The notes under the pieces were generated by a model that had not been told where the DNA came from, made no database searches, and was given only the letters and a program-made list of their open reading frames with translations. From positions 248,001-312,000 of the forward strand of contig JAEMGR010000001.1 of NCBI GenBank assembly GCA_016458225.1: DNA of 64,000 nt, read 5' to 3'. Below are positions 1 to 64,000 of the stretch, piece by piece. This stretch comes from Myxococcaceae bacterium JPH2 (GTDB lineage Bacteria; Myxococcota; Myxococcia; Myxococcales; Myxococcaceae). Both the position numbers and the translations under genes were made by a program. How positions within the stretch are numbered: the first letter of the stretch is position 1; every line of letters begins with the position of its first letter.

Positions 1-475
1 GATACGCGATGAGCCCCTCACCGTCCCGGTCCCAGCGCGAGTCCAAGAGGACGCCACAGAACGGAACCGACAGCGCGCCACTCTCGGGGACGAAGATGCG
101 GTCGTACCGACCGAACACCCGATGCTTCGTCACGAACAAGCGCCCGCCAATGCGCGCGCCCGGCAGCATCTTCTCGCCGTCCGCGCGGGGCGTCGCGATG
201 ACGAAGCTGTAGTTGTATCGAGCCGGGCCGGGGTGGTCCTGGATGCTGTCCACGATGACGGGGATGCGGTCCCCCGCCTTCAGCCCCAGCCGCTGCATCT
301 GGAGCTGCGAGCCCTTGGGACAGTCTCCATCCGGAGGCATCCACTTGGGCCGCTCGGGCTTCACCTCCACCGGCGCCGCGTGCCCGCACCCGACCCACGC
401 CCCAAGCATCGCCAGGACGCTCAGCCCCAACACACCTCGGCGCCAGGACGCGCGTCCTGCCAGAGGCCCGGTCAT
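1..475 (-). CDS. putative lipoprotein, 3' end beyond window
   Basis: Reading on the minus strand from an ATG at 475, an open frame runs to the window edge (158 codons) without a stop. The N-terminus has a basic stretch (RASWRRG) and a hydrophobic segment ending in a Cys at about residue 30 (AWVGC), a weak lipobox; residue -3 is Trp, so lipidation is uncertain. The body is soluble, with motifs such as GDRIPVIVDS and a beta-rich pattern. The ATG overlaps the stop of the TamA-type gene (ATGA), which implies translational coupling and membership of the TPR-ATPase-TamB-TamA operon. No family was recognised. An envelope role is inferred from the signal sequence and the neighbours. Confidence 0.7.
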   Translation of the reverse strand, partial: MTGPLAGRASWRRGVLGLSVLAMLGAWVGCGHAAPVEVKPERPKWMPPDGDCPKGSQLQMQRLGLKAGDRIPVIVDSIQDHPGPARYNYSFVIATPRADGEKMLPGARIGGRLFVTKHRVFGRYDRIFVPESGALSVPFCGVLLDSRWDRDGEGLIAY

Positions 476-3400
476 CAGAACGCCCCGATGCTGAAGTGGA
501 ACTGCGTGGGAGCCTCGTTGACGGCCTCGTCGCGGTCCAGGTTGAACCCCACGTCGAACGCGAGCGGACCGACCGGCGTCACGTAGCGCAACCCCACGCC
601 CGCCGAGTAACGCAGCTCCGTGGGGTCGAACAACGTGCGGTCCTGCCACAGGTTGCCCGCCTCGAAGAAGAGGCCCAGGTCCAGCGCCGCGAGCGCGGGC
701 ACGCGCAGCTCCGCCTTGCCCAGCGTGTAGAGCTCACCGCCCTGACTCGTGGGGAACTGTCCCGCGAGCACGGCCTTCAAATCCTCCGAGCAGCCCGAGG
801 GCGTAATCAGCGAGCGGCAATCGCTCAATCGCTGGTGCAACGCCTGCCGTACGTCCTGCGGCAGGACGCCATCCTCGCGGAAGCCTCGGAGGCTCGACGA
901 GCCGCCCAGGTAGAACAGCTTCGAGCCGATGTTCTGCGCGCCCTCCGTCAACGGCACGATGGTGCCCGCGCGTGCACTCAGCGCCACGCTCGCACGGCGC
1001 CCCAGCGGTGCGTACACACTGAGGTTGCCCGCGAGCTTCACGCTGTTGATGGGGAACGCCGGCACGCGGTCACCCGCCACGTCCGTGGGCCGCACGCTGA
1101 GCCCGCGCATGAACTCGGCGCTCGTGGTCAGCACCATGCCGCGCCGTGGGTTGGCGGGGTCATCACGGAAGTCGAGCGTCGCCGCCGGGCGCAGCGAGTG
1201 CAGCGCGAAGTCACCGAACGGGTAGCGCAGCCGCTCCTGGTCCGCCCGGTTCACTAGCTCCAGCACGCCCGCGCGCGAACGCAGCCGGTTGTTCTCCACC
1301 TCGTACTGAAGCGACAGGTTCAGCCACGACGACACGGCCCAGTCCAGGCCCGCCACCGCGGCGAACCGCGTGGACAGGTACGAAGGACGGTGCACGCGCT
1401 CGCCAATCAGGTCCAACCGCGCGCCCACTTCCAGCGGAGAGAGGAAGTAGAGCCGCGACTGAGACAGCGCCAGGTTGCCACGCCCCCCGAGCCCGCTGAG
1501 ACCATCCAGGTCCGAGTCACACGCCGCGCCCTGCGCCAACCCCGAGTCACATCCCGCGGGCCTCCGGTCCGAGCCCAGCGCCTGCGCACTCCATCCCGCG
1601 TAGTTCACCTTGCCGCGCGCGAGCACGTTGAGGCCCTTGCCATCCACGTTGCGCCAGGCCGTGTCCAACGTGACGCGAGGACCGTCGACCAGGAAGTAGC
1701 CGCCGGACACCTCGCCATCCAACCGCGCCCGCTCCTGCACCGACACGAGGACATCCTTGGAGCCCTCGCGCCGATTGGGATCCGCGAGCGACACCTCGGC
1801 CTGCTTGAAGAGGCCCAGGCGCGCCAGCCGACGCTGCCCTTCCGCCAGGTCCTCCATCGACAGCGGCGCGCCTTCCTTCAGGTCCAGGTAGGCCAGCACC
1901 ACATCCGGATCCGTGCGCGTCAGCCCCTGGATGAGCACCTTGCCCACGTGCACCCGAGGCCCCGCATCCACCTCGTAGACCACGCTCGCGGCCTTGCCCT
2001 CGCCGTCCACGGTGACCTTGTTGGCGACGTGCGCGAACAGGTAGCCCTCGCGCCCCAAGCCGCGCTCGGTCGCGGCGCGCACCTGCTCCACGCGCTCGAA
2101 GCTCAGCGGCGTGCCTTGGCGCAACATCGCGCGGGTCCATTCCGAGTGGACGTCCGCGGGCATGCCCTCGAAACGCACGTCGCGCACGAGCGCTCGCGGC
2201 CCTTCCTCCACGTCGAAGTCCGCCACCGCCGTGTGCTGGACGGTGTCCATCGTCAGGCCCCGGAAGGTCACCATCGCGGAGGAGAAGCCCTGCTCGCGAT
2301 AGGCCGTCGTCATGCCGTCCGCCGCGTCCAACCACGCCTCTTCCACGTAGACCGTGGAGGGATCCGGCGGCGGCTCCACGCCCTGAATGTCCGGCGCGTG
2401 GCGGCCCTCCATCGACAGCGGGTCATCGCGCAGGGGCAGGTCCAGCTCGGGCCGCGTCTCGCACGCCGCGACGCGCGCGGTGAGCTGTGCACGCAGGGCC
2501 CGGCTGGACACCGCCGTGTTGCCGTGGAAGCGCACCTCGGTCACGCGCAGGGGATGGCCTTCCTCCACGTCGAACGTGAGCGCGGCGACCGCCCCGTCCT
2601 CTCGCTCCACCGAGTGCGCACGCACGCGCGCCGAATGGAAGCCGCGCTGTCGGTAGAAGGCCTCCAGCTTGCGCGCGAGCCGCGCCTCCACCACGTCATC
2701 CAGCGTGTCCTCCCCCTCGTAGGAGGCGACACGCGCCAGGAGGACATCGGGCATGCGGTGATTGCCCCGGAAGCGCATCGTGAAGCGAGGCCCCGCGCTC
2801 AACGGCACGGCCACCGTCGCCCCGCCCTCCGCCACCGTCACGGTGGGCACGCCCACGCGAGCCCGCCAGCGATGCTCCTCGCGCAGAGACACGCGCAGTC
2901 GCTCCAGCCCGGCCTCCAAGCTGCCCCGGTCAAAGACATCCCCAGGACGCATGCCGAGCGTGTCCATCAGTCGCGGCAGCGGGAGATCCGACGCCCCGAG
3001 GAACGTCACCTGCCGCACGCGCGTGGGAAGGCCCTCCTCCAGGCGCAGCGTCACAGCCACCCCGCCCCCCGGCACGGGCGCCTGCGACACGTCCACCTTC
3101 ACCGCGTCATAGCCGCGAGCCCGATAGGCCTCCTGCACCGCGCCGACCGCGGACTCCAGCTCCTCCGGATCCAGCGGGCCGCCCTCCAGCAGGTTGCTGG
3201 CCTCCAGCACTTCGCCGGTCGTGAGGACCTGATTGCCGTGAACCGTGACGGACGAGAGCCGCAGCAAGGGCGTGAGCTGGAAGACGAGCCGCACACCTCC
3301 GGGCACGTCCTCCTTGCGCGCCACCACGTCCGAGAAACGCCCCGTGGCCCACAGCCGCTCCACCGAGCGGCGCACCGCGCTTGGCGAGAGCGCCTGTCCC

Positions 3401-3627
3401 TTGCGCACGGCGACGAGCGAGGAGAGCCCCTCGGCGTCCGTGCCGCCCGGCAGGTGCAGCTCCACCGAGACCACCTCGGGAGCGTCCTCGGCGCGCGCCG
3501 GCCAAGGCCCCAGGGCGCTCGCCCACACGAGCACCAGCGCGAGCCACGCGGCTACTCGACCTCCCAGCCCAGCTTCAGCTCGAGCCCGAGGTTTCCAAAC
3601 GAGGCTTCGCTGTTCTCGTTGTCCCAC
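475..3627 (-). CDS. tamA: BamA/TamA-family outer membrane protein with POTRA domains
   Basis: The 1050-residue protein has a signal peptide (hydrophobic core about residues 26-44, then ARA-ED), a long periplasmic region built of repeated POTRA-like units to about residue 690, and a C-terminal beta-barrel of the Omp85 family. The diagnostic barrel motif LRGF sits at about residue 910, and the protein ends in Phe (FSIGAF), the usual signal for BAM-assisted insertion. Omp85 proteins insert or translocate envelope proteins; TamA works with the inner-membrane-anchored TamB, which is encoded just upstream. It is nearly twice the length of E. coli TamA, so it has extra POTRA units. The start is a GTG that overlaps the tamB stop by 76 bases; a later GTG inside the signal peptide is less likely. 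Confidence 0.88.
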   Translation of the reverse strand: MGQREQRSLVWKPRARAEAGLGGRVAAWLALVLVWASALGPWPARAEDAPEVVSVELHLPGGTDAEGLSSLVAVRKGQALSPSAVRRSVERLWATGRFSDVVARKEDVPGGVRLVFQLTPLLRLSSVTVHGNQVLTTGEVLEASNLLEGGPLDPEELESAVGAVQEAYRARGYDAVKVDVSQAPVPGGGVAVTLRLEEGLPTRVRQVTFLGASDLPLPRLMDTLGMRPGDVFDRGSLEAGLERLRVSLREEHRWRARVGVPTVTVAEGGATVAVPLSAGPRFTMRFRGNHRMPDVLLARVASYEGEDTLDDVVEARLARKLEAFYRQRGFHSARVRAHSVEREDGAVAALTFDVEEGHPLRVTEVRFHGNTAVSSRALRAQLTARVAACETRPELDLPLRDDPLSMEGRHAPDIQGVEPPPDPSTVYVEEAWLDAADGMTTAYREQGFSSAMVTFRGLTMDTVQHTAVADFDVEEGPRALVRDVRFEGMPADVHSEWTRAMLRQGTPLSFERVEQVRAATERGLGREGYLFAHVANKVTVDGEGKAASVVYEVDAGPRVHVGKVLIQGLTRTDPDVVLAYLDLKEGAPLSMEDLAEGQRRLARLGLFKQAEVSLADPNRREGSKDVLVSVQERARLDGEVSGGYFLVDGPRVTLDTAWRNVDGKGLNVLARGKVNYAGWSAQALGSDRRPAGCDSGLAQGAACDSDLDGLSGLGGRGNLALSQSRLYFLSPLEVGARLDLIGERVHRPSYLSTRFAAVAGLDWAVSSWLNLSLQYEVENNRLRSRAGVLELVNRADQERLRYPFGDFALHSLRPAATLDFRDDPANPRRGMVLTTSAEFMRGLSVRPTDVAGDRVPAFPINSVKLAGNLSVYAPLGRRASVALSARAGTIVPLTEGAQNIGSKLFYLGGSSSLRGFREDGVLPQDVRQALHQRLSDCRSLITPSGCSEDLKAVLAGQFPTSQGGELYTLGKAELRVPALAALDLGLFFEAGNLWQDRTLFDPTELRYSAGVGLRYVTPVGPLAFDVGFNLDRDEAVNEAPTQFHFSIGAF

Positions 3628-6600
3628 TGGGCCTGCGCGGAAAGTCGGTCGTCGAATCGATATTCGGCCCGCGCCCGCGTCCCGCGACCGCTCACCGGTT
3701 GTGTCATGCCGATCTTAAGCTTCTCCGACAGGAACTTCGACTCCAGTTGTGCGGTGGGCTCCGCCTGCCGCGTGGCGTCGTTGTAGGTCGTGGAGATCTG
3801 AAGGGACAGGTCGCGCAGGACGGGGTTGCTCGGCAGGAAGCGCCGGAGCTGCCGGTCCAGACCGGACACATTGAAGAGGGCCTCGGCCGCCAGCCCGGCG
3901 CTGGCCGAGGCCGCCGTGTCCTTGTCCGAACTCGTCACGCCCAGGGTCAAGAGCGACAGGACGTCCCCCTCCGTCAGCGCGGGCTCGGACGACAAGATGA
4001 TTTGCGGGTCCGCCGGCTTGCCGAAGGCGTGCAGCCGCACCACGTACTCGCGCACCTGCGTCTGGGCCTGCACCTCGAACACCGGGTCGATCCCCGTTGG
4101 ATCGCGGAACTCCACCTGCCCCTGGTTGATGGCGAAGGGGTTGTTGCGGAAGAACGCCTGACTGCCCTCGGCCGCCTCCACGCGCCCCAGCAGTCCTGGC
4201 CGCACGTCCGTGCCCGTCAGGCGCACATCCCCGAGCAGCCGCGCCTTGGCCAGGTTGTTCTCCACGCGCACGTCACCGAAGTGCACGTTCACGTCCCAGG
4301 TGACGAACGGGTCGCGTGCCCGCTCGCCAGGCAGCCCGCCCACCAGGGCCGTCCGGCGCTGAAGCCCCTTGAGCAGCGACTCCACGTCCACCGACTTCTG
4401 GTAGCGCAGCTTGACGATGTCCAGGCCACCCGTGACGGTGAGCCCATCCGGCGGACCAATCACCTGGAGCAGCCCGGACACGGTGATGGGCAGGTCCTCC
4501 GTCAGCCGGTACGGCACCTCGTCGAGTTGCAGCGTCAGCCCCAAGCGCTTCGGCTTGAAGCGATCCAACCGCACATCGCCGCGCGCGGACACGTGCCCGT
4601 CGTTGAGCTGCCCCTGCAAGTGCTCCAGCAGCACGCGCTGGCCCGTGAGTTCGAGCCGCCCCGACACGCCGCGCACGTTGACGGGCAGGTCGCGCATCGT
4701 GATGCGCACATCGGACAGCTCGGCGGAGCCGACCAGTGACGGGTCGTCCAGCGTGCCCGTCGCTTCGGCGTCCACTCGCAAGAGGCCGCTCGCGCGCTCC
4801 ACCCCAGGCAGGAAGGGCTCCAAGAGGCGCACGTCCATGCTGCCGTCACGGAGGCTCACGGCCATTCCCCGGCCACTCACCGAGCCGCCCAGCGTCACGT
4901 CCAGCGAGGTCCCGCTGAAGCGGAACGGCAACACCTCCAGCGTCCCCGCGCGATAGGACAGCGAGATGGGTCCCTTGTTGTCCGCGCGCAGGTCGCCTCG
5001 GGTGAGCACCAGCTTCTGCACCTGCGCGGTGGCCTCGTAGGACGAGGGGTCCAGCAAGGGCCCCTGCGCGGACACACGCCCCGCGAGCGAGCCGGACACA
5101 CCCTGGAGGTACGACGCTTGCGGCAACAGCGGGCGGATCTCCGGGAGCTGGAGCGCGATGGAGGAGTCGAAGCCATAGGGCGCCTTCACCTTCATCGTCA
5201 TCCAGCCCTCCGCGTCCCGGAACGGATGACCGTCCACGCGCAGGTCCTTGCCCACCTGGCGCAGTTGGAGATCCATGGCGCCCAGGTCTCGCGAAGCGAA
5301 CGTCACGTGGGGCCCCTTGAGCGAGGCCTCCACCACCGGCAGCTCCCCGTTGCCCGTCACGCGCCCATCCAGCTCGAGCAGCCCCTGGATGCCCATGCGC
5401 TCGCCGACGTCCGGCCCCACGGCTTCCGTCAACGACAGGTGGTCTCCACCAAAGCGGTAGTCCAGCCCGCCCGCGAATGCCAAGGTGCCCTCGGCCCACA
5501 GCCGTCCCAGCGGGCCCTCCAACACGGTGCGCTCCAGCACCATCTCCTTGCCCTCCACGAAACGCAGCCGCGCCGAGCCCGCGCCGAGGCGCCGCCCGTA
5601 ATAGCGGGTGTCCTTCATGTCGAAGACCACCAGCCCCTCCAGCTTCTCCACGGGGCTGTCGATCTCCACGCGCCCCGAGGCCGTGCCCGTCAGCGCCCCC
5701 TGCATCACCGCGAGCGAGGAACTCAGCCCGGCCACCACGTCCACCAGGTCCTCGGTGCGCCCCTGCGGCACGTTCACGTCGAGGCGCGCGTGCAAGACAC
5801 GCCCGAACGTCAGCGCGCCCTTGCCGAAGTACTGCGTGCGCCCCTTCTGTCCGGTGAGCGAGGGGAAGGCCAACACGCCCCCCGAGTACGTCAGCTTGCC
5901 CTGCACCACGCCCAGGCCGAGGTTCCAGAAGACGAAGTCGCGCAGCGACAGGCTCGAGTCCACCTTCACGTCCGAGTACGGCCCCGTGATGACGTAGGTG
6001 GCCGAGCCGCGGCCGGACCAGGGCAGCTTCGCGATGTGACCGAAGTCCGCCAGCTCCAGGTCTCCACCGCCGCGGATGTCCAGGCCCCGCGCCTTGTCAT
6101 AGAAGAGCGTCACGTCGCCGCGCACGCGCGAGCGCCCCGAGTCCGCGGTGATGTTCGCGAACGTCACGCGATCCGGCAGCAGCTTCACGAGCGTCTGGGC
6201 GCGAGCCCGGTCGAACTCGAGCAGCGTCTTGCCTAGGGACTCGGGCGCGTCATACGGGCGCGTGGCGAGCACGAAGCGCCCGGCGCGCAAATCCAGAGGC
6301 CCGGAGATGTTGGGACGCGGCAGCAGCGTGCCGGACAGATGCGCGGTCGCGCTCGCGGGGAAGTCCACCCACGCCCCCGCGATGCCCGCGCGCTCCAGGA
6401 TTCGTCCGAGCGAGGCCTCCTCGGTGGTGAGCGCCACCTCCACCGGAAGCTCGGGCGTCAGCCGCAGCGAGCCCGTCACCTTCACGCGCCCACTGCCCAT
6501 GGGGATCGCCAACTGCTCCACCCGAACGCGGTCCCCCACGTATGCCAGCCGCGCGGTGAGGCTCACGGGTCCGTACTTCTCGTAAGCGAGGTTGCTGGCG

Positions 6601-7472
6601 GACACGTCCGCGGACACCGCGAGCGCGGAGGGCTTGCCCGTGACGGAGAGGCGAGACCACAGATGTCCCGTGGCGGGCTTGGGCAACAGGTGCGCGCGAT
6701 GCAGGGTCTGCAGCGGCAGGAACACCTGGGCATCCAGCGCGAGCTGCGGCTGACAGAGCGTCTCCACGCGACCGGACAGCGTGGTGGTGAAGTCGTCGAG
6801 CGTGACCTCGGCGCGCTCCACGTCGAGCTGCGCCTCGGTGGGATCCAACGCGCCGGTGAACACCAGCCGGCCCAGCGTCAGCTCGCCGCCGTCCGCGCCC
6901 AGGCGCACGAGTCCGCTGCGCGCCTCGACGTCGAACTCCATGACGCCCCAGCGCTCCACCCACCCCACGTCCAGGTTGGTGATGTCCACCCGACGGCCGC
7001 GAGGCAGCGCGAGCCGCACCTCCGCGCCCGTGATGTCCAACTTCGCGATGCGCAGCCGATCCAACGGCGCCAGGAAGCACGTCCCCGGTTCGCGCGGCGT
7101 CGCGGGCGCGGGTTGAGACAGGTCCAGGTTGACGCGCGGATGCCGCACACGCACCTGCCCCAACGTGAAGCGCCGACCCAACGGCCCGAAGAAGCCGAAG
7201 CGCACCTCCGCGGTATCTGCCGCGAACAACGGCGTGTCCGAGCCGGGCAGGAAGAGCGACACGCCATGCAGCAGCACGCGCGAGCCCAGCGGATCCAACT
7301 CGCATCGCCCGATGCCGACGTCCATCCCCAGCACGCCCGGGAGATGGCGCCGCGCCAGCGTGCACGTCGCATCCCATGCGGCCTGGGTGCGCAGGACCAG
7401 GATGCTCCCCGAGAGAACGAGGAGCACCACGAGCAGCGCCTTGCGCGCACCGTTGCGGCCCTGGGATGCCAA
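3552..7472 (-). CDS. tamB: translocation/assembly module TamB (DUF490, AsmA-like)
   Basis: This 1306-residue protein has one N-terminal membrane anchor (about residues 12-31), then a very long repetitive beta-rich body typical of TamB/AsmA-like bridge proteins, and a C-terminal TamB (DUF490) domain with the ILSSEPALTEGD region at about residue 1150. TamB spans the periplasm from the inner membrane and pairs with an Omp85 partner; the family is implicated in outer-membrane protein assembly and phospholipid transport. The length is close to E. coli TamB (about 1260). It lies 6 bases after the ATPase gene, and its 3' end overlaps tamA, so the pair is clearly co-translated. Confidence 0.92.
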   Translation of the reverse strand: MASQGRNGARKALLVVLLVLSGSILVLRTQAAWDATCTLARRHLPGVLGMDVGIGRCELDPLGSRVLLHGVSLFLPGSDTPLFAADTAEVRFGFFGPLGRRFTLGQVRVRHPRVNLDLSQPAPATPREPGTCFLAPLDRLRIAKLDITGAEVRLALPRGRRVDITNLDVGWVERWGVMEFDVEARSGLVRLGADGGELTLGRLVFTGALDPTEAQLDVERAEVTLDDFTTTLSGRVETLCQPQLALDAQVFLPLQTLHRAHLLPKPATGHLWSRLSVTGKPSALAVSADVSASNLAYEKYGPVSLTARLAYVGDRVRVEQLAIPMGSGRVKVTGSLRLTPELPVEVALTTEEASLGRILERAGIAGAWVDFPASATAHLSGTLLPRPNISGPLDLRAGRFVLATRPYDAPESLGKTLLEFDRARAQTLVKLLPDRVTFANITADSGRSRVRGDVTLFYDKARGLDIRGGGDLELADFGHIAKLPWSGRGSATYVITGPYSDVKVDSSLSLRDFVFWNLGLGVVQGKLTYSGGVLAFPSLTGQKGRTQYFGKGALTFGRVLHARLDVNVPQGRTEDLVDVVAGLSSSLAVMQGALTGTASGRVEIDSPVEKLEGLVVFDMKDTRYYGRRLGAGSARLRFVEGKEMVLERTVLEGPLGRLWAEGTLAFAGGLDYRFGGDHLSLTEAVGPDVGERMGIQGLLELDGRVTGNGELPVVEASLKGPHVTFASRDLGAMDLQLRQVGKDLRVDGHPFRDAEGWMTMKVKAPYGFDSSIALQLPEIRPLLPQASYLQGVSGSLAGRVSAQGPLLDPSSYEATAQVQKLVLTRGDLRADNKGPISLSYRAGTLEVLPFRFSGTSLDVTLGGSVSGRGMAVSLRDGSMDVRLLEPFLPGVERASGLLRVDAEATGTLDDPSLVGSAELSDVRITMRDLPVNVRGVSGRLELTGQRVLLEHLQGQLNDGHVSARGDVRLDRFKPKRLGLTLQLDEVPYRLTEDLPITVSGLLQVIGPPDGLTVTGGLDIVKLRYQKSVDVESLLKGLQRRTALVGGLPGERARDPFVTWDVNVHFGDVRVENNLAKARLLGDVRLTGTDVRPGLLGRVEAAEGSQAFFRNNPFAINQGQVEFRDPTGIDPVFEVQAQTQVREYVVRLHAFGKPADPQIILSSEPALTEGDVLSLLTLGVTSSDKDTAASASAGLAAEALFNVSGLDRQLRRFLPSNPVLRDLSLQISTTYNDATRQAEPTAQLESKFLSEKLKIGMTQPVSGRGTRARAEYRFDDRLSAQAQWDNENSEASFGNLGLELKLGWEVE

Positions 7473-7477
7473 GACCG

Positions 7478-8416
7478 CTACAGCTTACCGAGCCCCTCGA
7501 GGTAGCGGTCGATCTCCGCCAAATCGATCTTGGATTTCGCCGTGCGAGGCAGCGAAGTGGCCGGAGCCGCCTGCTCGCTCGCCGACGAGGCGGCCGCGCC
7601 ACCCTGGAGTCCCAGGTTCTGCCCGATGCGATTCACCAGCTCGGCGCCAATGCTCTCCTGCCGGGCCAGGAACGCCTCGAAGAGGGCGTTGTCGCACAAG
7701 GTGTTGATGACGCGGGGGGTTCCCCCCGAGTGCGCATGCACGGCCAGCAGCGCCTCGGCCGTGAAGGGCATGCGCGGGCAGCCCGCCAACCGCAGGCGGT
7801 GCTTGATGTAGGCCTCGGTGGACTCCGCCGTGAAGGGCTCGAGCTTGTAGCGAAGCGCCACGCGCTGGGCGAGCGGCGGGTCCAGCTTGAGGTTCTTCTC
7901 GATCTCCGGCAGGCCGAAGAAGACGAACGAGATGAGCTTGCGCTCGGGGACCTCCAGGTTCAGCAGCCCCCGGAACTCCTCCATGATCTCCCGCGTCTCC
8001 AGCATCTGGGCCTCGTCGATGAGGACGACGGCCTTCTTGCCGGACTCGTGAATCTGCAGCAGGCGCTGGTAGAGCTGGGACAGGAGCGCCAGCTTCTCCT
8101 GCGCGGGATTCTCCACGCCCAACTGCAGCGCGATTCGCCGCAGCAGCCAGTGGGCGGTGATGCCCGAGTGGATGATGACCAGCAGCGCGGCCTCGTACTC
8201 GGACTCAGGCAGCGAGTCGAGCATGCGCCGGGCGAGCGTCGTCTTGCCCGCGCCGATGTCCCCGATGAGGATGGACAGGCCCTTCATGTAGCCCACGGCA
8301 TGCATCAGCCGCGTCAGCGCCTGCGAGTGCTGCGCCGAGTTGTAATAGAAGCGACTCACCGGAGCGTTGGAGAACGGCTCCTGGGTGAGTTCGAAGAAAT
8401 CGAGGTAGGTCGTCAT
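7478..8416 (-). CDS. ExeA/GspA-like AAA+ ATPase
   Basis: The 312-residue protein opens with the LDFFELTQEPFS-type N-terminus of ExeA/GspA ATPases. It has a Walker A motif at residues 52-59 (GDIGAGKT) and a Walker B at about 130-136 (VVLIDEAQ) followed by a typical AAA+ small domain. ExeA works with ExeB to place the type II secretin in the outer membrane of Aeromonas; many relatives of this family act elsewhere. Unlike ExeA, no membrane segment or peptidoglycan-binding domain is visible after the ATPase core, only about 40 extra residues rich in Ala/Ser. It sits 27 bases after the TPR gene and directly before tamB. A role in envelope assembly is inferred from context only. Confidence 0.85.
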   Translation of the reverse strand: MTTYLDFFELTQEPFSNAPVSRFYYNSAQHSQALTRLMHAVGYMKGLSILIGDIGAGKTTLARRMLDSLPESEYEAALLVIIHSGITAHWLLRRIALQLGVENPAQEKLALLSQLYQRLLQIHESGKKAVVLIDEAQMLETREIMEEFRGLLNLEVPERKLISFVFFGLPEIEKNLKLDPPLAQRVALRYKLEPFTAESTEAYIKHRLRLAGCPRMPFTAEALLAVHAHSGGTPRVINTLCDNALFEAFLARQESIGAELVNRIGQNLGLQGGAAASSASEQAAPATSLPRTAKSKIDLAEIDRYLEGLGKL

Positions 8417-8443
8417 CGGTTCGCCGGACCTCGTGGCAGCAAA

Positions 8444-11400
8444 CTACACGTAGCCGACTTTGCGCGCCTTGGGCGCGCCAGCGGCTGGCACCTGGGTGGA
8501 AGCGGCGCTCGGGCCCTTTGCTCCGGCGGCGCCCTTCGCGGCCGCAGGAGCCTCGTCGCTCTCGGGAGACGTCGTCGCCGCCAACCGCGACACGTGCGCC
8601 GACACCTCGCGATACTTCGCGTCCTGCGCGGCCACGCGCTGGTAATGGAACAGCGCCTTGCCCGCCTCGCCCAACGCCTCGTACGCGCTGGCAAGCTCGA
8701 AGCCGAGGGCCTTGCCCACCTCGCCCACCGCCAGCGGGCTCGCCAGTCCGTCCTTGAAGACGCGCACGGACTCGGCGGGCTGGCCGCGCATGGTGTGGAG
8801 CATGCCGGTCATCGTCAGGCAGTCCAGCTCGCGCTTCGTGCCCACGCAGCCCTGGCGGGCCACTTCGAACTCGTGGACCGCGTCGTCCAGCAGGCCCATT
8901 TCCTTGTAGGCGATGCCCAGGTCGTAGTGCGTGTCCACGTCCTCGGGCTTCACCACCTTCGCGAGGCCCTTCTTGAACTCGGCGAAGACCTCATCGACCG
9001 AGTACTGGAAGTCGTCCTCCGCCGGCGGCGCTTCCGCCAGCTCCTCGCCACCGAGGCCGTCGATCTCCCCCGCCAGCTCCGCCGCGAGGTCGAACGCATC
9101 GCGTTCCCCCGAGGACTCGGTGACGGGCTGCACGCTGGGCACGGAGAGCGGCTCGGCGGGCGCCTCGTCCTGGGACGCGTTGCCTTGCGCCTCCAGCGCC
9201 TCCAGGCGGGCCATCAGCTCGCCAGCGCGCACATGGCCCGGGAAGGCGATCGCCACCGTCTCGAGGATCTCCCGCGCCTCCTCGAGCAAGCCCTGGTCGA
9301 GGAAGAAGGACGCCTCGTCGCACTCCTCGGCGGCGGGCTCATCCTCGAGTTCCGCCTCCGCCTCGGGCATGGCCTCGACCTCGGCCACAGCCGTCGCCTC
9401 GGTGTCGTCCTCCAGCGGAGTCACATCCGCCACCGCCACCGCGATCGAATGCGCGGCCGTGGGTGCGTCGTCTTCCTCGCCCAGGCCCGGCGCGTCGAAG
9501 TCGCTGCTGCTCAGCGCGGCGATGCCCACGCGCGTGGGAACTTCGTCCTCTTCGAAAGCGGAGCCCCCCAGTTCGGCGGGCTCATCATCCGCAAGCGCGG
9601 GGAGCTGCAGCGTGTCCGGCGCCGCTTCTTCCAGGAGCGCGCGAGACGGAGACAGGATGCGCGTGGGCGGTGCGTCCTCCTCGTCGCCCAGGGCCATCGC
9701 GCCCAGGTCGTCGTCGGGAGCGACCATGTCTTCGTCGGACGACATGTCCGCGAAGGACGTCTCGTCCTCTCCACCCGACACGAGCGGCTCATCGTCCTGC
9801 ATCGACGACAGGCCGGGCTCGTCCGTCAACATCAACCCATCGTCGGACACCAACGCATCCGACATCGCAGCCGCCGCGAGGTCCTCCGGCGCGGGCGAGT
9901 CCTCGAACACTTCATTCTCGTTCGAGGTGATGGGCTCGCCGACCAGGGCCTCCTCGCTGACGACGGTGCTGTCGGCGCCGTCGTCGATGACCTCGTCCGA
10001 GTCCGTGCCATGGCTCAGCGCTGCCAGGGCCAGCTCATCCCCGGGAGGCTGCGCGAGCGCATCGTCCGGCGGCTCCGCGACGAGGATCTCATCGTCGTTC
10101 GAGTCCACCAGGATGGCGTCCTCGCCCAGCGACTCCACCATCATCGGGCTGGCGACCGGGGCCGCCACCGCGGTGTCGGAGCGCAGCACCGCCAGGAACG
10201 CCGGCACCTCGGGATGCGCCGGGTTCTCCTGCAGGATGTTCAGGAGGTACGGCTGCGCGCGCTGCACGTCCGCGCGACGCGTGCACAGGCGCAGCACGTT
10301 CAACAGCTGCTCGGAGGCCTGCGCGACGTTATTGGCGGCGACGTAGATGTGGTACGCCTTCTCGTGCGCGTCCAGGTTCTCCGGGTCGACGGAGAAGACC
10401 TTGCGCAGGTGCTCCAGCGCTTTGTCGTGGAGCCCGTACTTCACGTAGACGTCGGTCTCGGTCAGCAGCTTGGAGAGCTGCTCCCGGCCCATGCCCTGCG
10501 GCGCGGCAGGCGCCTGGACTGGCGCGGGGGCGGGCTGCGCGACGGGAGCGGGAGCCGCGGAGGGACGCGGAGCAGCGGCCACGGGTGCGGCGGGCTGCGG
10601 CGTCGGGGCCGGCGCGGGAGGCTCCTCCAGGGGCGCGCGCCGGGCGAGCAGATCCGGGTCCTGCGGATCCAACACTTCGATCTGCGTCCAGACCGCCTCG
10701 GATTCCGTCGCGCGGCCGCGCTCCTGATGAATCTTCGCGAGTTCCTTGTAGACGGAGACCGTCTTCGACGTCTGGCCCAGCCCCTGGAACGCCTGGGCCA
10801 GCAGGGTCAGCGTCTCGACGTCGCGACCATCCGCCTTGAAGCACACCTGCAGCTTCGCGAGCGCGCGCTTCTGATCCGCGCGCTGGAGATAAGCCGCCGC
10901 CAGCTCCTTGGCCAGCGAGAGGTTGTCGGGCTCGAGCGAGGACAACCGCTCCGCGACGCGGAGCCAGTCATCCATGCGGGAGTTGCGCTTGAGGTACTCG
11001 GCGGCGCGCTTGAACTCCTGCAGCGCCTCCTTGGCCATGTTCTCGCGCGCATACAGCTCCGCGAGCTTGATCTTCGACGCCACGTTCTCGGGGTCGAGAT
11101 CCACCATCTTCTTCAGAGTGTCGAGCGAGGCCTTGGTATCGCCCGCCTTGTCGTAGTGATTGGCGACAATCTGGAAGTAGGCCATCGCCTCGGACATCAA
11201 CCCGAGCTGCTGGTGCAGCTCCGCCAGCTTGAGGTTCACCTCGAGCAGGTTGGGGTTGAGCTTGAGGACCTGCTTGTAGAGGGCGACCGCCTTGAGGAAG
11301 AACCCGTCCGAGGAGTAGCTCTCGGCCACCTTCGTGAAGAAGTGCGCCGCCTGGGGGTTGTCGTTCTTCTTCTGGTACAGCTCGCCCATCTTCTGGAGGA

Positions 11401-11515
11401 CCCGGATGTCCTTCGGGTCGACTTCCAGAACCTTCTGGTACTCCTTGATGGCCTTGTCGTAGGCACCCTTCGCGACGAGTTTCGCGGCAGCTTCGATGAT
11501 CTTGTTCTTGTCCAT
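8444..11515 (-). CDS. large tetratricopeptide-repeat protein with acidic central region
   Basis: The 1023-residue protein starts with tandem TPR units (about residues 1-300, with YDKAIKEYQKVLEVDP as the first). An Ala/Pro-rich hinge follows at about 305-345 and two further TPR-like units at about 350-440. A long highly acidic low-complexity segment rich in Asp, Glu, Ala and Ser covers roughly 450-760, and a second TPR block lies at about 830-960. There is no signal peptide, so it should be cytoplasmic and act as a scaffold. It is the first gene of the operon leading to the ExeA-like ATPase and TamB/TamA. Its function is unknown; partner binding through the TPRs is inferred from the fold. Confidence 0.85.
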   Translation of the reverse strand: MDKNKIIEAAAKLVAKGAYDKAIKEYQKVLEVDPKDIRVLQKMGELYQKKNDNPQAAHFFTKVAESYSSDGFFLKAVALYKQVLKLNPNLLEVNLKLAELHQQLGLMSEAMAYFQIVANHYDKAGDTKASLDTLKKMVDLDPENVASKIKLAELYARENMAKEALQEFKRAAEYLKRNSRMDDWLRVAERLSSLEPDNLSLAKELAAAYLQRADQKRALAKLQVCFKADGRDVETLTLLAQAFQGLGQTSKTVSVYKELAKIHQERGRATESEAVWTQIEVLDPQDPDLLARRAPLEEPPAPAPTPQPAAPVAAAPRPSAAPAPVAQPAPAPVQAPAAPQGMGREQLSKLLTETDVYVKYGLHDKALEHLRKVFSVDPENLDAHEKAYHIYVAANNVAQASEQLLNVLRLCTRRADVQRAQPYLLNILQENPAHPEVPAFLAVLRSDTAVAAPVASPMMVESLGEDAILVDSNDDEILVAEPPDDALAQPPGDELALAALSHGTDSDEVIDDGADSTVVSEEALVGEPITSNENEVFEDSPAPEDLAAAAMSDALVSDDGLMLTDEPGLSSMQDDEPLVSGGEDETSFADMSSDEDMVAPDDDLGAMALGDEEDAPPTRILSPSRALLEEAAPDTLQLPALADDEPAELGGSAFEEDEVPTRVGIAALSSSDFDAPGLGEEDDAPTAAHSIAVAVADVTPLEDDTEATAVAEVEAMPEAEAELEDEPAAEECDEASFFLDQGLLEEAREILETVAIAFPGHVRAGELMARLEALEAQGNASQDEAPAEPLSVPSVQPVTESSGERDAFDLAAELAGEIDGLGGEELAEAPPAEDDFQYSVDEVFAEFKKGLAKVVKPEDVDTHYDLGIAYKEMGLLDDAVHEFEVARQGCVGTKRELDCLTMTGMLHTMRGQPAESVRVFKDGLASPLAVGEVGKALGFELASAYEALGEAGKALFHYQRVAAQDAKYREVSAHVSRLAATTSPESDEAPAAAKGAAGAKGPSAASTQVPAAGAPKARKVGYV

Positions 11516-11539
11516 CGAGCGTGGGCTTCCGGCAGGCCA

Positions 11540-11564
11540 AAACCCCGAGGAACTTCGGGGGTTT
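11540..11564 (-). terminator. rho-independent-type hairpin upstream of the TPR gene
   Basis: Inverted repeat CCCCGA / TCGGGG with flanking AAA/TTT pairs, one extra G in one arm and a 6-base loop. On the minus strand the stem is followed by GGTTTTGG, so it can end transcripts coming from accBC about 25 bases before the TPR start codon. It could also attenuate readthrough into the TPR-tam operon. Confidence 0.6.
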
Positions 11565-11707
11565 CTGTCCTCAACTGAGGGGGATGTCGGAGGCTAACGG
11601 AATCCTCCGATGCGGGTCAAGAAACAGCCCGGCGCCCCCCCGGGGCCGGATCACCCGCCTGAGTGGCTGGCCACCAGGCAGGCGTCACACGCCCAGCGCA
11701 CCAGCGC

Positions 11708-13093
<1,386 letters not shown>

Positions 13094-13156
13094 GCCGTGC
13101 TCCTTGAGTGTGCCTGGAGGGGCGCCCGGGACATGCCGGGCACCCGCACCTCAGGC

Positions 13157-13741
13157 TCAGACCGGCTCGATGCGGAACAGCGACTGGCCGAACTCCACCG
13201 GGCGACCGTTCTCGACGAGGATCTCCGCCACGCGACCCGAGACCTCAGACTCGATCTCGTTCATCAGCTTCATGGCCTCGACGATGCAGAGAATCTGCCC
13301 CTTCTTCACCACCGAGCCCACGTCCACGAACGCGGGCTGATCCGGGGCGGGCGTCCGGTAGAACGTCCCCACGAACGGGCTCGAAATCACGAGCCCCGGC
13401 TTCTCCGCTGCCTTCTCCGGGGCAGCCGCTGCCGGCGCCGAGGCCGGCGCGGAAGCCGCCAGCGCACGCGGCGCCGCGGGGGCCGCGTACTCCGTCGGCG
13501 GCGCCACCGTCACACTCGGCCCGGTGGGCGCCGCGTGATGAACGATGGTGGTCTCCGGAGCATGGCCACGGCGGATGAACAGCTTCTCGTCGCCGCGCGT
13601 CCACACCAGCCGCGTCACGTCGGAGGCCTCGAGGATCTCCACAATCTGCCGGAGGGCCTCGACGTCGAGGGACGTCGTCCCCGCCTGACGCGTTTCGGTG
13701 GCGGGCGCGGCCGCCCGGACTGCCTTGCGCTTCGTTGCCAT
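13157..13741 (-). CDS. accB: acetyl-CoA carboxylase biotin carboxyl carrier protein
   Basis: The 194-residue biotin carrier has an Ala/Pro-rich flexible linker (about residues 70-115) and a C-terminal biotinyl domain. The biotinylated lysine is in the motif VEAMKLMNE at about residue 158; the usual AMKM is AMKL here. I chose the ATG at 13741, 8 bases after a GGGAG ribosome-binding sequence, over a GTG at 13750 that is too close to the Shine-Dalgarno. It precedes accC and follows efp by 38 bases, so efp-accB-accC probably form one transcript. Confidence 0.96.
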   Translation of the reverse strand: MATKRKAVRAAAPATETRQAGTTSLDVEALRQIVEILEASDVTRLVWTRGDEKLFIRRGHAPETTIVHHAAPTGPSVTVAPPTEYAAPAAPRALAASAPASAPAAAAPEKAAEKPGLVISSPFVGTFYRTPAPDQPAFVDVGSVVKKGQILCIVEAMKLMNEIESEVSGRVAEILVENGRPVEFGQSLFRIEPV

Positions 13742-13779
13742 TACGTCCACTCCCTCCGAAGTCGCCGCGATGCGGACGA

Positions 13780-14361
13780 CTATCCCGCGGTGGCCACGCG
13801 CGTCAGGTACTTGCCGCCATCACGCGTGTCGATCTTGAGCACGTCGCCCTCGTTGATGAAGAGCGGAACGTTGACGGTGAAGCCCGTCTCCAGCGTCGCC
13901 GGCTTCATCGCGCCGGACACGGTGTCGCCTCGGACGCCCGGGTCACACGTGGTGACCTTCAAGTCCACCGAGTTCGGCAGCGTCACGCCAATGGCCTTGC
14001 CATTGTAGAAGAGCACGTCGACGGCGATGTTCTCCTTCAGGAAGTTGCGCGCCTCTCCGAGCACATCCTTGGTGAGGAAGGTCTGCTCGTAGTTGTGCTT
14101 GTCCATGAAGTAGAAGTCATCGCCCTGAGCATACAGGTACTCCATGCTCTTCTCTTCGATGTCGGGCCGGCCGACCTTGTCGCCGGACTTCATCGTCGGC
14201 TCGAGCACACGACCGCTGATCAGGCTGCGGATCTTGGTCCGCACGAACGCCGAACCCTTGCCCGGCTTCACGTGCTGGAAATGTTCGATGACGAACGGCT
14301 CGCCGTCGATCTCGATCTTCAACCCGTTGCGAAACTCGGACGTGTCAATGACACCGGCCAT
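13780..14361 (-). CDS. efp: translation elongation factor P
   Basis: The 193-residue protein relieves ribosome stalling at polyproline stretches. Three beta-barrel domains are recognisable. The loop that reaches the peptidyl-transferase centre reads KPGKGSAF, with Lys35 at the position modified in E. coli-type EF-P, so this is a Lys-type EF-P. The C-terminus has the expected NVPLFINEGD-VLKIDTRDG ending. The window encodes several proline-rich proteins, including the one at 50443, so the factor has obvious clients. It is followed 38 bases later by accB, an arrangement common in bacteria. Confidence 0.97.
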   Translation of the reverse strand: MAGVIDTSEFRNGLKIEIDGEPFVIEHFQHVKPGKGSAFVRTKIRSLISGRVLEPTMKSGDKVGRPDIEEKSMEYLYAQGDDFYFMDKHNYEQTFLTKDVLGEARNFLKENIAVDVLFYNGKAIGVTLPNSVDLKVTTCDPGVRGDTVSGAMKPATLETGFTVNVPLFINEGDVLKIDTRDGGKYLTRVATAG

Positions 14362-14477
14362 GGGACCGACTCCTTCGGACTTACGAAAGCTGCGAAAAGT
14401 CCGGGGTGTCTAGCCCATGCCCCAGTTCCTGAAAAGAGGAAAGGAGCACTGCGTGCCGTGCGTCGCCTGACCGGCAT

Positions 14478-14497
14478 GGGAGGCCCTCGGGCCCCCC
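14478..14497. terminator. GC-rich hairpin after the roadblock gene
   Basis: A near-perfect inverted repeat, GGGAGGCC / GGCCCCCC (one mismatch) with a 4-base loop, lies immediately after the roadblock stop codon and about 115 bases before efp. There is no U-tract, so termination activity is uncertain. Confidence 0.3.
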
Positions 14498-14499
14498 GG

Positions 14500-14865
14500 C
14501 TACAACTCGGCGCGAACCTTGGGAGCCGTCACGCGCAGGACGTAACGCCCCTTGCCGTAGTTCCCCTCGGCGCCCAGGGCGAGCACGAGGAAGTACTCCG
14601 GGGACACCAGCCGCATGATGGTGAGCACCTTCTCGCTGTTGATGCTCACCTCCGTCACCGCGCCTGTCTTCAGCGCTTCGGCGGCGTTCTTCAACTGCGT
14701 GAGGAGGTTGGCGTACTCCACCCAGGCCCCGGACAGGTCCAGGTCCTCGACCGCCTCATCCTTCTGGAACGTCTCGACGGAGATGCCGTCGAAGCCCATC
14801 ACGCTGCAGGCAAGGGCCCCGTCGACCTGGTTGACCACCGATTCGAGGTGTGTGCGGAAGGACAT
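14500..14865 (-). CDS. roadblock/LC7 domain protein
   Basis: The 121-residue single-domain protein has the roadblock/LC7 pattern: an N-terminal helix (FRTHLESVVNQVDG), a beta hairpin (ACSVMGFDGISVET), and a C-terminal helix-sheet part (VSPEYFLVLAL). Roadblock proteins are regulators of small Ras-like GTPases; in Myxococcus MglB of this fold is the GAP for MglA, which sets T4P polarity. This one is not obviously MglB and no GTPase gene is next to it. It sits between efp and the lipoprotein-pilQ genes, all on the minus strand, so a link to pilus polarity is possible but unproven. Confidence 0.85.
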   Translation of the reverse strand: MSFRTHLESVVNQVDGALACSVMGFDGISVETFQKDEAVEDLDLSGAWVEYANLLTQLKNAAEALKTGAVTEVSINSEKVLTIMRLVSPEYFLVLALGAEGNYGKGRYVLRVTAPKVRAEL

Positions 14866-14905
14866 GGCAAGCGCTCGTGGAGGACCCGCGACGGGACCGA
14901 GGAGA

Positions 14906-15592
14906 CTACGGGTTCACGCACTCCGGGTAGATGCCGTCCTGGCCCCCGAAGGTGCCGCACGGCCCGGCCGGCTTGAAGAGCACGCCAGTCCCACACGCTG
15001 GAATGGGCACGGGCGCGTTGTTGATGCTGAGCGGGAACGTGACCTCGTTCGACTCCGCGTTCGCGCCGCCAGCCGTCTTCCCCTTCATCTTGAGGGTCAC
15101 GAGCACCTGCGCGTACTGGGCACCGGATACAGCAGCCTTCAGCTTGTTGTAGGCCGCCACGGTGATGAGGTTGAGCGCGACGATGTTGTCCTTCGTCGAC
15201 CCTCGGACCGCGAGGAGGACCGGCACGTCCTCCGAGCCGAGGTTGATGTTCGCCCCCGAGGTGCCCCCAACCGTGGAATCCAGCAGGGTCGCCGTGTACG
15301 TCACTGCCAGCCGATCGATGTAGACAGCATCCGGATCCGACGTGCCGGTGACCGTGTCACTCCCGATGACGACCTTGCCCGCGCTGAGGCTGGAGTTCAC
15401 CATGAACGCCGCGATGTAGCCGGCTGCGTAGTTCAGGTTGAGCGTGCCGGCCAGGATGCTCGGATTGGTTGCATCAACCTTGCACTCCACATCCAACTGC
15501 TTCACATCGAAGATCTGGATCTCAGGCGGCGAGTCGACACAGGCCCCCAGACCCAGGGCCAGCACAGCCGCGGCGAAAAAGACGCGCTTCAT
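14906..15592 (-). CDS. hypothetical lipoprotein downstream of pilQ
   Basis: Start chosen at the ATG at 15592 (MKRVFFAAAVLAL), which gives a textbook lipoprotein signal peptide with lipobox LGAC and Cys at residue 18. The mature part (about 210 residues) is beta-rich, with Ser/Thr/Gly and several Cys near the C-terminus (PACGTGV, GPCGTFGG, PECVN). No family was recognised. It begins 38 bases after pilQ and is probably co-transcribed with pilMNOPQ. A role in secretin assembly or in the envelope is only suggested by position; it lacks the TPR pattern of the pilotin Tgl/PilF. Confidence 0.8.
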   Translation of the reverse strand: MKRVFFAAAVLALGLGACVDSPPEIQIFDVKQLDVECKVDATNPSILAGTLNLNYAAGYIAAFMVNSSLSAGKVVIGSDTVTGTSDPDAVYIDRLAVTYTATLLDSTVGGTSGANINLGSEDVPVLLAVRGSTKDNIVALNLITVAAYNKLKAAVSGAQYAQVLVTLKMKGKTAGGANAESNEVTFPLSINNAPVPIPACGTGVLFKPAGPCGTFGGQDGIYPECVNP

Positions 15593-15630
15593 AGAGAGAC
15601 GCTCTCCTGTGAGAGGACGCGGCAGCCGAA

Positions 15631-18522
15631 TCAAAGGCTCTGCGCGATCGACTGGCGGTTGAGGATACGAGGCGTGATGAAGATGAGCAGTTCCTGACGT
15701 TCATCGCTCTCGGTCTGCCGCTTGAAGAGCAGACCCAGGACGGGAATCTTCGAGAAGAACGGGACCCGCTGCGAGGCCGTGGAACCGCGGCGCACGTAGA
15801 TGCCACCGATGACCGTGGTGTCGCCGTCCTTCACGAGCACCTGGGTATTGGCCTCCTTGCGCTGGATGGCAGGCTGACCGTTGGCACCCGTGTTGGACGC
15901 GTCAGGCTGGTTGTTCTGCGCGTTGATGGACATCAGGATGCTGCCATCCTGGGTGATGTGCGGCGTCACCTCGAGCGACAGGCGAGCCTCGACGAAGGTC
16001 GTGTTCACGCCGGTCGCGGACGTCTGGCTGAACGGGATGGACAGACCCTGGCTGATGCGAGCGAGGCTGTTGTCCAGCGTGGTGACCTTGGGAGCGGAGA
16101 TGGTCTTCACCGTTCCTTCATTCTCCGCCGCGGACAGGCGCAGGTTGAGCTGGAGCGCGCCACCCGCGGAGCCGAACACGAAGCCCAGGGCACCGCCGGC
16201 GCCTTCACCCACTGCGGCCGGCAGGTTCACCGCGAAGTTCGGCGTGCCCGCCACGCCAATCGCCGTACCACCCGCGCCACCCGTGACGCCCACCGAGTTC
16301 GGGAAGATGAGCCCCGTCGAGTTACCCGTGGCCGCGCTCATCCGAGCCTGACCACCCCACTGCACGCCGAGCGAACGGCTGAACGTCGTGGAGGCCTCGA
16401 CGATACGGCTCTCGATGAGCACCTGCGGCGTCTGCGTATCAAGGCTGCGCACGAGCGTGCGGGCCTTCTCCACGTGCGAGCGGATGTCCTTCACGATGAG
16501 CACGTTGGTGCGCGTGTCCACCGTCACGGAGCCACGGTCGCTGAGCACGTCCTTCACACGCGCCGCCATGTCGCCGGCCACCGCGTAGTTGACGGGCAGG
16601 AGGTTCACGAGCAGTTCCTCCTGCTGCTGGAGCGACTTCTTGCGCTCCTGGCGAAGCCGCGCCTCCTCCTCCAACGTCTTCAGCGGCGCGATGCGGATGA
16701 TGTTGCCCAGGTCTTCCTTGCCCAGCTGCTTGGTGCGCAGGATGAGGTCGAGCGCCTGGTCCCAGGGAACATTGCGCAGGCGGATGGTCACCCGGCCCGA
16801 CACGTCGTCGGCGACGACGATGTTGCGCTTGGAGATCTCCGCGATGACGCGCAGGAGGTTCTGGATGTCGATGTCCTTGAACTCGAAGGACACGCGCTTG
16901 CCCTTGTAGCGCGACTGCTGCGGGGCGCCTTCCGCGGCGTAGGCCGGAGCCTCGGCGGTGAAGCCAGCCGTACGCTGGGCGACGGCCACCTCCTCCGTCT
17001 TCACGCCCTTGACGTCCAGGCGCCAGCTCAGCGTGTTGGAAGCCTGCGAGACGTTCTCCTCGATGGCGCCGTCCGCGGCCACCACCAGGCGCACCTTGCG
17101 GCCCTCACCGGGCACCGTGAAGGCGCTGATCATCTTCACCGGCGTCTCCAGCGCGCTGGTGTCCAGGCTGCGCTCGAACTTGCGCGGCAGCTTCGCGTTG
17201 TCCAGGGTCAGCACCGCGCTGCGGGGATCCGGGCGGTCCACCTTCCACACCACTGGACCGGAGAGCTTGAGCTGGATGCGACCACCCGTGGGGCTCTCGT
17301 CGAAGGACAGGTCCTTCACGTCGACCATCGCGACCTGCGGCGCGGCGGCCGGGGTGGGAATCGGGGTCGAGCGCATCGGCTCGGTCTCGGAGATCTCCGC
17401 GACCATCGCGTTGGCCTCGGCCTTCGGCGCCGGCCTGCGAGCAACGGACTCGCCGAGCACCACTTCCAGGCCGTTCTGCGTGCGGTCCACGCGGTACGCG
17501 GGCATCGCGCCCCGCGCCACCAGCACCAGGCGAACCTTGTCCGAGTGAGCGCCAACGCGCAGGGAGTCGAGCACCCCACCCTTCACGCGCGGAGCCTTCG
17601 TCGCCATGCCCACGCCGTACACGTCGACCGCGAGGCGCGGCGGATCCGCCAGCTCCAGGACCTCGTAGCGAGCGATGTCGCCATCAGTGCCCACGCGCAG
17701 CGTGTCCTTGTTGAGGGCGAGCTGGGTGATGTGGTGCGCGGGGTTCGCCACCTCGCGCTCGTCCGCCTCGGCGGCGACCACGTTCTCGGGCAGCGGCGCC
17801 TTCGCAGGCTCCTTGGCGACTGGAGCAGCCTCGGCGACGACCACGGGCGCGGCCTTCGCGGGCGCGACCGGCTCGGCGACCTTCACGGGCTCCTTGGCAG
17901 CCGGGACCACCTCGGCCACCTTCACGGGCTCGGCCACCACGGCCTTCGCCGGAGTGACGGCCTCAGGGGCCTTGGCGGAAGCGAGCACGACCGCGGGCTT
18001 CACCACCGGAGCGGTGGAAGCCTCGGCCACGGCGGCCTTGACCGGCGCGGCGGCGGTCTTCACCTCGGCCGGCTTGGGCGCGACGGCCGCGGTCTGCACC
18101 GCGGGCGTCTCGGTGGCGCCATCCACGGAGATGACCACGCGGTTGCCGTCCGCGCGAACGTCATACTGGGACGCCTTGTCGAGCGCCACGAGGACGCGGC
18201 CCACGCTGGCCCGCTCATCGGAGAACTGGGACGCCACCACGCCCGTCACCGGGCCGGTGCCATCATGGTGCCCCTTGATGCCCGTGGCATCCGCGGACGA
18301 GAGGTCGACCACCAACCGCTCCGGCCCACTCAGCCGGAAGACGGTGAAGGTCGGCGGCCGGTTCCCAGTGACCACCACCTGGGCGCCAGCTCCCGTGCGC
18401 GCGACCTGCAAGTCGCGCAGCGTATTCAGTTCAGCGCCATTCACCGTGGCGCCAACAAGGACGACCGCCCATGCGGCCGCCACGATCCACTTGCCCCTCG
18501 TCACAGCGCTCTTCTCGAGCAT
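15631..18522 (-). CDS. pilQ: type IV pilus secretin PilQ
   Basis: The 963-residue outer-membrane secretin is the channel through which the pilus exits. After a signal peptide (cleavage after about residue 30, VNGA-EL) come AMIN domains (about 32-130, 260-360 and 400-520) that bind peptidoglycan, a secretin/TonB short N-terminal domain (about 535-600, VSFEFKDIDIQNLL), N1-type domain, and the secretin core (about 690-963) ending in PFFSKIPVLGLLFK and LLIFITPRIL. Between AMIN domains 1 and 2 is a repetitive Ala/Val/Pro/Lys linker. I preferred the ATG at 18522, which has GAGGGG just upstream, to a TTG at 18537. It ends the pilMNOPQ operon, with 55 bases to pilP. Confidence 0.97.
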   Translation of the reverse strand: MLEKSAVTRGKWIVAAAWAVVLVGATVNGAELNTLRDLQVARTGAGAQVVVTGNRPPTFTVFRLSGPERLVVDLSSADATGIKGHHDGTGPVTGVVASQFSDERASVGRVLVALDKASQYDVRADGNRVVISVDGATETPAVQTAAVAPKPAEVKTAAAPVKAAVAEASTAPVVKPAVVLASAKAPEAVTPAKAVVAEPVKVAEVVPAAKEPVKVAEPVAPAKAAPVVVAEAAPVAKEPAKAPLPENVVAAEADEREVANPAHHITQLALNKDTLRVGTDGDIARYEVLELADPPRLAVDVYGVGMATKAPRVKGGVLDSLRVGAHSDKVRLVLVARGAMPAYRVDRTQNGLEVVLGESVARRPAPKAEANAMVAEISETEPMRSTPIPTPAAAPQVAMVDVKDLSFDESPTGGRIQLKLSGPVVWKVDRPDPRSAVLTLDNAKLPRKFERSLDTSALETPVKMISAFTVPGEGRKVRLVVAADGAIEENVSQASNTLSWRLDVKGVKTEEVAVAQRTAGFTAEAPAYAAEGAPQQSRYKGKRVSFEFKDIDIQNLLRVIAEISKRNIVVADDVSGRVTIRLRNVPWDQALDLILRTKQLGKEDLGNIIRIAPLKTLEEEARLRQERKKSLQQQEELLVNLLPVNYAVAGDMAARVKDVLSDRGSVTVDTRTNVLIVKDIRSHVEKARTLVRSLDTQTPQVLIESRIVEASTTFSRSLGVQWGGQARMSAATGNSTGLIFPNSVGVTGGAGGTAIGVAGTPNFAVNLPAAVGEGAGGALGFVFGSAGGALQLNLRLSAAENEGTVKTISAPKVTTLDNSLARISQGLSIPFSQTSATGVNTTFVEARLSLEVTPHITQDGSILMSINAQNNQPDASNTGANGQPAIQRKEANTQVLVKDGDTTVIGGIYVRRGSTASQRVPFFSKIPVLGLLFKRQTESDERQELLIFITPRILNRQSIAQSL

Positions 18523-18577
18523 GCGTCCCCTCAACAAGTTGGAAGCGGGCAGCTGCCCGCGGGCGCGCCTAGGGGCG

Positions 18578-19135
18578 CTACTCCCAGTTCTTGCCCGTCA
18601 TCAGGTTGTAGGCGGGGTCCAGCTTCGCGTCGGCCTTGAGCTGCATGCTCACCGGATTGGAGATGAGCTCGCCCTTGGCCCCCGTGAAGACCTCGGTCAC
18701 AGTGACCGAGTCCCGGAGAATCTGTGTCACCTTGCCGCCCTGCCGCCCCATGCGGGTGTTGCGACGCACGATGTGACCGCGTCCCAAGGGGTCTTCCACC
18801 ATCGCGACGGGACTGGCATCGCCCGTGACGACCGCCACCAGCTTCAACTGGTCGATGTCGAACGCGCACAGCGGCTCGTTGCAGGTGTGCTCGGGCTGAT
18901 CGCGCTGGATGGGGCCCAGCTCGCTCAGCGGACTGCGGAAAGGATCCCGCTTGCCCACCGGGCTGTAGGTGTAGACGAACGCCGGAGCAGCCGGAACCTC
19001 GGCCTTGGGCTCTGGCGCTGCCGCCACTGCCTTGGGAGGCGGCGGCGGAGCAGGAGGCGGCCGCGGGCTGGACTCGCAGGCGGACAGCGCCAGCGTCAGC
19101 ATCGCAGCAGTTATCGTGGCCTTGAACGTCTTCAT
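18578..19135 (-). CDS. pilP: type IV pilus alignment lipoprotein PilP
   Basis: The 185-residue inner-membrane lipoprotein links PilN/PilO to the PilQ secretin. The signal peptide ends in lipobox LSAC (Cys at about residue 19), followed by a proline-rich spacer and the PilP core with FDIDQLKLV and a DPLGRGHIVRR segment typical of the small beta-sandwich domain that contacts PilQ. The start was set at the ATG at 19135, which gives the lipoprotein signal directly. It lies between pilO (43 bases) and pilQ (55 bases). Confidence 0.93.
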   Translation of the reverse strand: MKTFKATITAAMLTLALSACESSPRPPPAPPPPPKAVAAAPEPKAEVPAAPAFVYTYSPVGKRDPFRSPLSELGPIQRDQPEHTCNEPLCAFDIDQLKLVAVVTGDASPVAMVEDPLGRGHIVRRNTRMGRQGGKVTQILRDSVTVTEVFTGAKGELISNPVSMQLKADAKLDPAYNLMTGKNWE

Positions 19136-19178
19136 CCTCGGATCCCTTGTCGCCCTAGTTGCCAGGCGGATCAAGTTT

Positions 19179-19763
19179 CTAGTTGCTCTTCGTGTCGATG
19201 AACCGGAACGTCGTCGCCAGGAAGTTGCTCTGGAGCACGACCTTCTCGTTCTTCATCGTCGGCTCGCCGAGCCGGATGTTGTTGACGTTCACGATGCGGC
19301 GCATGCTCGCCATCTCCTGCAGGAACATGGCGATCTCGTGGTAGTTGCCGCTGACGGTCATCCGGATGGGGATGCGGGCGAAGAACTCGCCGCCGCCCAC
19401 GTACTCCTTGTCGGGCTCGACGCGGGAGATCTCCAGGCCGGACTTCTTGCCGATGTCGTTGATCTGCGCGAGCAGCTCCTCGACATCTCGCCGCTCGGGC
19501 AGCTCGGTCAGCGCCTCGGCGAGCTTCTGCTCCAGCACGTCCATCTCGCGCCGGCGCTCGTTGAGGTTCTGGGCAATCTCGCTCTTCTCAGCCAGCTCCA
19601 GGTCGAGCGTACGGCGCTCGGCCTCGCGGCGGGTGATCTCCTCTTCCGTCGGCTGGATGGCGAGGAAGAAGTTGAGCGCGGTGATGAGGATGACGGCGAA
19701 CGCGAGACCACCGAACTTGGCCGCCGGTGACGCCTTCGCGAGCTGATCCAGGTATTTTTCCAT
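19179..19763 (-). CDS. pilO: type IV pilus alignment protein PilO
   Basis: The 194-residue bitopic inner-membrane protein has a short cytoplasmic N-terminus, one membrane helix at about residues 19-36, a coiled coil (about 42-90) and a C-terminal ferredoxin-like periplasmic domain (from about residue 110, ISRVEPDKEYVGGGEFF). PilO dimerises with PilN to form the periplasmic alignment ring. Gene order pilM-N-O-P-Q and the 21-base spacing to pilN support the call. Confidence 0.95.
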   Translation of the reverse strand: MEKYLDQLAKASPAAKFGGLAFAVILITALNFFLAIQPTEEEITRREAERRTLDLELAEKSEIAQNLNERRREMDVLEQKLAEALTELPERRDVEELLAQINDIGKKSGLEISRVEPDKEYVGGGEFFARIPIRMTVSGNYHEIAMFLQEMASMRRIVNVNNIRLGEPTMKNEKVVLQSNFLATTFRFIDTKSN

Positions 19764-19784
19764 GGCGAGTCGTTCCTTCGTCGC

Positions 19785-20462
19785 TCAGATGGCGTAGTCG
19801 GCGGTGAGCGTGATGTTGAAGTCGACCACGGCGGGCACGCCCGGCTGGGTCGGCTTCGACTGGACCGCGCTCGTCAGGTCGATGTTCGCGAAGAAGGGCT
19901 TGATGTCGCCCACCGGGAACTCCTCCACCGCGACCTCGGCGGACAGCAGCTCCACACGCGAGGTCTTCGCTTCGCGCCGCTGCTCCACCAGGCGCCCCAT
20001 CCCCTTGGGCGTCCAGACCATGCTGCCCAGGCCGCGCATGAACTCGGCGACCTCGTCATGGCTGGTGGCCGAGCCGGTGATGCTGACCGCGTTGGCGCTC
20101 TCGGTGAAGCCGTTGAGCCACACCTTCTTGGGCGTCGCGGAAGCGAGCGCGTCCATCATGCGAACCGGCCCGTTGCGGCCTTTACGCAGCGAGTCCAGGA
20201 CGGCGAGCTTCTTCTCGACCTCGAGCTTGCGCGCGTTGATGTTCTTCACCTCGCCGATCACCTTCTCCAGGGCGGCGATTTTCGCGCGAGTGTCCGCAAT
20301 GCCCTTCCGGGCGCGCTGCAGCTCGTCATCGCGATTGGAGTACCAGAGGTAGTTGCCCACCAGCGCGCCGATGAGGACCACCGCGAAGAGGACCAGGATC
20401 TGCCGGCCCATCTCCCGCTTCTTGACTGCCCGGACGGGCAGGAGGTTGATGCGGATCATCAT
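19785..20462 (-). CDS. pilN: type IV pilus alignment protein PilN
   Basis: The 225-residue protein carries the hallmark cytoplasmic motif INLLPVR at residues 5-11, which docks into actin-like PilM, then a membrane helix (about 21-42), a coiled coil, and a periplasmic domain related to that of PilO. It bridges cytoplasmic PilM to the periplasmic alignment complex. Two ATGs are adjacent at the start (MM); the first is used here. It is spaced 27 bases from pilM and 21 from pilO. Confidence 0.96.
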   Translation of the reverse strand: MMIRINLLPVRAVKKREMGRQILVLFAVVLIGALVGNYLWYSNRDDELQRARKGIADTRAKIAALEKVIGEVKNINARKLEVEKKLAVLDSLRKGRNGPVRMMDALASATPKKVWLNGFTESANAVSITGSATSHDEVAEFMRGLGSMVWTPKGMGRLVEQRREAKTSRVELLSAEVAVEEFPVGDIKPFFANIDLTSAVQSKPTQPGVPAVVDFNITLTADYAI

Positions 20463-20489
20463 GTGAGTCGTCTCCTCGTGGCCAGCGGC

Positions 20490-21572
20490 TCAGCCCAACT
20501 TGTCGCCCGGACGCCGGAGCGCTAGTCCCACTGCCACCGCGGCCATGGGCGCCACGTCCATGATGAACGCGGGGTCGAACTTGCGGTTGTCCACTTCGAT
20601 CTTGCGGAACGGGTTGAGGATCTCCACGGGCACACCCGTGCGGGCCTCAATGGTCTTGAACAGCGCGGGAATCTTCGCGGTGCCGCCGGACAGGTACACC
20701 TTGGTGAAGTTCGAGTCGGCGGCGGTGCCGGCGTAGAAGTCCAGCGAGCGCTGGATCTCTCCGGCCACCTGCTCGGCGACGCTGGAGAGCACGCGCTCGA
20801 CTTCCTGCGGAACGACGGCGTCCGCGTCCGCGCGGTTGCCACCGATCTTCAGCGCTTCCGCCTCCTCGTAGGAGACGTTGAGCTGCTTCTGGATCTCCTC
20901 GGTGAACTGGTTGCCACCGATGGTGACGTCGCGCGTGAACACCGTCACGCCGTTGGCGATGATGTTGATGTTCACCACCGAGGCGCCCGCGTTGATGAGC
21001 ACCACCGTCTCCTTCTCCGGGAGATCGTAGTTCGTGGAGAACATGTTCTGGACCGCGAAGGCGTCCACGTCCACCACCACCGGGGCGAGCCCGGCCTCCG
21101 AGACGACGGTGGTGTAGTCGTTGATCATGTCCTTCTTGGCGGCGACCAGCAGCACATCCATCTGCCCGGTGGCGTCATTGCCGCCGCCGTCGAGGATCTG
21201 CGTGTCGATGTTCACGTCCTTCACGTCGAAGGGGATGTACTGCTCCGCCTCCCACTGGATGCTCTCCTCGAGCTCTTCCTGGCTCATGCGAGGCATCTGG
21301 ATCTTCTTGATGATGACCGAGTGACCGGAGACGCCGATGGCGACCTCCTTGCCCTTCACCTTCAGCTCGGACATCAGCTCCTGCACGGCCTGCACGATGG
21401 CCGTCGAGTTCATCAGGGCGCCGTCGACGATGGCCTCGGGAGGCAAGGGCTTCATGCCGAAGCTCTGCAACGCGAAGCCGACCTCGCCGCGCTTGCGCTG
21501 CTCCTTGAGCATGATCATCTTGATCGACGTCGATCCGATATCGAGGCCCAGTGCCAGTCTGCCCTTCGCCAT
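20490..21572 (-). CDS. pilM: type IV pilus actin-like assembly protein PilM
   Basis: The 360-residue cytoplasmic protein has the FtsA/actin-like ATPase fold: phosphate-1 loop LGLDIGSTSIK at about residues 6-16, and a second nucleotide motif LSGGTAKIP near residue 300. PilM binds the PilN N-terminal peptide and forms the cytoplasmic ring of the T4P machine. I start it at the internal ATG at 21572 (MAKGRLALGLDIG), because the upstream extension has no homology-like features. First gene of the pilMNOPQ operon, with about 206 bases upstream that should hold its promoter. Confidence 0.95.
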   Translation of the reverse strand: MAKGRLALGLDIGSTSIKMIMLKEQRKRGEVGFALQSFGMKPLPPEAIVDGALMNSTAIVQAVQELMSELKVKGKEVAIGVSGHSVIIKKIQMPRMSQEELEESIQWEAEQYIPFDVKDVNIDTQILDGGGNDATGQMDVLLVAAKKDMINDYTTVVSEAGLAPVVVDVDAFAVQNMFSTNYDLPEKETVVLINAGASVVNINIIANGVTVFTRDVTIGGNQFTEEIQKQLNVSYEEAEALKIGGNRADADAVVPQEVERVLSSVAEQVAGEIQRSLDFYAGTAADSNFTKVYLSGGTAKIPALFKTIEARTGVPVEILNPFRKIEVDNRKFDPAFIMDVAPMAAVAVGLALRRPGDKLG

Positions 21573-21778
21573 GCTTGACTCCGTCGGAGAGGAAGCCAGC
21601 GTAGCACCGGCTTGCATCCCCTCCTAAAAAGTGCCTGGAGCCCGCCTGCCCTGCGGTCGGGGGAGAGCCAGGATTACTTGAATCGCGGGCTCCCCACACT
21701 GCCGCCGCGGAGGCCCGATTTTCCGGCCCCGGAGGGGTCTCGTCAAATGCACGGCCGTACAACGTGACGGTCCGGCCC

Positions 21779-23197
21779 TCAACCCCGCTCGGCCTCGGCA
21801 TCCGGATCGATGCCGTACTCCTTGATTTTATAGAGGAGGGCTCGGTGGCTGATGTCCAGGACCTCGGCGGCCCGGGTGCGGTTCCCCTTCGTGCGACGGA
21901 GGGCCGCGCGAATGTACGACTCCTCCAACTCTCGGATGGCCCGCTTGAGCGACAGGTCCGTTCCAACCTGTTGCATCCTGTTGGCACCAGGGTCACTGGG
22001 GGTGGGCACCGGCGCGGTCCACAGGCGCTCGGGGAGATTGGCGGGCTGGATGAGGGCGTCCTCGGCCAGCAGCACCGCGCGCTCCATCGCGTTCTCCAAC
22101 TCGCGGACGTTGCCTGGCCAACCGTAGGCCGTGAGCAGCGCCTCCGCCTCGGGCGACATCCCCTGCACGGGGGGATCCCGGTTCAGCTCGCGGTTGAAGC
22201 GCCCGATGAAGGCGCTCGCGAGCAGGGTGATGTCCTCTCGACGCTCGCGCAGCGGCGGCATTCGGAGGTTCACCACGTTGAGGCGGTAGTAGAGGTCCTC
22301 GCGGAACTCGCCCTTCTCCACCAGCTTGCCCAGGTCTCGGAGCGTGGCGGCCACAACGCGCACGTCCACCTTCTCCACGCGGTTCTCGCCCACCGGGCGC
22401 AGCTCGCCCTCCTGAAGCACGCGCAGCAGCTTCACCTGCGCGGACAGCGGCAGTTCCCCCACTTCATCGAGGAACAGCGTCCCGCCATCCGCCTCGGAGA
22501 AGAGTCCGTGTCGAGCCGTGCGGGCGTCCGTGAAGGCGCCCTTGGCGTGGCCGAAGAGTTCGCTCTCGATGAGGCCCGCGGGGATGGCGCCGCAGTTGAC
22601 GGCCACGAAGGGCATGGCCGCGCGACGGCTGCGCGCATGCAGCTCGCGCGCGATGAGTTCCTTGCCCGTGCCGCTCTCGCCGGAGATGAGCACCGTGGTG
22701 TCCACGGGCGCGAGCTTCGCCACCTGCTTGAGCACGGCATGAAGAGAGCCGCTCTCACCCAGGATGAGGCCGAGCGGCGCGAGCGGGTTCTGGGTGTCGT
22801 GGAGGCGCCGGTTCTCGCGAACGAGCCGCTCCCGCTCCTCCGCCTTGCGTAAGACGAAGGCGATCTCCTCCGGCTTGAAGGGCTTCTGGACGTAGTCGTA
22901 GGCCCCCGCGGCCACGGCCTCCAGCGCCTGCTCCTGGGAGCCATAGGCGCTCATCACCACGACCGTCAGCGAGGGATGATCCGCCAGCGCCTGCCGCAGC
23001 ACGGACAGGCCATCCTTCTTCGGCATGCGGACATCGCACAGCAGGACGTCGTAGGGGCGCGCAGCCAGCTCGCGCAGTGCCTCGTCCCCGTCAGCAACGG
23101 CGCGGACGTCGTATCCCCGGTCCGTCAGGACGAGGGTCAGGACGTGGCGAATGGAGGGCTCGTCGTCGGCGACGAGAATCGAGCGGAACACGGGCAT
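21779..23197 (-). CDS. pilR2: sigma54-dependent response regulator PilR2 (NtrC family)
   Basis: The 472-residue regulator has a receiver domain (phospho-acceptor Asp55 in VLLCDVRMP), a AAA+ domain with Walker A GESGTGKE (173-180) and Walker B LFLDEVGE, and a C-terminal Fis-type helix-turn-helix (about 430-465, RTRAAEVLDISHRALLYKIKE). The sigma54-contacting loop reads GAFTDA (220-225), where the consensus is GAFTGA. In M. xanthus the PilS2/PilR2 pair in the pil locus co-regulates T4P motility with PilS/PilR; position between pilM and pilS2-pilD here matches that pair, and the name is assigned from this context. It lies 37 bases after the kinase gene. Confidence 0.85.
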   Translation of the reverse strand: MPVFRSILVADDEPSIRHVLTLVLTDRGYDVRAVADGDEALRELAARPYDVLLCDVRMPKKDGLSVLRQALADHPSLTVVVMSAYGSQEQALEAVAAGAYDYVQKPFKPEEIAFVLRKAEERERLVRENRRLHDTQNPLAPLGLILGESGSLHAVLKQVAKLAPVDTTVLISGESGTGKELIARELHARSRRAAMPFVAVNCGAIPAGLIESELFGHAKGAFTDARTARHGLFSEADGGTLFLDEVGELPLSAQVKLLRVLQEGELRPVGENRVEKVDVRVVAATLRDLGKLVEKGEFREDLYYRLNVVNLRMPPLRERREDITLLASAFIGRFNRELNRDPPVQGMSPEAEALLTAYGWPGNVRELENAMERAVLLAEDALIQPANLPERLWTAPVPTPSDPGANRMQQVGTDLSLKRAIRELEESYIRAALRRTKGNRTRAAEVLDISHRALLYKIKEYGIDPDAEAERG

Positions 23198-23234
23198 GGG
23201 CGTGCGCGCATCCTAGCCGCTCCGGCGTCATCAC

Positions 23235-24395
23235 TCACACTTCCGGACCACGAAGGAAGGCGGGCAGGAACACCGAGAAGCGAGCCCCCCCTCCGGGCGC
23301 GTTCTCGGCGGTCAGCCGACCTCCCATCCCCTGAACCAGTCGCAAGGACACCGCCAACCCCAGGCCAGTCCCCTGGCGCCCTTTCGTCGTGAAGAAGGGC
23401 TCGAAGAGGCGCGGCATCACCTCGCTCGGAATGCCAGGGCCGGAGTCCTCCACATCCACGCGAACCGCATCGCCCTCGCGTCGGGACGTGACGCGCACGC
23501 GCCCCTGCCCGCCCATTGCCTGAGCGGCGTTGAGCAACAGGTTGATGACAATCTGGGACAGCGGACCTGAATCCGCGCGAGCCAACACGCCCGGCGCCAG
23601 GTCGAAGGCCACCTCCACGCCGGACAGCTCCGGGCCCGCGCGCACGAGCCGCGTGCACGTCTCCACTACCTGCCCCACATCCACCGGAGTCGACACCGAG
23701 GCCGCCGGGCGGCCCAAGTCAAGCAGGCCACGGATGATCCGATCGATCCGCAGCACTTCCTGATCGATGTGACCCAGGTAGTCACGCAGCTCGGGTGTCT
23801 GGGCCCGGGCACGGGCCAGGGACAGATACCCGAGGATACCGGACAGGGGGTTGCCCACCTCGTGCGCCACACCCGCCGCGAGCCGGCCCACGGTGGCCAA
23901 CCGCTCCGCGGCGACCAACTCCGTCTGCGCATGAGCCAGCCGCGCGTTCGTCTGCCGCAGTTCCTCCAACTGGCTGCGCGTGAGGGCCTGCTCCTGGCGC
24001 AGCGCGTCCGCCATTCGCTGCAGCGCACGCTGGATGCGCGACATCAACGGCCCGCCCTGTGAGGACAAGGGCAGGTCGAGCTCCAACCTCCCGAGCTGTT
24101 CGACAGACTCTTCGGTGGCGCGCAGCGGACGTCCCACCGTGGTGTCGAGCACCAGGTATGCGAGCACCGACAGCGCGACGAGATCCAACCCGAGCGCCAG
24201 CGGCAGGAACCCGCGCACGCGCGCCAGCCCCTCTGCCTCGGCGGTGCCGGGAAGCGCGAAGCGCCGCGCGATCTCCAGCAAGCGGATCAGCACCGGCTGC
24301 AGCGTCAGCCAGGTCAGCCCCGTGGAGAGCGACCCCAACAGGAACGCGACGCTGGCGATGCGCCACTTCACCCGCGTCCCCGACTCACCGCACAC
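23235..24395 (-). CDS. pilS2: sensor histidine kinase PilS2
   Basis: The 386-residue kinase has two membrane segments (about 13-33 and 63-83) flanking a short extracytoplasmic loop, a HAMP-like linker and coiled coil, the HisKA box with His178 in GVAHEVGNPL, and a HATPase domain (N box LLNAAQAMG; G boxes DSGPGIP and GTGLGLAV). It should phosphorylate the neighbouring NtrC-type regulator. The GTG start overlaps the pilD stop by 11 bases; a GTG at 24371 is an alternative. The two-component pair is named from its position in the pil locus. Confidence 0.82.
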   Translation of the reverse strand: MCGESGTRVKWRIASVAFLLGSLSTGLTWLTLQPVLIRLLEIARRFALPGTAEAEGLARVRGFLPLALGLDLVALSVLAYLVLDTTVGRPLRATEESVEQLGRLELDLPLSSQGGPLMSRIQRALQRMADALRQEQALTRSQLEELRQTNARLAHAQTELVAAERLATVGRLAAGVAHEVGNPLSGILGYLSLARARAQTPELRDYLGHIDQEVLRIDRIIRGLLDLGRPAASVSTPVDVGQVVETCTRLVRAGPELSGVEVAFDLAPGVLARADSGPLSQIVINLLLNAAQAMGGQGRVRVTSRREGDAVRVDVEDSGPGIPSEVMPRLFEPFFTTKGRQGTGLGLAVSLRLVQGMGGRLTAENAPGGGARFSVFLPAFLRGPEV

Positions 24396-25434
24396 CTCCG
24401 AGGAGCAGCCACAGCTCGCGAGGAAGCACCGTCGCGAGCCAAGGCCCCAGGAGCATCAGCTCGAGGCCCGCCACCGCGAGCCAGGGCCCGAAGGGAATGT
24501 TGGTCGGCCCCGGGACCCAGTCTTCTTCTTCCCCCGCCTCGTCCACGGGCGCGTCTGGGATGGGCTGGAACACAAGGCACCAGGGGATGAGCAACAGCCG
24601 CTTGCCCCAGGACAGACCCGGCCGGGTGAACTCCCAGGTCATCTTGAGTTCAGGCTCGGCTTCGGGCTCTTCACCCTCTGGAGGAGGCGCATCGGCCGCC
24701 GACTCCGGAGCCGGCTCTCCTCTGGGTCCCGCCCGTCCAGTGAGCGCGAGCAACGCGACCCCCACCACCGCGCCCTGCAACGATGAGAAGAAGAGGATGC
24801 CCAGCAGCGCGCGCCAGCTCAGGAACGCCCCCAGCAGCGCCACGAGAAACTTGTCCCCTCCTCCGAGCGCCTCCTTCTTGAACACCTTCCAGCCCAGGTA
24901 CTCCATGAGCCGGAACGCGAGGAATCCCACCAGCGCGCCCACCGCAGCGTCCCGCACGACATCCATCCCACGCGGAATCGCGAGCAACACGCCCGCCGCG
25001 ATGCCCGGCAGCGTCAGCGAGAACGGGAGGATCCAATGCTCCAGATCAATGAACGTGAGCGGGACCAGCAGCATCACGAGCACGAGCGCCGGCACCAACT
25101 CATAGGTCCAACCAAACCGGCGCTGGCACGCGAGGAACAGCAGGCCCGTGAGCAATTCCACCAAGACGTAGCGCGGGGAGATGGGCGCGCGGCAGGCTTG
25201 GCACTTCGCCCTCAGCCAGAGCCATGAAGCAACAGGGATGTTCTCATACCAGGCCAGCACGTGGCCGCACTTCGGGCAGCGCGAGCGAGGGCGGACGATG
25301 CTCAGCTCTTCCGGGACGCGTGCGATGACGACGTTGAGGAAGCTCCCCACGCACAGTCCGAGCACGAACAAGTAGAGGAAGAAGAGGGACTCGGCCCAGC
25401 CCGGCGCGGACGAGAAGGTCACGGAGCCGTCCAT
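24385..25434 (-). CDS. pilD: prepilin peptidase/N-methyltransferase PilD
   Basis: The 349-residue multi-pass membrane enzyme cleaves the type III signal peptide of prepilins and N-methylates the new N-terminus. The two CxxC zinc pairs (Cys53/56 and Cys78/81) are in the first cytoplasmic loop, the catalytic Asp130 is in FIDLEHWILP and the second catalytic Asp194 in GGGDK. It is longer than usual (about 260-290) because of an acidic, Pro/Glu-rich cytoplasmic insert (about residues 222-300) before the last membrane helix. It is divergent from pilA across about 212 bases and upstream of pilS2. Confidence 0.95.
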   Translation of the reverse strand: MDGSVTFSSAPGWAESLFFLYLFVLGLCVGSFLNVVIARVPEELSIVRPRSRCPKCGHVLAWYENIPVASWLWLRAKCQACRAPISPRYVLVELLTGLLFLACQRRFGWTYELVPALVLVMLLVPLTFIDLEHWILPFSLTLPGIAAGVLLAIPRGMDVVRDAAVGALVGFLAFRLMEYLGWKVFKKEALGGGDKFLVALLGAFLSWRALLGILFFSSLQGAVVGVALLALTGRAGPRGEPAPESAADAPPPEGEEPEAEPELKMTWEFTRPGLSWGKRLLLIPWCLVFQPIPDAPVDEAGEEEDWVPGPTNIPFGPWLAVAGLELMLLGPWLATVLPRELWLLLGGVR

Positions 25435-25472
25435 CCTACCCGCCCGCTGCGTGTGCGCGATCGACGAATTCC

Positions 25473-25487
25473 GTCAACGCGGGTGAC
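25473..25487. promoter_or_regulatory. inverted repeat upstream of pilA, possible activator site
   Basis: GTCA-7-TGAC inverted repeat in an AT-richer patch about 110-125 bases upstream of the likely pilA transcription start, the distance typical of NtrC-family enhancer sites. Binding by PilR or PilR2 is inferred only from position and the similarity of GTCA/TGAC to TGTC-type PilR half-sites of Pseudomonas. Confidence 0.35.
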
Positions 25488-25492
25488 AATTT

Positions 25493-25509
25493 TTGGCAGC
25501 CCGCCTGCC
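25493..25509 (+). promoter_or_regulatory. second candidate sigma54 (-24/-12) element
   Basis: TTGGCAG-N5-CTGCC with the invariant GG (25495-25496) and GC (25507-25508) exactly 10 bases apart. The -24 half matches well and the -12 half less so. It would place transcription about 130 bases upstream of the pilA ATG, and may be a secondary promoter or a decoy. Confidence 0.35.
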
Positions 25510-25571
25510 CAGGAAGCATCCCGGGCGCGCACTTCCATGGGAATATTCGAGGGATGGCCCCCTGGCCGCTG

Positions 25572-25587
25572 TGGCACCGTTCGTGCT
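25572..25587 (+). promoter_or_regulatory. sigma54 (-24/-12) promoter of pilA
   Basis: TGGCAC-N5-GTGCT: the -24 half is a perfect consensus TGGCAC, and the GG (25573-25574) and GC (25585-25586) dinucleotides are separated by the required 10 bases. The -12 half is GTGC where the consensus is TTGC. Transcription would start near 25598, giving a leader of about 50 bases. Known biology agrees: M. xanthus pilA is sigma54-dependent and controlled by the NtrC-type regulator PilR. Confidence 0.75.
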
Positions 25588-25646
25588 ACTTGTCCGCGGG
25601 TCGTCCCTCAACAACCCCCTGCGCCTTCTCGCGGAGTCCCAAGCAC

Positions 25647-26231
25647 ATGATCCGTTTCTTCCGGAAGAAGGGTGGCTTCACCCTGATCGAGCTGATGATC
25701 GTGGTCGCCATCATCGGCATCCTGGCCGCCATCGCCATCCCGAACTTCATCCGCTTCCAGGCCAAGTCCAAGCAGTCTGAGGCGAAGACCAACCTGAAGG
25801 CGCTGTACACCTCGCAGAAGGCGTACTTCGGCGAGAAGGACAAGTACCTCACCAACTTCAAGACCCTGGGCTTCACGCCTGAGGCTGGCAACCGTTACAG
25901 CTACGGCCTGGCGCCGGCCTGCAAGGCTGCCGCCGCGGTCACCGGCCGAGCCTATACCACCGGCTGCATTGAGCAGGACGTCGCCCGGTTCCCCACCGCG
26001 CCGGGTACGGCTGCAGATCCCGTCGGCACCGTTGGCGTGGTCGGCACCTGCCCGAGCTGTGACTTCAACGCCTCCGCCGTTGGCAACGTCGACAACGACG
26101 ACAACGCGGACACGTGGGCCATCACCTCGTCCACCACGACGATCACGCTGACCGGCACCTGCGGCAACGACGCGACCGCCATCTCCGGCGGCGAGCCGGG
26201 CAACGCGTACAACGACGTGAGCTGCCCGTGA
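25647..26231 (+). CDS. pilA: major type IV pilin PilA
   Basis: The 194-residue prepilin has the type III signal MIRFFRKKGG cut before Phe11 (FTLIELM), with the essential Glu at mature position 5 (residue 15) and a hydrophobic helix to about residue 38. The globular part has six cysteines (92, 107, 135, 138, 172, 193), suited to disulfides, and a Ser/Thr-rich stretch at 160-171 next to an Asn/Asp-rich stretch (147-155). The ATG is chosen because it directly gives the leader peptide, with GCGGAG 10 bases upstream. Sigma54 elements precede it and a strong hairpin follows it. It polymerises into the pilus fibre used in S-motility. Confidence 0.97.
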   Translation: MIRFFRKKGGFTLIELMIVVAIIGILAAIAIPNFIRFQAKSKQSEAKTNLKALYTSQKAYFGEKDKYLTNFKTLGFTPEAGNRYSYGLAPACKAAAAVTGRAYTTGCIEQDVARFPTAPGTAADPVGTVGVVGTCPSCDFNASAVGNVDNDDNADTWAITSSTTTITLTGTCGNDATAISGGEPGNAYNDVSCP

Positions 26232-26276
26232 TGTCATCCGCCTCCTGTTGAGCAAGGGAGGCATTGCATCCCCAGC

Positions 26277-26303
26277 GGGGCTCTCGGGAAGACCGAGAGC
26301 CCC
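26277..26303 (+). terminator. strong hairpin between pilA and pilG
   Basis: A perfect 11-base-pair stem (GGGGCTCTCGG / CCGAGAGCCCC) with a 5-base loop (GAAGA) lies 46 bases after the pilA stop and 22 bases before the pilG ATG. The trailing sequence GTGTGCGTTTC is only weakly U-rich. It probably ends or stabilises the abundant pilA mRNA and lets a fraction read into pilGHI. Confidence 0.75.
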
Positions 26304-26324
26304 GTGTGCGTTTCAGACAAGCCC

Positions 26325-27251
26325 ATGAGCAAGCTGCCTGCCCTGGTGTTGCCCGCTGGACTGCTGTCCTTGTGCCTGCTCTCGGCTCCTCCCGCGTCCG
26401 CGCTGCGTTCGGGAGACAGCCCCTTGCTGCCGCGCCCCGGTTTGCTGCGCGCGCTCTTCCGGGGACAGTTGGGGCTGGTCGCCGACTACTTCTGGGTCCT
26501 CACCATCAACCGGGTGGGCATCTCGCGCTCGGCCCTAGATCACCGCGACATCTACTATTACGCGGACCTCGCGACGGATCTCGATCCGCGCTTCGCGAAG
26601 GTCTACACCTTCGCGGGGATCAACATCCCCATCCATCTGGGCCGCGAGCACTACGCCAACGCGAACGAGTCGACCCAGCTCTTGCGCAAGGGCGTCCTTC
26701 ACGTTCCGGAGGACGAACGCACGCAGTTCCAGCTCGCCTACAACCTGATGTTCTTCCATCACCAGTACAAGGAAGCGGGCGACATCATCTCGGCGCTGTC
26801 GAGACGCCCTGACGCCCTTCCCTGGTACTCCGCATTGGCCACGCGGCTGTATGCCCAGTCCGGCGACTTCGACACGAGCATGTCGCTCGCCGAGATGATG
26901 CGCGACAGCGCCGAGGACGACGAGACTCGCGCCTACTTCGAACGCCGCATCCAGGAGATTCTCCAGGAGCGCGTGCTCCGGCAGCTCGACAGCGCGGTGG
27001 CTCAGTACCGTGAGCACCATGGCAAGCTGCCCGCCACCGTGGAAGCACTCGTCGAGCCGGGGCTCCTGACCCAGCTCCCGGAAGATCCGCTCGGCGGACA
27101 CTTCTATCTGGCGGATGACGGGCGGCCGTACTCCACGGCATCGAAGTTCCGCCTGGAAGTCATCTACGACGAGCGGGCCGCCGACGGCACCCGCATCGTT
27201 CCCCACCCCCACACTTCGGAGACGGACGGTCATGCAACCGGTACCCCCTGA
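26325..27251 (+). CDS. pilG: T4P biogenesis protein PilG
   Basis: The 308-residue protein has a signal peptide (about residues 1-25, ending ASALRSG) and an alpha-helical, TPR-like body (helical pairs around DPRFAKVYTFAGI and ERTQFQLAYNLMFF), with a C-terminal beta segment (GGHFYLADDGRPYS). In M. xanthus PilG precedes the PilH/PilI ABC transporter and is needed for pilus formation; no enzymatic function is known. I favour the ATG at 26325; a GTG at 26304 would start right at the base of the hairpin. It overlaps pilH by 20 bases. The identification rests on position between pilA and pilHI plus overall character. Confidence 0.8.
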   Translation: MSKLPALVLPAGLLSLCLLSAPPASALRSGDSPLLPRPGLLRALFRGQLGLVADYFWVLTINRVGISRSALDHRDIYYYADLATDLDPRFAKVYTFAGINIPIHLGREHYANANESTQLLRKGVLHVPEDERTQFQLAYNLMFFHHQYKEAGDIISALSRRPDALPWYSALATRLYAQSGDFDTSMSLAEMMRDSAEDDETRAYFERRIQEILQERVLRQLDSAVAQYREHHGKLPATVEALVEPGLLTQLPEDPLGGHFYLADDGRPYSTASKFRLEVIYDERAADGTRIVPHPHTSETDGHATGTP

Positions 27252-28212
27252 CGCTCCTCCCATCCAGGCCCAGGGCCTCTCCAAGACATACAAGGTCGGC
27301 TTCTGGCTCAACCGCACCGTGCGGGCGCTCCAGGGCTTGGATCTCCAGGTGGGCGCGGGGCAGATCTATGGGCTGCTCGGGCCCAACGGGGCAGGCAAGT
27401 CGACCACCATCAAGATCCTCATGAACCTCGTGCGTCCGAGCAGCGGCACCGCGCTGCTGTACGGGCGTCCGGTGGAGAATGCCGCCACGCGACGGCTCGT
27501 GGGGTTCCTGCCTGAGAATCCCTCGCCCTATGACTATCTGACGGGACGCGAGTTCGTGACCCTGGCGGGGCGCCTGTCCGGACTCAGTGGCCACGACCTG
27601 GATCGCCGCGTGACGGAGGTGCTCGGCGCGGTGGAGATGGCCGGCGCGGAGAAGCTCCAGATTCGCCGGTACTCGAAGGGCATGGTCCAGCGCGTGGCGC
27701 TCGCGCAGGCCTTGGTGGGGCGCCCCAAGCTGCTCATCCTCGACGAGCCCACGAGTGGATTGGATCCGCTCGGGCGCCGGCAGATGCGCGACCTCATCCT
27801 CGCGGAGCGCGACAAGGGCACCACCGTCCTGTTCTGCAGCCACATCATCCCGGACGTCGAGGCGCTGTGCGATCGCCTCGCCGTGCTCGTGGGTGGCCGC
27901 CGCGTTCGCGAGGGCAGCGTGCAGGAGTTGGTGTCCGCGCAGGTCCCCACCGTCGAGATGGTGGTGGAGAACCTCAAGTTGGATCAGGTGCAGCAGCTCG
28001 GTGTGCCGCTGGAGTCGGCACAAGCACTCGACGGGCGTGTCCTGCTCCAGGTGTCGGACGCGAACAGCCAGCGACTGCTCGGTGGCGTGCTCGGCGCGGG
28101 GGGCCGCGTGAACCGGGTACAGCCCGCGCGGTTCTCGCTGGAGCAACTCTTCATGGATGCCCTGAAGGAATCGGGCCGGGTCACGAGCGTGGGCGGGGAG
28201 ATCAACACATGA
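27232..28212 (+). CDS. pilH: ABC transporter ATP-binding protein PilH
   Basis: The 326-residue ATPase has Walker A GPNGAGKST (50-58), signature YSKGMVQR (147-154), Walker B LLILDEP (167-173), and the switch His in FCSHI. It belongs to the CcmA/NatA-type ATPases that pair with ABC-2 permeases. In M. xanthus PilH is required for T4P assembly; the transported substrate is not established. The ATG at 27232 lies inside the end of pilG with GGAGACGG before it, and the stop overlaps the pilI start (ATGA). Confidence 0.93.
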   Translation: MQPVPPDAPPIQAQGLSKTYKVGFWLNRTVRALQGLDLQVGAGQIYGLLGPNGAGKSTTIKILMNLVRPSSGTALLYGRPVENAATRRLVGFLPENPSPYDYLTGREFVTLAGRLSGLSGHDLDRRVTEVLGAVEMAGAEKLQIRRYSKGMVQRVALAQALVGRPKLLILDEPTSGLDPLGRRQMRDLILAERDKGTTVLFCSHIIPDVEALCDRLAVLVGGRRVREGSVQELVSAQVPTVEMVVENLKLDQVQQLGVPLESAQALDGRVLLQVSDANSQRLLGGVLGAGGRVNRVQPARFSLEQLFMDALKESGRVTSVGGEINT

Positions 28213-28976
28213 ACGCGTTCACTGCGATGGCGTGGAACGGCTTCCGCGAGGCGCGCCGCAACAAGGTGACGGTCGTCGTAGGTGCCTTCGCCGCGGTCGT
28301 TCTGCTCTCCTCCACGCTGGTGACAGAGGTCACGGTCAGCACGTTCGACCGTGTGTTGACGGACTTCGGACTCGGGACGATGAGCCTCATCCTCGCGTTC
28401 CTCACCATCTTCCTCTCCAGCGGACTGCTAAGCCGAGAGATTGAACGGCGCACCATCTTCCTCATGGTGAGCAAGCCGGTGTCTCGCACGCAATTCCTGG
28501 TGGCTCGGCTCGCGGGCAACATGCTGACGCTCGCAGTGCTCGTGGCCGCGATGACGCTCATCTTCCTCAGCCAGCTCCTGATGTTCGGCGCGGCCATCAC
28601 CTCCACGCAGCTCCTCGCCGCGGCGGGGCTCTGGTTCGAGCTGCTGGTGCTCAGCAGCGCGGGCATCCTGTTCTCCAGCTTCTCGGGGCCGGCTGTCTCC
28701 GCCATCTGCACCACGGGCCTGTACTTCGCGGGACATCTGGCGGGAGACCTGTATGAGATTGCGAGCCGCTCGGAGAGCACGTTCGTCCAGACGCTGGGCA
28801 GGGTCATCTATTACGCGCTGCCCAACCTGGAGCGGATGAACTTCCGGCCGCGCGCGACCTACGCGCTCGCCATAGACGCGGGAACGTTCCTGTCTGCCGC
28901 GGCGTATGGCGTGGCCTGGGCGGCGGTCTTCACCGCCATCGCCGTCTTCATCTTCGAGCGCCGCGACTTCCGGTAG
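28209..28976 (+). CDS. pilI: ABC-2 type permease PilI
   Basis: The 255-residue integral membrane protein has about six membrane helices (first around residues 21-40) and the ABC-2 permease pattern, including SREIERRTIFLMVSKPVSR after helix 2. It is the membrane partner of PilH. Its ATG overlaps the pilH stop by four bases. It ends only 8 bases from the convergent TPR/GT-C gene, so the pil operon stops here and the glycan-type island begins. Confidence 0.92.
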   Translation: MNAFTAMAWNGFREARRNKVTVVVGAFAAVVLLSSTLVTEVTVSTFDRVLTDFGLGTMSLILAFLTIFLSSGLLSREIERRTIFLMVSKPVSRTQFLVARLAGNMLTLAVLVAAMTLIFLSQLLMFGAAITSTQLLAAAGLWFELLVLSSAGILFSSFSGPAVSAICTTGLYFAGHLAGDLYEIASRSESTFVQTLGRVIYYALPNLERMNFRPRATYALAIDAGTFLSAAAYGVAWAAVFTAIAVFIFERRDFR

Positions 28977-28984
28977 CGGCGCCC

Positions 28985-30769
28985 TCAGGGCTGGGTGGGG
29001 ACTGGGGCTGTGCTCGCGGCGCCCGCCGTGAGCGCGGCCCGCGCCGAGGACAGGGCTCGGCGCGCGGGCTCTGAGTCCGGGCGCAATCGCAGGGCATCCT
29101 CTAAGGGTTGCACAGCCTCCCCCGCGCGGCCGAGTTGCAACAACGTCCGACCCAACTCCAGGCGAGCGTCCGCGAACTCGGGATCCAGCTGGGATGCCTC
29201 GCGGAATGCGACCAACGCATCATCCATTCGCTTGGCCCGCCGCAATGCAAGTCCCAGGTTGTGGCGAGGCGTGGCACTTCCGGGCTTCAGGCGGACCGCC
29301 GCCTCCAACTCACGAATCGCCTTATCGAAGTGCCCGAGCTGCGCATACGCCACCGCGAGATCGCTTCGCACCCGGAACTCGCCCGGCAAGGACTTCGCGG
29401 CGACCTCCAGGTGAGGAAGGGCGTCTTCCACGCGGCGCGCATGGAGATAAGCGGCCCCGAGCCACGCATGGGCCAGAGCACGTCCAGGTGCTCGGCTCAC
29501 GGTGTCCTCCCAGAGCGAGACTGCGTCATGCCACACCGGCACGCGCAGTCCCGTCAGCAGGGCCGCGATGACCATCATCCCCACAGAGGCGACCATCGCT
29601 GCGCGGGTGCCCCGGGGCCATCGCGTGAGCACCTCGCGGAGAGCCACCGCGAAGACCACGATGAATCCCACAGAGGGCAAGTAGAGGTAGCGCTCCGCGT
29701 AGGCCTCAACGCCACCAGCCTGGAGCACCAGGACTGGAAGCAGCGGAACCCACCACCAGACCAATCCAGCCCCCAGCGCGCGCGACCCGAGCCTTCGCGA
29801 GAGGAGCAGCAGTCCCACCAGCGCAGCGACGGTGAGGCCGCCCATCAACACTCGCGGCTCCCAGACTGAGCGCACCCAGGTCGACGGCGGCACCGCCACG
29901 AGCGGATGCGGCCAGAACAGCTTCCCGCCCAGCTCCGTCACCAGCGCCAAGGCGTCCAGCCCGCTCGCCGAGCCCTGAGCCATGTGGTGGCTCGTCCGAG
30001 GCAGCACCCATCCCAAGGCGTTCAGACGCAACGTCGCGTACAGCCCCAGCGCCAGCGCGAGCGGCCCGTAACGCCGCAGTCGCACGCGAAGGCCTCGCGA
30101 TTCACCTTCCGCCGCGAGCAACTCGAGGCTCCACACCAGCACGGGCAGGATGATGGCTGTCTCTTTCAGGAGGAGTCCCGCCAGCCAGGCCACCGCCGCC
30201 CAGCACGAGCGCCCCCAGGACACCGGCGCCGGGAAGAGCAGACGCACGGCGATGAGCACCGCCAACGTCGCCCCCAGGTCCATCCAGCCGCTGATCCACG
30301 CGACGGCCTCCACGTGCACCGGATGCACCGCGAAGAGCGAAGCGCCCACGACGGCAGCCCACTCCGCCGGGGCGCTCGGCTGACCTCGGCGAAGGCAGAA
30401 GCGCAGCAGCCACCACACGAGCACCGAGGCCGCCGCGTGCGCGAGCACGAGCAGCAAGTGGTATCCCCAGGGGCTGGTGCCGAACACTGCGCGCAGCATG
30501 AAGAACGTCACGTGAGCCAGGGGGCGGTAATAGCCTGCGCCCACCTGCACCTCGGTCGGATCCTCCGCGAACCCGAAGAGTGACTGGCCCCAAGCCGTCC
30601 TCAGCCCGTCCAGCGAGCGTATCCACGGGTTCTCCAGCAACAGCGATACGTCGTCGTAGACGAAGCCATTGGCGAGCGCGCCCGCATACACGAGGAGCGC
30701 AAGGAACACGACCCAGAGGGCCTGGACCAATGAGCGTGGAGAACCAGGAGAAGGCAGGTCGAAATCCAT
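28985..30769 (-). CDS. membrane GT-C-like protein with C-terminal TPRs (TMTC-like)
   Basis: The 594-residue protein has about ten membrane helices (residues about 15-400) and three or four TPR units at the C-terminus (about 425-560). The first lumenal/periplasmic loop carries the diad NGFVYDD, followed by NPWI, YYRPL, and HPVHVEAVAWISGWMD; these are hallmarks of the TMTC/GT-C family, whose DD loop binds polyprenyl-phosphate sugar donors. Start taken at the ATG at 30769, since upstream codons in this frame read through the divergent gene. No good Shine-Dalgarno is seen. It is paralogous to the divergent gene at 30986. Function as a glycosyltransferase acting outside the inner membrane is inferred. 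Confidence 0.82.
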   Translation of the reverse strand: MDFDLPSPGSPRSLVQALWVVFLALLVYAGALANGFVYDDVSLLLENPWIRSLDGLRTAWGQSLFGFAEDPTEVQVGAGYYRPLAHVTFFMLRAVFGTSPWGYHLLLVLAHAAASVLVWWLLRFCLRRGQPSAPAEWAAVVGASLFAVHPVHVEAVAWISGWMDLGATLAVLIAVRLLFPAPVSWGRSCWAAVAWLAGLLLKETAIILPVLVWSLELLAAEGESRGLRVRLRRYGPLALALGLYATLRLNALGWVLPRTSHHMAQGSASGLDALALVTELGGKLFWPHPLVAVPPSTWVRSVWEPRVLMGGLTVAALVGLLLLSRRLGSRALGAGLVWWWVPLLPVLVLQAGGVEAYAERYLYLPSVGFIVVFAVALREVLTRWPRGTRAAMVASVGMMVIAALLTGLRVPVWHDAVSLWEDTVSRAPGRALAHAWLGAAYLHARRVEDALPHLEVAAKSLPGEFRVRSDLAVAYAQLGHFDKAIRELEAAVRLKPGSATPRHNLGLALRRAKRMDDALVAFREASQLDPEFADARLELGRTLLQLGRAGEAVQPLEDALRLRPDSEPARRALSSARAALTAGAASTAPVPTQP

Positions 30770-30985
30770 GAACGGAGGTCGGCAATGTACCACCGCCGCA
30801 GCAAGGACACCCGGCGCCTCCCCACCTGCCCCTCGGCCCCACGCACGCTCGCCACACGCGAGACCGCTGAGCGCGCGTGAAGCGCATGCGCCTGTGACAA
30901 CCCAGATGGATTGGTATCGTGCCAGCGTGGTCCTGCCATCCAACCCCATCCACCCTTGCGCATCTCCACTGCGGAGCAGCCTGCC
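30770..30985. other. divergent intergenic region between two TPR/GT-C genes
   Basis: This 216-base gap must hold the promoters of both divergent membrane-protein genes. I see no convincing -10/-35 pair, -24/-12 element or inverted repeat. A GGAG at 30973-30976 serves the rightward GTG start. Confidence 0.5.
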
Positions 30986-32749
30986 GTGAGCCCTTCCTTC
31001 GACGAGCAGGAGTCCGCGACGAGTGCGCGCAGGTCGCGGATCCAGGGATTGAGCGTGGCGCTTGTCGCCATGGCGGTGTACGTCCCAGCGCTGACGGGAG
31101 GCTTCGTCTACGACGACTATGCACTCGTTGACGCGAACCCGTGGATCCAGTCCCCGGTCTGGCTCGGTGAGGTCTTCCGGCACCAGCTCTTCGGTTTCAA
31201 TCCTACAGCCACTGCGAGCGCCGCGTTCTACCGCCCGCTCACCCATGTGGCGCTGCTCGCCATCCACCTCCTGGCGGGCGTGAGGCCCTGGGCCTACCAC
31301 TTGCTCCCTGTGCTGTTGCACGCGGTGGCCTCGGTCACGCTGTCGTCCCTGACGCGACGATTGGCGGGAGCACTCCGCCCCAACGTGGCACTGGCTGCGG
31401 GTTTGCTCTTCGCGGTGCATCCGGTGCACGCAGAGGCCGTTGCGTGGATCAGCGGTCTCATGGATGTGGCCACCACCACGGCGGGACTCGGCGCGCTGTG
31501 GATGCTCGCGACACGCGGCCTGAGACCTCGGCGCGCCGTGGCGGGAGCGGCGCTGTGGCTGGTCGCGTTGCTCTTCAAGGAGGTCGCCGCGCTCGTTCCG
31601 CTCATGCTGCTCGCCTGGGAGGTCATGGATACACAGGACCCTCGTCCGCGCCGCGAGCTTGTGTGGCGCTATGGGGCGCTCGGCGTGGCCGGTGGGCTCT
31701 ATCTGGCGATGAGATGGAACGCGGTGGGGTGGGCCGTGGCGAACTCGGGATGGGCGGCCGTGCCCCCGAGCATCGCGTGGCTCAATACCCTCCCCCTGCT
31801 CGCAAGCTACGCACGCCTGCTCACCATCCCGTCCGGGCTGAGCATCTTCCATCACTTCGAGCCCTCGACATCCATCACGGAGGGCCCGGTGGTGCTCGGA
31901 GCGCTGGTCGTGGTGACCCTCCTCGTCGCGCTCGCGCGGCTGCGAACACGCGTGCCGCTCGCCTGGCTGGGGCTGCTCTGGGTCATCCTTCCGTTGCTGC
32001 CCGCACTCCATCTGCGTGCGCTCGGAGAAAGCCCGGTGGCCGAACGGTATGCCTATCTCCCTTCAGCAGGCCTCTGCATCCTGTTGGCCATGGCCTGGAA
32101 CGCATGGGAGCAGGGGGGCCGTCAACGCTCGGTCGCCCTGCTCGTGGGCATCGGCGTCCTCGTGGTCGCGACGGCGAAGACCTCCACCCAGGTCCTCGTG
32201 TGGCAGGACGAAGTCAGCCTGTGGGCGAACGCGGTGGACGTGGAGCCCGCGTCTCCTGTCCCCGCCTATCAGCTGGGAGCCACGCTGCTCCGTGAAGGCG
32301 AAGCTGAGAGAGCACTCCCTGTCCTGGACCATGCCGTGGTGATGCGCCCGACGTACTCGCCCGCGGTCGAGGCCCTGGCGCAGGCCCTACTCCAGAGCGG
32401 ACAGGCTGCTCGCGCGCGCGAACTCCTGGAGGCAGCCATCCCCAGCGCGCCCACCCTTCCCTCGTTCCACTTCCGCCTGGGCGAAGCGAAGCGTGCGCTG
32501 GGTGATCTCCCGGGCGCGGCCCAATCGTTTCGCGAGGCCGCGAGGCTCGACCCCCGCAGCACCGACGCCCGCGTGTCACTCGGCGAGGCCCTGTTGACGC
32601 TGGGTCAGATCTCCGCCGCGCAGTCCGCTTTCGACGAGGCACGGGCACTCTCGCAGAACTCTCCCGCGGTCCAGCAAGCGTGGCAGCGCGCACGGCAAAC
32701 GCCTGTCCCTGCGGAGAACGGCTCCACCTCCGAGTCCGGCGTCCCCTGA
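30986..32749 (+). CDS. membrane GT-C-like protein with C-terminal TPRs (TMTC-like), paralogue
   Basis: The 587-residue protein has the same architecture as the divergent neighbour: membrane helices over the first two thirds, the GGFVYDD diad loop, NPWI, FYRPLTH, HPVHAEAVAWISGLMD, then TPR units from about residue 420 (PAYQLGATLLREGEAERALPVLD). The start is a GTG at 30986 with GGAG nine bases upstream; an upstream extension in frame has no family resemblance. It is likely a glycosyltransferase using a polyprenyl-phosphate-linked sugar on the periplasmic side, with TPRs for acceptor binding. Acceptor and sugar are unknown. Confidence 0.82.
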   Translation: MSPSFDEQESATSARRSRIQGLSVALVAMAVYVPALTGGFVYDDYALVDANPWIQSPVWLGEVFRHQLFGFNPTATASAAFYRPLTHVALLAIHLLAGVRPWAYHLLPVLLHAVASVTLSSLTRRLAGALRPNVALAAGLLFAVHPVHAEAVAWISGLMDVATTTAGLGALWMLATRGLRPRRAVAGAALWLVALLFKEVAALVPLMLLAWEVMDTQDPRPRRELVWRYGALGVAGGLYLAMRWNAVGWAVANSGWAAVPPSIAWLNTLPLLASYARLLTIPSGLSIFHHFEPSTSITEGPVVLGALVVVTLLVALARLRTRVPLAWLGLLWVILPLLPALHLRALGESPVAERYAYLPSAGLCILLAMAWNAWEQGGRQRSVALLVGIGVLVVATAKTSTQVLVWQDEVSLWANAVDVEPASPVPAYQLGATLLREGEAERALPVLDHAVVMRPTYSPAVEALAQALLQSGQAARARELLEAAIPSAPTLPSFHFRLGEAKRALGDLPGAAQSFREAARLDPRSTDARVSLGEALLTLGQISAAQSAFDEARALSQNSPAVQQAWQRARQTPVPAENGSTSESGVP

Positions 32750-32809
32750 CTCGCAGCGCGGCTCGCAGCCACAAGACTCCCGGACGCCGCGAGGGCGCCC
32801 CGAATAGAC

Positions 32810-34546
32810 TCAGCCAGGGGTCAGCGGGGTCAGTCCAACCTGTCCCGCCGCATCTCGGCGGAGTCGATAGAACCGCCGCTCGGGCATGAGGGCTCGGAGC
32901 GCGGCTTCGACGCCTGGGCCATCGTGCACCACGAGCACCCGGTCGCTCAGATCCGGATGGGGGCGCCGCCACTCAAACACGAAGGAGCCCTGCTGTTTGA
33001 AGCGCGGAAACGAGAGCCACACCTGGCTGTATCTCGGCGCCAGCACCACCGCATCTTCGAGGGCGGGGTCATCTACCACCGAGTACAGCTGCTCATGAAT
33101 CTCCGCCTGCCGTCGCAGGGCGAGCCCATTCCAGACCGTGAAGGTGCCCATGGCCAGGAACAGGCTCAAGGAGAGCGCACCCACGAGCGCGGTCGTGGGC
33201 AACGCGCGCTCGCGAAGCAGCTCCAACAACTTCACGGTTCCCGCCACCGCCATGAACGTCAGCGGCACCGCCGCGTCCGAGTAGTGGATGGGGCCCACCA
33301 TGTGAAGGCCATGGTCATCATGGATGAGCGCCACGGCGAGACTGGCCACGACACCCCACCCCAGCCGTCGCGACAGCGGATCCAGAACCCACCCACTCGC
33401 CACCAGCACCAGCCCCACGGGCCCCAGGAACCACAGCGCCAGCATCACCAAGTTGTAGCTGAAGTTGGCGCCGAACCGTTCCCAGAACCGCTCGGGGCTC
33501 CACACGCCCTTGAAGTGCGCGAGGTAGGGATGAATCACCTCGTTGTTCGAGGCGAGCCGCGGCGGGATGATTCCTCCTGTCACGACCAGGGCGTGAATCG
33601 CCGTCGCGGCGAGCGGGATGGCGAGGCCCAGGGCGAGTCCTCCCACCATGCGCCCTCCCTCCTTCCGCCGGACCGAGGCCACCACCTCTGTGAGGATCAG
33701 GGGAGCCGTCAGCGCCACGATCTCGAAGGGCCGTGTCATCGCCGCGCCGCCCAGCGCCAGCCCTGTCCAGAACCACGCCCTGGCCGTCCGCTTCTCCATC
33801 GCGATCACGAACGCCCACAGCCCCAACGCCAGCCCCGCGCGCGAGAGCACGTGCGCGTGCGTGGTGAAGGACAACAGCTCCACCATTGGCGAGGCGAGGT
33901 ACAGCGCGACCGCTAGCAGTGCCCCCGTCGGGCCATGGCGCCGCGCGCCCCAGCCAATCACTCCCAGCACGCCCAGCGCGGCGGCCAGCGCGAAGACTCC
34001 GGGCCCAAGCCCCGTCAACTCCGCCGTAGCCCAAGCGAGCTGAACGCCCAACCAATCCAACCCGGCCCACTGCCCGCCATGCGCATAGAGGAACAGGTCC
34101 GAGAACGCCCCGACCTGCGTGGGACGAGGAAGTGCCACCTTCCCCAACGCGAGCACCTGCCCACCGAAGCGGGCGGCCCACTCGTCGTCGGTGAAGGGAA
34201 AGTCTCGCAGGAAGAAGGCGTGGCCCACGCGCGCCAGACCGAAGGCGAGACACGCACCCATGACCGCCCCCATCCGCTGTTCCGCGGGCGTCATCCGCTC
34301 CACGCGTGCGCTCACTGCCGCGAGCACGCGGGAGATCCACGGCGCCAAGGCAATGCCCATCAGGCCTGCGCCAGGAAGCGCGAGCAACAGCGTGCCGAGC
34401 CAGAGATAGGCCTCGCCCGGACTCACCTGCGTCCAAGGGGGCTGGTAGCTGACGAACATGCCCGGCGCGGTCTGCGTGAGCCCGAAGAAACAGCCATACA
34501 GGGTAACGCCGCAGAGCAGCAGGCCGACCCGATGTCGCGTGGTCAT
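32810..34546 (-). CDS. GT39/ArnT-like integral membrane glycosyltransferase
   Basis: The 578-residue protein has about 12-13 membrane helices. The first large loop holds FTDDEWAARFG, the Asp-Asp-Glu pattern that binds the polyprenyl-phosphate sugar in GT39/ArnT-type GT-C enzymes. A C-terminal soluble domain (about residues 470-578) follows. It probably transfers a lipid-linked sugar to a glycan or protein in the periplasm. It is convergent with the gene ending at 32749 (60-base gap) and divergent from the WecE-type aminotransferase. No TPRs are present, unlike the other two GT-C proteins of the island. Confidence 0.75.
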   Translation of the reverse strand: MTTRHRVGLLLCGVTLYGCFFGLTQTAPGMFVSYQPPWTQVSPGEAYLWLGTLLLALPGAGLMGIALAPWISRVLAAVSARVERMTPAEQRMGAVMGACLAFGLARVGHAFFLRDFPFTDDEWAARFGGQVLALGKVALPRPTQVGAFSDLFLYAHGGQWAGLDWLGVQLAWATAELTGLGPGVFALAAALGVLGVIGWGARRHGPTGALLAVALYLASPMVELLSFTTHAHVLSRAGLALGLWAFVIAMEKRTARAWFWTGLALGGAAMTRPFEIVALTAPLILTEVVASVRRKEGGRMVGGLALGLAIPLAATAIHALVVTGGIIPPRLASNNEVIHPYLAHFKGVWSPERFWERFGANFSYNLVMLALWFLGPVGLVLVASGWVLDPLSRRLGWGVVASLAVALIHDDHGLHMVGPIHYSDAAVPLTFMAVAGTVKLLELLRERALPTTALVGALSLSLFLAMGTFTVWNGLALRRQAEIHEQLYSVVDDPALEDAVVLAPRYSQVWLSFPRFKQQGSFVFEWRRPHPDLSDRVLVVHDGPGVEAALRALMPERRFYRLRRDAAGQVGLTPLTPG

Positions 34547-34674
34547 GTGGGTCCCAGCCTACCAGCCCGTGCGGCGACCGCACGAGGTGACATGAGTCAC
34601 CCGCGCGCGCGTTGACGGGTGCGGTCCTCATTCATCATGCTTCCTCGCGCAGCCCCTCTTCCCCCCGGTGCTCA

Positions 34675-35829
34675 TTGATTCTCTTCACCCGTCATTGCTC
34701 CGCGCCGAACGAGACCCGCTACGTCAGCGAGTCACTCGCCTCGGGCCACACCGAAGGCGATGGGCCATTCACCCGGATGGCGAGCCGCATGCTGAGCGAG
34801 CGGACGGCAGGGGCCCGGGTCCTGTTGACTCCGTCGGGAACGCATGCCCTTGAGCTGGCTGCGCTCACGCTCGACGTGGGGCCCCAGGACGAGGTCGTCC
34901 TGCCCTCGTACACCTTCTCCTCCACGGCCAATGCATTCGCTCTGCGCGGCGCTCGCCTGCGCTGGGCCGACGTCGATCCTCACACCTTCAGCATGGAAGC
35001 CGCGCAGCTCGAGGCCGCCTTGACGCCTCGCACCACGGTGGTGGTGACCATGCCGTATGGAGGCGTGAGCCAGGACACCGAGCGCATCGCGCGCATGTGC
35101 GCCGCACGCGGGATCCGCCTGGTGGAGGACGCTGCCCATGCGCTCTTCGCCTCCACGAGCGGCAGACCGCTGGGCAGCTTCGGGCAGCTCTCGGCCCTCT
35201 CGTTCCATCGCAGCAAGAACGTCTCGTGCGGCGAGGGCGGCGCGCTGCTCATCACCGACCCCGCGCTGGCCGTGCGCGCGGAGATCCTCCGCGAGAAGGG
35301 CACGGACCGCTCGCGCTTCCTGCGCGGCGAGGTGGACAAGTACACGTGGCAGGAGGCGGGCAGCAGCTGGCTGCTGGCGGATGTGCTCGCCGCGGTCCTC
35401 GCGGCGCAGCTCGAACACGCCGAGGAGTCGCAGCGCCACCGGATGGCTTTGTGGAATCGCTACCATGAGCGCTTCGAGGAGCAGCAGGGCCGACTCGGCC
35501 TCCAGCTCCAGGCCACGCCCGCGGGGACGCAGCATCCGGCCCACCTGTTCGCACTCCGGCTCCCTGCCCACGTCGACCGCGCGGCGCTCATCCAGCGCAT
35601 GGCCGGCGACCAGGTCCGCGTCGCGTCCCACTACGAGCCGCTGCACCTGTCGCCGCTCCAGACCCGCGCGAGAACCGAGGGAGCGCCCACGCCCGAGCTT
35701 CCCGAGACCGAGGCCCTCGCCCCCCGGCTCCTCCGGCTCCCCCTCCATGGGGGAATGAATCTGGAAGACGTGGACCATGCCGCCGCCGCACTCATTCGCG
35801 GCATCGAGCAAGGGGCGCGCAGGTCGTGA
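34675..35829 (+). CDS. wecE: WecE-type dTDP-4-amino-4,6-dideoxygalactose transaminase
   Basis: The 384-residue PLP enzyme of the DegT/DnrJ/EryC1 family aminates a dTDP-4-keto-6-deoxyhexose. The PLP lysine is Lys181 in SFHRSKN, and Asp152 in VEDAAH contacts the cofactor. The segment GTDRSRFLRGEVDKYTW (209-225) closely matches the WecE signature, which separates it from most other sugar aminotransferases. I start at the TTG at 34675 because MILF followed by 21 residues aligns without gaps to the start of E. coli WecE (MIPF); an upstream TTG at 34612 would add an unrelated extension. The stop overlaps the GT2 start (GTGA). Confidence 0.87.
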   Translation: MILFTRHCSAPNETRYVSESLASGHTEGDGPFTRMASRMLSERTAGARVLLTPSGTHALELAALTLDVGPQDEVVLPSYTFSSTANAFALRGARLRWADVDPHTFSMEAAQLEAALTPRTTVVVTMPYGGVSQDTERIARMCAARGIRLVEDAAHALFASTSGRPLGSFGQLSALSFHRSKNVSCGEGGALLITDPALAVRAEILREKGTDRSRFLRGEVDKYTWQEAGSSWLLADVLAAVLAAQLEHAEESQRHRMALWNRYHERFEEQQGRLGLQLQATPAGTQHPAHLFALRLPAHVDRAALIQRMAGDQVRVASHYEPLHLSPLQTRARTEGAPTPELPETEALAPRLLRLPLHGGMNLEDVDHAAAALIRGIEQGARRS

Positions 35830-36821
35830 GCCTCGCGCCGGACACCCGAACCCAATCCTCCCGCGAGGGCCTGCGCTATTCCTTCGTGGTCCCCATCTAC
35901 AACGACGGCGAGTTGGCCGCGGACTTCGCCGCCGAGTTCGAGCGCGTCTTCCAGCGACACCTCGGGCAGGAGCGAATCGACGAGCACGCCGAACTCATCT
36001 TCGTGGACGACGGAAGCCGCAACGCCTCCGTCCACGTGCTCTTGAACGACGTGCTGCCGCGCTTCAAGTTCGTGCGCGTCATCGAGCTGAGCCGAAACTT
36101 CGGCCAGCACATCGCGCTGTCCTGTGGCTACCAGCACGCGCGCGGACAGTACGTCGGCATGCTCAACGTCGACATGGAGGATCCGCCCGACCAGATTCCC
36201 GCGCTGCTCGCGCACCTGGAGCGCGGAGAGGCGGACATCGTCCACGGCCTCTACGAAATGAGGGACGTCACCTGGCTCAACCGGATGACCTCTCATGCCT
36301 TCAACTCGGTGCTCAACCGGCTCACGGGCTATGCCGTGCCGCAGAACAGCGCCACGCTGCGCATCATGAATCGGCGCTTCGTGGACGCGTACAACTCGCT
36401 CACGGAGAAGAGTCGCTACATCCCGGGGCTGGAGTTCTGGCTCGGCTTCCGTCATGCCTACCAACCCATGCGGCACCAACGGCGCACGCGAGGCAGCTCC
36501 AGCTACAACTTCCGCCGTCGCCTGCGCATGGCCTTGGAGACCATCATCTCCTTCTCGGACCTGCCCCTGAAGATGGCGGCGGCGCTCGGCATGGGGATCG
36601 CGCTCGTCGGCCTGCTGATGGTGCTCTTCCTCGTCATCAGCAAGCTGTTCTTCGTGGACTATCAGGCCGGCTACACCTCCACCATCTCCATCACGGTCTT
36701 CCTGGGCGGCGTGCAGATTCTCGTCGTGGGACTGGCCAGCCTCTACATCGGACGCATCCTGCGCGAGGTGCAGAACCGCCCGCTCTATGTCGTGCGGGAA
36801 GTCCACGAGGCCCAGCGATGA
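35826..36821 (+). CDS. GT2 glycosyltransferase, polyprenyl-phosphate sugar synthase type
   Basis: The 331-residue protein has an N-terminal GT-A domain of the DPM1/ArnC/GtrB family: FVVPIYNDGE (20-29), LIFVDDGSRN, RNFGQHIA, and NVDMEDPPDQ, the metal/nucleotide motif. Two membrane helices at the C-terminus (about 254-280 and 292-316) match ArnC/GtrB. Such enzymes move a sugar from a nucleotide to undecaprenyl phosphate at the cytoplasmic face. Coupled by GTGA and ATGA overlaps to the aminotransferase and dioxygenase genes, it is the natural donor-maker for the three GT-C proteins nearby. Sugar identity is inferred only from the neighbours. Confidence 0.87.
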   Translation: MSLAPDTRTQSSREGLRYSFVVPIYNDGELAADFAAEFERVFQRHLGQERIDEHAELIFVDDGSRNASVHVLLNDVLPRFKFVRVIELSRNFGQHIALSCGYQHARGQYVGMLNVDMEDPPDQIPALLAHLERGEADIVHGLYEMRDVTWLNRMTSHAFNSVLNRLTGYAVPQNSATLRIMNRRFVDAYNSLTEKSRYIPGLEFWLGFRHAYQPMRHQRRTRGSSSYNFRRRLRMALETIISFSDLPLKMAAALGMGIALVGLLMVLFLVISKLFFVDYQAGYTSTISITVFLGGVQILVVGLASLYIGRILREVQNRPLYVVREVHEAQR

Positions 36822-37615
36822 GTGCCGCCGAGGTGCTGACGAACCCCACGCCCGAGCAACTCCGCGAGCGCATCGCCACCGACGGATACGCCGTGGTCGG
36901 AGGCGTGATGCCCCCCGCCTATATCGCCCAGGCGCGCGAGGACCTCGCGCGGGCGGTAGCGCAGGAGAAGGCGTGGCACCAAGGACGTGCCTACCGCGAC
37001 GAGAACATGGTCCTGGTGTGCTCGATGTACGGCGGCGCCTTCTGGACGCTCTTCGACCAGGAGGCCGTCATGCGCCCCTTCGAGGCGGTCATGGGCCCGG
37101 GCTGCATCGTGTACGCCTACACGTCCTCGTCAATGCCGCCCCAGGGCAACAACTACTCGACGCGCATTCACGTCGACTGCCCTCGCCTCATTCCCGGGTA
37201 CGTCACCAACATGGGCGCCACGCTGCTCCTCAATGACTTCACCGAGGAGAACGGCGCGACCTGGCTGCTGCCCAGGTCCCACACTCAGGCCGAGGCCCCG
37301 TCCGAGGAGGAGTTCTTCGCGCGAGCCCGACGCGTCATCGCGCCCGCGGGCAGCGGCTTCTTCTTCAACGCACGACTGTGGCACGCGGGCGGAGTGAACC
37401 GGACGGCGGATTGGCGCCACGCGCTCACGCTCAACATGTGCCGCCCCTACATGAAGCAACGCATCGACATTCCACGCGCCATGGCGCAGATGGACCTGTC
37501 GTCCATGTCCCCCCGCGCGCGGCAGAAGCTAGGATTCCTGGCGCAGGTGCCCGCGTCGCTCGACGAGTACTACGTCCCCCCCGCGCTGCGGAAGTTCCAG
37601 CAGGAGACCGAGTAG
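36818..37615 (+). CDS. phytanoyl-CoA dioxygenase (PhyH) family protein
   Basis: The 265-residue member of the Fe(II)/2-oxoglutarate oxygenase superfamily has the double-stranded beta-helix facial triad: His118 and Asp120 in RIHVD and distal His189 in LWHAGG, with Arg200 placed to bind 2-oxoglutarate. All key residues are present, so it should be active. In glycan clusters such enzymes hydroxylate sugars or their precursors; the substrate here is unknown. It overlaps the GT2 gene (ATGA) and the methyltransferase start by one base, so it belongs to one operon. Confidence 0.85.
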   Translation: MSAAEVLTNPTPEQLRERIATDGYAVVGGVMPPAYIAQAREDLARAVAQEKAWHQGRAYRDENMVLVCSMYGGAFWTLFDQEAVMRPFEAVMGPGCIVYAYTSSSMPPQGNNYSTRIHVDCPRLIPGYVTNMGATLLLNDFTEENGATWLLPRSHTQAEAPSEEEFFARARRVIAPAGSGFFFNARLWHAGGVNRTADWRHALTLNMCRPYMKQRIDIPRAMAQMDLSSMSPRARQKLGFLAQVPASLDEYYVPPALRKFQQETE

Positions 37616-38469
37616 TGACCACGGCCAAGAATGACCAGGTGATTGCCGCCAACATCGAAGTCCACTCGCGACTGGCAGCCATCTACGAGAAGACGGAGCC
37701 TCATTTCCGCCCGGAGAATGTGCGCTTCGTGGAAGGGCGCCTGCGGGAGCTGGCCGCGCGCACCCAAGCGAAGCGCATGCTCGACCTGGGGTGCGGCACC
37801 GGGTTCGTCATCCGCATCGCGAAGCACTTCGTTCCCGAGATTCATGGCGTGGACGTCACTGCCGCCATGCTCGAGCAGGTGGACCGGACAGGCCCCTCGC
37901 GCATCACCCTGCACCAGCACGACACGGGGACCTTCCCCGCCGAGCCCGGTGCCTTCGACCTCGTCACCGCCTACTCGTTCCTTCACCATCTCTATGAGGT
38001 CGAACCCACGCTGCAGACCGCTGCGCGCGCGCTGCGGACGGGCGGGTGTTTCTACGCGGACCTCGATCCCAACTTCTATTTCTGGCAGCAGGTGGAGTCG
38101 CTGGAGCGCGGTGGTAACTACGCTCCGGTGCTGCGTCGGGAGATCGAAGCGGTCGCGTACAAAGACGAGGAGATGCAGCGCACCTACGGCATCGACGCCG
38201 AGACCTTCAGCCATGCCGAGTATGGCAAGGACTTCCTCGGCGGATTCCGCGAGGAGGTGCTGCGCGAGCAGCTCCAGCGCGTGGGCTTCGGCCAGGTCGA
38301 CTTCCACTACTACTGGTTCCTCGGCCAGGCCTCCCTCGTGAATGCTCCCGGCGTCGCTCCCGACGTGCGCCAGAGCAACGCCGCGATGGTTGACGAGACG
38401 CTCAAGGCCGCGCTGCCCCTGTCGCGCCCCCTCTACAAGTACGTGGGATTCACGGCCATCAAGGAGTGA
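37615..38469 (+). CDS. class I SAM-dependent methyltransferase
   Basis: The 284-residue protein has the SAM-binding motif I MLDLGCGTG (about 55-63), the acidic residue of motif II (HGVDVT), and a post-motif region YSFLHHLYEVEP typical of small-molecule or sugar methyltransferases (Methyltransf_11/25). The GTG start overlaps the stop of the dioxygenase gene by one base. It ends the plus-strand part of the island and overlaps the convergent WbqC-family gene by 11 bases. A sugar or lipid-linked sugar substrate is inferred from the operon. Confidence 0.85.
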   Translation: MTTAKNDQVIAANIEVHSRLAAIYEKTEPHFRPENVRFVEGRLRELAARTQAKRMLDLGCGTGFVIRIAKHFVPEIHGVDVTAAMLEQVDRTGPSRITLHQHDTGTFPAEPGAFDLVTAYSFLHHLYEVEPTLQTAARALRTGGCFYADLDPNFYFWQQVESLERGGNYAPVLRREIEAVAYKDEEMQRTYGIDAETFSHAEYGKDFLGGFREEVLREQLQRVGFGQVDFHYYWFLGQASLVNAPGVAPDVRQSNAAMVDETLKAALPLSRPLYKYVGFTAIKE

Positions 38470-39166
38470 TGCCCGAGGCGCGCTCCCGCCAGCCCCAGAT
38501 GGACTGGGGCGCGTCGGGCCCCTGGTTGAACAGCAGGTCCACCACGCTCACTTCGTGAACAAAGGGGGGATGGAGCTGCGGGTACTCGGGGTAGCCCCGG
38601 TAGCTGAAGTACGTGAGCTGGATGCCCGCGGCGGTGAACGCGGCGGGGTCCAGATAGGCGGACGCGGCGGGACCGGACACGTACTCCGTCGTCCCGAGCT
38701 GCGTCAGCAGATCCATCAGCCGCTCGCCCTTGTGGCCCGTCAGCGTGAACTCGCGCGAGTCGCGGAACGCGGTGGTGAGGCCCAACTCCTTCGCCAGGAG
38801 GAGGATGAGGTGCTGGTTCAGCGCGGACAGGTGAGTCCATTCGCGCCCGAGCAACGCCTCCTTCAAGAGCGGCCCGTAGCGTGGCCAGAAGGCGGCGTGC
38901 CGGTAGTTCTGCCGAAGGATGTCGTAGTGACGCGCGGCCCAGGTGCTCTCGGTGAAGGTCACCTCGCAGATGAGCCGGTGGATCTTCGCACCCACAGGGA
39001 GGGACAACCACTCGGGCCCTCGCGGTGTCTTGATTCGATTGCGGTGGCGCCAGTCGTTCTTGGTGAACTGGACGTCGTCGTAGAAGACGAACAGGTCCAC
39101 CGAGCGCATCAGGTCGAAGTACCCCTTCCACGGCAGGTAGTTGGACTGGAGCACCGCGACCTTCAC
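38459..39166 (-). CDS. WbqC-family protein
   Basis: The 235-residue protein shows the family hallmarks: N-terminal VAVLQSNYLPWKGYFDL, DVQFTKNDWRHRNRIK, and a C-terminal LLFNQGPDA. WbqC proteins occur in O-antigen and capsule clusters, often next to amino-sugar genes; their biochemical role was long unassigned and may concern acylation of amino-sugars. The start codon overlaps the stop of the GNAT gene (ATGA), so the two are co-translated. Presence beside a WecE-type aminotransferase fits amino-sugar modification. Confidence 0.85.
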   Translation of the reverse strand: MKVAVLQSNYLPWKGYFDLMRSVDLFVFYDDVQFTKNDWRHRNRIKTPRGPEWLSLPVGAKIHRLICEVTFTESTWAARHYDILRQNYRHAAFWPRYGPLLKEALLGREWTHLSALNQHLILLLAKELGLTTAFRDSREFTLTGHKGERLMDLLTQLGTTEYVSGPAASAYLDPAAFTAAGIQLTYFSYRGYPEYPQLHPPFVHEVSVVDLLFNQGPDAPQSIWGWRERASGITP

Positions 39167-39714
39167 GTCGTCACCTCATCGTCCACGAGGGGCATCTCCG
39201 AGGCGAGCACCCCCATGTACAGCGCGTCCACACGCCGCTCCCCGAGCAAGAACTCGCCGCGCAGGCGTCCCTCCTCCACGAAGCCCAGCGAGGCATAGGT
39301 GCGCCGCGCCGCCGCGTTCTCCTCGTGCACGACGAGCCAGACCTTGAAGAGGCCCAGGGTCCGGAACGCGTGACGCAGCACCAGGCGGACGGCCGCGCGC
39401 CCCACGCCACGGCCTCGGTGGGTCGACTCGCCCACGTAGATGGAGAGCCGCGCGGTCCCCAGCCATGCATCCACCCGGTCCAGGACCACGTTGCCCACGT
39501 GCTGCCCGGACAAATGGATGGCGAACGCGTGCACGCCGCTGTCGGGCGACAGGGCGCGGTGGATCCACTCGACCGTGCGCTCCATCGAGGGCTCGGAGCG
39601 CACGCCCACGCCCCAGCGCACCGAGGGCTCTCGCATCCAACGGAGCATCGCCGGCGCGTGCTCCAGGGCCAGAGGCGCCAGTCGAACGTCGCTCGCGGCG
39701 ACTCCCGCGCTCAT
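39163..39714 (-). CDS. GNAT-family N-acetyltransferase
   Basis: The 183-residue protein has the GNAT fold with acetyl-CoA pyrophosphate loop RGRGVGRAAV (100-109), beta4 ARLSIYVGE and the C-terminal NAAARRTYASLGF motif. It resembles RimJ/PseH-type enzymes. In enterobacteria WecE is paired with the acetyltransferase WecD to make dTDP-Fuc4NAc; an analogous role acetylating the 4-amino group made by the WecE-type enzyme is plausible. Its stop overlaps the WbqC start, and its ATG lies within the 3' end of pilR (4-base overlap), so the island is fused transcriptionally to pilR. Confidence 0.82.
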   Translation of the reverse strand: MSAGVAASDVRLAPLALEHAPAMLRWMREPSVRWGVGVRSEPSMERTVEWIHRALSPDSGVHAFAIHLSGQHVGNVVLDRVDAWLGTARLSIYVGESTHRGRGVGRAAVRLVLRHAFRTLGLFKVWLVVHEENAAARRTYASLGFVEEGRLRGEFLLGERRVDALYMGVLASEMPLVDDEVTT

Positions 39715-41174
39715 GCCCCGCTCCCGCTCCCCGAGCTTCGCCCCGACGAAGCGTGAGGCTCGTCCAGGTCATCCGTGAGGCCGTGCTTGGCCAGCCGGTA
39801 GCGGAACGAGCGGAACGACAATCCGAGCAACTCCGCGGCCCGCGTCTTCACGCCCCCGGCTTGCTTGAGCGCGGACAACAGATAGCGCCGCTCGCTGTCG
39901 TCCAGGTGGCGCTCCAGGTTGAATCCTGACCCCAGCGAAGGCTCCCCCGCCTCGGCGTGGCGGGCCGCCGGCTCGGCCTCGCCTCGCACCGCGGGAGGCA
40001 GCGTCGCAGGTCCAAGCAGATCCGAGTCCGACAGCGTGGCGGCCCGCTCCACCATGTTCTGGAGCTGCCGCACGTTGCCCGGAAACGCGTAGTGCTCCAG
40101 CAGCCCCAGTGTCTCCTGTGCGAAGCGGAGGCCCGGACGCCCCAGCTCCTCCGCCATGCGCGACAGGAAGTGGTTCGCCAGCACCGCGATGTCTCCCACG
40201 CGGTCTCGCAGCGGCGGCAGCTCCACGGTGATGACGTTGAGGCGATAGAAGAGGTCCTCGCGGAAGCGCCCCGCCTGAACCTCGGCCTCCAGTCGGCGAT
40301 TCGTCGCGGCGATGACCCGCGCCACGAAGGGCACCTCCGCCGCGCTGCCCACTGGCTTCACCTTGCGCTCCTGCAACACGCGCAGCAGCTTCACCTGGGT
40401 GGCCAGGGGCATCTCCCCGACCTCGTCCAGCATCACCGTGCCCTCGCCCGCAGAGGCCAACAGGCCCTGACGGTCGTGCGTGGCGCCGGTGAAGGCGCCC
40501 TTCACGTGGCCGAACAGCTCGCTCTCCAGCACGCCCTCGTTGAGCGCCGCGCAGTTGAACGGCAGGAACGGCTGTGTCGCGCGCTGGCTGCGCAGGTGGA
40601 TGGCCTTGGCCACCAGCTCCTTGCCCGTGCCGCTCTCGCCCGCGATGAGCACCGTGCTGCGACTGGGCGCCACCTTCTCCACGAGCTGCCACACCGACTG
40701 CATGCGCGCGCTCTGCCCCACCAGGAGCCCGCCCAGCCCCGGCAACAGCCGCGCCTTCAGGTTGGTGTTCTCCTGCCGCAGGGCGCGCTTCTCCAGCGCC
40801 TTCTGCACCAGCAGCCGCAGCTCCTCGTTGTCGAAGGGCTTGCAGAGGTAGTCGTACGCGCCCTCGCGCATGGCCTCCACGGCGGCGGACGGCGTGCCGA
40901 AGGCGGTGATGAGCACCACCTCGGGAGGCTCGCGTCGACTCCGAGCCTCGCGCAGCACGTCCAGCCCGCTGCCCGTGCCGAGCTTCATGTCGGAGATGAC
41001 CAGGTCCACGCTCTCGCGAGAGAGCGCTTCGCGCGCGGGCTTCACGCCCGCCACGCTCGTCACCGAGTAGCCCTCGCGGATGAGCAACACCTCCAGGTAC
41101 TCGCGCATGGACAGTTCGTCGTCCACCACGAGGATGTGCCCGCGCAGCCCCATGTCTCCTGTCGTCGCGCTCAC
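39711..41174 (-). CDS. pilR: sigma54-dependent response regulator PilR
   Basis: The 487-residue NtrC-family activator of pilA has a receiver domain (Asp62 in LVISDMKLG), AAA+ domain with GESGTGKE, the full GAFTGA sigma54 loop, TVMLDEVGE, and a Fis-type HTH (about 450-480, TRAAELLGLSFRSFRYRLAKHG). It should act at the -24/-12 promoter upstream of pilA. Start is uncertain: a GTG at 41174 overlapping the pilS stop with GTGGGG upstream is favoured over an ATG at 41153, whose Shine-Dalgarno is only two bases away. Its 3' end overlaps the acetyltransferase gene of the island. Confidence 0.93.
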   Translation of the reverse strand: MSATTGDMGLRGHILVVDDELSMREYLEVLLIREGYSVTSVAGVKPAREALSRESVDLVISDMKLGTGSGLDVLREARSRREPPEVVLITAFGTPSAAVEAMREGAYDYLCKPFDNEELRLLVQKALEKRALRQENTNLKARLLPGLGGLLVGQSARMQSVWQLVEKVAPSRSTVLIAGESGTGKELVAKAIHLRSQRATQPFLPFNCAALNEGVLESELFGHVKGAFTGATHDRQGLLASAGEGTVMLDEVGEMPLATQVKLLRVLQERKVKPVGSAAEVPFVARVIAATNRRLEAEVQAGRFREDLFYRLNVITVELPPLRDRVGDIAVLANHFLSRMAEELGRPGLRFAQETLGLLEHYAFPGNVRQLQNMVERAATLSDSDLLGPATLPPAVRGEAEPAARHAEAGEPSLGSGFNLERHLDDSERRYLLSALKQAGGVKTRAAELLGLSFRSFRYRLAKHGLTDDLDEPHASSGRSSGSGSGA

Positions 41175-42775
41175 AGCGGCAACCCCACGATGAACTCCGT
41201 GCCCTCGGCGGGATGCGAACGCACCCGGATGCTGCCCCCGTGCGCTCGGACGATGGAGTGCGCGGTGGACAGGCCCAGGCCCGTGCCGCCATCCCGGGTG
41301 GTGAAGAATGGCTCGAACAGGTGCCCCATCATCTCCTCCGTGATGCTGCCCGCCGAGTCCCACACGCGAATCTGCGCCTCACGCTCCGCCTGCGACAGCG
41401 CCACCCGCACCGCGCCCCGAGGCCCCGCCGCCTGCACGCCATTGCGCACGAGGTTGATGAGCACCTGCCGGAGCTGATCCGGATCCACCGGCGCCGTCAG
41501 TCGGTCCGGAGCGGACACCTCCACCTTGACCTCGCGCGCCAGCGGATCCGCGCGAAGCATGTCCACCGTCTCCACCAGCAGCGCCTCCAGCGCCACCGGG
41601 CGACGCTGGGGCTCAGGCGGCCTCGCGAAGCGAAGGAAGTCCTCCACCAGCCGCGCCAGCCGGTCCGCCTCGCGCACGAGGATACCGGTGAGCTTCTGCA
41701 CCATCGCGTCGCGCGCGTACTCCTGGGACAAGAGCTGCGCCGAGCCACGCATCGCCGCCAGCGGATTGCGCAGCTCGTGCGCGAGCTGCGCCGACAGCGC
41801 GCCCAGGCTGGCCAGGCGATCTGCTCGACGCAGGTCCTCCTCCATGCGCCGCAACTCGGTGAGGTCCTGGAAGACGATGAGGAGCGCGCCGGGCTCACCA
41901 TCCAGGGGCGTCACCGACAGGCCCAAGGTCCTGCGGCCTCCAGGCGTCTCCACCGACAGCTCGCCACGCGACGCGCGCGGCGCCAGCGCGGAGGCCCCGG
42001 GCATCACGTTCTCCAGGGGCTGCCCCACGCACGCGGCCGGCTCCGCATGAAGGATGAGGCTGCCCGCCGCGTTGACGAAGGTGATGCGGCGCTGGGCACT
42101 GCACGTCACCAGTCCCGAGGGCATCGACGAGAGGATCTGCTGCTGGAGCCGCCCCAGCCGCCGCAGGTCCGCCTCGCTCTGTGACAGGGCACCGCCCGCC
42201 GCGAAGAGCTGCCGCGACAGGTAGCCCGACAGCACCGCGATGAGCCCGAGCGCCAGCGCGTTGCCGCCGAGGACGAAGAGGAGGCGGCCCGTGACGAGGG
42301 CCCCTCCTTCCGCCGCGGCGATCCGCCCACCGACCAGCATGGCCGTAAAGGCGAGTATCGAACCCGCAGCCGCCCACAGCGCGCCGCGCCGGTCGAGCAC
42401 TGCGGCCGCGCCCATCACCGCCAGGCTGTAGAGGAAGGTGAGCGGAGAGTCCGCCCCACCGCTCAGGTACACCAGTCCCGTGGCGATGATGACGTCGCTC
42501 ACCACCTGACCGGCGGCATCCCCCTTGCCCGCCGTGCCGCGGCGCAGCCGCAGGCCCGAAACGACGGTGGAGATGTACGCACCGACGATGACAGCGAAGA
42601 ACCACGAGTCCGCGCGACTGGGTTCCTGCAAGGGATGCGCAAGCAGCCGCGCCACCGTGATGACGAGCGAGAGGCTCGCCGACACGGTCCGGAACGACAC
42701 CAACCACACCAGGCGCGTGCCCAGTCCACTGGACTGCGTGCGCGCGCCGACCTCCGCGGGACTACTTGATGGCAC
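41171..42775 (-). CDS. pilS: sensor histidine kinase PilS
   Basis: The 534-residue kinase has six or so N-terminal membrane helices (about residues 20-200), a PAS-like domain (about 230-320), the HisKA box with His near residue 335 (LAHELRNPL), and HATPase motifs (LVRNGVQA, GTGLGLSTAHS). PilS senses the pilin level in the membrane in other bacteria and controls PilR. The GTG at 42775 overlaps the pilC end by 14 bases; upstream codons lie entirely within pilC and later starts would clip the first helix. No clear Shine-Dalgarno is visible, so the start is tentative. Confidence 0.92.
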   Translation of the reverse strand: MPSSSPAEVGARTQSSGLGTRLVWLVSFRTVSASLSLVITVARLLAHPLQEPSRADSWFFAVIVGAYISTVVSGLRLRRGTAGKGDAAGQVVSDVIIATGLVYLSGGADSPLTFLYSLAVMGAAAVLDRRGALWAAAGSILAFTAMLVGGRIAAAEGGALVTGRLLFVLGGNALALGLIAVLSGYLSRQLFAAGGALSQSEADLRRLGRLQQQILSSMPSGLVTCSAQRRITFVNAAGSLILHAEPAACVGQPLENVMPGASALAPRASRGELSVETPGGRRTLGLSVTPLDGEPGALLIVFQDLTELRRMEEDLRRADRLASLGALSAQLAHELRNPLAAMRGSAQLLSQEYARDAMVQKLTGILVREADRLARLVEDFLRFARPPEPQRRPVALEALLVETVDMLRADPLAREVKVEVSAPDRLTAPVDPDQLRQVLINLVRNGVQAAGPRGAVRVALSQAEREAQIRVWDSAGSITEEMMGHLFEPFFTTRDGGTGLGLSTAHSIVRAHGGSIRVRSHPAEGTEFIVGLPL

Positions 42776-44018
42776 CGGCAATGGAGAAGATGGGCAGGTA
42801 CATGGCGATGAGGAAGCCACCGACCACGCCGCCGAGGAACACCATGAGCAACGGCTCGATCATCGACGTGAGCGCGCTGACGGCGGTATCCACCTCGTCA
42901 TCGTAGAAGTCGGCGATCTTGTTGAGCATCGTGTCCATGGCGCCCGTGGCCTCGCCCACGCCGATCATCTGCACTACCATGGACGGGAACACCTTGGTCT
43001 CCAGCAGCGGGCCCGCGATGTTCTTGCCCTCGGAGATCTTCCCGCGCACGTAGTAGATGGCCTCTTCCACCGTGCGGTTACCGGCTGTCTTCGCCGTCAC
43101 GTCCAGCGCGTCCAGGATGGGGACGCCAGAGGAGATCATCGTGCCCAGCGTGCGGGTGAAGCGCGCCACGGCCACCTTGCGGAGCACGTTGCCGAACAGC
43201 GGCGCGGACAGGAAGGCCCGGTCCCAGAACTTGCGGCCCTTGGGCTGCCGGTAGCTGTAGTTGAAGGAGAACACCAGCACCGCGATGGTGATGATGGCGT
43301 GCAGGTAGTACGCCTGCGCGATCTCCGAGATGTCCACCACCATCTGGGTGGGCGCCGGCAGCTTCTGGCCGAAGTCCGCGAACATCTTGGCGAACACCGG
43401 CGTCACCTTGAGGAGCAGCAGCGCCGTCACGCCGATGGCCACGAGGATGACGATGGCCGGATAGGTCATCGCGCCCTTGACCTTGCGCTTCAGCTTCTCG
43501 CTCTTCTCGCGGTAGGCCGCCAGACGGTTGAGGATGGTATCGAGGATACCGCCGACCTCACCGGCCGCGCACAGCTGGATGTACAGCTCGTCGAAGACCT
43601 TGGGGTGGTCCTTCAGGGCATCCGCGAAGGTGCTGCCCTGCTCCACCTTGCCCTTGATGGCGAACACCACCTTCTTGAAGGCGGGGTTGTCCATCTGGCT
43701 GGCGAGGATGTCCAGACACTGCACCAGCGGGAGACCCGCGTCGATCATCGTCGCGAACTGACGCGTGAAGATGAGGATGTCCTTGCCCGTCACCCCGCCC
43801 ATGCCGGGCAGGGAGATCTCCCCGTCGAGGGCGCTCTTCTTGCGCACCTTCGTGGGGTTGAGGCCGAGGGACTTGAGGCGGGCATTGACCGCCTCCACGT
43901 CCATGGCCTCCATCTCGCCCTTCTTCGTCTCTCCGCTCTTGGTCTTCGCCTCCCAGAGGAACTGGGCCGTGTTCTTCTTGGGCGCCGCCGCCTTCTGTTG
44001 CACTGCCGGTGCTGCCAT
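42762..44018 (-). CDS. pilC: type IV pilus inner-membrane platform protein PilC
   Basis: The 418-residue GspF-family protein has two homologous cytoplasmic four-helix domains (about 75-190 and 280-400) and three membrane helices (about 185-205, 235-255, 385-410). The N-terminal KTKSGETKKGEMEA and the GEVGGILDTILNRLA motif are typical. PilC is the rotor-like platform between the ATPases and the pilin. It lies 55 bases after pilT. Confidence 0.97.
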   Translation of the reverse strand: MAAPAVQQKAAAPKKNTAQFLWEAKTKSGETKKGEMEAMDVEAVNARLKSLGLNPTKVRKKSALDGEISLPGMGGVTGKDILIFTRQFATMIDAGLPLVQCLDILASQMDNPAFKKVVFAIKGKVEQGSTFADALKDHPKVFDELYIQLCAAGEVGGILDTILNRLAAYREKSEKLKRKVKGAMTYPAIVILVAIGVTALLLLKVTPVFAKMFADFGQKLPAPTQMVVDISEIAQAYYLHAIITIAVLVFSFNYSYRQPKGRKFWDRAFLSAPLFGNVLRKVAVARFTRTLGTMISSGVPILDALDVTAKTAGNRTVEEAIYYVRGKISEGKNIAGPLLETKVFPSMVVQMIGVGEATGAMDTMLNKIADFYDDEVDTAVSALTSMIEPLLMVFLGGVVGGFLIAMYLPIFSIAGAIK

Positions 44019-44073
44019 ACCTGGACCTCCGCGGAGGGGGGCGACTCTACCCCGTGGTCTTCATTCCCGAAAA

Positions 44074-45195
44074 CTAACGAGCGCCCGTACCGCCGGCCGG
44101 CCGCTGGCCACCAGGTCCCGGCCCGGAGGCGCCACTCGTGGACAGGATGTTGCGCAGCTCGTCCGGATCACTCGACCGGCCAAAGGCTTCGTCCTGGGAG
44201 ATGAGGCGCCGGCTCAGCAGCGCCGCCAGGGCCTGGTTGAAGGTCTGCATGCCGTACTTGGCCTGACCGACCTGCATGGACGAGTAGATCTGGTGGACCT
44301 TGTCCTCACGGATGAGGTTCCGGATGGCGGGGTTGGGCACCATCACTTCCAGCGCCAGCACGCGGCCCGGGCTGCCCGCGCGTGACAGCAGGGACTGGCT
44401 CATCACGCCCTCCAGCACGAAGGAGAGCTGGGCGCGAACCTGCGGCTGCTGGTACGGCGGGAACACGTCCAGCACGCGGTTGATGGTCTGCACCGCGCTG
44501 TTGGTGTGGAGCGTCGCGTAGCAGATGTGGCCCGTCTCCGCGATGGTGAGCGCCGCCTCGATGGTCTCCAGGTCGCGCAACTCACCGACCAGCACCACGT
44601 CCGGATCCTGGCGGAGGATGTACTTGAGGGCCGTCTTGAAGTTCCGCGTGTCCGCACCCACCTCGCGCTGATTGACGAGGCAGTTCTTGTGCGGATGCAG
44701 ATACTCGATGGGGTCCTCGATGGTCATGATGTGCTCATGACGCTCGGTGTTGATCTTGTCGATCATCGAGGCCAGCGTGGTGGACTTGCCCGACCCCGTG
44801 GGTCCCGTCACCAGGATGAGGCCGCGCGGCTTCTTCACCAGCTCGGCCACCACCGGCGGCAGGCCCAGCTCCTGGAAGGTGAGGATCTTGAACGGAATGG
44901 TCCGGAACGCGCCGGCCACCGCGCCACGCTGCATGAAGATGTTCGCGCGGAAGCGCGAGAGCCCCTTCACGCCGAACGACAGGTCCAGCTCGTTCTCCTC
45001 CTCGAACTTGTGCTTCTGCGCGTCGGTGAGGATGGAGTAGCAGAGCTGCTTGGTCTCCACCGGCGTGAGCGGTGCCGTCTTGAGCGGCACCAGCTCGCCG
45101 TCCACGCGCAGCTGCGGCGGAGAGCCGGTGGTGATGTGGAGGTCGGAGGCGCCCTTCTCGACCATCGCCTTCAGGAGCTGGTGCAGGTTGGCCAC
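44074..45195 (-). CDS. pilT: pilus retraction ATPase PilT
   Basis: The 373-residue hexameric ATPase of the secretion-ATPase family powers pilus retraction, the force stroke of S-motility. Walker A is GPTGSGKST (131-139), the Asp and His boxes follow (GELRDLETIEAALTIAETGH, ATLHTNSA), and the PilT-specific C-terminal AIRNLIRE motif is near residue 292. The last 20 residues are Gly/Pro-rich. Between pilB (42 bases) and pilC. Confidence 0.98.
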   Translation of the reverse strand: MANLHQLLKAMVEKGASDLHITTGSPPQLRVDGELVPLKTAPLTPVETKQLCYSILTDAQKHKFEEENELDLSFGVKGLSRFRANIFMQRGAVAGAFRTIPFKILTFQELGLPPVVAELVKKPRGLILVTGPTGSGKSTTLASMIDKINTERHEHIMTIEDPIEYLHPHKNCLVNQREVGADTRNFKTALKYILRQDPDVVLVGELRDLETIEAALTIAETGHICYATLHTNSAVQTINRVLDVFPPYQQPQVRAQLSFVLEGVMSQSLLSRAGSPGRVLALEVMVPNPAIRNLIREDKVHQIYSSMQVGQAKYGMQTFNQALAALLSRRLISQDEAFGRSSDPDELRNILSTSGASGPGPGGQRPAGGTGAR

Positions 45196-45237
45196 GGATG
45201 CGTGTCCTGTCTCGGGGGTAGGGAGGAGAAGCGGTGA

Positions 45238-46938
45238 CTAGAAGCGGTCCGGCGCGGTGTTGCCCACCACCTCTTCGAGCGTGGTGAGGCCATCCATCAT
45301 CTTGCGCAAACCGCTCATGCGCAGGCTGCTCATGCCCAGCCGGATCGCCTCCTGCTTCAGCTCGGCGGCGGACGCGCCGTTGATGACCAGCTCCTTGAGG
45401 CCGTCCCAGAAGGGCATGACCTCGTAGATGGCCACGCGGCCACGGTAGCCACGGTCGTTGCAGTCGCGGCAGCCGACCTTCTCGTACATGGTGAAGGAGC
45501 CCAGCTTGTCCGGCGGGACGCCGGCGTCGATGAGGGCCTGCTCGTCCACCTTGTCCGCGGGCTTCTTGCAGGCCGGGCACAGGCGGCGCGCCAGACGCTG
45601 GGCGAGGATGAGGTTGAGCGAGGCCGTCACGAGGAACGGCTCGATGCCCATGTTGAGCAGACGGCTGACCGTGCCCGGGGCGTCGTTGGTGTGCAGCGTG
45701 GAGAGCACCAGGTGGCCGGTGAGCGCCGCCTTCACGCCGATTTCCGCCGTCTCGAAGTCGCGGATCTCACCGATCATGATGATGTCGGGGTCCTGGCGGA
45801 GGAACGAGCGCAGCGCGGCGGCGAAGTTCAGGCCGATGTCGTCATGCATCTGCACCTGGTTGATGCCGCCGAAGTTGAACTCGACGGGGTCTTCCGCGGT
45901 GGAGATGTTGGTGCCCACGTCATTGAGCGACGACAGCGCGGAATACAGCGTCGTCGTCTTGCCGGAGCCCGTGGGTCCCGTCACCAGCACCATGCCGTAG
46001 GGCCGGTCGATGGCTTCCTTGAAGTCCGCCAGCGGCTTCGGATCGAACCCCAGCTTGGTCATGTCGAGCTGGAGGTTGCTCTTGTCGAGCAGACGCATGA
46101 CGACCTTCTCGCCGAAGAGCGTGGGACACACGCTCACGCGGAAGTCCATCTCCTTGCCGCCGCCCATCTTGATCTTGATGCGGCCGTCCTGCGGCAGGCG
46201 GCGCTCGGAGATGTCGAGCGAGGCCATGATCTTCAAGCGGCTGGTGATGGCGTTGCGCAGCTTCATCGGCGGGCGCATCACCTCGTACATCACGCCGTCG
46301 ATGCGGAAGCGGACCCGGAAGTCCTTCTCGTACGGCTCGATGTGGATATCGGACGCGCGCTTCTTGATGGCGTCCATGAGGATGAGGTTCACGAGCTTGA
46401 CGACCGGCGCGTCATCCGCGGCCTTGGCCATCTCCTCGAGGTTCTCGTGCTCCTCCTTGGCCAGCTCGATGTCGTCGCCCACGTCGCCGACGATGTCCTC
46501 GAGCGAGGGGCCCTTCTCCGCGTAGTAGCGCTCGATGGACTCGCGGATGGAGACCTCCGAGGCCACCACCGTCTCGATGTTGTAGCCGGTGAGGAACTTC
46601 AGGTCGTCCACCGCGAAGATGTTCGACGGATCGCACATGGCGACGATGAGCGACGGCCCGGCGCGGTTCACCGGGATGACCAGATGCTTCTCGGCCACCT
46701 CCTTGGGAACCAGCTTGATGATGTCCGGGTCGATGTCGAAGTCCTTCAGGTTGATGGCCGGCACGCCGTACTGCTTCGACAGGAAGTCCGTGAGCTTCGA
46801 CTCCTCGATGGCGCCCGTCTTGATGAGCGCGGTGCCGATGCGCGTGCCGCTCTTCTGCTGCTCCTCCTGGGCCTTGCGCAGCTGCTGGACGGAGATGAGG
46901 TTCTCGCGCACCAGCAGTTCACCGAGTCGACCGGACAT
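45238..46938 (-). CDS. pilB: pilus extension ATPase PilB
   Basis: The 566-residue hexameric ATPase polymerises pilin. The N-terminus carries tandem MshEN-type motifs (RLGELLVRENLI..., residues 4-27, and RIGTALIKTGAI..., 33-56) that bind c-di-GMP in MshE and PilB relatives. The ATPase core has Walker A GPTGSGKTT (321-329), the Asp box and His box (STLHTNDAPG). A zinc-binding CPAC...CRDC pair follows at about residues 455-485. It heads the pilBTCSR run and has a 194-base upstream gap to ribF. Confidence 0.98.
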   Translation of the reverse strand: MSGRLGELLVRENLISVQQLRKAQEEQQKSGTRIGTALIKTGAIEESKLTDFLSKQYGVPAINLKDFDIDPDIIKLVPKEVAEKHLVIPVNRAGPSLIVAMCDPSNIFAVDDLKFLTGYNIETVVASEVSIRESIERYYAEKGPSLEDIVGDVGDDIELAKEEHENLEEMAKAADDAPVVKLVNLILMDAIKKRASDIHIEPYEKDFRVRFRIDGVMYEVMRPPMKLRNAITSRLKIMASLDISERRLPQDGRIKIKMGGGKEMDFRVSVCPTLFGEKVVMRLLDKSNLQLDMTKLGFDPKPLADFKEAIDRPYGMVLVTGPTGSGKTTTLYSALSSLNDVGTNISTAEDPVEFNFGGINQVQMHDDIGLNFAAALRSFLRQDPDIIMIGEIRDFETAEIGVKAALTGHLVLSTLHTNDAPGTVSRLLNMGIEPFLVTASLNLILAQRLARRLCPACKKPADKVDEQALIDAGVPPDKLGSFTMYEKVGCRDCNDRGYRGRVAIYEVMPFWDGLKELVINGASAAELKQEAIRLGMSSLRMSGLRKMMDGLTTLEEVVGNTAPDRF

Positions 46939-47132
46939 TCTTGAAGCCTCTTGAGCGGATGGAGAAAACGGACCAGCTCCCCACCGCGCCCGGAGCGCGA
47001 CGGGGATGTGCTTCAGTGGGTCTTCACCTTGGCACGATTCCCTCGGGATTAGAGGAAACGGACCCGAGGACTGTCAAGGCGCCCCCGTGCCCCTGAGGTC
47101 ACGCCAACCCATTGAAGGAACACGGGAATTCG

Positions 47133-48059
47133 TCAGCCGTCGGCGCGGGCAATCACGGCGCGTGCGGCCTCGACATCGCGCTTGATCTGCCCCACCAACT
47201 CCGCGGCGGAGCCGAAGCGCTGCTCGGGGCGCAGCCGCTCCAGGAACTGCACGCGCAGCTCCTGGCCGTACAGGTCCCCACTGAAGTCCAGCAGGTGCGC
47301 TTCGATCGTCACCTCGGAGCCGCCGAAGGTGGGCTTCACACCGATGTTCGCCGCGCCCGGGCGCCAGGGACCGTTGGGTTCCGCCGTCAGGCGCACACGG
47401 ATGGCGTACACCCCCGGCGCGGGGCGCAGCTCGTTCTGAGTGTCCACGTTGGCGGTGGGGAAGCCAATGGTGCGCCCCCGCCCGGCGCCCGAGACGACCG
47501 TGCCGTCCAGGTCGAACGGGCGGCCGAGCAGCCGACGCGCGGCGCTCACCCGACCCTCCAGGATGTACTCGCGCACCTTGGACGACGAGGCCACCACGCC
47601 GTCCACATTCACCACCGGGACCACGTGGACCTGGGCACCTCGGCGCGCGGCCGCCTCGCGCAGCGTGGCCACCGTTCCGCCTCGCGCGGCGCCGTACGTG
47701 AAGTCACCCCCGACCACCAGGTGCGAGACCTTCAGCCCATCCAACAGCGCCGCCTCGAAGTCCGAGGGGGATACCCGCGCATACTCGCGCGAGAAAGGCT
47801 GGACCACGGCCGCGGACAAGCCGCACGCCTCGAACAGCTCCAGCTTGCGCGGCAACAGGGTGATGAGCTTGGGCGCCAGCTCCGGCTGCAGCACCTTGCC
47901 AGGATGGGGCAGGAAGGTGAGCGCCGCGGCGGGACCCTGCCGGCGCGCCTCCGCGAAGAGCGCCTGGTGGCCCAGGTGGACGCCATCGAAGTTGCCCAGC
48001 GCGAGCGCCTGCCCAGCGAGCTGGTGCCCGGCCTCCGGCACCGAGTGGAAGACCTTCAT
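47133..48059 (-). CDS. ribF: bifunctional riboflavin kinase/FAD synthetase
   Basis: The 308-residue enzyme makes FMN and then FAD. The N-terminal adenylyltransferase shows ALGNFDGVHLGHQ (20-32) and GGDFTYGAARGGTV; the C-terminal riboflavin kinase shows RTIGFPTANVD and the VEAHLLDFSGDLYG signature. Length is typical (about 310). The ATG at 48059 gives the normal N-terminus, with GAGGAG two bases upstream; a GTG six codons earlier is an alternative. It is divergent from trmB by 84 bases. Confidence 0.95.
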   Translation of the reverse strand: MKVFHSVPEAGHQLAGQALALGNFDGVHLGHQALFAEARRQGPAAALTFLPHPGKVLQPELAPKLITLLPRKLELFEACGLSAAVVQPFSREYARVSPSDFEAALLDGLKVSHLVVGGDFTYGAARGGTVATLREAAARRGAQVHVVPVVNVDGVVASSSKVREYILEGRVSAARRLLGRPFDLDGTVVSGAGRGRTIGFPTANVDTQNELRPAPGVYAIRVRLTAEPNGPWRPGAANIGVKPTFGGSEVTIEAHLLDFSGDLYGQELRVQFLERLRPEQRFGSAAELVGQIKRDVEAARAVIARADG

Positions 48060-48143
48060 GGCTCCTCGGTATACCACCGCCAGCGCTTTTGCCCTGGTCA
48101 ACCGCCGCGCCTCCATGTTTAGAGGCGCCCCCTCGCGCCCGCC

Positions 48144-48764
48144 ATGCCCCGCCCTCCTCTGCTGCCCGACCCGGTCGGACTCAAGTTCGTCACCCTGGAC
48201 ACCCCCCCGGACTGGGATGCCGAGTTCGGCTTCACCGGCCCCCTGGAGCTGGAGATTGGCTCGGGCGCCGGAGGGCACGCGCTGGAGTACTGCCGCCGCA
48301 ATCCCACCGTGCGCTTCGTCGCCTTCGAGTGGCGCAAGAAGTACGCGCGCGACACCCAGTCCCGCGGCGAGAAGCTCGGCCTGAAGAACCTGCGCGTCAT
48401 CGAGTCCGACGCCCGCTTCGTCGTCCCGCGCATCTTCGCGTCCGGCTCCCTGTCCTGCATCCACCTCCAGTTCCCGGACCCCTGGTGGAAGCGCTCGCAT
48501 GCCAAGCGCGCCGTCATCCAGCCCGAGTTCACCCAGCTCCTCCTGGACAAGCTCGCCCCCGGCGGCCGCTTCGACATGCGCACCGACGTCCAGGACCGCG
48601 GGGTCACCATGCTCTCCATCCTGGAATCCTCAGGATTCCAGAACCCCTTGGGTTCCGGCGTTTTCCATCCTTATGACCCGGAGGAGGTGCCCTCGACGCG
48701 CGAGCGGCGCTATCTGGCGAGCGGGGAGCCCGTCTACAGGGCACGGCTGGTGAAGCCCGGCTGA
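48144..48764 (+). CDS. trmB: tRNA (guanine-N7)-methyltransferase TrmB
   Basis: The 206-residue enzyme makes m7G46 in tRNA. Motif I LELEIGSGAGGHALE (about 34-48), FEWRKKYA, and the diagnostic HLQFPDPWWKRSHAKRA segment (about 107-123) are all present, as is the C-terminal TRERRYLASGEPVYRA. The length is normal. A perfect 9-base inverted repeat (48621-48641) and a 6-base one (48642-48655) lie inside the coding sequence, around codons 160-170. Confidence 0.95.
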   Translation: MPRPPLLPDPVGLKFVTLDTPPDWDAEFGFTGPLELEIGSGAGGHALEYCRRNPTVRFVAFEWRKKYARDTQSRGEKLGLKNLRVIESDARFVVPRIFASGSLSCIHLQFPDPWWKRSHAKRAVIQPEFTQLLLDKLAPGGRFDMRTDVQDRGVTMLSILESSGFQNPLGSGVFHPYDPEEVPSTRERRYLASGEPVYRARLVKPG

Positions 48765-48871
48765 CCCTTGGGACGAGCGCCCTCTCGGGACCTCTTGGCT
48801 TCCATGACACGCCGGGTGAGAATCGTCCGGGCTCCCGCTCGGCGGGAGGACGGCACCGGGGGCGACTCAGC

Positions 48872-49924
48872 ATGGGAGACGGCGACAGGAAGAAGACGCA
48901 GGAGGTCACCCGTCGATCACCGCCCGGCAACGAGTTCATGGGTCGCACCGTGTTGCTGGTGGACGATGACCCGGCCCAGCTCGCCCATGTCCGCGACGGC
49001 CTGTCCCCCTACGGCTACACCTTTCGCGAGGCGAACAACGGCGCCCAGGCGCTGTCCGCCATCCGCGAGAGCCGGCCCGACCTCATCCTGATGGACGTGG
49101 AGATGCCCGGGCTGGGCGGCGTGGAGGTGTGCCGCATCGTCAAGGCGAACGCGGGCGAGGGCGGCTTCGGCTTCATCCCCATCATCCTGATGACGGCGCG
49201 GCAGGCGGCCGGCAAGGTGGAGGGGCTGGAGCTGGGCGCGGACGACTACCTGGTGAAGCCCTTCGACATGCTGGAGCTGGGCGCGCGGGTGAAGTCCATG
49301 CTGCGCCTGAAGGTGCTGCAGGACGCGCTGGTGGAGAAGAACCGCGAGTTGGACAAGGCCAACAAGGAGCTGGCGCGCAAGCGCGAGGAGTTGCTCGCGC
49401 TCAGCCGCACGGACGCGCTCACGGGCCTGTTCAACCGGCGATATTTCGAGGAGCGGATGAACGAGGAGTTCCTCCGCGCGCGGCGCTACCAGTCCCACCT
49501 GTCGCTGGTGATGCTGGACATCGACCACTTCAAGCGCATCAACGACACCTTCGGGCACCCCTTCGGAGATGAGGTGCTCAAGGCCGTGGCCCAGACGGCG
49601 CGCTCGCGGCTGCGCGAGGTGGATCTGCTGGCGCGCTATGGCGGCGAGGAGTTCATCGCCCTGCTCCCCGAGGCCGCTCCCACCGATGCCCTGCGCGCGT
49701 GCGAGCGCGTGCGCGAGGCCATCGAGAACCTGGAGGTCGTGCACCCGAGCGCGGACGGGACGCGACAGAGCGTCCGCCTGACCGCATCCCTGGGGCTGGC
49801 GACCGTGCCCGCCACGGACCTGCCCAGTGCGGAGACGCTGCTGCGCGCCGCCGACGCGAGCCTCTACGAAGCCAAGGGCGCGGGCCGCAATCGCGTCCAC
49901 CAGCATCCGGGCGGCCTCACCTGA
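48872..49924 (+). CDS. response regulator diguanylate cyclase (REC-GGDEF)
   Basis: The 350-residue protein has a receiver domain (phospho-Asp75 in LILMDVEMP, KPFD conserved), a short coiled coil (about 150-180) and a GGDEF domain with the intact active site GGEEF (about 257-261). The inhibitory I-site RxxD (REVD, about 248-251) sits exactly five residues before it, so product inhibition by c-di-GMP is expected. It should make c-di-GMP in response to an unknown kinase. The ATG at 48872 follows a GGGGG stretch; an ATG at 48938 would start right at the receiver domain. PilB's MshEN domain is a possible local effector. Confidence 0.92.
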   Translation: MGDGDRKKTQEVTRRSPPGNEFMGRTVLLVDDDPAQLAHVRDGLSPYGYTFREANNGAQALSAIRESRPDLILMDVEMPGLGGVEVCRIVKANAGEGGFGFIPIILMTARQAAGKVEGLELGADDYLVKPFDMLELGARVKSMLRLKVLQDALVEKNRELDKANKELARKREELLALSRTDALTGLFNRRYFEERMNEEFLRARRYQSHLSLVMLDIDHFKRINDTFGHPFGDEVLKAVAQTARSRLREVDLLARYGGEEFIALLPEAAPTDALRACERVREAIENLEVVHPSADGTRQSVRLTASLGLATVPATDLPSAETLLRAADASLYEAKGAGRNRVHQHPGGLT

Positions 49925-49964
49925 GGCTTTCCCCCGGCGACGCTTTGACCTAATACCGGGATTC

Positions 49965-50399
49965 ATGCGCGCGACCTCCACAACGACCTGTCTGTTGCTG
50001 GTCCTGCTCGCCCTGGGCGGCTGCAGCGTGGGTCAGCCCGACACGCCCATGAAGGCCTACCGGACCTTCCACGGGCACGCGCAGCGCGGCTTGAGCCAGC
50101 GCGATGAGCAAGACTTGCAGAAGGCATACGCTGCGCTGTCACAAGGGACTCAGCAGACGCTGGCGAAGCGCGCGCAGCAGGTGAGCGAAGCCTCGGGTGG
50201 GACGGTGAAGCCCGAACCGCTCGCGCTCTTCTTCGCGAATGTCCCCCCGCCTCCCGATGTTACGGAGGTCTCGCTGGTGCGCCAGGAGGGCGACGAAGCC
50301 ACCGTGCTCGTTCGCTCATCGGGTGGCACGAGCGAGGTTCGGATGGTGAGGGAGCCGTCCGGATGGAAAGTCGACCTCTCAGCATCCCTCCAGCCGTGA
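49965..50399 (+). CDS. small lipoprotein, hypothetical
   Basis: The 144-residue protein has a lipoprotein signal peptide (LLLVLLALGGC, Cys at about 22). The remainder looks like a DUF4878/NTF2-like fold: PMKAYRTFHGHAQ... and a C-terminal beta pattern ATVLVRSSGGTSEVRMVREPSGWKVDL, typical of small lipoproteins that bind unknown ligands. It lies 40 bases after the diguanylate cyclase and 43 before the proline-rich gene, all on the plus strand. Function unknown. Confidence 0.8.
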   Translation: MRATSTTTCLLLVLLALGGCSVGQPDTPMKAYRTFHGHAQRGLSQRDEQDLQKAYAALSQGTQQTLAKRAQQVSEASGGTVKPEPLALFFANVPPPPDVTEVSLVRQEGDEATVLVRSSGGTSEVRMVREPSGWKVDLSASLQP

Positions 50400-50442
50400 G
50401 TCCGGGCATGCCCGGCCCGCGCGCATCAGGTAACGTACAACC

Positions 50443-51621
50443 GTGAACGATCGGAAGACACGGCGGGTGGTCCCCGCAGTCGAAGTCATCCGGCGCCCGG
50501 GCACGACGCCCGGAGGCGCTTCGACGACTCCACCCGCGACCCCTTCGCCCTCGCCGCGGCCCACGCCGACTCCTCGGCCCGTGGGCGCGTCGCCCACTCC
50601 CTCGCCCGTCCCGCGACCCACGGGCGTGGCTCCCACGCCAAGGCCGCCGCAGCCCGTGGCCCCGGCCGCCCCAGCGGCGTCCTCGGAGCCCGTGCCCGTG
50701 GTGGAGGACACGTCCGCGCAGGCAGCGGCGCGCCCCACGCCTCGGCCTCTGACCGGCGCGGCGCCTCGGCCGATGAGTCCGCGCCCGCCCGGTGCCGCTC
50801 CGTCCGGGCCGCGTCCGGGAGGCTTTGGTGGAGGCCGCTTCGCGCCTCGGCCCAGCACGCCCCGTCCGCCGCCCACGCCCGAGCAGATTCTCGCGCTGGC
50901 CACGCGCGAGCACGTGCCCGCGCGCATCGCCAAGGGCGAGCTCGAGGGCAAGATGAAGTGCCGCATCTGGCGCAAGCTCCACGCCGAGGAGGCCAAGCGG
51001 TTCGATCAGGTCTACGAGCTGATGGGCCAGAACTCGGCGCTGTCGCTGGGCGATGCCTTCGGCGTGCTGCAGAGCGGCCTGACCGTGGCCGAGTTCATGG
51101 CGCGCAAGGAGCGCACGCAGCGCAAGGCCGCCATCAAGCAGGCGCGCGGCGAGGTGGACAACGCCACCGTGTCGGACTTCCTGTCCACACTCATGCAGCA
51201 GAAGGCCGAGCTGTCCGTCGTGCTGGCCGAGCGTTCACTTCTGGACACCCTGGTGACGGAAGAGGCCATCGCGCTGACGCTGGAGCGCACAGGCCGGATG
51301 GAGAAGCTCCAGGTGGTGCTCATCGCGCGGCGCGCGGACTGGGAGCGGTTGCTGCCGGCCGTGGAGCGCGACGCGAAGCTCACGCAGAAGCCGGCGCAGG
51401 TGGCGCGGCAGCCGGACAAGCGGCCCTTCTCGGATCCGCGTCCGTTCCTGCCTCACCTGGGCGACGAGGTGAAGCTGGTGCTGCGCAACGGCATCACGGT
51501 GCAGGCGCCCATCATGCACGTGGGGCGCTTCGACCTGCTGTTGGGTGAGCCGGGACACGAGCTGTTCGTCCCGCTGCACGCCCTGCTCCGCTTCGAGCCC
51601 GTGGCCACGCCCGAGGCCTGA
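50443..51621 (+). CDS. proline-rich protein with C-terminal Hfq/Sm-like domain
   Basis: This 392-residue protein is not a recognised family. Residues about 10-150 are Pro/Thr/Ala/Arg-rich low complexity with PTPRP-type repeats. Residues about 150-325 are helical (PEQILALATREHVP..., DFLSTLMQQK). Residues about 341-388 resemble an Hfq/Sm fold: VKLVLRNGITVQA aligns with the Hfq Sm1 strand (N349-G350), and FVPLHALLRF with the Sm2 YKHA motif (His379-Ala380); only one extra residue is needed in between. The Lys of YKHA is Leu here. A role as an RNA-binding or polyA/U-binding protein is inferred from this similarity alone. The start is a GTG at 50443. Confidence 0.75.
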   Translation: MNDRKTRRVVPAVEVIRRPGTTPGGASTTPPATPSPSPRPTPTPRPVGASPTPSPVPRPTGVAPTPRPPQPVAPAAPAASSEPVPVVEDTSAQAAARPTPRPLTGAAPRPMSPRPPGAAPSGPRPGGFGGGRFAPRPSTPRPPPTPEQILALATREHVPARIAKGELEGKMKCRIWRKLHAEEAKRFDQVYELMGQNSALSLGDAFGVLQSGLTVAEFMARKERTQRKAAIKQARGEVDNATVSDFLSTLMQQKAELSVVLAERSLLDTLVTEEAIALTLERTGRMEKLQVVLIARRADWERLLPAVERDAKLTQKPAQVARQPDKRPFSDPRPFLPHLGDEVKLVLRNGITVQAPIMHVGRFDLLLGEPGHELFVPLHALLRFEPVATPEA

Positions 51622-51699
51622 AGCCCGCTGAAGGACGGGCGTCCCGCGCTGGGGCGTCCGTCCGCGCTGTCCCTCTGTCCGCGCTGTCCGAGGTCCCCC

Positions 51700-52125
51700 A
51701 TGCGCCCCTTCTTCTCTCGCATCATCAAGCCGTGGCTGGCGGTCGCCGCGGCGGCCACCATCGCGGCGCTGGGCGCCTCGCAGCAGGGTTGCACCAAGGA
51801 GTCCGGCACGGCGGAGAAGCCGAGTCAGCCGAAAGTGCCCGAGAAGCGCGAGAACGGCGTGCGCGTGGTGGACCTCACCGTGAACGAGCACGGCTTCGAG
51901 CCCAGCCCCGTGACGCTCAAGCAGGGCGAGCCCGTGAAGCTGGTGGTGACGCGCAAGACGGACCAGACGTGCGCCACCGAGCTGGTGATGGACGAGTACC
52001 ACATCGACACCAAGCTCCCGCTCGACACGCCGGTGGAGATCTCCTTCACTCCGAGCAAGTCCGGCAAGCTGGTGTACGGCTGCGCGATGGGGAAGATGGT
52101 CTCCGGCACCTTCCTGGTGGACTGA
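51700..52125 (+). CDS. cupredoxin-domain lipoprotein
   Basis: The 141-residue protein has an N-terminal signal with Cys at about 31 (SQQGC), a Lys/Pro/Glu spacer, and a cupredoxin-like beta-sandwich (about 53-141). Candidate copper ligands are in QTCATEL and YGCAMGKM, the pattern of the plastocyanin-like family (Cupredoxin_1). It may bind copper or carry electrons in the periplasm; activity cannot be judged from sequence. It is on the plus strand, 78 bases after the Hfq-like gene and 55 before the helicase gene. Confidence 0.85.
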   Translation: MRPFFSRIIKPWLAVAAAATIAALGASQQGCTKESGTAEKPSQPKVPEKRENGVRVVDLTVNEHGFEPSPVTLKQGEPVKLVVTRKTDQTCATELVMDEYHIDTKLPLDTPVEISFTPSKSGKLVYGCAMGKMVSGTFLVD

Positions 52126-52180
52126 GCAGGTTGGTGAGGACTGGCGCGCCGCACCGGGGCAGGTAGGCTGCCAGCCCTTC

Positions 52181-55102
52181 ATGGGCGGCGCGGCGGAGCT
52201 CTTCACCCGACATGTCTTCCTCGACCTCGAAACGACGGGACTCGATCCCCGCGTCGACGAGATCATCGAGGTCGGCTGCATCTTCTTCGAGCAAGGCCGC
52301 GAGGTGGAGCGCCTCGGGCGCTTGTACGCCGCCTCTCGTCCTCTGAACCTCACCATCCGCCGGCTCACGGGCCTGAGCGATGCGGACCTCGCGGGACACC
52401 CTCGCTTCGGCACGGACGCGGCGGAGCTGCGCGAGCGGCTCGCCGGGTGGACGGTGGTGGCGCACAACGCGCCCTTCGAGAAGGGGTTCCTCCCGGACGT
52501 GCTGGGTCCCATCCAGGCGCCAGTGCTCGACTCGTGCGAGCTGATGCACTACCTGCATCCGGAGCTGCCCAGCCACTCGCTGGAGTCGCTGCTGCGCTGG
52601 GCGAAGCTGGGGGTACGCCAGCCACATCGCGCGCTGCATGACTGCGAAGCCGTGCACGCGGTGCTCGTGCAGGTGATGGACGCGTGCATCGCGGGCGGGC
52701 GTGGCGATGACATCGCGGATCTGCTCTCCACGTTGGATCCTCGCGTGGCCACGCGGCGCACCGGGGATGCGACGCCGTTCGACGAGGAGGAGCGCCCGCT
52801 GCTGGAGCTGCTCACGGGCTTGCGCGACATGTGTCGCCAGCGGCCCGCGCCCCTCGCGCTGGAGACCCAAGGGTTCCTGCGCGCGAAGCCCGAGCGGCTG
52901 CGCGTCGGAGGCCCCACGGCCCGCCCGGAGCCGGAGCCGGATACGCCGGTGCTGCCTGTCCACCTCGACGAGGTCACCGCCGTGCTCGGTCCCGAGGGCG
53001 CGATGGAGAAGCGCGGCGATGGCTTCCTCAGTCGCCCCGCGCAGCTCGACGTGGCGCACGCGGTGGCGCGCGCGCTGTCGGACGGCGGGCACCTGGCGGT
53101 CGAGGCCGGCACGGGCACGGGCAAGTCGCTCGCGTACCTCACGCCCGCCGCGCTGTTCGCCGCGCGCAATGGCCGCAAGGTGGGCGTCGCGCCGCACACG
53201 AAGACACTTCAGGACCAGCTCCTCGACAAGGACCTGCCGCGCCTTCACCGCGCCACCGGTGGCGCGTTCGGATACGCGCTGCTGAAGGGCCAGTCGAACT
53301 ACCTGTGCCGGCGGCGCGCGCTGGAGGCCACGCGCGTGGAGCCGGGGATGCGCCATGCGGCTCGCGCGCCTCGGGCGTACCTGCGCGCGTACCTGCGCCG
53401 CAGCGGCGATGGAGACCTGGACAAGCTGAGCCACTGGTTCCGCGAGCGCTTCCCGGTGCTGTTGGGACTGGTGCCCGCGGTTCGCTCCGAGGCGGCGACG
53501 ACGCTGGGCGAGAAGTGCCCGCATCACCACCGCTGCTTCTACCACTCGGCGGTGGCGCAGGCGCGCGAGGCGGATGTCCTCGTCATCAACCAGTCGCTCG
53601 CGTTCGCCTGGCCCGCTCGCTATCCGAAGCTGGAGCACCTGGTCCTCGACGAGGCGCACGAAGTGGAGGACGTGGCCACCACGGCGCTCGCCGTGGAGCT
53701 GTCCGACTCCGCCTTCTTCCGACTCACCGAGCGACTCCACGGCCGAGACGGACGACACGGCCTGTTCGCCGAGCTGCGCCGGGCCTTGAGCACCACGCGA
53801 CGCGCGGACTCGAAAACGGTGATGGGCGAGGTCGAGAGCGCACTCCAGGCCCTGCTCGTCGAAGCGCGCGACCTGGGCGAGCGCATCACGTCCCTGTGCG
53901 AGCCGGCCTCCGCCGTTCCAGGCGAGGACGCCGAGGAAGGTGCCTACGCCCCCGAGCTGCGCATCACCGCCACCGTGCGCGCCCTGCCTGCTTGGGCTCC
54001 TGTCCAGGATGGGCTCCAGGCCGTGCGCGGCGCGCTGCAACGGCTGCACCTGTTGCTGTCCGTGCGCATGCTGGAGGCCCTGCCGGAACTCGCGGCGCGC
54101 ATGCCTTCACTGGAGCGCGAGCTGTCCGGCGCCAACACGGAGCTGCAGGAGCTGACGGTGCTCGCAGGGGAACTCTCGGGCGAGGCCGTGGATGGGCGCT
54201 GCTACGCCGCCACGGCGGAGCCTCGCCGCCAGCGATGGAGCGTGGGCGCGCAGCCCGTGGACGTCTCCGGCTACGTGTCTCGCGACTTCGCGGCGAGCAA
54301 GCGCACGCTCGTCATGGCCTCCGCCACGCTGGGCACCGGCGAGGGTTTCCCGTTCGTGTTGCGGCGGCTCGGACTGGACGGGCGCAACGAGGCACCGGCC
54401 CCGCGCCTCTTGCGCGCGAGCACGCCCTTCCAGTTGCGCGAGCAGGCGCTCGTGGTGCTCGTCACGGACGCGCCGCGCGCGCACGAAGAGCCGTTCATCG
54501 ACTGGGCCGCGGGCCGCGTTTCTGGACTGGCCCAGGTGATGGGAGGCCGACTCCTGGGACTCTTCGCCTCCACGCGGCGACTGGAGCGTGTGGCCCGCGA
54601 GGTCCAGTCGCGACTGGAGCCCCACGGCATCGAGGTCATGCGCCAGTCGCGTGGCCACAGTCGCTCGCTCGCGGCGCGTCAGGAGCGGGACACGGGCACG
54701 GTGCTGCTGGGCACCAAGAGCTTCTGGCAGGGCGTGGACATCCCCGGGCGCGGCGTGGGCTGCGTCTTCATCGACAAGCTCCCGCTGGAGCCCGCCACCC
54801 GTCCGCTGGTGGCCGCGCGCGAGGAGCCCATCGCCAAGGGCAACGAGTACCTGGGCTTCCTCCACTACCGACTGCCGCGCGCGCTGCTCCTGCTGCGGCA
54901 AGGCGTGGGGCGGCTGATCCGCTCGGCCTCGGACCGAGGCATCGTCATCGTGGCGGACCCGGGCCACGCCAGCTATCGCCCGCACCTGATGCAGGCCCTG
55001 TCGGGCTACCGCGTGGAAGCGCTGCCGTGGGCCCAGGCGCGACTGCTGCTGCACACGGAGTTGAAGGAGATGGGCCTCACCGCCGACAGCACGCGCGTGT
55101 GA
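52181..55102 (+). CDS. exonuclease-DinG-type helicase fusion
   Basis: The 973-residue protein joins an N-terminal DEDDh exonuclease domain (about 10-170) to a DinG/XPD-like superfamily 2 helicase (about 280-960). Exo I is FLDLETTG (Asp15, Glu17) and Exo III is HRALHD (His149, Asp154), but the Exo II Asp is Glu100 (AHNAPFEKG). The helicase has Walker A GTGTGKS (310-316) and DEAH (490-493). Three Fe-S cysteines are seen (376, 446, 452); the fourth is Thr441. It should act in DNA repair or processing of unusual structures. Similar fusions occur in Firmicutes DinG. Confidence 0.9.
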   Translation: MGGAAELFTRHVFLDLETTGLDPRVDEIIEVGCIFFEQGREVERLGRLYAASRPLNLTIRRLTGLSDADLAGHPRFGTDAAELRERLAGWTVVAHNAPFEKGFLPDVLGPIQAPVLDSCELMHYLHPELPSHSLESLLRWAKLGVRQPHRALHDCEAVHAVLVQVMDACIAGGRGDDIADLLSTLDPRVATRRTGDATPFDEEERPLLELLTGLRDMCRQRPAPLALETQGFLRAKPERLRVGGPTARPEPEPDTPVLPVHLDEVTAVLGPEGAMEKRGDGFLSRPAQLDVAHAVARALSDGGHLAVEAGTGTGKSLAYLTPAALFAARNGRKVGVAPHTKTLQDQLLDKDLPRLHRATGGAFGYALLKGQSNYLCRRRALEATRVEPGMRHAARAPRAYLRAYLRRSGDGDLDKLSHWFRERFPVLLGLVPAVRSEAATTLGEKCPHHHRCFYHSAVAQAREADVLVINQSLAFAWPARYPKLEHLVLDEAHEVEDVATTALAVELSDSAFFRLTERLHGRDGRHGLFAELRRALSTTRRADSKTVMGEVESALQALLVEARDLGERITSLCEPASAVPGEDAEEGAYAPELRITATVRALPAWAPVQDGLQAVRGALQRLHLLLSVRMLEALPELAARMPSLERELSGANTELQELTVLAGELSGEAVDGRCYAATAEPRRQRWSVGAQPVDVSGYVSRDFAASKRTLVMASATLGTGEGFPFVLRRLGLDGRNEAPAPRLLRASTPFQLREQALVVLVTDAPRAHEEPFIDWAAGRVSGLAQVMGGRLLGLFASTRRLERVAREVQSRLEPHGIEVMRQSRGHSRSLAARQERDTGTVLLGTKSFWQGVDIPGRGVGCVFIDKLPLEPATRPLVAAREEPIAKGNEYLGFLHYRLPRALLLLRQGVGRLIRSASDRGIVIVADPGHASYRPHLMQALSGYRVEALPWAQARLLLHTELKEMGLTADSTRV

Positions 55103-55105
55103 GGC

Positions 55106-56149
55106 TCACGGCCAGAGGCCCGCGCGAACGGACTGGAACAGCAGGTCCGCGAACACCTCCTGCCCCAAGTCCTCGTCCACGAAGGGCAGCGTCAGCCTCG
55201 GCATGCGCAGCAGCCGGTCATCCACCACGGCGTGCGGAGCGCGCCAGCGCAGTGCCTCCATCAGGGCCTGGAGTCCCGCGAAGTGCGTCGGGGCGCGACG
55301 AGTCTCTCCCAGGCCGCGGAGGTCGGTGCTCTCGTCGAAGGACGCGCGGAAACCCTCGCCGAAGACCCATAGGAAGTGCTCGGTGGACGTGTGCTTCGCC
55401 TCGGCCGGTGTCGTCCGCCAGCGGGGGGACTGGGGGAAGATGGGAATCAGCTCAGGCGCCGGCTCCACACGCGCGCGCTGACCTCGCACCACCAATCGGA
55501 CGTCCGTGGTCGAGACCTCCAACGGCACGGACAGCTCCGTCGTGAGGTGCAGGCGATCGACATCCAGAGCGAACGCGCGAACCCGAGGCAGCCGGAGCGC
55601 GGCGCGAGACGCCAGCTCGCACACCACCGGGGTGAAGCTCGCCGCGCGCAGGGCTTCGACGAGCGTGGCCGCGGCCGCCTCGTTCACCCTCGCCAGCAGG
55701 ACGGGTGGCGGCTGGGAGAGTCGCAACCGGATGTCCACCGCCGACAGCTTCAGCACCTCCGCGAGCGCGCGCACCACCTCCTCCGTCACCCCCGGAGGAC
55801 GCGGCAGCGCGACGAGGGTGTTCGCCGGGCGAAGAGGTCGCTCCGCCGAGGCCCCCGACCCGGACTCCGGTGAAGGCCAGAGCGCCGCAGGTGCCCGGGG
55901 CCGAGCAGCGACTTCGCGCGACCGCCGCAGCTCGCCCTCGCGAGCCTCGGCCTGCTCCGCGCGAGCCCGCTGGCGAACCGCCTCGCGACGCGCCTCTTCC
56001 AGCGCCTCCTGAAGTCCGTCGCGCTCCTTGGTGTGATGCTCCCTCAGTTTGTCCAGGTGCTCACGCGTGCGGCGCAGCTCCGCCTGGGCCACCTCCAGCG
56101 CATCGCGCAGCTCACGCACGTCCTCCGAGGCACCGCTCGGTCGCTTCAC
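55106..56149 (-). CDS. coiled-coil protein, hypothetical
   Basis: The 347-residue protein has an N-terminal coiled coil (about residues 5-80, VRELRDALEVAQAELRRTRE then heptads of Glu/Arg/Leu), an Ala/Pro linker, and a C-terminal alpha/beta domain of about 230 residues (VRALAEVLKLSAVDIRLRLS...). No family was recognised. The start is a GTG at 56149, overlapping the stop of the HAMP gene (GTGA); the ORF extension upstream is not needed. It is the last gene of the HEAT-HAMP-coiled-coil operon and ends 4 bases from the convergent helicase gene. Confidence 0.78.
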   Translation of the reverse strand: MKRPSGASEDVRELRDALEVAQAELRRTREHLDKLREHHTKERDGLQEALEEARREAVRQRARAEQAEAREGELRRSREVAARPRAPAALWPSPESGSGASAERPLRPANTLVALPRPPGVTEEVVRALAEVLKLSAVDIRLRLSQPPPVLLARVNEAAAATLVEALRAASFTPVVCELASRAALRLPRVRAFALDVDRLHLTTELSVPLEVSTTDVRLVVRGQRARVEPAPELIPIFPQSPRWRTTPAEAKHTSTEHFLWVFGEGFRASFDESTDLRGLGETRRAPTHFAGLQALMEALRWRAPHAVVDDRLLRMPRLTLPFVDEDLGQEVFADLLFQSVRAGLWP

Positions 56150-56886
56150 CGCGCCAGCCGTTCCCGGTAACGCGCCTCCAGCGCGCTCAGTGCATCCACC
56201 CACTCACCCGACGCACCGGACTTGCGCGCCTGAGCCAGCGCGTGCGCCAGCACCCGCGCGTCCTCCTCCTGCAAGGTGCGCAGGCGCTGCACCATGCCGA
56301 GCGTGGCGTCGAACACGTCTCGCAGCTCGTCACCATCACGCAGGCCGTAGGGTGGCGGACGCAGGCGGCCGTCGGCCACGTCGCCCACCATGCGCTTGAT
56401 GCGGAACAAGGGGCCGGCCACCCGGTGCGTCACGACGATGGTGCCCATGGCCACCACCACGATGAAGCCCAGCAGGCAGCCGCCCAACACCCACCAGGTC
56501 ATCCGCTGGTGGTGCTCCAGCTCGGCGCGCTGGGCGACGATGGCGGACCGCTCAGCTTCGTAGCTGGCATCGATGAGCCGCGCCTGCTCGCGGAACTTCG
56601 CCTCGAAGGAGGGGTCAGCCATGTGCGTCAGCAGCTCGTTGGACAGCGTCGCGCCGGACAGCTCGCGGCTCACCTCCGCCGCGCGCGAGCGCGCCTCGAC
56701 CGCCGTGGACGTCTCTCGCATCAGCGAGTTGGCCGCGCGCACCAGGAACACGCCCAAGAGCGCCGCCAGCACCAGGGACACCCCGACGATGTACGCGGTG
56801 AGCTTGAGCTGGAAGCTCGCGTCGAGGAGATAGTTGCGCCAGCGCCGCCGGGGGGGTGCACCGGGCGCGGTGCTCGTCGTCGTCAT
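56146..56886 (-). CDS. membrane protein with HAMP domain, no output domain
   Basis: The 246-residue protein has two membrane helices (about residues 29-50 and 121-142) enclosing an extracytoplasmic helical loop (about 55-115), then a HAMP domain (about 143-195, VAGPLFRIKRMVGDVADG) and a short coiled coil. Chemoreceptors and sensor kinases normally follow the HAMP with a kinase, cyclase or signalling domain; none is present here. It could signal to the coiled-coil protein encoded just downstream. ATGA overlap with the HEAT-repeat gene and GTGA overlap with the coiled-coil gene. Confidence 0.82.
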   Translation of the reverse strand: MTTTSTAPGAPPRRRWRNYLLDASFQLKLTAYIVGVSLVLAALLGVFLVRAANSLMRETSTAVEARSRAAEVSRELSGATLSNELLTHMADPSFEAKFREQARLIDASYEAERSAIVAQRAELEHHQRMTWWVLGGCLLGFIVVVAMGTIVVTHRVAGPLFRIKRMVGDVADGRLRPPPYGLRDGDELRDVFDATLGMVQRLRTLQEEDARVLAHALAQARKSGASGEWVDALSALEARYRERLAR

Positions 56887-57632
56887 GTCTCGCTGCTCCA
56901 CTCGAAGGTGTCCGCCGCTTCCTCGATGGCTTTCGGGATGAGCGCCTTGAGGAGATCCGCGGCCGGCGCACCCGCGGCATGGACCTCTACCTGCCCCATC
57001 AACGTCAGCTCGGGATAGCTCATGCAGACAATGCCGATTCTCAGCCCGCCGTTCTCCGTTGCTTGGATCTCGGCGGTGATGCGGTAGCCGTGCACGCCCC
57101 ACTTCTTCAGGATGCCCTTGGCCGCCGCCTTGGCCTCGCGCGCAGGCGCCAACCATGCCCCTTTGCGCATCAGCCGGGAGCGCAGGCGCGTCTCCGTGAC
57201 CTTCACCAGGTCCGCGGACAGCGTGCCCGTCCGGTCCTTCACCGCGTCCACCGCCAGGTACAGGCGAGGCGCGCGCGCTTGATAGGTCTTCAGGGCCTGG
57301 ATGGCGTCCGCCACCACGGCTTGCACTCCCGCGTCCGCCTCGCCCTTGTGATCCTGGAGGCACGTCAGGCCCGCCGGCTCCAGCAGCGCCCCGAGCCCCT
57401 TGGCCACCGCCGAGCGCACCAGCTCACTCGGATCATGAAGCCCCGAGCAGAGCACCGGCACCGCCTCGGGGTCCTCCGTGGCGCCCAGCACGAGGGCCGC
57501 CTGCGAACGGGTACGGGGGTCCTTTCCCTGCCCGAGCTGGCGCCCGAGGAAGGCGATGCGCGTGTCCGTCTGCGCGGAGGCGGCCCACGGCGCGAGCAGG
57601 AGACAGAGAAGAAAGGCGGTGGACGGCCACAT
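56883..57632 (-). CDS. exported HEAT-repeat protein
   Basis: The 249-residue protein has a signal peptide (cleavage after ASA at about residue 20) and HEAT-repeat-like helices (about 25-115, with RSQAALVLGATEDPEAVPVL), then a C-terminal alpha/beta region (about 120-240). It is likely periplasmic. It heads the three-gene operon running to 55106 and is divergent from alaS by 219 bases. Function unknown; HEAT repeats suggest protein binding, for example as the ligand-side partner of the HAMP protein. Confidence 0.8.
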   Translation of the reverse strand: MWPSTAFLLCLLLAPWAASAQTDTRIAFLGRQLGQGKDPRTRSQAALVLGATEDPEAVPVLCSGLHDPSELVRSAVAKGLGALLEPAGLTCLQDHKGEADAGVQAVVADAIQALKTYQARAPRLYLAVDAVKDRTGTLSADLVKVTETRLRSRLMRKGAWLAPAREAKAAAKGILKKWGVHGYRITAEIQATENGGLRIGIVCMSYPELTLMGQVEVHAAGAPAADLLKALIPKAIEEAADTFEWSSET

Positions 57633-57851
57633 GGTGGGGGGCTTGGAGTGTAGCCCCGCGCACGCTTCGCCGAACAGCGGGGGGCCGCCCGGACGCTCCC
57701 CCGGTCCGACACCCGAGCGTCACCCACCCGACGCTGCACACCCGTGCACCCGCGGGAGGACCCGCCCCCCTCGGTCCAGAGCCCCTGTCCCCCTCCCCGC
57801 CCGAGGCCAGGAACTGCTGCGCCGCGCCATCTTGTGGCATATACCCACACC

Positions 57852-60548
57852 ATGCCTTCCGCCCTCACCGCCTCCCAGATTCGCGAGGCGTTCCTCGCGT
57901 TCTTCGAAGAGCGGGGCCACCGCCGAGTGGCCTCCTCTTCGCTGGTGCCCGCCAACGATCCGACCCTGCTCTTCACCAACGCCGGCATGGTGCAGTTCAA
58001 GGACGTCTTCACCGGCCGCGAGAAGCGCGACTACAGCCGCGCCACCACGTCGCAGAAGTGCGTGCGCGCGGGCGGCAAGCACAACGACCTCGACAACGTG
58101 GGCTACACCGCCCGGCACCACACGTTCTTCGAGATGCTCGGCAACTTCTCCTTCGGCGACTACTTCAAGGCCGACGCCATCGCGTACGGCTGGGAGTTCG
58201 TGACGAAGACGCTGGGCCTCTCGACGGCGCGGCTCGCCGTCACCGTGTTCAACGGCGAGGGCGGCATCCCGTGGGACGAAGAGGCCTATGAGCTATGGGC
58301 CAAGCAGGGCGTCGCGCGCGACCGCATCTACAAGCTCGGGCTCAAGGACAACTTCTGGGCCATGGGCGAGACTGGCCCGTGCGGCCCGTGCTCTGAAATC
58401 CACTACCACCAGGGCGATGACATCCCCTGCGTGGAGGAGGCCCAGGGCAACAAGTGCCAGGGCGTCGCGTGTGACTGCGACCGGTGGCTCGAAATCTGGA
58501 ACCTCGTGTTCATGCAGTTCGAGCGCAAGGAGAAGGACGCCCCGCTCATCCCGCTGCCTAAGCCGTCCATCGACACGGGCGCCGGCCTGGAGCGCATCGC
58601 CTCGGTCGTGCAGGGCAAGCGCTCCAACTACGACACCGACCTCTTCCAGAGCATCATCTCCACCGTCAGCAGCCTGACGGGCACCGCGTACACGCAAGAG
58701 GGCGGCGCCTCCATGCGCGTGGTAGCGGACCACGCGCGCGCCACGGCGTTCCTGGTGGCCGATGGCGTCCAGCCCTTCAACGAGGGCCGCGGCTATGTCC
58801 TGCGCCGCATCATGCGCCGCGCGATACGCCACGGCGACACTCAGCTCGGCCTGAAGGAGCTGTTCTTCTACAAGGTCGTGGAGCGCGTCATCGAGGTGAT
58901 GGGTGATACCTACCCGGAGCTGCGCGAGAGCCGCAGCTTCATCCTCGAGGTCACGAAGCACGAGGAGGAGGGCTTCCGCAAGACGCTCCACCGCGGTCTG
59001 AAGCTCATCGACGAGGAGCTGGGTCGGCTGCAGCAACGCGGCGAGACGGTGCTCTCCGGCAAGGTCGTCTTCCTGCTGCACGGCACCTACGGCTTCCCGT
59101 GGGACCTCACGCAGATCATCGCGCGCGAGCGCGGCTACGACGTGGACCTCGAGGGTTACAAGAAGGAGGCCGAGGAAGAGGCCAGCCGATCAGGCTTCTC
59201 GGGCTCGGGACAGAAGGCGGTCGGCGAGGTCTACCAGAAGCTGCTGGCGAACCTGGGCCCCACCGAGTTCCTCGGCTACACCGGCGAGGGCCACGAGGGC
59301 GAGGGCAGCATCCGCGCCATCGTGCAGGACGGCGTGGAGGTGATGCAGGCGTCGGCTGGCGCGAAGGTCGAGATCATCATCGACCGCACGCCCTTCTACG
59401 GCGAGTCCGGCGGTCAGGTGGGCGACACCGGCCGCATCGTGGGGCATGGCGGCAAGGCAGTGGCCCGCGTGCTGGACGCGCAGCGCCCGGTGCAGGGCCT
59501 CATCGTCCACTCGACCGAGGTCGCCGAGGGCACGCTCAAGGTCGGCGACATGGTGCAGACGTCGGTGGACGTGGAGCGCCGCAAGGCCATCCGCGCGAAC
59601 CACTCCGCCACGCACCTGCTGCACAAGGCGCTCAAGCTCGTCCTGGGCGAGCACGTGAAGCAGGCCGGCTCGGTGGTTGCCCCGGAGTCGCTGCGCTTCG
59701 ACTTCTCCAACTTCTCGCCCGCCACGATGGAGCAGCTCGAGCAGGTCGAGGACCTGGTCAACAGCTGGATCCGCGACAACGCCGAGGCGCAGACGCGCAT
59801 CATGGCGATCGAGGACGCGAAGAAGTCCGGCGCGGTGGCGATGTTCGGTGAGAAGTACGGCGACACGGTGCGCGTCGTCACCGTGCATCCGGAGTCCACC
59901 GAGCTGTGCGGCGGTACGCACGTGCGGCGCAGCGGCGACATCGGACTGTTCAAGGTGGTGAGCGAGAGCGGCGTGGCCTCGGGCGTGCGGCGCATCGTGG
60001 CCGTCACGGGCGTGGGCGCGCTCCAGCACGTGCGCGAGCAGGAGCACGAGCTGCGCAAGGCCGCCGAGCTGCTGAAGACCTCGCCCAAGGACATCGCCAA
60101 GCGCATCGAGGCGACGCAGAAGCGGGCGAAGGAGCTGGAGCGCAAGGTGGAGGAGGTCTCCGTCAAGGCGCAGACGGCCGGCAGCAAGGACCTGTTGGAG
60201 CAAGCGCGCGAAGTGAACGGCATGAAGGTGCTGGCCACGCGCGTGGATCCGGCGGACGACAAGGTCTTCCGCGGCATGGCGGATCAGCTCCGCGACCGCA
60301 TCCGCTCGGGCGTGGTGGCCATCGGCGGCGAGAAGGATGGCCGCGCCATCATCCTGGTGGCGGCGACCAAGGACGTGGTGGCCCGGGGCATCAGCGCGGG
60401 TGACCTCGTGCGCGAGATGGCCAAGGAAGTGGGCGGCAAGGGCGGCGGCAAGGCGGACATGGCTCAGGCCGGCGGTCCGGATCCGTCCAAGCTGCCCGCG
60501 GCGCTCGACAAGCTGTACGAGCTGGTGAAGGGCGCGGGCCCGGCGTGA
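57852..60548 (+). CDS. alaS: alanyl-tRNA synthetase
   Basis: The 898-residue class II synthetase charges tRNA-Ala. The N-terminal catalytic domain has TASQIREAFLAFF, motif 2 near FFEMLGNFSFGDYFK and motif 3 in DTGAGLERI. The editing domain carries HSATHLLH (about 584-591) and the zinc-binding CGGTHV (about 684-689), and the C-terminal oligomerisation/DHHA1 domain (about 790-898) has a Gly/Lys-rich GGKGGGKADMAQAGG tract. Start at the ATG at 57852; upstream in-frame codons lack homology. The stop overlaps the lipoprotein start (GTGA). Confidence 0.98.
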   Translation: MPSALTASQIREAFLAFFEERGHRRVASSSLVPANDPTLLFTNAGMVQFKDVFTGREKRDYSRATTSQKCVRAGGKHNDLDNVGYTARHHTFFEMLGNFSFGDYFKADAIAYGWEFVTKTLGLSTARLAVTVFNGEGGIPWDEEAYELWAKQGVARDRIYKLGLKDNFWAMGETGPCGPCSEIHYHQGDDIPCVEEAQGNKCQGVACDCDRWLEIWNLVFMQFERKEKDAPLIPLPKPSIDTGAGLERIASVVQGKRSNYDTDLFQSIISTVSSLTGTAYTQEGGASMRVVADHARATAFLVADGVQPFNEGRGYVLRRIMRRAIRHGDTQLGLKELFFYKVVERVIEVMGDTYPELRESRSFILEVTKHEEEGFRKTLHRGLKLIDEELGRLQQRGETVLSGKVVFLLHGTYGFPWDLTQIIARERGYDVDLEGYKKEAEEEASRSGFSGSGQKAVGEVYQKLLANLGPTEFLGYTGEGHEGEGSIRAIVQDGVEVMQASAGAKVEIIIDRTPFYGESGGQVGDTGRIVGHGGKAVARVLDAQRPVQGLIVHSTEVAEGTLKVGDMVQTSVDVERRKAIRANHSATHLLHKALKLVLGEHVKQAGSVVAPESLRFDFSNFSPATMEQLEQVEDLVNSWIRDNAEAQTRIMAIEDAKKSGAVAMFGEKYGDTVRVVTVHPESTELCGGTHVRRSGDIGLFKVVSESGVASGVRRIVAVTGVGALQHVREQEHELRKAAELLKTSPKDIAKRIEATQKRAKELERKVEEVSVKAQTAGSKDLLEQAREVNGMKVLATRVDPADDKVFRGMADQLRDRIRSGVVAIGGEKDGRAIILVAATKDVVARGISAGDLVREMAKEVGGKGGGKADMAQAGGPDPSKLPAALDKLYELVKGAGPA

Positions 60549-61201
60549 GCACTCGGTCCTCGCACTTGCCCGTGGCGTGCCTGGCGGCAGCCCTCCTCGT
60601 GGGGGGCTGCACGAAGGATGACGCCTCGCCCAGCGAGGCCCCGGGCGCCGAGGACCGCACGCTCCAGAAGCTGCGCGCGGAGGCGGACCGGGTCCGCAAG
60701 GGAGGCGCGCCCGCCGCGCCCCCCGACGCCGTGGCTCCACCTCGCGGCACGTTGGCGGACCTCGCGGCGGTGGGTGACGAGGGGGGCAAACACCGGATCA
60801 CCCTCCCCGAGCGCACCGACACGGTGCACGTCGACACCGTGGCGATGAAGCTCACGGCGATGGAGTCCTCTCATTCGCTCAAGGGCAATGGGAAGCTGGG
60901 GCTCACCACGGAGGACCTGTTCCTGCGCGTGCAGCTCGTCACGCAGAACGTGGGCGCGGCCGCCGTCACGCTGTCCCTGGACGGCGCGCGACTCGAGGAT
61001 GCGCAGGGCCAGGTGTACCCACTCGCGCGCGATGCGCAGGCCGTGGCGGGCACGCGTCCGATGACGCGCAGCTATCCTCCGGAAGAGCGCTCGGACCTCG
61101 TCCTGCTGTTCGAAGTGCCGCAGGCAACCCTGCAACAAGATGGCAGCTTGAACCTAGTGGTCCAGGGCTCTGGCGGGGATGTGCGGATACCCTTGCGATG
61201 A
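60545..61201 (+). CDS. hypothetical lipoprotein downstream of alaS
   Basis: The 218-residue protein has a lipoprotein signal (ACLAAALLVGGC, Cys at about residue 22), a low-complexity Pro/Ala segment (about 55-75), and a beta-sandwich C-terminal part (about 90-218) with the pattern of DUF4352-type domains (LGLTTEDLFLRVQLVTQNVG, SLDGARLEDAQGQVYPLA). It starts with a GTG inside the alaS stop and ends in an ATGA overlap with the PilZ-like gene, so the three are translationally coupled. Function unknown. Confidence 0.82.
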   Translation: MSTRSSHLPVACLAAALLVGGCTKDDASPSEAPGAEDRTLQKLRAEADRVRKGGAPAAPPDAVAPPRGTLADLAAVGDEGGKHRITLPERTDTVHVDTVAMKLTAMESSHSLKGNGKLGLTTEDLFLRVQLVTQNVGAAAVTLSLDGARLEDAQGQVYPLARDAQAVAGTRPMTRSYPPEERSDLVLLFEVPQATLQQDGSLNLVVQGSGGDVRIPLR

Positions 61202-64000
61202 GCGGGCAGACCCCCAAGCTCCTGCCGCTGCGCATCCGGCTCCCGTACACGACGGAAGAGGAGTTCATCGAGAAGTACGGCTCGAACGTGGCGCGTGCGG
61301 GCGTCTTCGTCGCCACGCGTGCGCTGAAGCCCGAGGGCACGGGGCTGGCCTTCGAGTTCGTGCTCGCGGATGGCACTCGCCTGCTGCGTGGCGAAGGCGT
61401 GGTGATGAAGGCGCAGTCCGAGGCGGGCAGCGGTCGCACCGGGATGAAGGTGCGCTTCGTGAAGCTCGACGCTGCGAGCAAGGCGCTCATCGACCGCGTG
61501 GTCGCGAAGCGAGGCGGCGCGGACGCACCGCTGAAGGACAGTGCGGCACTGCCTCCGGGACTCGTGCGACGAACTGCTCCGGCGCCGCAACCGAGTCCAC
61601 CTCAAGCACCAGCGCCCCGCCCTGCGCCCCCTCCTCCAGCGCCGGAGCCTGACGACTTCGATATCGACGTCAATCCGTCCTTCTTGGAGCCACCTCGCGG
61701 ATCGGACTTCATCGCGCCCGCCCCTGAAGAGGGTGCGAAGACGCACCGACTGGACGCGTGGATTCCTGCGGATCCGCTGGGACAGGCGACCCATCCCGAG
61801 GCCGAGCAGCGCGCGACGCACACCGAGCTCGTCCGTTCCACTGCACACGTTGAGGACTCGCAGCGTGCCTCAACGGCCACGGAGGGGCTCTCGCGCTCCG
61901 CGCCCGTTCGCAGCGAGGACACGCAGCGCGCGGCGCCGCATGTGGAGGTCCCAGGCGCGGAGACGCCATCTTGGTATCAAGCCCCGGATGCGCCCAGCAA
62001 CGACCCGCGAGCGTTCACCGCCAAGCTCGGGACCACGCAGCTCGGCGCTCCAAATGCCTCTCCACTGCCACCAGCGAACCGCCAGCCCGAAGCTCCGACA
62101 CGTTCGGAGTCGAGTCATGGTGTCGGGACACTGCCAGCAACGCCGACCTCGGAGGAGTCGAGGGAAACGGCGCCGCTGACACAACCGAGCAGCACGTCCT
62201 CGGAGGCAATCGAGGGACTGTCGTCGACCGCAGACGAAGCACGTCCCGCCTGGGAGGACTCGAACGGTTCCGATTCGGCGGGTTCAGACCTGAACGGCGC
62301 TGACTCCAGCGCGCGTTCCGCAGGCGCGGCGGCTCACATTGCCCCTGTCCCTGATTCCGCCACCGCTCTGATTGAGGGCAATGCCGAAGGAGCGGCCCCG
62401 AACAGGCCGGATGCGCTTCCTTTCACGTCCGAGTTCGCAATTGCCGAGGACCCCGCAGAGGCGCCCACTCAAGCCGAAGGCCTCGACGCGGGGTCCCTCT
62501 CTCAGACTGCGCATCCGAGCATCACGGACGTATCGCCTGAGGCCGCGTCTCACAGCGAAGCGCTCACCGGCGCATCCGCGATAGGGCCAGTTCCCGAGTC
62601 GATACTCGCCTCGACGGTCAGCTCGGACACGCTCGACGAACAGAGCGGCGTATCAACGCAACAGCCAGTCGCGCGCACGAATCCCTCCGAGGCCGAGGAC
62701 ATCGACGAATCGTCGAGCGGAGGAGTAACGGAGCCCCCTGAGGCTGTTGCCCAGTTGGTTCGCGACGGTGCGACCGCCCCCACAGACAGCCCGTCGACGC
62801 ACACGCAGAATGAGGGCGCGGCGACGGACACTGATGACTCGGAAGATAATGCCTTCGCAGCGGCGTTCGAGTCGGCATCCCGTCCCAGCGACGCACGCGC
62901 GTCATCTCTCGCGGCGTCGGATCAAGTCGAGCAGTCGGGGAGCAGCGACTCAACGCACACCTCGGAGCCAACGCGTCCGCCCCCCGAGGGACCCGCGGCT
63001 CGACTTGATGCGCAGGAGGCCAGCAGCCCAGCGATTGACTCGGCCTTCTTGGGCAACACGAAGCTGACGCACTCGTCGCCCGAGGTATCGGGGTCCTCAC
63101 TCGACTCGGACCAGTTCAGCCGAGCCACGACGGACTCCACCCTTGAGCCAGCTGAGGAGTCGCTGGGCTTCGAGCCCGCGACGTCTCGTTCGCCGCTTGA
63201 CTCGGCAGGCTCCGGCCATGTCGCTACGGATGCGCCGGTCACTACGAACGCAGAGACCTCGCAGTCGACTCTCGACTCAGGCTTTCTCCTCGACACCACC
63301 GCCACAACGGCCGGGGGAGCGCGGCAGCCCGCTGCGGGTGAATCGCCGTCACCTCTCGATTCGGCATCCTCCGACCGGACCGTTGAGGACACACCGGCCG
63401 CAGCAGGCACGGCAGCAAAACAGTTCGCGCCCCAGGAATCACCGTCGCCTCTCACAGCAGCACCTGTCAGCCATGCCTCAGTAAGCGCAAACGCCGCATG
63501 GAGCGAGGCCAAGGATTCGCAACCGGCTATCGACGCAGCACCTGCCGACCCTGCTGCCGTGGGTTCTTCCCCACTGGCGCACTCAGGCAATGCACGAGGC
63601 GTGGCCGAGGAATCGTCGTCGACCATCGGGTCCGCACCTTCCGACCCTGTCATCGCGCGTGCAGCGCATCCGGCTGCCAGCGAAACAGAAGGACAGCACC
63701 CGACGGATGCCCCTCGGTCGCCACTCGACTCAACGCCTCCAGGGGACGGCTCAGCGACCGCGTCGCGCGCGACGAACGTCGGAGCACCGCAAGTTGCTGC
63801 CAAGGCTCCCCTCTCACAGCTTGATTCGGAGCTGCCCAGCGACAGTTCCTCGAGCGAGCCACCCGCGCAGAGCGCTGAGGCACCTCAGTCGCGCGTCGAC
63901 TCAACGACGCCCAGTGACGGCGCTGCGGCCAAGTCGCCCGCAGCGAGCGAAGAGACGACACAGGCCAGTGCCGAGGGTCCTCGGTCATCGCGCGACTCGG
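61198..64000 (+). CDS. PilZ-like (TIGR02266-type) protein with long repetitive tail, 3' end beyond window
   Basis: At least 934 codons remain open to the right edge. Residues about 1-105 match the myxobacterial TIGR02266/PilZ-like domain: LPLRIRLPYTTEEEFIEKYGSNVARAGVF and a GEGVVMKAQ...GMKVRF half. The c-di-GMP motifs are degenerate: the N-x-S-x-x-G motif reads NVARAG, and no clear RxxxR is present. A Pro-rich linker (about 120-155) and then more than 750 residues of Ser/Ala/Pro/Asp/Glu/Thr-rich low complexity follow, with a repeated P-L-D-S motif every 25-33 residues after about residue 600. In other myxobacteria such N-termini may be fused to an Hsp70-like domain, which could lie outside the window. 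Confidence 0.8.
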   Translation, partial: MSGQTPKLLPLRIRLPYTTEEEFIEKYGSNVARAGVFVATRALKPEGTGLAFEFVLADGTRLLRGEGVVMKAQSEAGSGRTGMKVRFVKLDAASKALIDRVVAKRGGADAPLKDSAALPPGLVRRTAPAPQPSPPQAPAPRPAPPPPAPEPDDFDIDVNPSFLEPPRGSDFIAPAPEEGAKTHRLDAWIPADPLGQATHPEAEQRATHTELVRSTAHVEDSQRASTATEGLSRSAPVRSEDTQRAAPHVEVPGAETPSWYQAPDAPSNDPRAFTAKLGTTQLGAPNASPLPPANRQPEAPTRSESSHGVGTLPATPTSEESRETAPLTQPSSTSSEAIEGLSSTADEARPAWEDSNGSDSAGSDLNGADSSARSAGAAAHIAPVPDSATALIEGNAEGAAPNRPDALPFTSEFAIAEDPAEAPTQAEGLDAGSLSQTAHPSITDVSPEAASHSEALTGASAIGPVPESILASTVSSDTLDEQSGVSTQQPVARTNPSEAEDIDESSSGGVTEPPEAVAQLVRDGATAPTDSPSTHTQNEGAATDTDDSEDNAFAAAFESASRPSDARASSLAASDQVEQSGSSDSTHTSEPTRPPPEGPAARLDAQEASSPAIDSAFLGNTKLTHSSPEVSGSSLDSDQFSRATTDSTLEPAEESLGFEPATSRSPLDSAGSGHVATDAPVTTNAETSQSTLDSGFLLDTTATTAGGARQPAAGESPSPLDSASSDRTVEDTPAAAGTAAKQFAPQESPSPLTAAPVSHASVSANAAWSEAKDSQPAIDAAPADPAAVGSSPLAHSGNARGVAEESSSTIGSAPSDPVIARAAHPAASETEGQHPTDAPRSPLDSTPPGDGSATASRATNVGAPQVAAKAPLSQLDSELPSDSSSSEPPAQSAEAPQSRVDSTTPSDGAAAKSPAASEETTQASAEGPRSSRDS

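Follow-up and report, generated by a model that had tools for sequence, protein, structure and literature searches.

Proteins A and B, encoded by a divergent gene pair in the window (the whole 64,000-nucleotide stretch of DNA analysed), are old paralogues in which a GT-C domain is followed by C-terminal TPRs, and their genes lie next to pilA-G-H-I in the type IV pilus cluster of a social soil bacterium; this context was absent from the earlier sequence-only reading of this DNA. With moderate confidence, we interpret A as a TMTC-like, polyprenyl-phosphate-sugar-dependent pilin O-glycosyltransferase and B as an old paralogue recruited beside it. A and B are membrane enzymes that probably attach sugars to proteins, and from the sequence evidence one or both may decorate the pilus.

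The gene pair and its enzyme family

A and B form part of a glyco-cassette of ~10.7 kb located between pilI and pilR. The gene for A is convergent with pilI, and 8 bp separate the two ends. The features of the region were as follows.

24385..25434, minus strand: PilD prepilin peptidase
25554..26231, plus strand: PilA, major type IV pilin and proposed acceptor
26304..27251, plus strand: PilG homologue (assigned solely from its place in the gene order; matched no family)
27226..28212, plus strand: PilH homologue, ABC ATPase
28206..28976, plus strand: PilI homologue (ABC-2 permease), bounding the insertion on the near side
28985..30769, minus strand: protein A, 594 aa; GT-C domain (DD motif), then C-terminal TPRs
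30770..30985, no strand: divergent intergenic gap between A and B, 216 bp
30986..32749, plus strand: protein B, 587 aa; GT-C/TPR protein paralogous to A
32810..34546, minus strand: PMT_2, a different kind of GT-C transferase, without a TPR match
34612..35829, plus strand: DegT aminotransferase (dTDP-4-amino-4,6-dideoxygalactose transaminase model, above cut-off)
35826..36821, plus strand: GT2 of GtrB/ArnC/PgfS type, by similarity a synthase of polyprenyl-phosphate sugar donors
36815..37615, plus strand: PhyH-like dioxygenase
37600..38469, plus strand: methyltransferase
38459..39166, minus strand: WbqC-like protein
39163..39714, minus strand: GNAT acetyltransferase (PseH model match, below its cut-off)
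39711..41363, minus strand: PilR homologue (assigned from gene order and sequence), bounding the insertion on the far side
41171..42820, minus strand: PilS homologue

The start codons, an ATG at 30769 (minus strand) for A and a GTG at 30986 (plus strand) for B, confirmed the opposite orientation across a 216-base gap described in the sequence-only reading. The common architecture and motifs it had described were also borne out, with FVYDD, NPWI, YRPL and HPVHxEAVAWISG present in A and B and C-terminal TPRs in both. No match to a sigma-54-like or sigma-70-like consensus was found in the gap; sigma-54-like sites showed no excess window-wide (three vs 4.5 expected by chance), and no sigma-70-like site was found in 25400-34700. 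The two proteins displayed 36 % identity by BLASTP (575 alignment columns, E 2e-80) and 38 % in a two-sequence alignment. With A as query at E≤10, they were the only full-length family members in the genome: the other 73 of 75 matches start at residue 408 or beyond, i.e. in the TPR half. A congeneric genome (G001) carries the same divergent pair, with proteins 90 and 88 % identical.

The structure model of A (pLDDT 92.4) aligned to Stt3/AglB, Pmt4, Pmt1-Pmt2 and ArnT with VIA-align Z scores of 18.8-20.9 over 337-350 residues, and A is predicted to have the GT-C fold of OST, PMT and ArnT. This comparison rests on VIA-align because the profile and Foldseek matches listed were TPR-driven or absent: a GT-C-only profile had no match to solved structures at E≤10, all matches listed for the full-length profile (60 of 612) fell in the TPR half and the 50 Foldseek matches listed were TPR-driven. 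No TMTC structure was among the VIA-align matches listed, which excludes nothing. ALG12 was also among the best fold matches (Z 19.5). The substrates of some of these best matches are lipid-linked glycans (ALG12) and lipid A (ArnT). The acceptor is not fixed by the fold, because the best matches include ALG12 and ArnT and because OST and PMT entries are abundant in the PDB. D39, P150 and K202 were invariant in 86 sequences, and D39 provides the acidic catalytic residue in the first loop that accompanies the GT-C fold. The order of GT-C domain then TPRs is common to A and B, the fold match having been established on A's model.

TMTC1-4 are animal protein O-mannosyltransferases, and full-length prokaryotic homologues of them are noted (PMC7801869). 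Set against the motifs described there, A and B share the N-terminal GT-C domain followed by TPRs and, by eye, the motif cores DD in the first loop (M1), YRP (M2), KE (M4; KET in A, KEV in B) and ERxxY (M7; region AERYLY / AERYAY). They differ in that RxD (M3) is replaced by WMD/LMD, and none of SHKS of M2, the last T of KE(T/Q)xxT (M4) or DW (M5) was seen by eye in either protein. The Pfam family TMTC_DUF1736 matched neither A nor B at E≤1, and matched three of 59 rows, A and B among the 59, at E≤0.1. By eye, B kept the family pattern in the EL4 region, whereas A departed from it, which counts against the reading proposed for A. A and B further differ from TMTC1-4 in being bacterial, in having a donor that is presumably undecaprenyl-linked and in lying beside pilus genes. 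Overall, the TMTC-like layout raised in the sequence-only reading is favoured, and the protein target that it raised as a possibility is favoured as a reading.

Association of A with one pil allele type

A was present in 21/96 genomes of the family and was located at pilI in every one; besides the window, it adjoined pilI directly in 15 genomes and with an intervening YfhO-like gene in five. It was carried by 21/29 genomes with a PilI at least 77 % identical vs 0/59 with a PilI at most 66 % identical. A therefore has the two properties of a pilin-accessory gene, namely placement at the pilin locus and a tie to the allele type of that locus; B was at the locus in three of the seven genomes that carry it. 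The pilI-pilR gap spanned 2,269-12,085 bp in the 16 of 20 other A-positive loci where it was measured (L049, L189, L200 and L231 had no measured pair), in contrast to 19-59 bp, an empty site, in six of the eight A-negative genomes of the same pil type. At L199, the 2,269-bp gap has room for A only, and contained A with no match to the PMT2, DegT, WbqC or GT2 queries. In G105 (L227), the site was occupied by a different glycosyltransferase set without A. On the PilH+PilI tree, presence of A required four state changes; all 21 A genes may descend from a single insertion, and hence are not 21 independent events.

The pilins of A-positive genomes contained more Ser/Thr than those of A-negative genomes of this pil type (19 vs 6, complete separation), a difference comprising only three independent contrasts (p 0.25), with the threshold set after the values were seen. 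The count omits L231, as well as L199, L224 and L228, in which PilA was not complete. Equally Ser/Thr-rich pilins occurred in other pil types, which lack A.

Distant GT-C relatives (27-29 % identical) were identified directly 3' of pilI in L216, L221 and L240; the L240 relative, the only one of the three scanned, had no detectable TPR. Outside Myxococcaceae, a prepilin-type ORF was present within 1 kb of such a gene at 9/74 loci vs 0.53 expected, a background drawn from 20 chosen genomes that included all nine with hits, and detected with Pfam PF07963 where the hits were detected with a regular expression. If the far band is taken as the background, the expectation rises from 0.5 to ~2 loci (our own arithmetic). 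At the 5-kb scale there was no near/far contrast in prepilins (14 ORFs in 678 kb vs 11 in 506 kb), enrichment being seen only closer. The other 65/74 loci had no prepilin ORF within 1 kb; therefore, the family as a whole is not solely about pilins.

Proposed pilin glycosylation and its alternatives

The family, predicted fold, conserved catalytic-site residues, paralogy and fixed position at the pil locus rest on observation; the donor, acceptor, topology and reaction order are our inference. As an inner-membrane GT-C enzyme, A would use a polyprenyl-phosphate donor on the periplasmic side and transfer its sugar to a Ser/Thr of a type IV pilin, most likely PilA, whilst its periplasmic TPR domain would help to keep the acceptor in place. 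The neighbouring GtrB/ArnC-like GT2, whose structure matches included GtrB (5ekp, 1.1e-51) and ArnC (9hwj, 5e-43), could be the source of this donor in the present genome, and the DegT, WbqC and GNAT genes may supply a 4-amino-4,6-dideoxy sugar for it. B might add a second sugar or use a different acceptor. We give pilin glycosylation slightly less weight because ArnT and ALG12 are not protein glycosyltransferases and the L240 pilI neighbour has no detectable TPR.

The DegT, WbqC, GNAT and GT2 kinds of gene are common in O-antigen and exopolysaccharide clusters, and their presence beside A and B, like the alternative glycosyltransferase set in G105, is consistent with a cassette that builds or decorates surface polysaccharide or LPS, the pilI-pilR junction being merely a tolerant insertion site. 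We consider this unlikely, as no PMT2, DegT, WbqC or GT2 match adjoins A at L199, pilI is followed by a distant GT-C relative in each of three further lineages and prepilins adjoin nine of the 74 more distant loci. Less credible still is that A and B act as general protein O-glycosyltransferases with many periplasmic or secreted targets, their pil location being historical. Animal TMTCs act on several cadherins, the 65 relatives away from prepilin genes would fit such breadth, and in four Myxococcus B stands alone, ~5 Mb away from the pil cluster; the ~20 kb retrieved around it contained no prepilin-type ORF and, on a rough gene call, no match to the remaining cassette queries from the window. 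However, a housekeeping role would not need the confinement of A to one pil allele type.

The sequence-only reading had named a phylogeny of the pair as its check, and this was passed narrowly. GT-C proteins shorter than 380 aa were excluded, identical cores were collapsed (240 to 169 rows) and one further row was removed for length, leaving 168 rows, of which the careful tree comprised the 67 nearest A. The A clade (20 rows) and B clade (seven rows) were sisters with support of 100/96; the AU test rejected a grouping of A and the next outgroup that leaves out B (p 0.022), and gave a borderline result for the alternative in which B joins that outgroup and A is left out (p 0.052). Given the sister clades, separate acquisition of A and B from unrelated lineages is not favoured. 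Citreicoccus, Corallococcus and Myxococcus (genera inferred) are represented in both clades. The split is older than these three genera, and the back-to-back placement, seen in one Corallococcus and two Citreicoccus, is only one of the arrangements in which these old paralogues occur; in the other four of seven B-bearing genomes, all Myxococcus, B is ~5 Mb away from A. The claim of an inverted duplication is thus unsupported as it was stated, and no local inverted duplication is shown because of these distant Myxococcus copies. A and B are neither adjacent in all genomes nor closer to each other than to their orthologues, as recent local duplicates would be, and a recent event is ruled out by the 36-38 % identity, the tree and the distant copies of B. 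A local inverted duplication yielding isoenzymes that differ in their acceptors is improbable, even though the sister clades are well supported and three genomes share the divergent arrangement; as a statement on origin, it is compatible with the other functional readings.

Known systems and significance

Systems pairing a GtrB/ArnC donor synthase with a GT-C transferase modify O-antigen or lipid A. The cassette resembles them in combining a GtrB/ArnC-like GT2 with GT-C transferases, but the proposed acceptor is a pilin and no flippase was identified. Cyanobacterial Ogt is a cytoplasmic GT-B enzyme with TPRs, a catalytic class other than the GT-C of A. It is nevertheless a protein glycosyltransferase whose gene adjoins pilA, and it is reported to be involved in PilA glycosylation (PMC12288463). 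TfpO and TfpW are pilin-accessory glycosyltransferases of Pseudomonas aeruginosa, TfpW being termed a GT-C arabinosyltransferase (PMC11841053). They offer a precedent for A in that their accessory genes lie at the pilin locus and go with particular pilin groups (PMC11841053), and TfpW also in its GT-C class. In contrast, the gene for A follows pilI among variable sugar genes, and A has TPRs.

We met no acceptor in the literature for full-length prokaryotic TMTC homologues, and a search on TMTC and pilin gave nothing relevant. A pilus role, if true, would assign a function to members of a large uncharacterized bacterial family. We offer as a long shot the broader idea that the bacterial TMTC-like TPR/GT-C family includes unrecognized type IV pilin glycosyltransferases (in Myxococcota, Acidobacteriota, Gemmatimonadota and others), and that the cadherin-modifying animal TMTCs have their origin in an enzyme type whose first role was to decorate the adhesive filaments of bacteria. 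The link between clade and pil allele makes pilin mass with vs without the gene a direct and cheap readout, for which species with A in a large cassette, room for A only, an empty site or other cassettes form a natural series. Pili drive social motility in myxobacteria, and variable pilus sugars could affect their social recognition, adhesion and phage sensitivity.

Gene content and arrangement of the pilus cluster

The two paralogous TPR/GT-C membrane proteins, A and B, were found within a type IV pilus cluster. To their left are homologues of PilN, PilM, a sigma-54 response regulator, a histidine kinase, PilD and PilA, and an ABC system occupies the position that pilG-H-I have in M. xanthus; the genes on the right, from 39.7 kb, are homologues of PilR, PilS, PilC, PilT and PilB (PilG, PilR and PilB were named from gene order and sequence rather than by family match). 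The end of A lies 8 bases from that of pilI, and the pilI-pilR interval of ~10.7 kb holds A, B and seven further genes:

28985-30769, minus strand: ORF, protein A
30986-32749, plus strand: ORF, protein B
32810-34546, minus strand: PMT_2 transferase (PMT2)
within the interval: dTDP-4-amino-4,6-dideoxygalactose transaminase (DegT; 402 bits against a cut-off of 375)
within the interval: GtrB/ArnC/PgfS-like GT2
within the interval: PhyH oxygenase
within the interval: methyltransferase
within the interval: WbqC protein
within the interval: GNAT acetyltransferase

These coordinates agree with the divergent orientation and 216-base gap described in the sequence-only reading, and alignment confirmed that the motifs it named are common to A and B. 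The two proteins share 36 % identity across 575 alignment columns (E 2e-80). A Pfam family scan detected TPRs in both and gave no convincing match for the membrane half of either. Whole-genome search identified A and B as the only full-length TPR/GT-C members in the 9.0-Mb genome, whose genus is Citreicoccus by inference; A of the congeneric genome G001, probably Citreicoccus inhibens M34, is 90 % identical. The pilA-G-H-I block (24385-28976) is inverted relative to three fetched loci (L232, L233 and L235), where pilR, pilA-G-H-I and pilD follow in that order and are all collinear; the pilI-pilR junction, which is the cassette site, is present in the inverted arrangement only.

Distribution of A

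Of 96 genomes assigned by inference to Myxococcaceae, 29 matched A at E<=1e-15, comprising 21 with an A orthologue (at least 50 % identical; one, G073, partial) and eight with solely more distant members. A was located at pilI in all 21, directly in 16 and with a YfhO-like gene of ~2.5 kb between in five. PilI was found in 88 genomes, and pil type was judged by its identity to that of the window: the 29 genomes at 77 % or above included every A carrier, whilst the 59 at 66 % or below included none. In the eight A-negative genomes of the same pil type, pilI and pilR were separated by 19-59 bp (six genomes) or by other inserts (two). Inserts without A at this site comprised a YfhO-like gene (L230) and a set of GT2, PMT_2-like GT-C, methyltransferase and GT4 genes (L227:9492-14364; G105, inferred Myxococcus). 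The gap measured 2,269-12,085 bp in 16 A-positive genomes; queries with PMT2, DegT, WbqC and GT2 all matched in seven of these, and none matched in the 2,269-bp gap (L199), where A is present. Presence of A required four state changes on a PilH+PilI tree (37 rows), for example one gain and three losses. In the G017 locus (L240:2944-12000), from a different genus of the family, pilI is directly followed by a GT-C relative in which no TPRs were detected and then by further long membrane ORFs, one of them resembling an STT3-type oligosaccharyltransferase by eye.

Kinship of A and B

A tree of 67 GT-C domains placed the A clade (20 rows) as sister to the B clade (seven rows; 100/96), the next branch being single genes of G063 and G083 (98/91) that lie away from any pil cluster. 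AU tests rejected grouping A with these genes to the exclusion of B (p 0.022), and the equivalent grouping of B was borderline (p 0.052). B was present in 7/96 genomes, adjoining A in three (two Citreicoccus and G079, an inferred Corallococcus) and lying ~5 Mb from A in four Myxococcus, in whose B neighbourhoods no prepilin-type ORF was found. The tree, AU tests and scattered positions of B together indicate that A and B are sister paralogues, but old, and that the back-to-back pairing is one of several arrangements. The pair had been read as an inverted duplication; phylogeny upheld the sister relationship, whereas the age of the pair and the distant B of Myxococcus count against the remainder of that claim.

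G079 carries a Citreicoccus-type A/B pair (L183:7552-11172), the A of which clusters with those of Citreicoccus (99/99) and apart from the other Corallococcus A genes; transfer of the unit is possible. A third, distant TPR/GT-C clade occurs off the pil cluster in four inferred Myxococcus genomes (L207-L210), with similar matches in two more.

Fold and candidate acceptors

AlphaFold2 modelled both A (pLDDT 92.4, pTM 0.92) and B (92.6, 0.90) with confidence. With VIA-align, the membrane domain of A matched OST Stt3 (8agb; Z 20.9, 337 residues, rmsd 4.7), Pmt4 (9i5l; Z 19.8), Pmt1-Pmt2 (6p25; Z 19.5) and ArnT (5ezm; Z 18.8). ALG12 (9s6t; Z 19.5), whose acceptor is a lipid-linked glycan, scored level with the protein-acting enzymes, so the fold of A alone leaves its acceptor unfixed. 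D39, P150 and K202 of A were invariant across 86 sequences. Compared by eye with the TMTC motif table excerpted from PMC7801869, A and B keep the cores DD, YRP, KE and ERxxY but lack SHKS, RxD, the last T of KE(T/Q)xxT and DW. DUF1736, present in 3/59 rows, was undetected in both. The EL4 region, by eye, keeps the family pattern in B and departs from it in A, suggesting that their donors or acceptors may differ.

Among the best 80 of 438 GTDB collection loci, 74 lay outside Myxococcaceae. Nine of these, not all independent (L059 and L068 are sisters), had a prepilin-type ORF no more than 1 kb from a TPR/GT-C gene, against 0.53 expected from a rough background of PF07963 density (279 matches in 88.5 Mb); the other 65 had none within that distance. 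The ORF lay 76 bp from the GT-C match in Smithella (L108). No near/far contrast was found at the 5-kb scale. The Ser/Thr fraction of the PilA C-terminal part was 0.129-0.203 in A-positive genomes (n=19) versus 0.097-0.127 in A-negative genomes of the same pil type (n=6). This reduces to three independent contrasts, which agree in direction (p 0.25), and pilins of other pil types without A (n=9) averaged 0.167; the difference is thus no more than a hint.

The link of pilin-accessory glycosyltransferases to pilin groups is established in P. aeruginosa (extract of PMC11841053), and in cyanobacteria Ogt adjoins pilA (extract of PMC12288463). For myxobacteria, the stem 'glycos' is absent from the main text of a survey of pilus loci (PMC6060248), and the M. 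xanthus pilus structure paper (PMC11046646) uses 'glycosyl' once, in general terms. Among the papers listed for Myxococcus pilin glycosylation, for TMTC with pilin (where the one match was irrelevant) and for related terms, titles and abstract openings yielded none on this link, most subscription journals and all of bioRxiv being outside the scope of this search.

GtrB/ArnC chemistry is established, and on this basis the GtrB/ArnC-like GT2 would load a sugar onto undecaprenyl phosphate, from which the GT-C enzymes would transfer it on the periplasmic side. The position of A at the pilus locus in every genome carrying it points to pilin as its probable acceptor, whilst B and PMT2 may lengthen the glycan or act on different acceptors.

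Follow-up and report, generated by a model that had tools for sequence, protein, structure and literature searches.

The window analyzed here is a stretch of 64,000 nucleotides from Myxococcaceae bacterium JPH2 (contig JAEMGR010000001.1, positions 248,001 to 312,000). At positions 50443..51621 of the window (+ strand, stop codon included), there is an open reading frame, which starts with GTG and encodes a protein of 392 amino acid residues. This open reading frame is a real gene (hereafter the tandem-Sm gene): it is conserved, and the dN/dS values of approximately 0.02-0.29 in each folded domain show purifying selection. We searched genomes with a profile (A1) built from 38 relatives of the window protein. 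The gene was found in 93 of 96 Myxococcaceae genomes, and three reduced genomes of 2.1-2.7 Mb retain it. Among 195 Myxococcota genomes, the profile did not match any genome outside the Myxococcaceae. The nearest relative is the protein of Citreicoccus inhibens (95% identity), and other relatives are encoded in Myxococcus, Corallococcus, Pyxidicoccus, Hyalangium, Archangium and uncultured Cystobacterineae. A copy resembling those of Myxococcus, with an overall identity of 65%, is located on a 1-Mb contig whose record carries the name Comamonas sp. KCTC 72670; this record is probably from a myxobacterium under a wrong label. No relatives were found in the phages, plasmids and viral contigs searched, and an Rfam scan of the window gave no matches. 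The initial annotation proposed an undescribed Hfq-like protein. This proposal is supported: whole-protein scans with Pfam, NCBIfam and PHROGs gave nothing informative, the protein lies outside every curated family, and no description of it was found in the literature searched.

Upstream of the tandem-Sm gene, trmB (tRNA guanine-N7 methyltransferase; 48144..48764, +), a gene for a response regulator with a GGDEF (diguanylate cyclase) domain (48872-49924) and a gene for a small predicted lipoprotein (49965..50399, +) are present. The latter two are conserved near neighbors. The end of the lipoprotein gene is separated from the start of the tandem-Sm gene by 43 bases, and a scan of this gap for sigma-70 promoters and terminators detected no promoter-like or terminator-like site. 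Near relatives keep the order ribF, trmB, response-regulator/GGDEF gene, lipoprotein gene, tandem-Sm gene, cupredoxin gene and dinG-like helicase gene. Of this set, the most divergent loci retain just ribF, trmB and the tandem-Sm gene as a recognizable group, and the response-regulator/GGDEF gene was not recognized in them. The corresponding locus of Anaeromyxobacter was also examined; it contains no counterpart of the gene, and its order is trmB, lipoprotein gene and alaS-like gene.

The N-terminal region (residues 1-141; 50443..50865, +) is rich in Pro and Arg (40 Pro and 18 Lys/Arg against 5 Asp/Glu) and ends in the Gly/Arg-rich segment GPRPGGFGGGRF. Its length and sequence differ among species, and from its composition it is probably disordered. 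Eleven draft contigs start or stop within the Pro-rich stretch, and draft gene calls are likely truncated there; in one further draft contig, a kinase-like open frame continues directly into the Pro-rich part, probably through misassembly. Near the start of the region, a VEVIRRP motif is located at residues 13-19 (50479..50499, +). Of 24 long loci, 22 (those of termite-gut metagenome-assembled genomes among them) have a pattern of the type [VIL][EQ]?[VI][IVL]R[RK][PG] a short distance behind the start codon, and the motif was also recognized by eye in locus L023. The motif stays while the Pro-rich stretch after it diverges. When the genome was searched for the exact 7-residue pattern, no second occurrence came up. 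The motif is a candidate docking peptide.

The structure of residues 142-392 was predicted by AlphaFold2 with 38 sequences (mean pLDDT 88, pTM 0.74). The model consists of a helical domain (D0) followed by two units (D1 and D2), each comprising a helix and five strands. D0 (residues 142-238; 50866..51156, +) is the most conserved part of the protein, with 78% mean column identity in our alignment (A4) and invariant Arg, Lys, Trp and His residues. When D0 was modeled alone, the pLDDT was moderate (78). Fold searches with D0 gave no Foldseek match at E<1 and a best Z of 3.6 in VIA-align, and its profile matched only VAV2 among PDB sequences (E 0.36, not significant).

D2 (residues 329-387; 51427..51603, +) is the C-terminal Sm/Hfq-like domain. 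The segment VKLVLRNGITVQ...FVPLHALLRF is located within the final 60 residues, and its alignment with E. coli Hfq contains one single-residue gap, immediately before the Sm2 strand. When 177,635 PDB sequences were searched by hmmsearch with the family profile, ten sequences were obtained at E<=10 and all ten were Hfq; the best were archaeal Hfq MJ1435 (E 0.002) and B. subtilis Hfq (E 0.039). With a D2-only profile, the best E value was 0.0004 and the top ten were Hfq throughout. In hhalign, a Hfq profile of five sequences matched with a probability of 90-93% (93% across 54 columns) and a score of 33-37, and D2 shares approximately 31% identity with the first sequence of this profile. As a control, columns were restricted to the window sequence: the score was 33.5, whereas 200 column shuffles averaged 9.6 and never exceeded 17.9, and the reversed profile scored 9.0. 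Thus, the alignment with E. coli Hfq, the profile searches and the shuffles bear out the initial annotation of a Hfq-like C-terminus with one extra residue before FVPLHALLRF. The Sm barrel, which had been left to structure prediction, was obtained as well: D2 in the AlphaFold2 model has a helix (192-197) and five strands (201-245, model numbering), which is the Sm fold, and the Foldseek matches of the model in PDB were almost all Hfq (23-32% identity). Because 23-32% identity fits D2 and the values for D1 are only 8-18% (see below), we assign these Foldseek matches to D2. The first PDB row, Pyrobaculum virus ORF137, was set aside (rmsd 14 Å), as were the top structural rows of a viral library (rmsd at least 10 Å). 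On the evidence of the profile comparisons, D2 is homologous to Hfq. In Myxococcota outside the Myxococcaceae, D2-like domains gave chance-level scores only (best E 0.024 across 28 positions).

Although homologous, D2 is far from the curated Hfq families. TIGR02383 (Hfq) is the top NCBIfam family for D2 members, far below its cut-off of 61.7 bits: the window D2 scores 11.4 bits (E 0.22) and the best member has an E value of 0.004. For PF17209, the best E value is 0.078, and the cut-off of 27 bits is likewise not reached. The NG turn of Sm1 is present: all 38 sequences share R20-N21-G22 in D2, and the preceding Leu is nearly invariant. In contrast, Sm2 reads PLHA instead of Y/F-KHA: the His and the P-x-H pattern are invariant and the Ala is nearly so. 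In the uridine-rich RNA pocket of Hfq, which is formed by Gln8, Phe42, Lys56 and His57 (PMC5379935), the Phe42 equivalent is Phe or Tyr in all sequences of D2 and the His57 equivalent is invariant, but Lys56 is replaced by Leu, and the neighboring Tyr55 by Pro. Because Phe42 and His57 are kept and Lys56 is replaced, the pocket is only half kept. A rim arginine patch of the RRER type is absent from D2; its helix region, DPRPFLPHLGDE, holds a single conserved Arg. D2 of the window protein contains 5 Lys/Arg and 7 Asp/Glu and does not have a net positive charge. Since D2 scores below the curated cut-offs and the protein lacks the full Sm2 motif, the rim patch and the single-domain layout, we do not file the protein as Hfq.

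The part between D0 and D2 contains a further barrel. The initial annotation described a helical middle; this description is correct for D0, but the second Sm-like barrel that follows, detected by AlphaFold2 and VIA-align, had been missed. This barrel, D1 (residues 238-299; 51154..51339, +), has a local pLDDT of approximately 92-96. When D1 (model residues 97-158) was placed on Hfq structures by VIA-align, Z values of 8.8-9.8 and rmsd values of 1.3-3.1 Å (mostly 1.3-2 Å) over 57-65 residues were obtained at 8-18% identity. The Hfq core was nearly wholly covered, and all 50 among the matches listed were Hfq or Hfq-containing complexes. By sequence, the probability for D1 against the Hfq profile was 0.4%, PDB sequences gave no match, the NG and H motifs are absent, and there is no homology between D1 and D2; an apparent D1-D2 match was rejected because it came from an overlap between two alignments. 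Because the sequence gives no support, the identity of D1 is taken from the predicted structure. According to this model, D1 is a cryptic, degenerate Sm barrel, and the chain thus carries two Sm barrels, D1 by fold and D2 by sequence and fold. The presence of D1 changes the likely stoichiometry of a ring.

D1 and D2 are joined by a conserved linker (KP..VARQP.RRP.SDPR). In two Myxococcus genomes, paralogues possess D1, the linker and D2 after a wholly different N-terminal part. Because the tandem is shared behind unlike N-terminal domains, we regard D1-D2 as one unit. The paralogues are located at 1902-3134 (+) of locus L081 and 1587-2747 (-) of locus L082, and their different N-terminal domain comprises approximately 200 residues. 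In L082, the adjoining gene at 400-1647 (-) matches DUF3800 and its open reading frame overlaps that of the paralogue. Four other matches to the module (L083, L084, G120:C301 and G082:C59) are partial or interrupted by stop codons, and are apparently decayed copies.

We compared the protein with known Sm systems. Like Hfq (PF17209, TIGR02383; the nearest being archaeal MJ1435 and B. subtilis Hfq), D2 has an N-terminal helix and a five-stranded Sm fold, and the L-x-NG turn, the Phe at position 42 and the H-A of the Sm2 motif are common to both. It differs in scoring far under the curated cut-offs, in having PLHA for YKHA and in lacking the rim RRER patch, although the rim patch is also reduced in B. 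subtilis and S. aureus Hfq. Furthermore, Hfq is a short single-Sm chain with a C-terminal tail, whereas the 392-residue protein has a helical domain, a second barrel and an N-terminal tail. Two Sm domains per chain are found in Hfq of Zymomonas mobilis and other Sphingomonadales, and three chains per ring have been suggested (PMC2877685). The Sphingomonadales are unrelated to the Myxococcaceae, and both domains of their Hfq are recognizable by sequence, with no D0 reported; the myxobacterial protein has a cryptic D1 and carries D0 and a Pro-rich tail in addition. Cyanobacterial Hfq is likewise a divergent Sm protein with an altered RNA-binding pocket, and in the VIA-align list for D1 the Synechocystis structure 3hfo comes first, level with many other Hfq structures; however, cyanobacterial Hfq is a single small Sm domain without fused domains. 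In cyanobacteria, Hfq cooperates with the machinery of type IV pili. Borrelia BB0268 (FlgV), once called an atypical Hfq, is neither Hfq nor RNA-binding, and its CLIP-seq or co-immunoprecipitation gave no RNA enrichment over the untagged control (PMC11607428). Because of this precedent, caution is required for a Hfq-like function; BB0268 does not have a Sm fold, whereas for the tandem-Sm protein such a fold is predicted and homology is seen at the level of profiles.

The initial annotation left open whether the organism has a canonical Hfq. A PF17209 profile search answered this: no canonical Hfq was found in the source genome or in the 195 Myxococcota genomes, and the same profile recovered the distant archaeal Hfq of M. 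jannaschii in the control set. Both the source genome and 20 relatives (21 genomes in all) lack ProQ and CsrA. Two papers on the M. xanthus small RNA Pxr state that myxobacteria have no known Hfq homologue and propose that a different protein may serve as the chaperone of Pxr (PMC5684412, PMC5568312). Among the proteins that could fill this role in these social bacteria, the tandem-Sm protein is the foremost candidate.

We judge it somewhat probable that the protein is a Myxococcaceae-specific divergent Sm/Hfq protein, which forms an RNA-binding ring of three chains and acts as a general RNA chaperone or small-RNA stabilizer. In the order of its parts (the conserved N-terminal motif, the Pro/Arg-rich tail, basic D0, degenerate D1, the linker and Hfq-like D2), three chains with two Sm barrels each would give a six-barrel ring, and this ring would bind single-stranded RNA. 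In this ring, the conserved pocket, with the equivalents of Hfq Phe42 and His57, would come from D2, and D0 and the Gly/Arg- and Pro/Arg-rich tail may add low-specificity binding of RNA or partners. The role would be that of a general RNA chaperone or small-RNA-stabilizing protein in bacteria without Hfq. This reading is supported by the homology of D2, the fold of D1, the tandem unit, the conservation, the absence of Hfq, ProQ and CsrA, the Pxr papers and the Zymomonas precedent. It is weakened because D2 keeps only a partial uridine pocket without the rim patch and net positive charge, because D1 has neither sequence support nor the NG and H motifs, and because the gene is limited to one family and the sister families are viable without it and without Hfq. 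A more far-reaching idea, which is possible but doubtful, is that a Hfq-lineage Sm domain was rebuilt in the ancestor of the Myxococcaceae into a large tandem-Sm RNA chaperone, and that this chaperone, as a three-chain pseudo-hexamer, took over from Hfq (and ProQ/CsrA) the part of global matchmaker for small RNAs; the developmental small RNA Pxr would be one of its clients.

Alternatively, the Sm-fold ring may bind proteins instead of RNA, with the N-terminal motif and the Pro-rich tail as partner-binding parts. The partly kept uridine pocket, in which the counterparts of Lys56 and Tyr55 are lost, and the strong conservation of the short N-terminal motif suit this idea, and PMC9037510, quoting an earlier study, describes cyanobacterial Hfq as a structural homologue with altered RNA-binding properties. 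We consider it unlikely, because a protein-only use would not demand an invariant His57 equivalent and only Phe or Tyr for Phe42; moreover, the basic helical domain and the Gly/Arg-rich tail suit nucleic acid binding. A role on tRNA or ribosomes, as a maturation or translation factor linked functionally with trmB and not on small regulatory RNAs, seems quite unlikely: trmB is close by in every long locus examined, the most divergent included, and classic hfq adjoins the tRNA modification gene miaA (PMC11607428), but neighborhood alone is weak evidence, the genes in between vary and Anaeromyxobacter has trmB without the Sm gene. Convergence of D2, as another small SH3-like barrel, on Hfq is very improbable: such barrels are common, single sequences score below all curated cut-offs and the RimP SH3 domain (PF17384) is among equally weak Pfam matches, but all ten PDB sequence matches and almost all Foldseek matches are Hfq, the hhalign score is far above those of 200 shuffles, TIGR02383 is the best NCBIfam family, and RNG and His are invariant at the Sm1 and Sm2 positions.

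The tandem-Sm protein is a new variant inside the Sm/Hfq superfamily, and it probably works like a Hfq-type protein. Where the Pxr papers (PMC5684412, PMC5568312) suppose an unnamed substitute for Hfq, a specific conserved gene can now be named. If the protein does bind RNA, the view that Hfq-type proteins are missing from myxobacteria would be wrong at the level of the fold. The protein would then also illustrate the extent to which a Sm ring can be remodeled, by tandem fusion, unlike barrels and an added helical domain.
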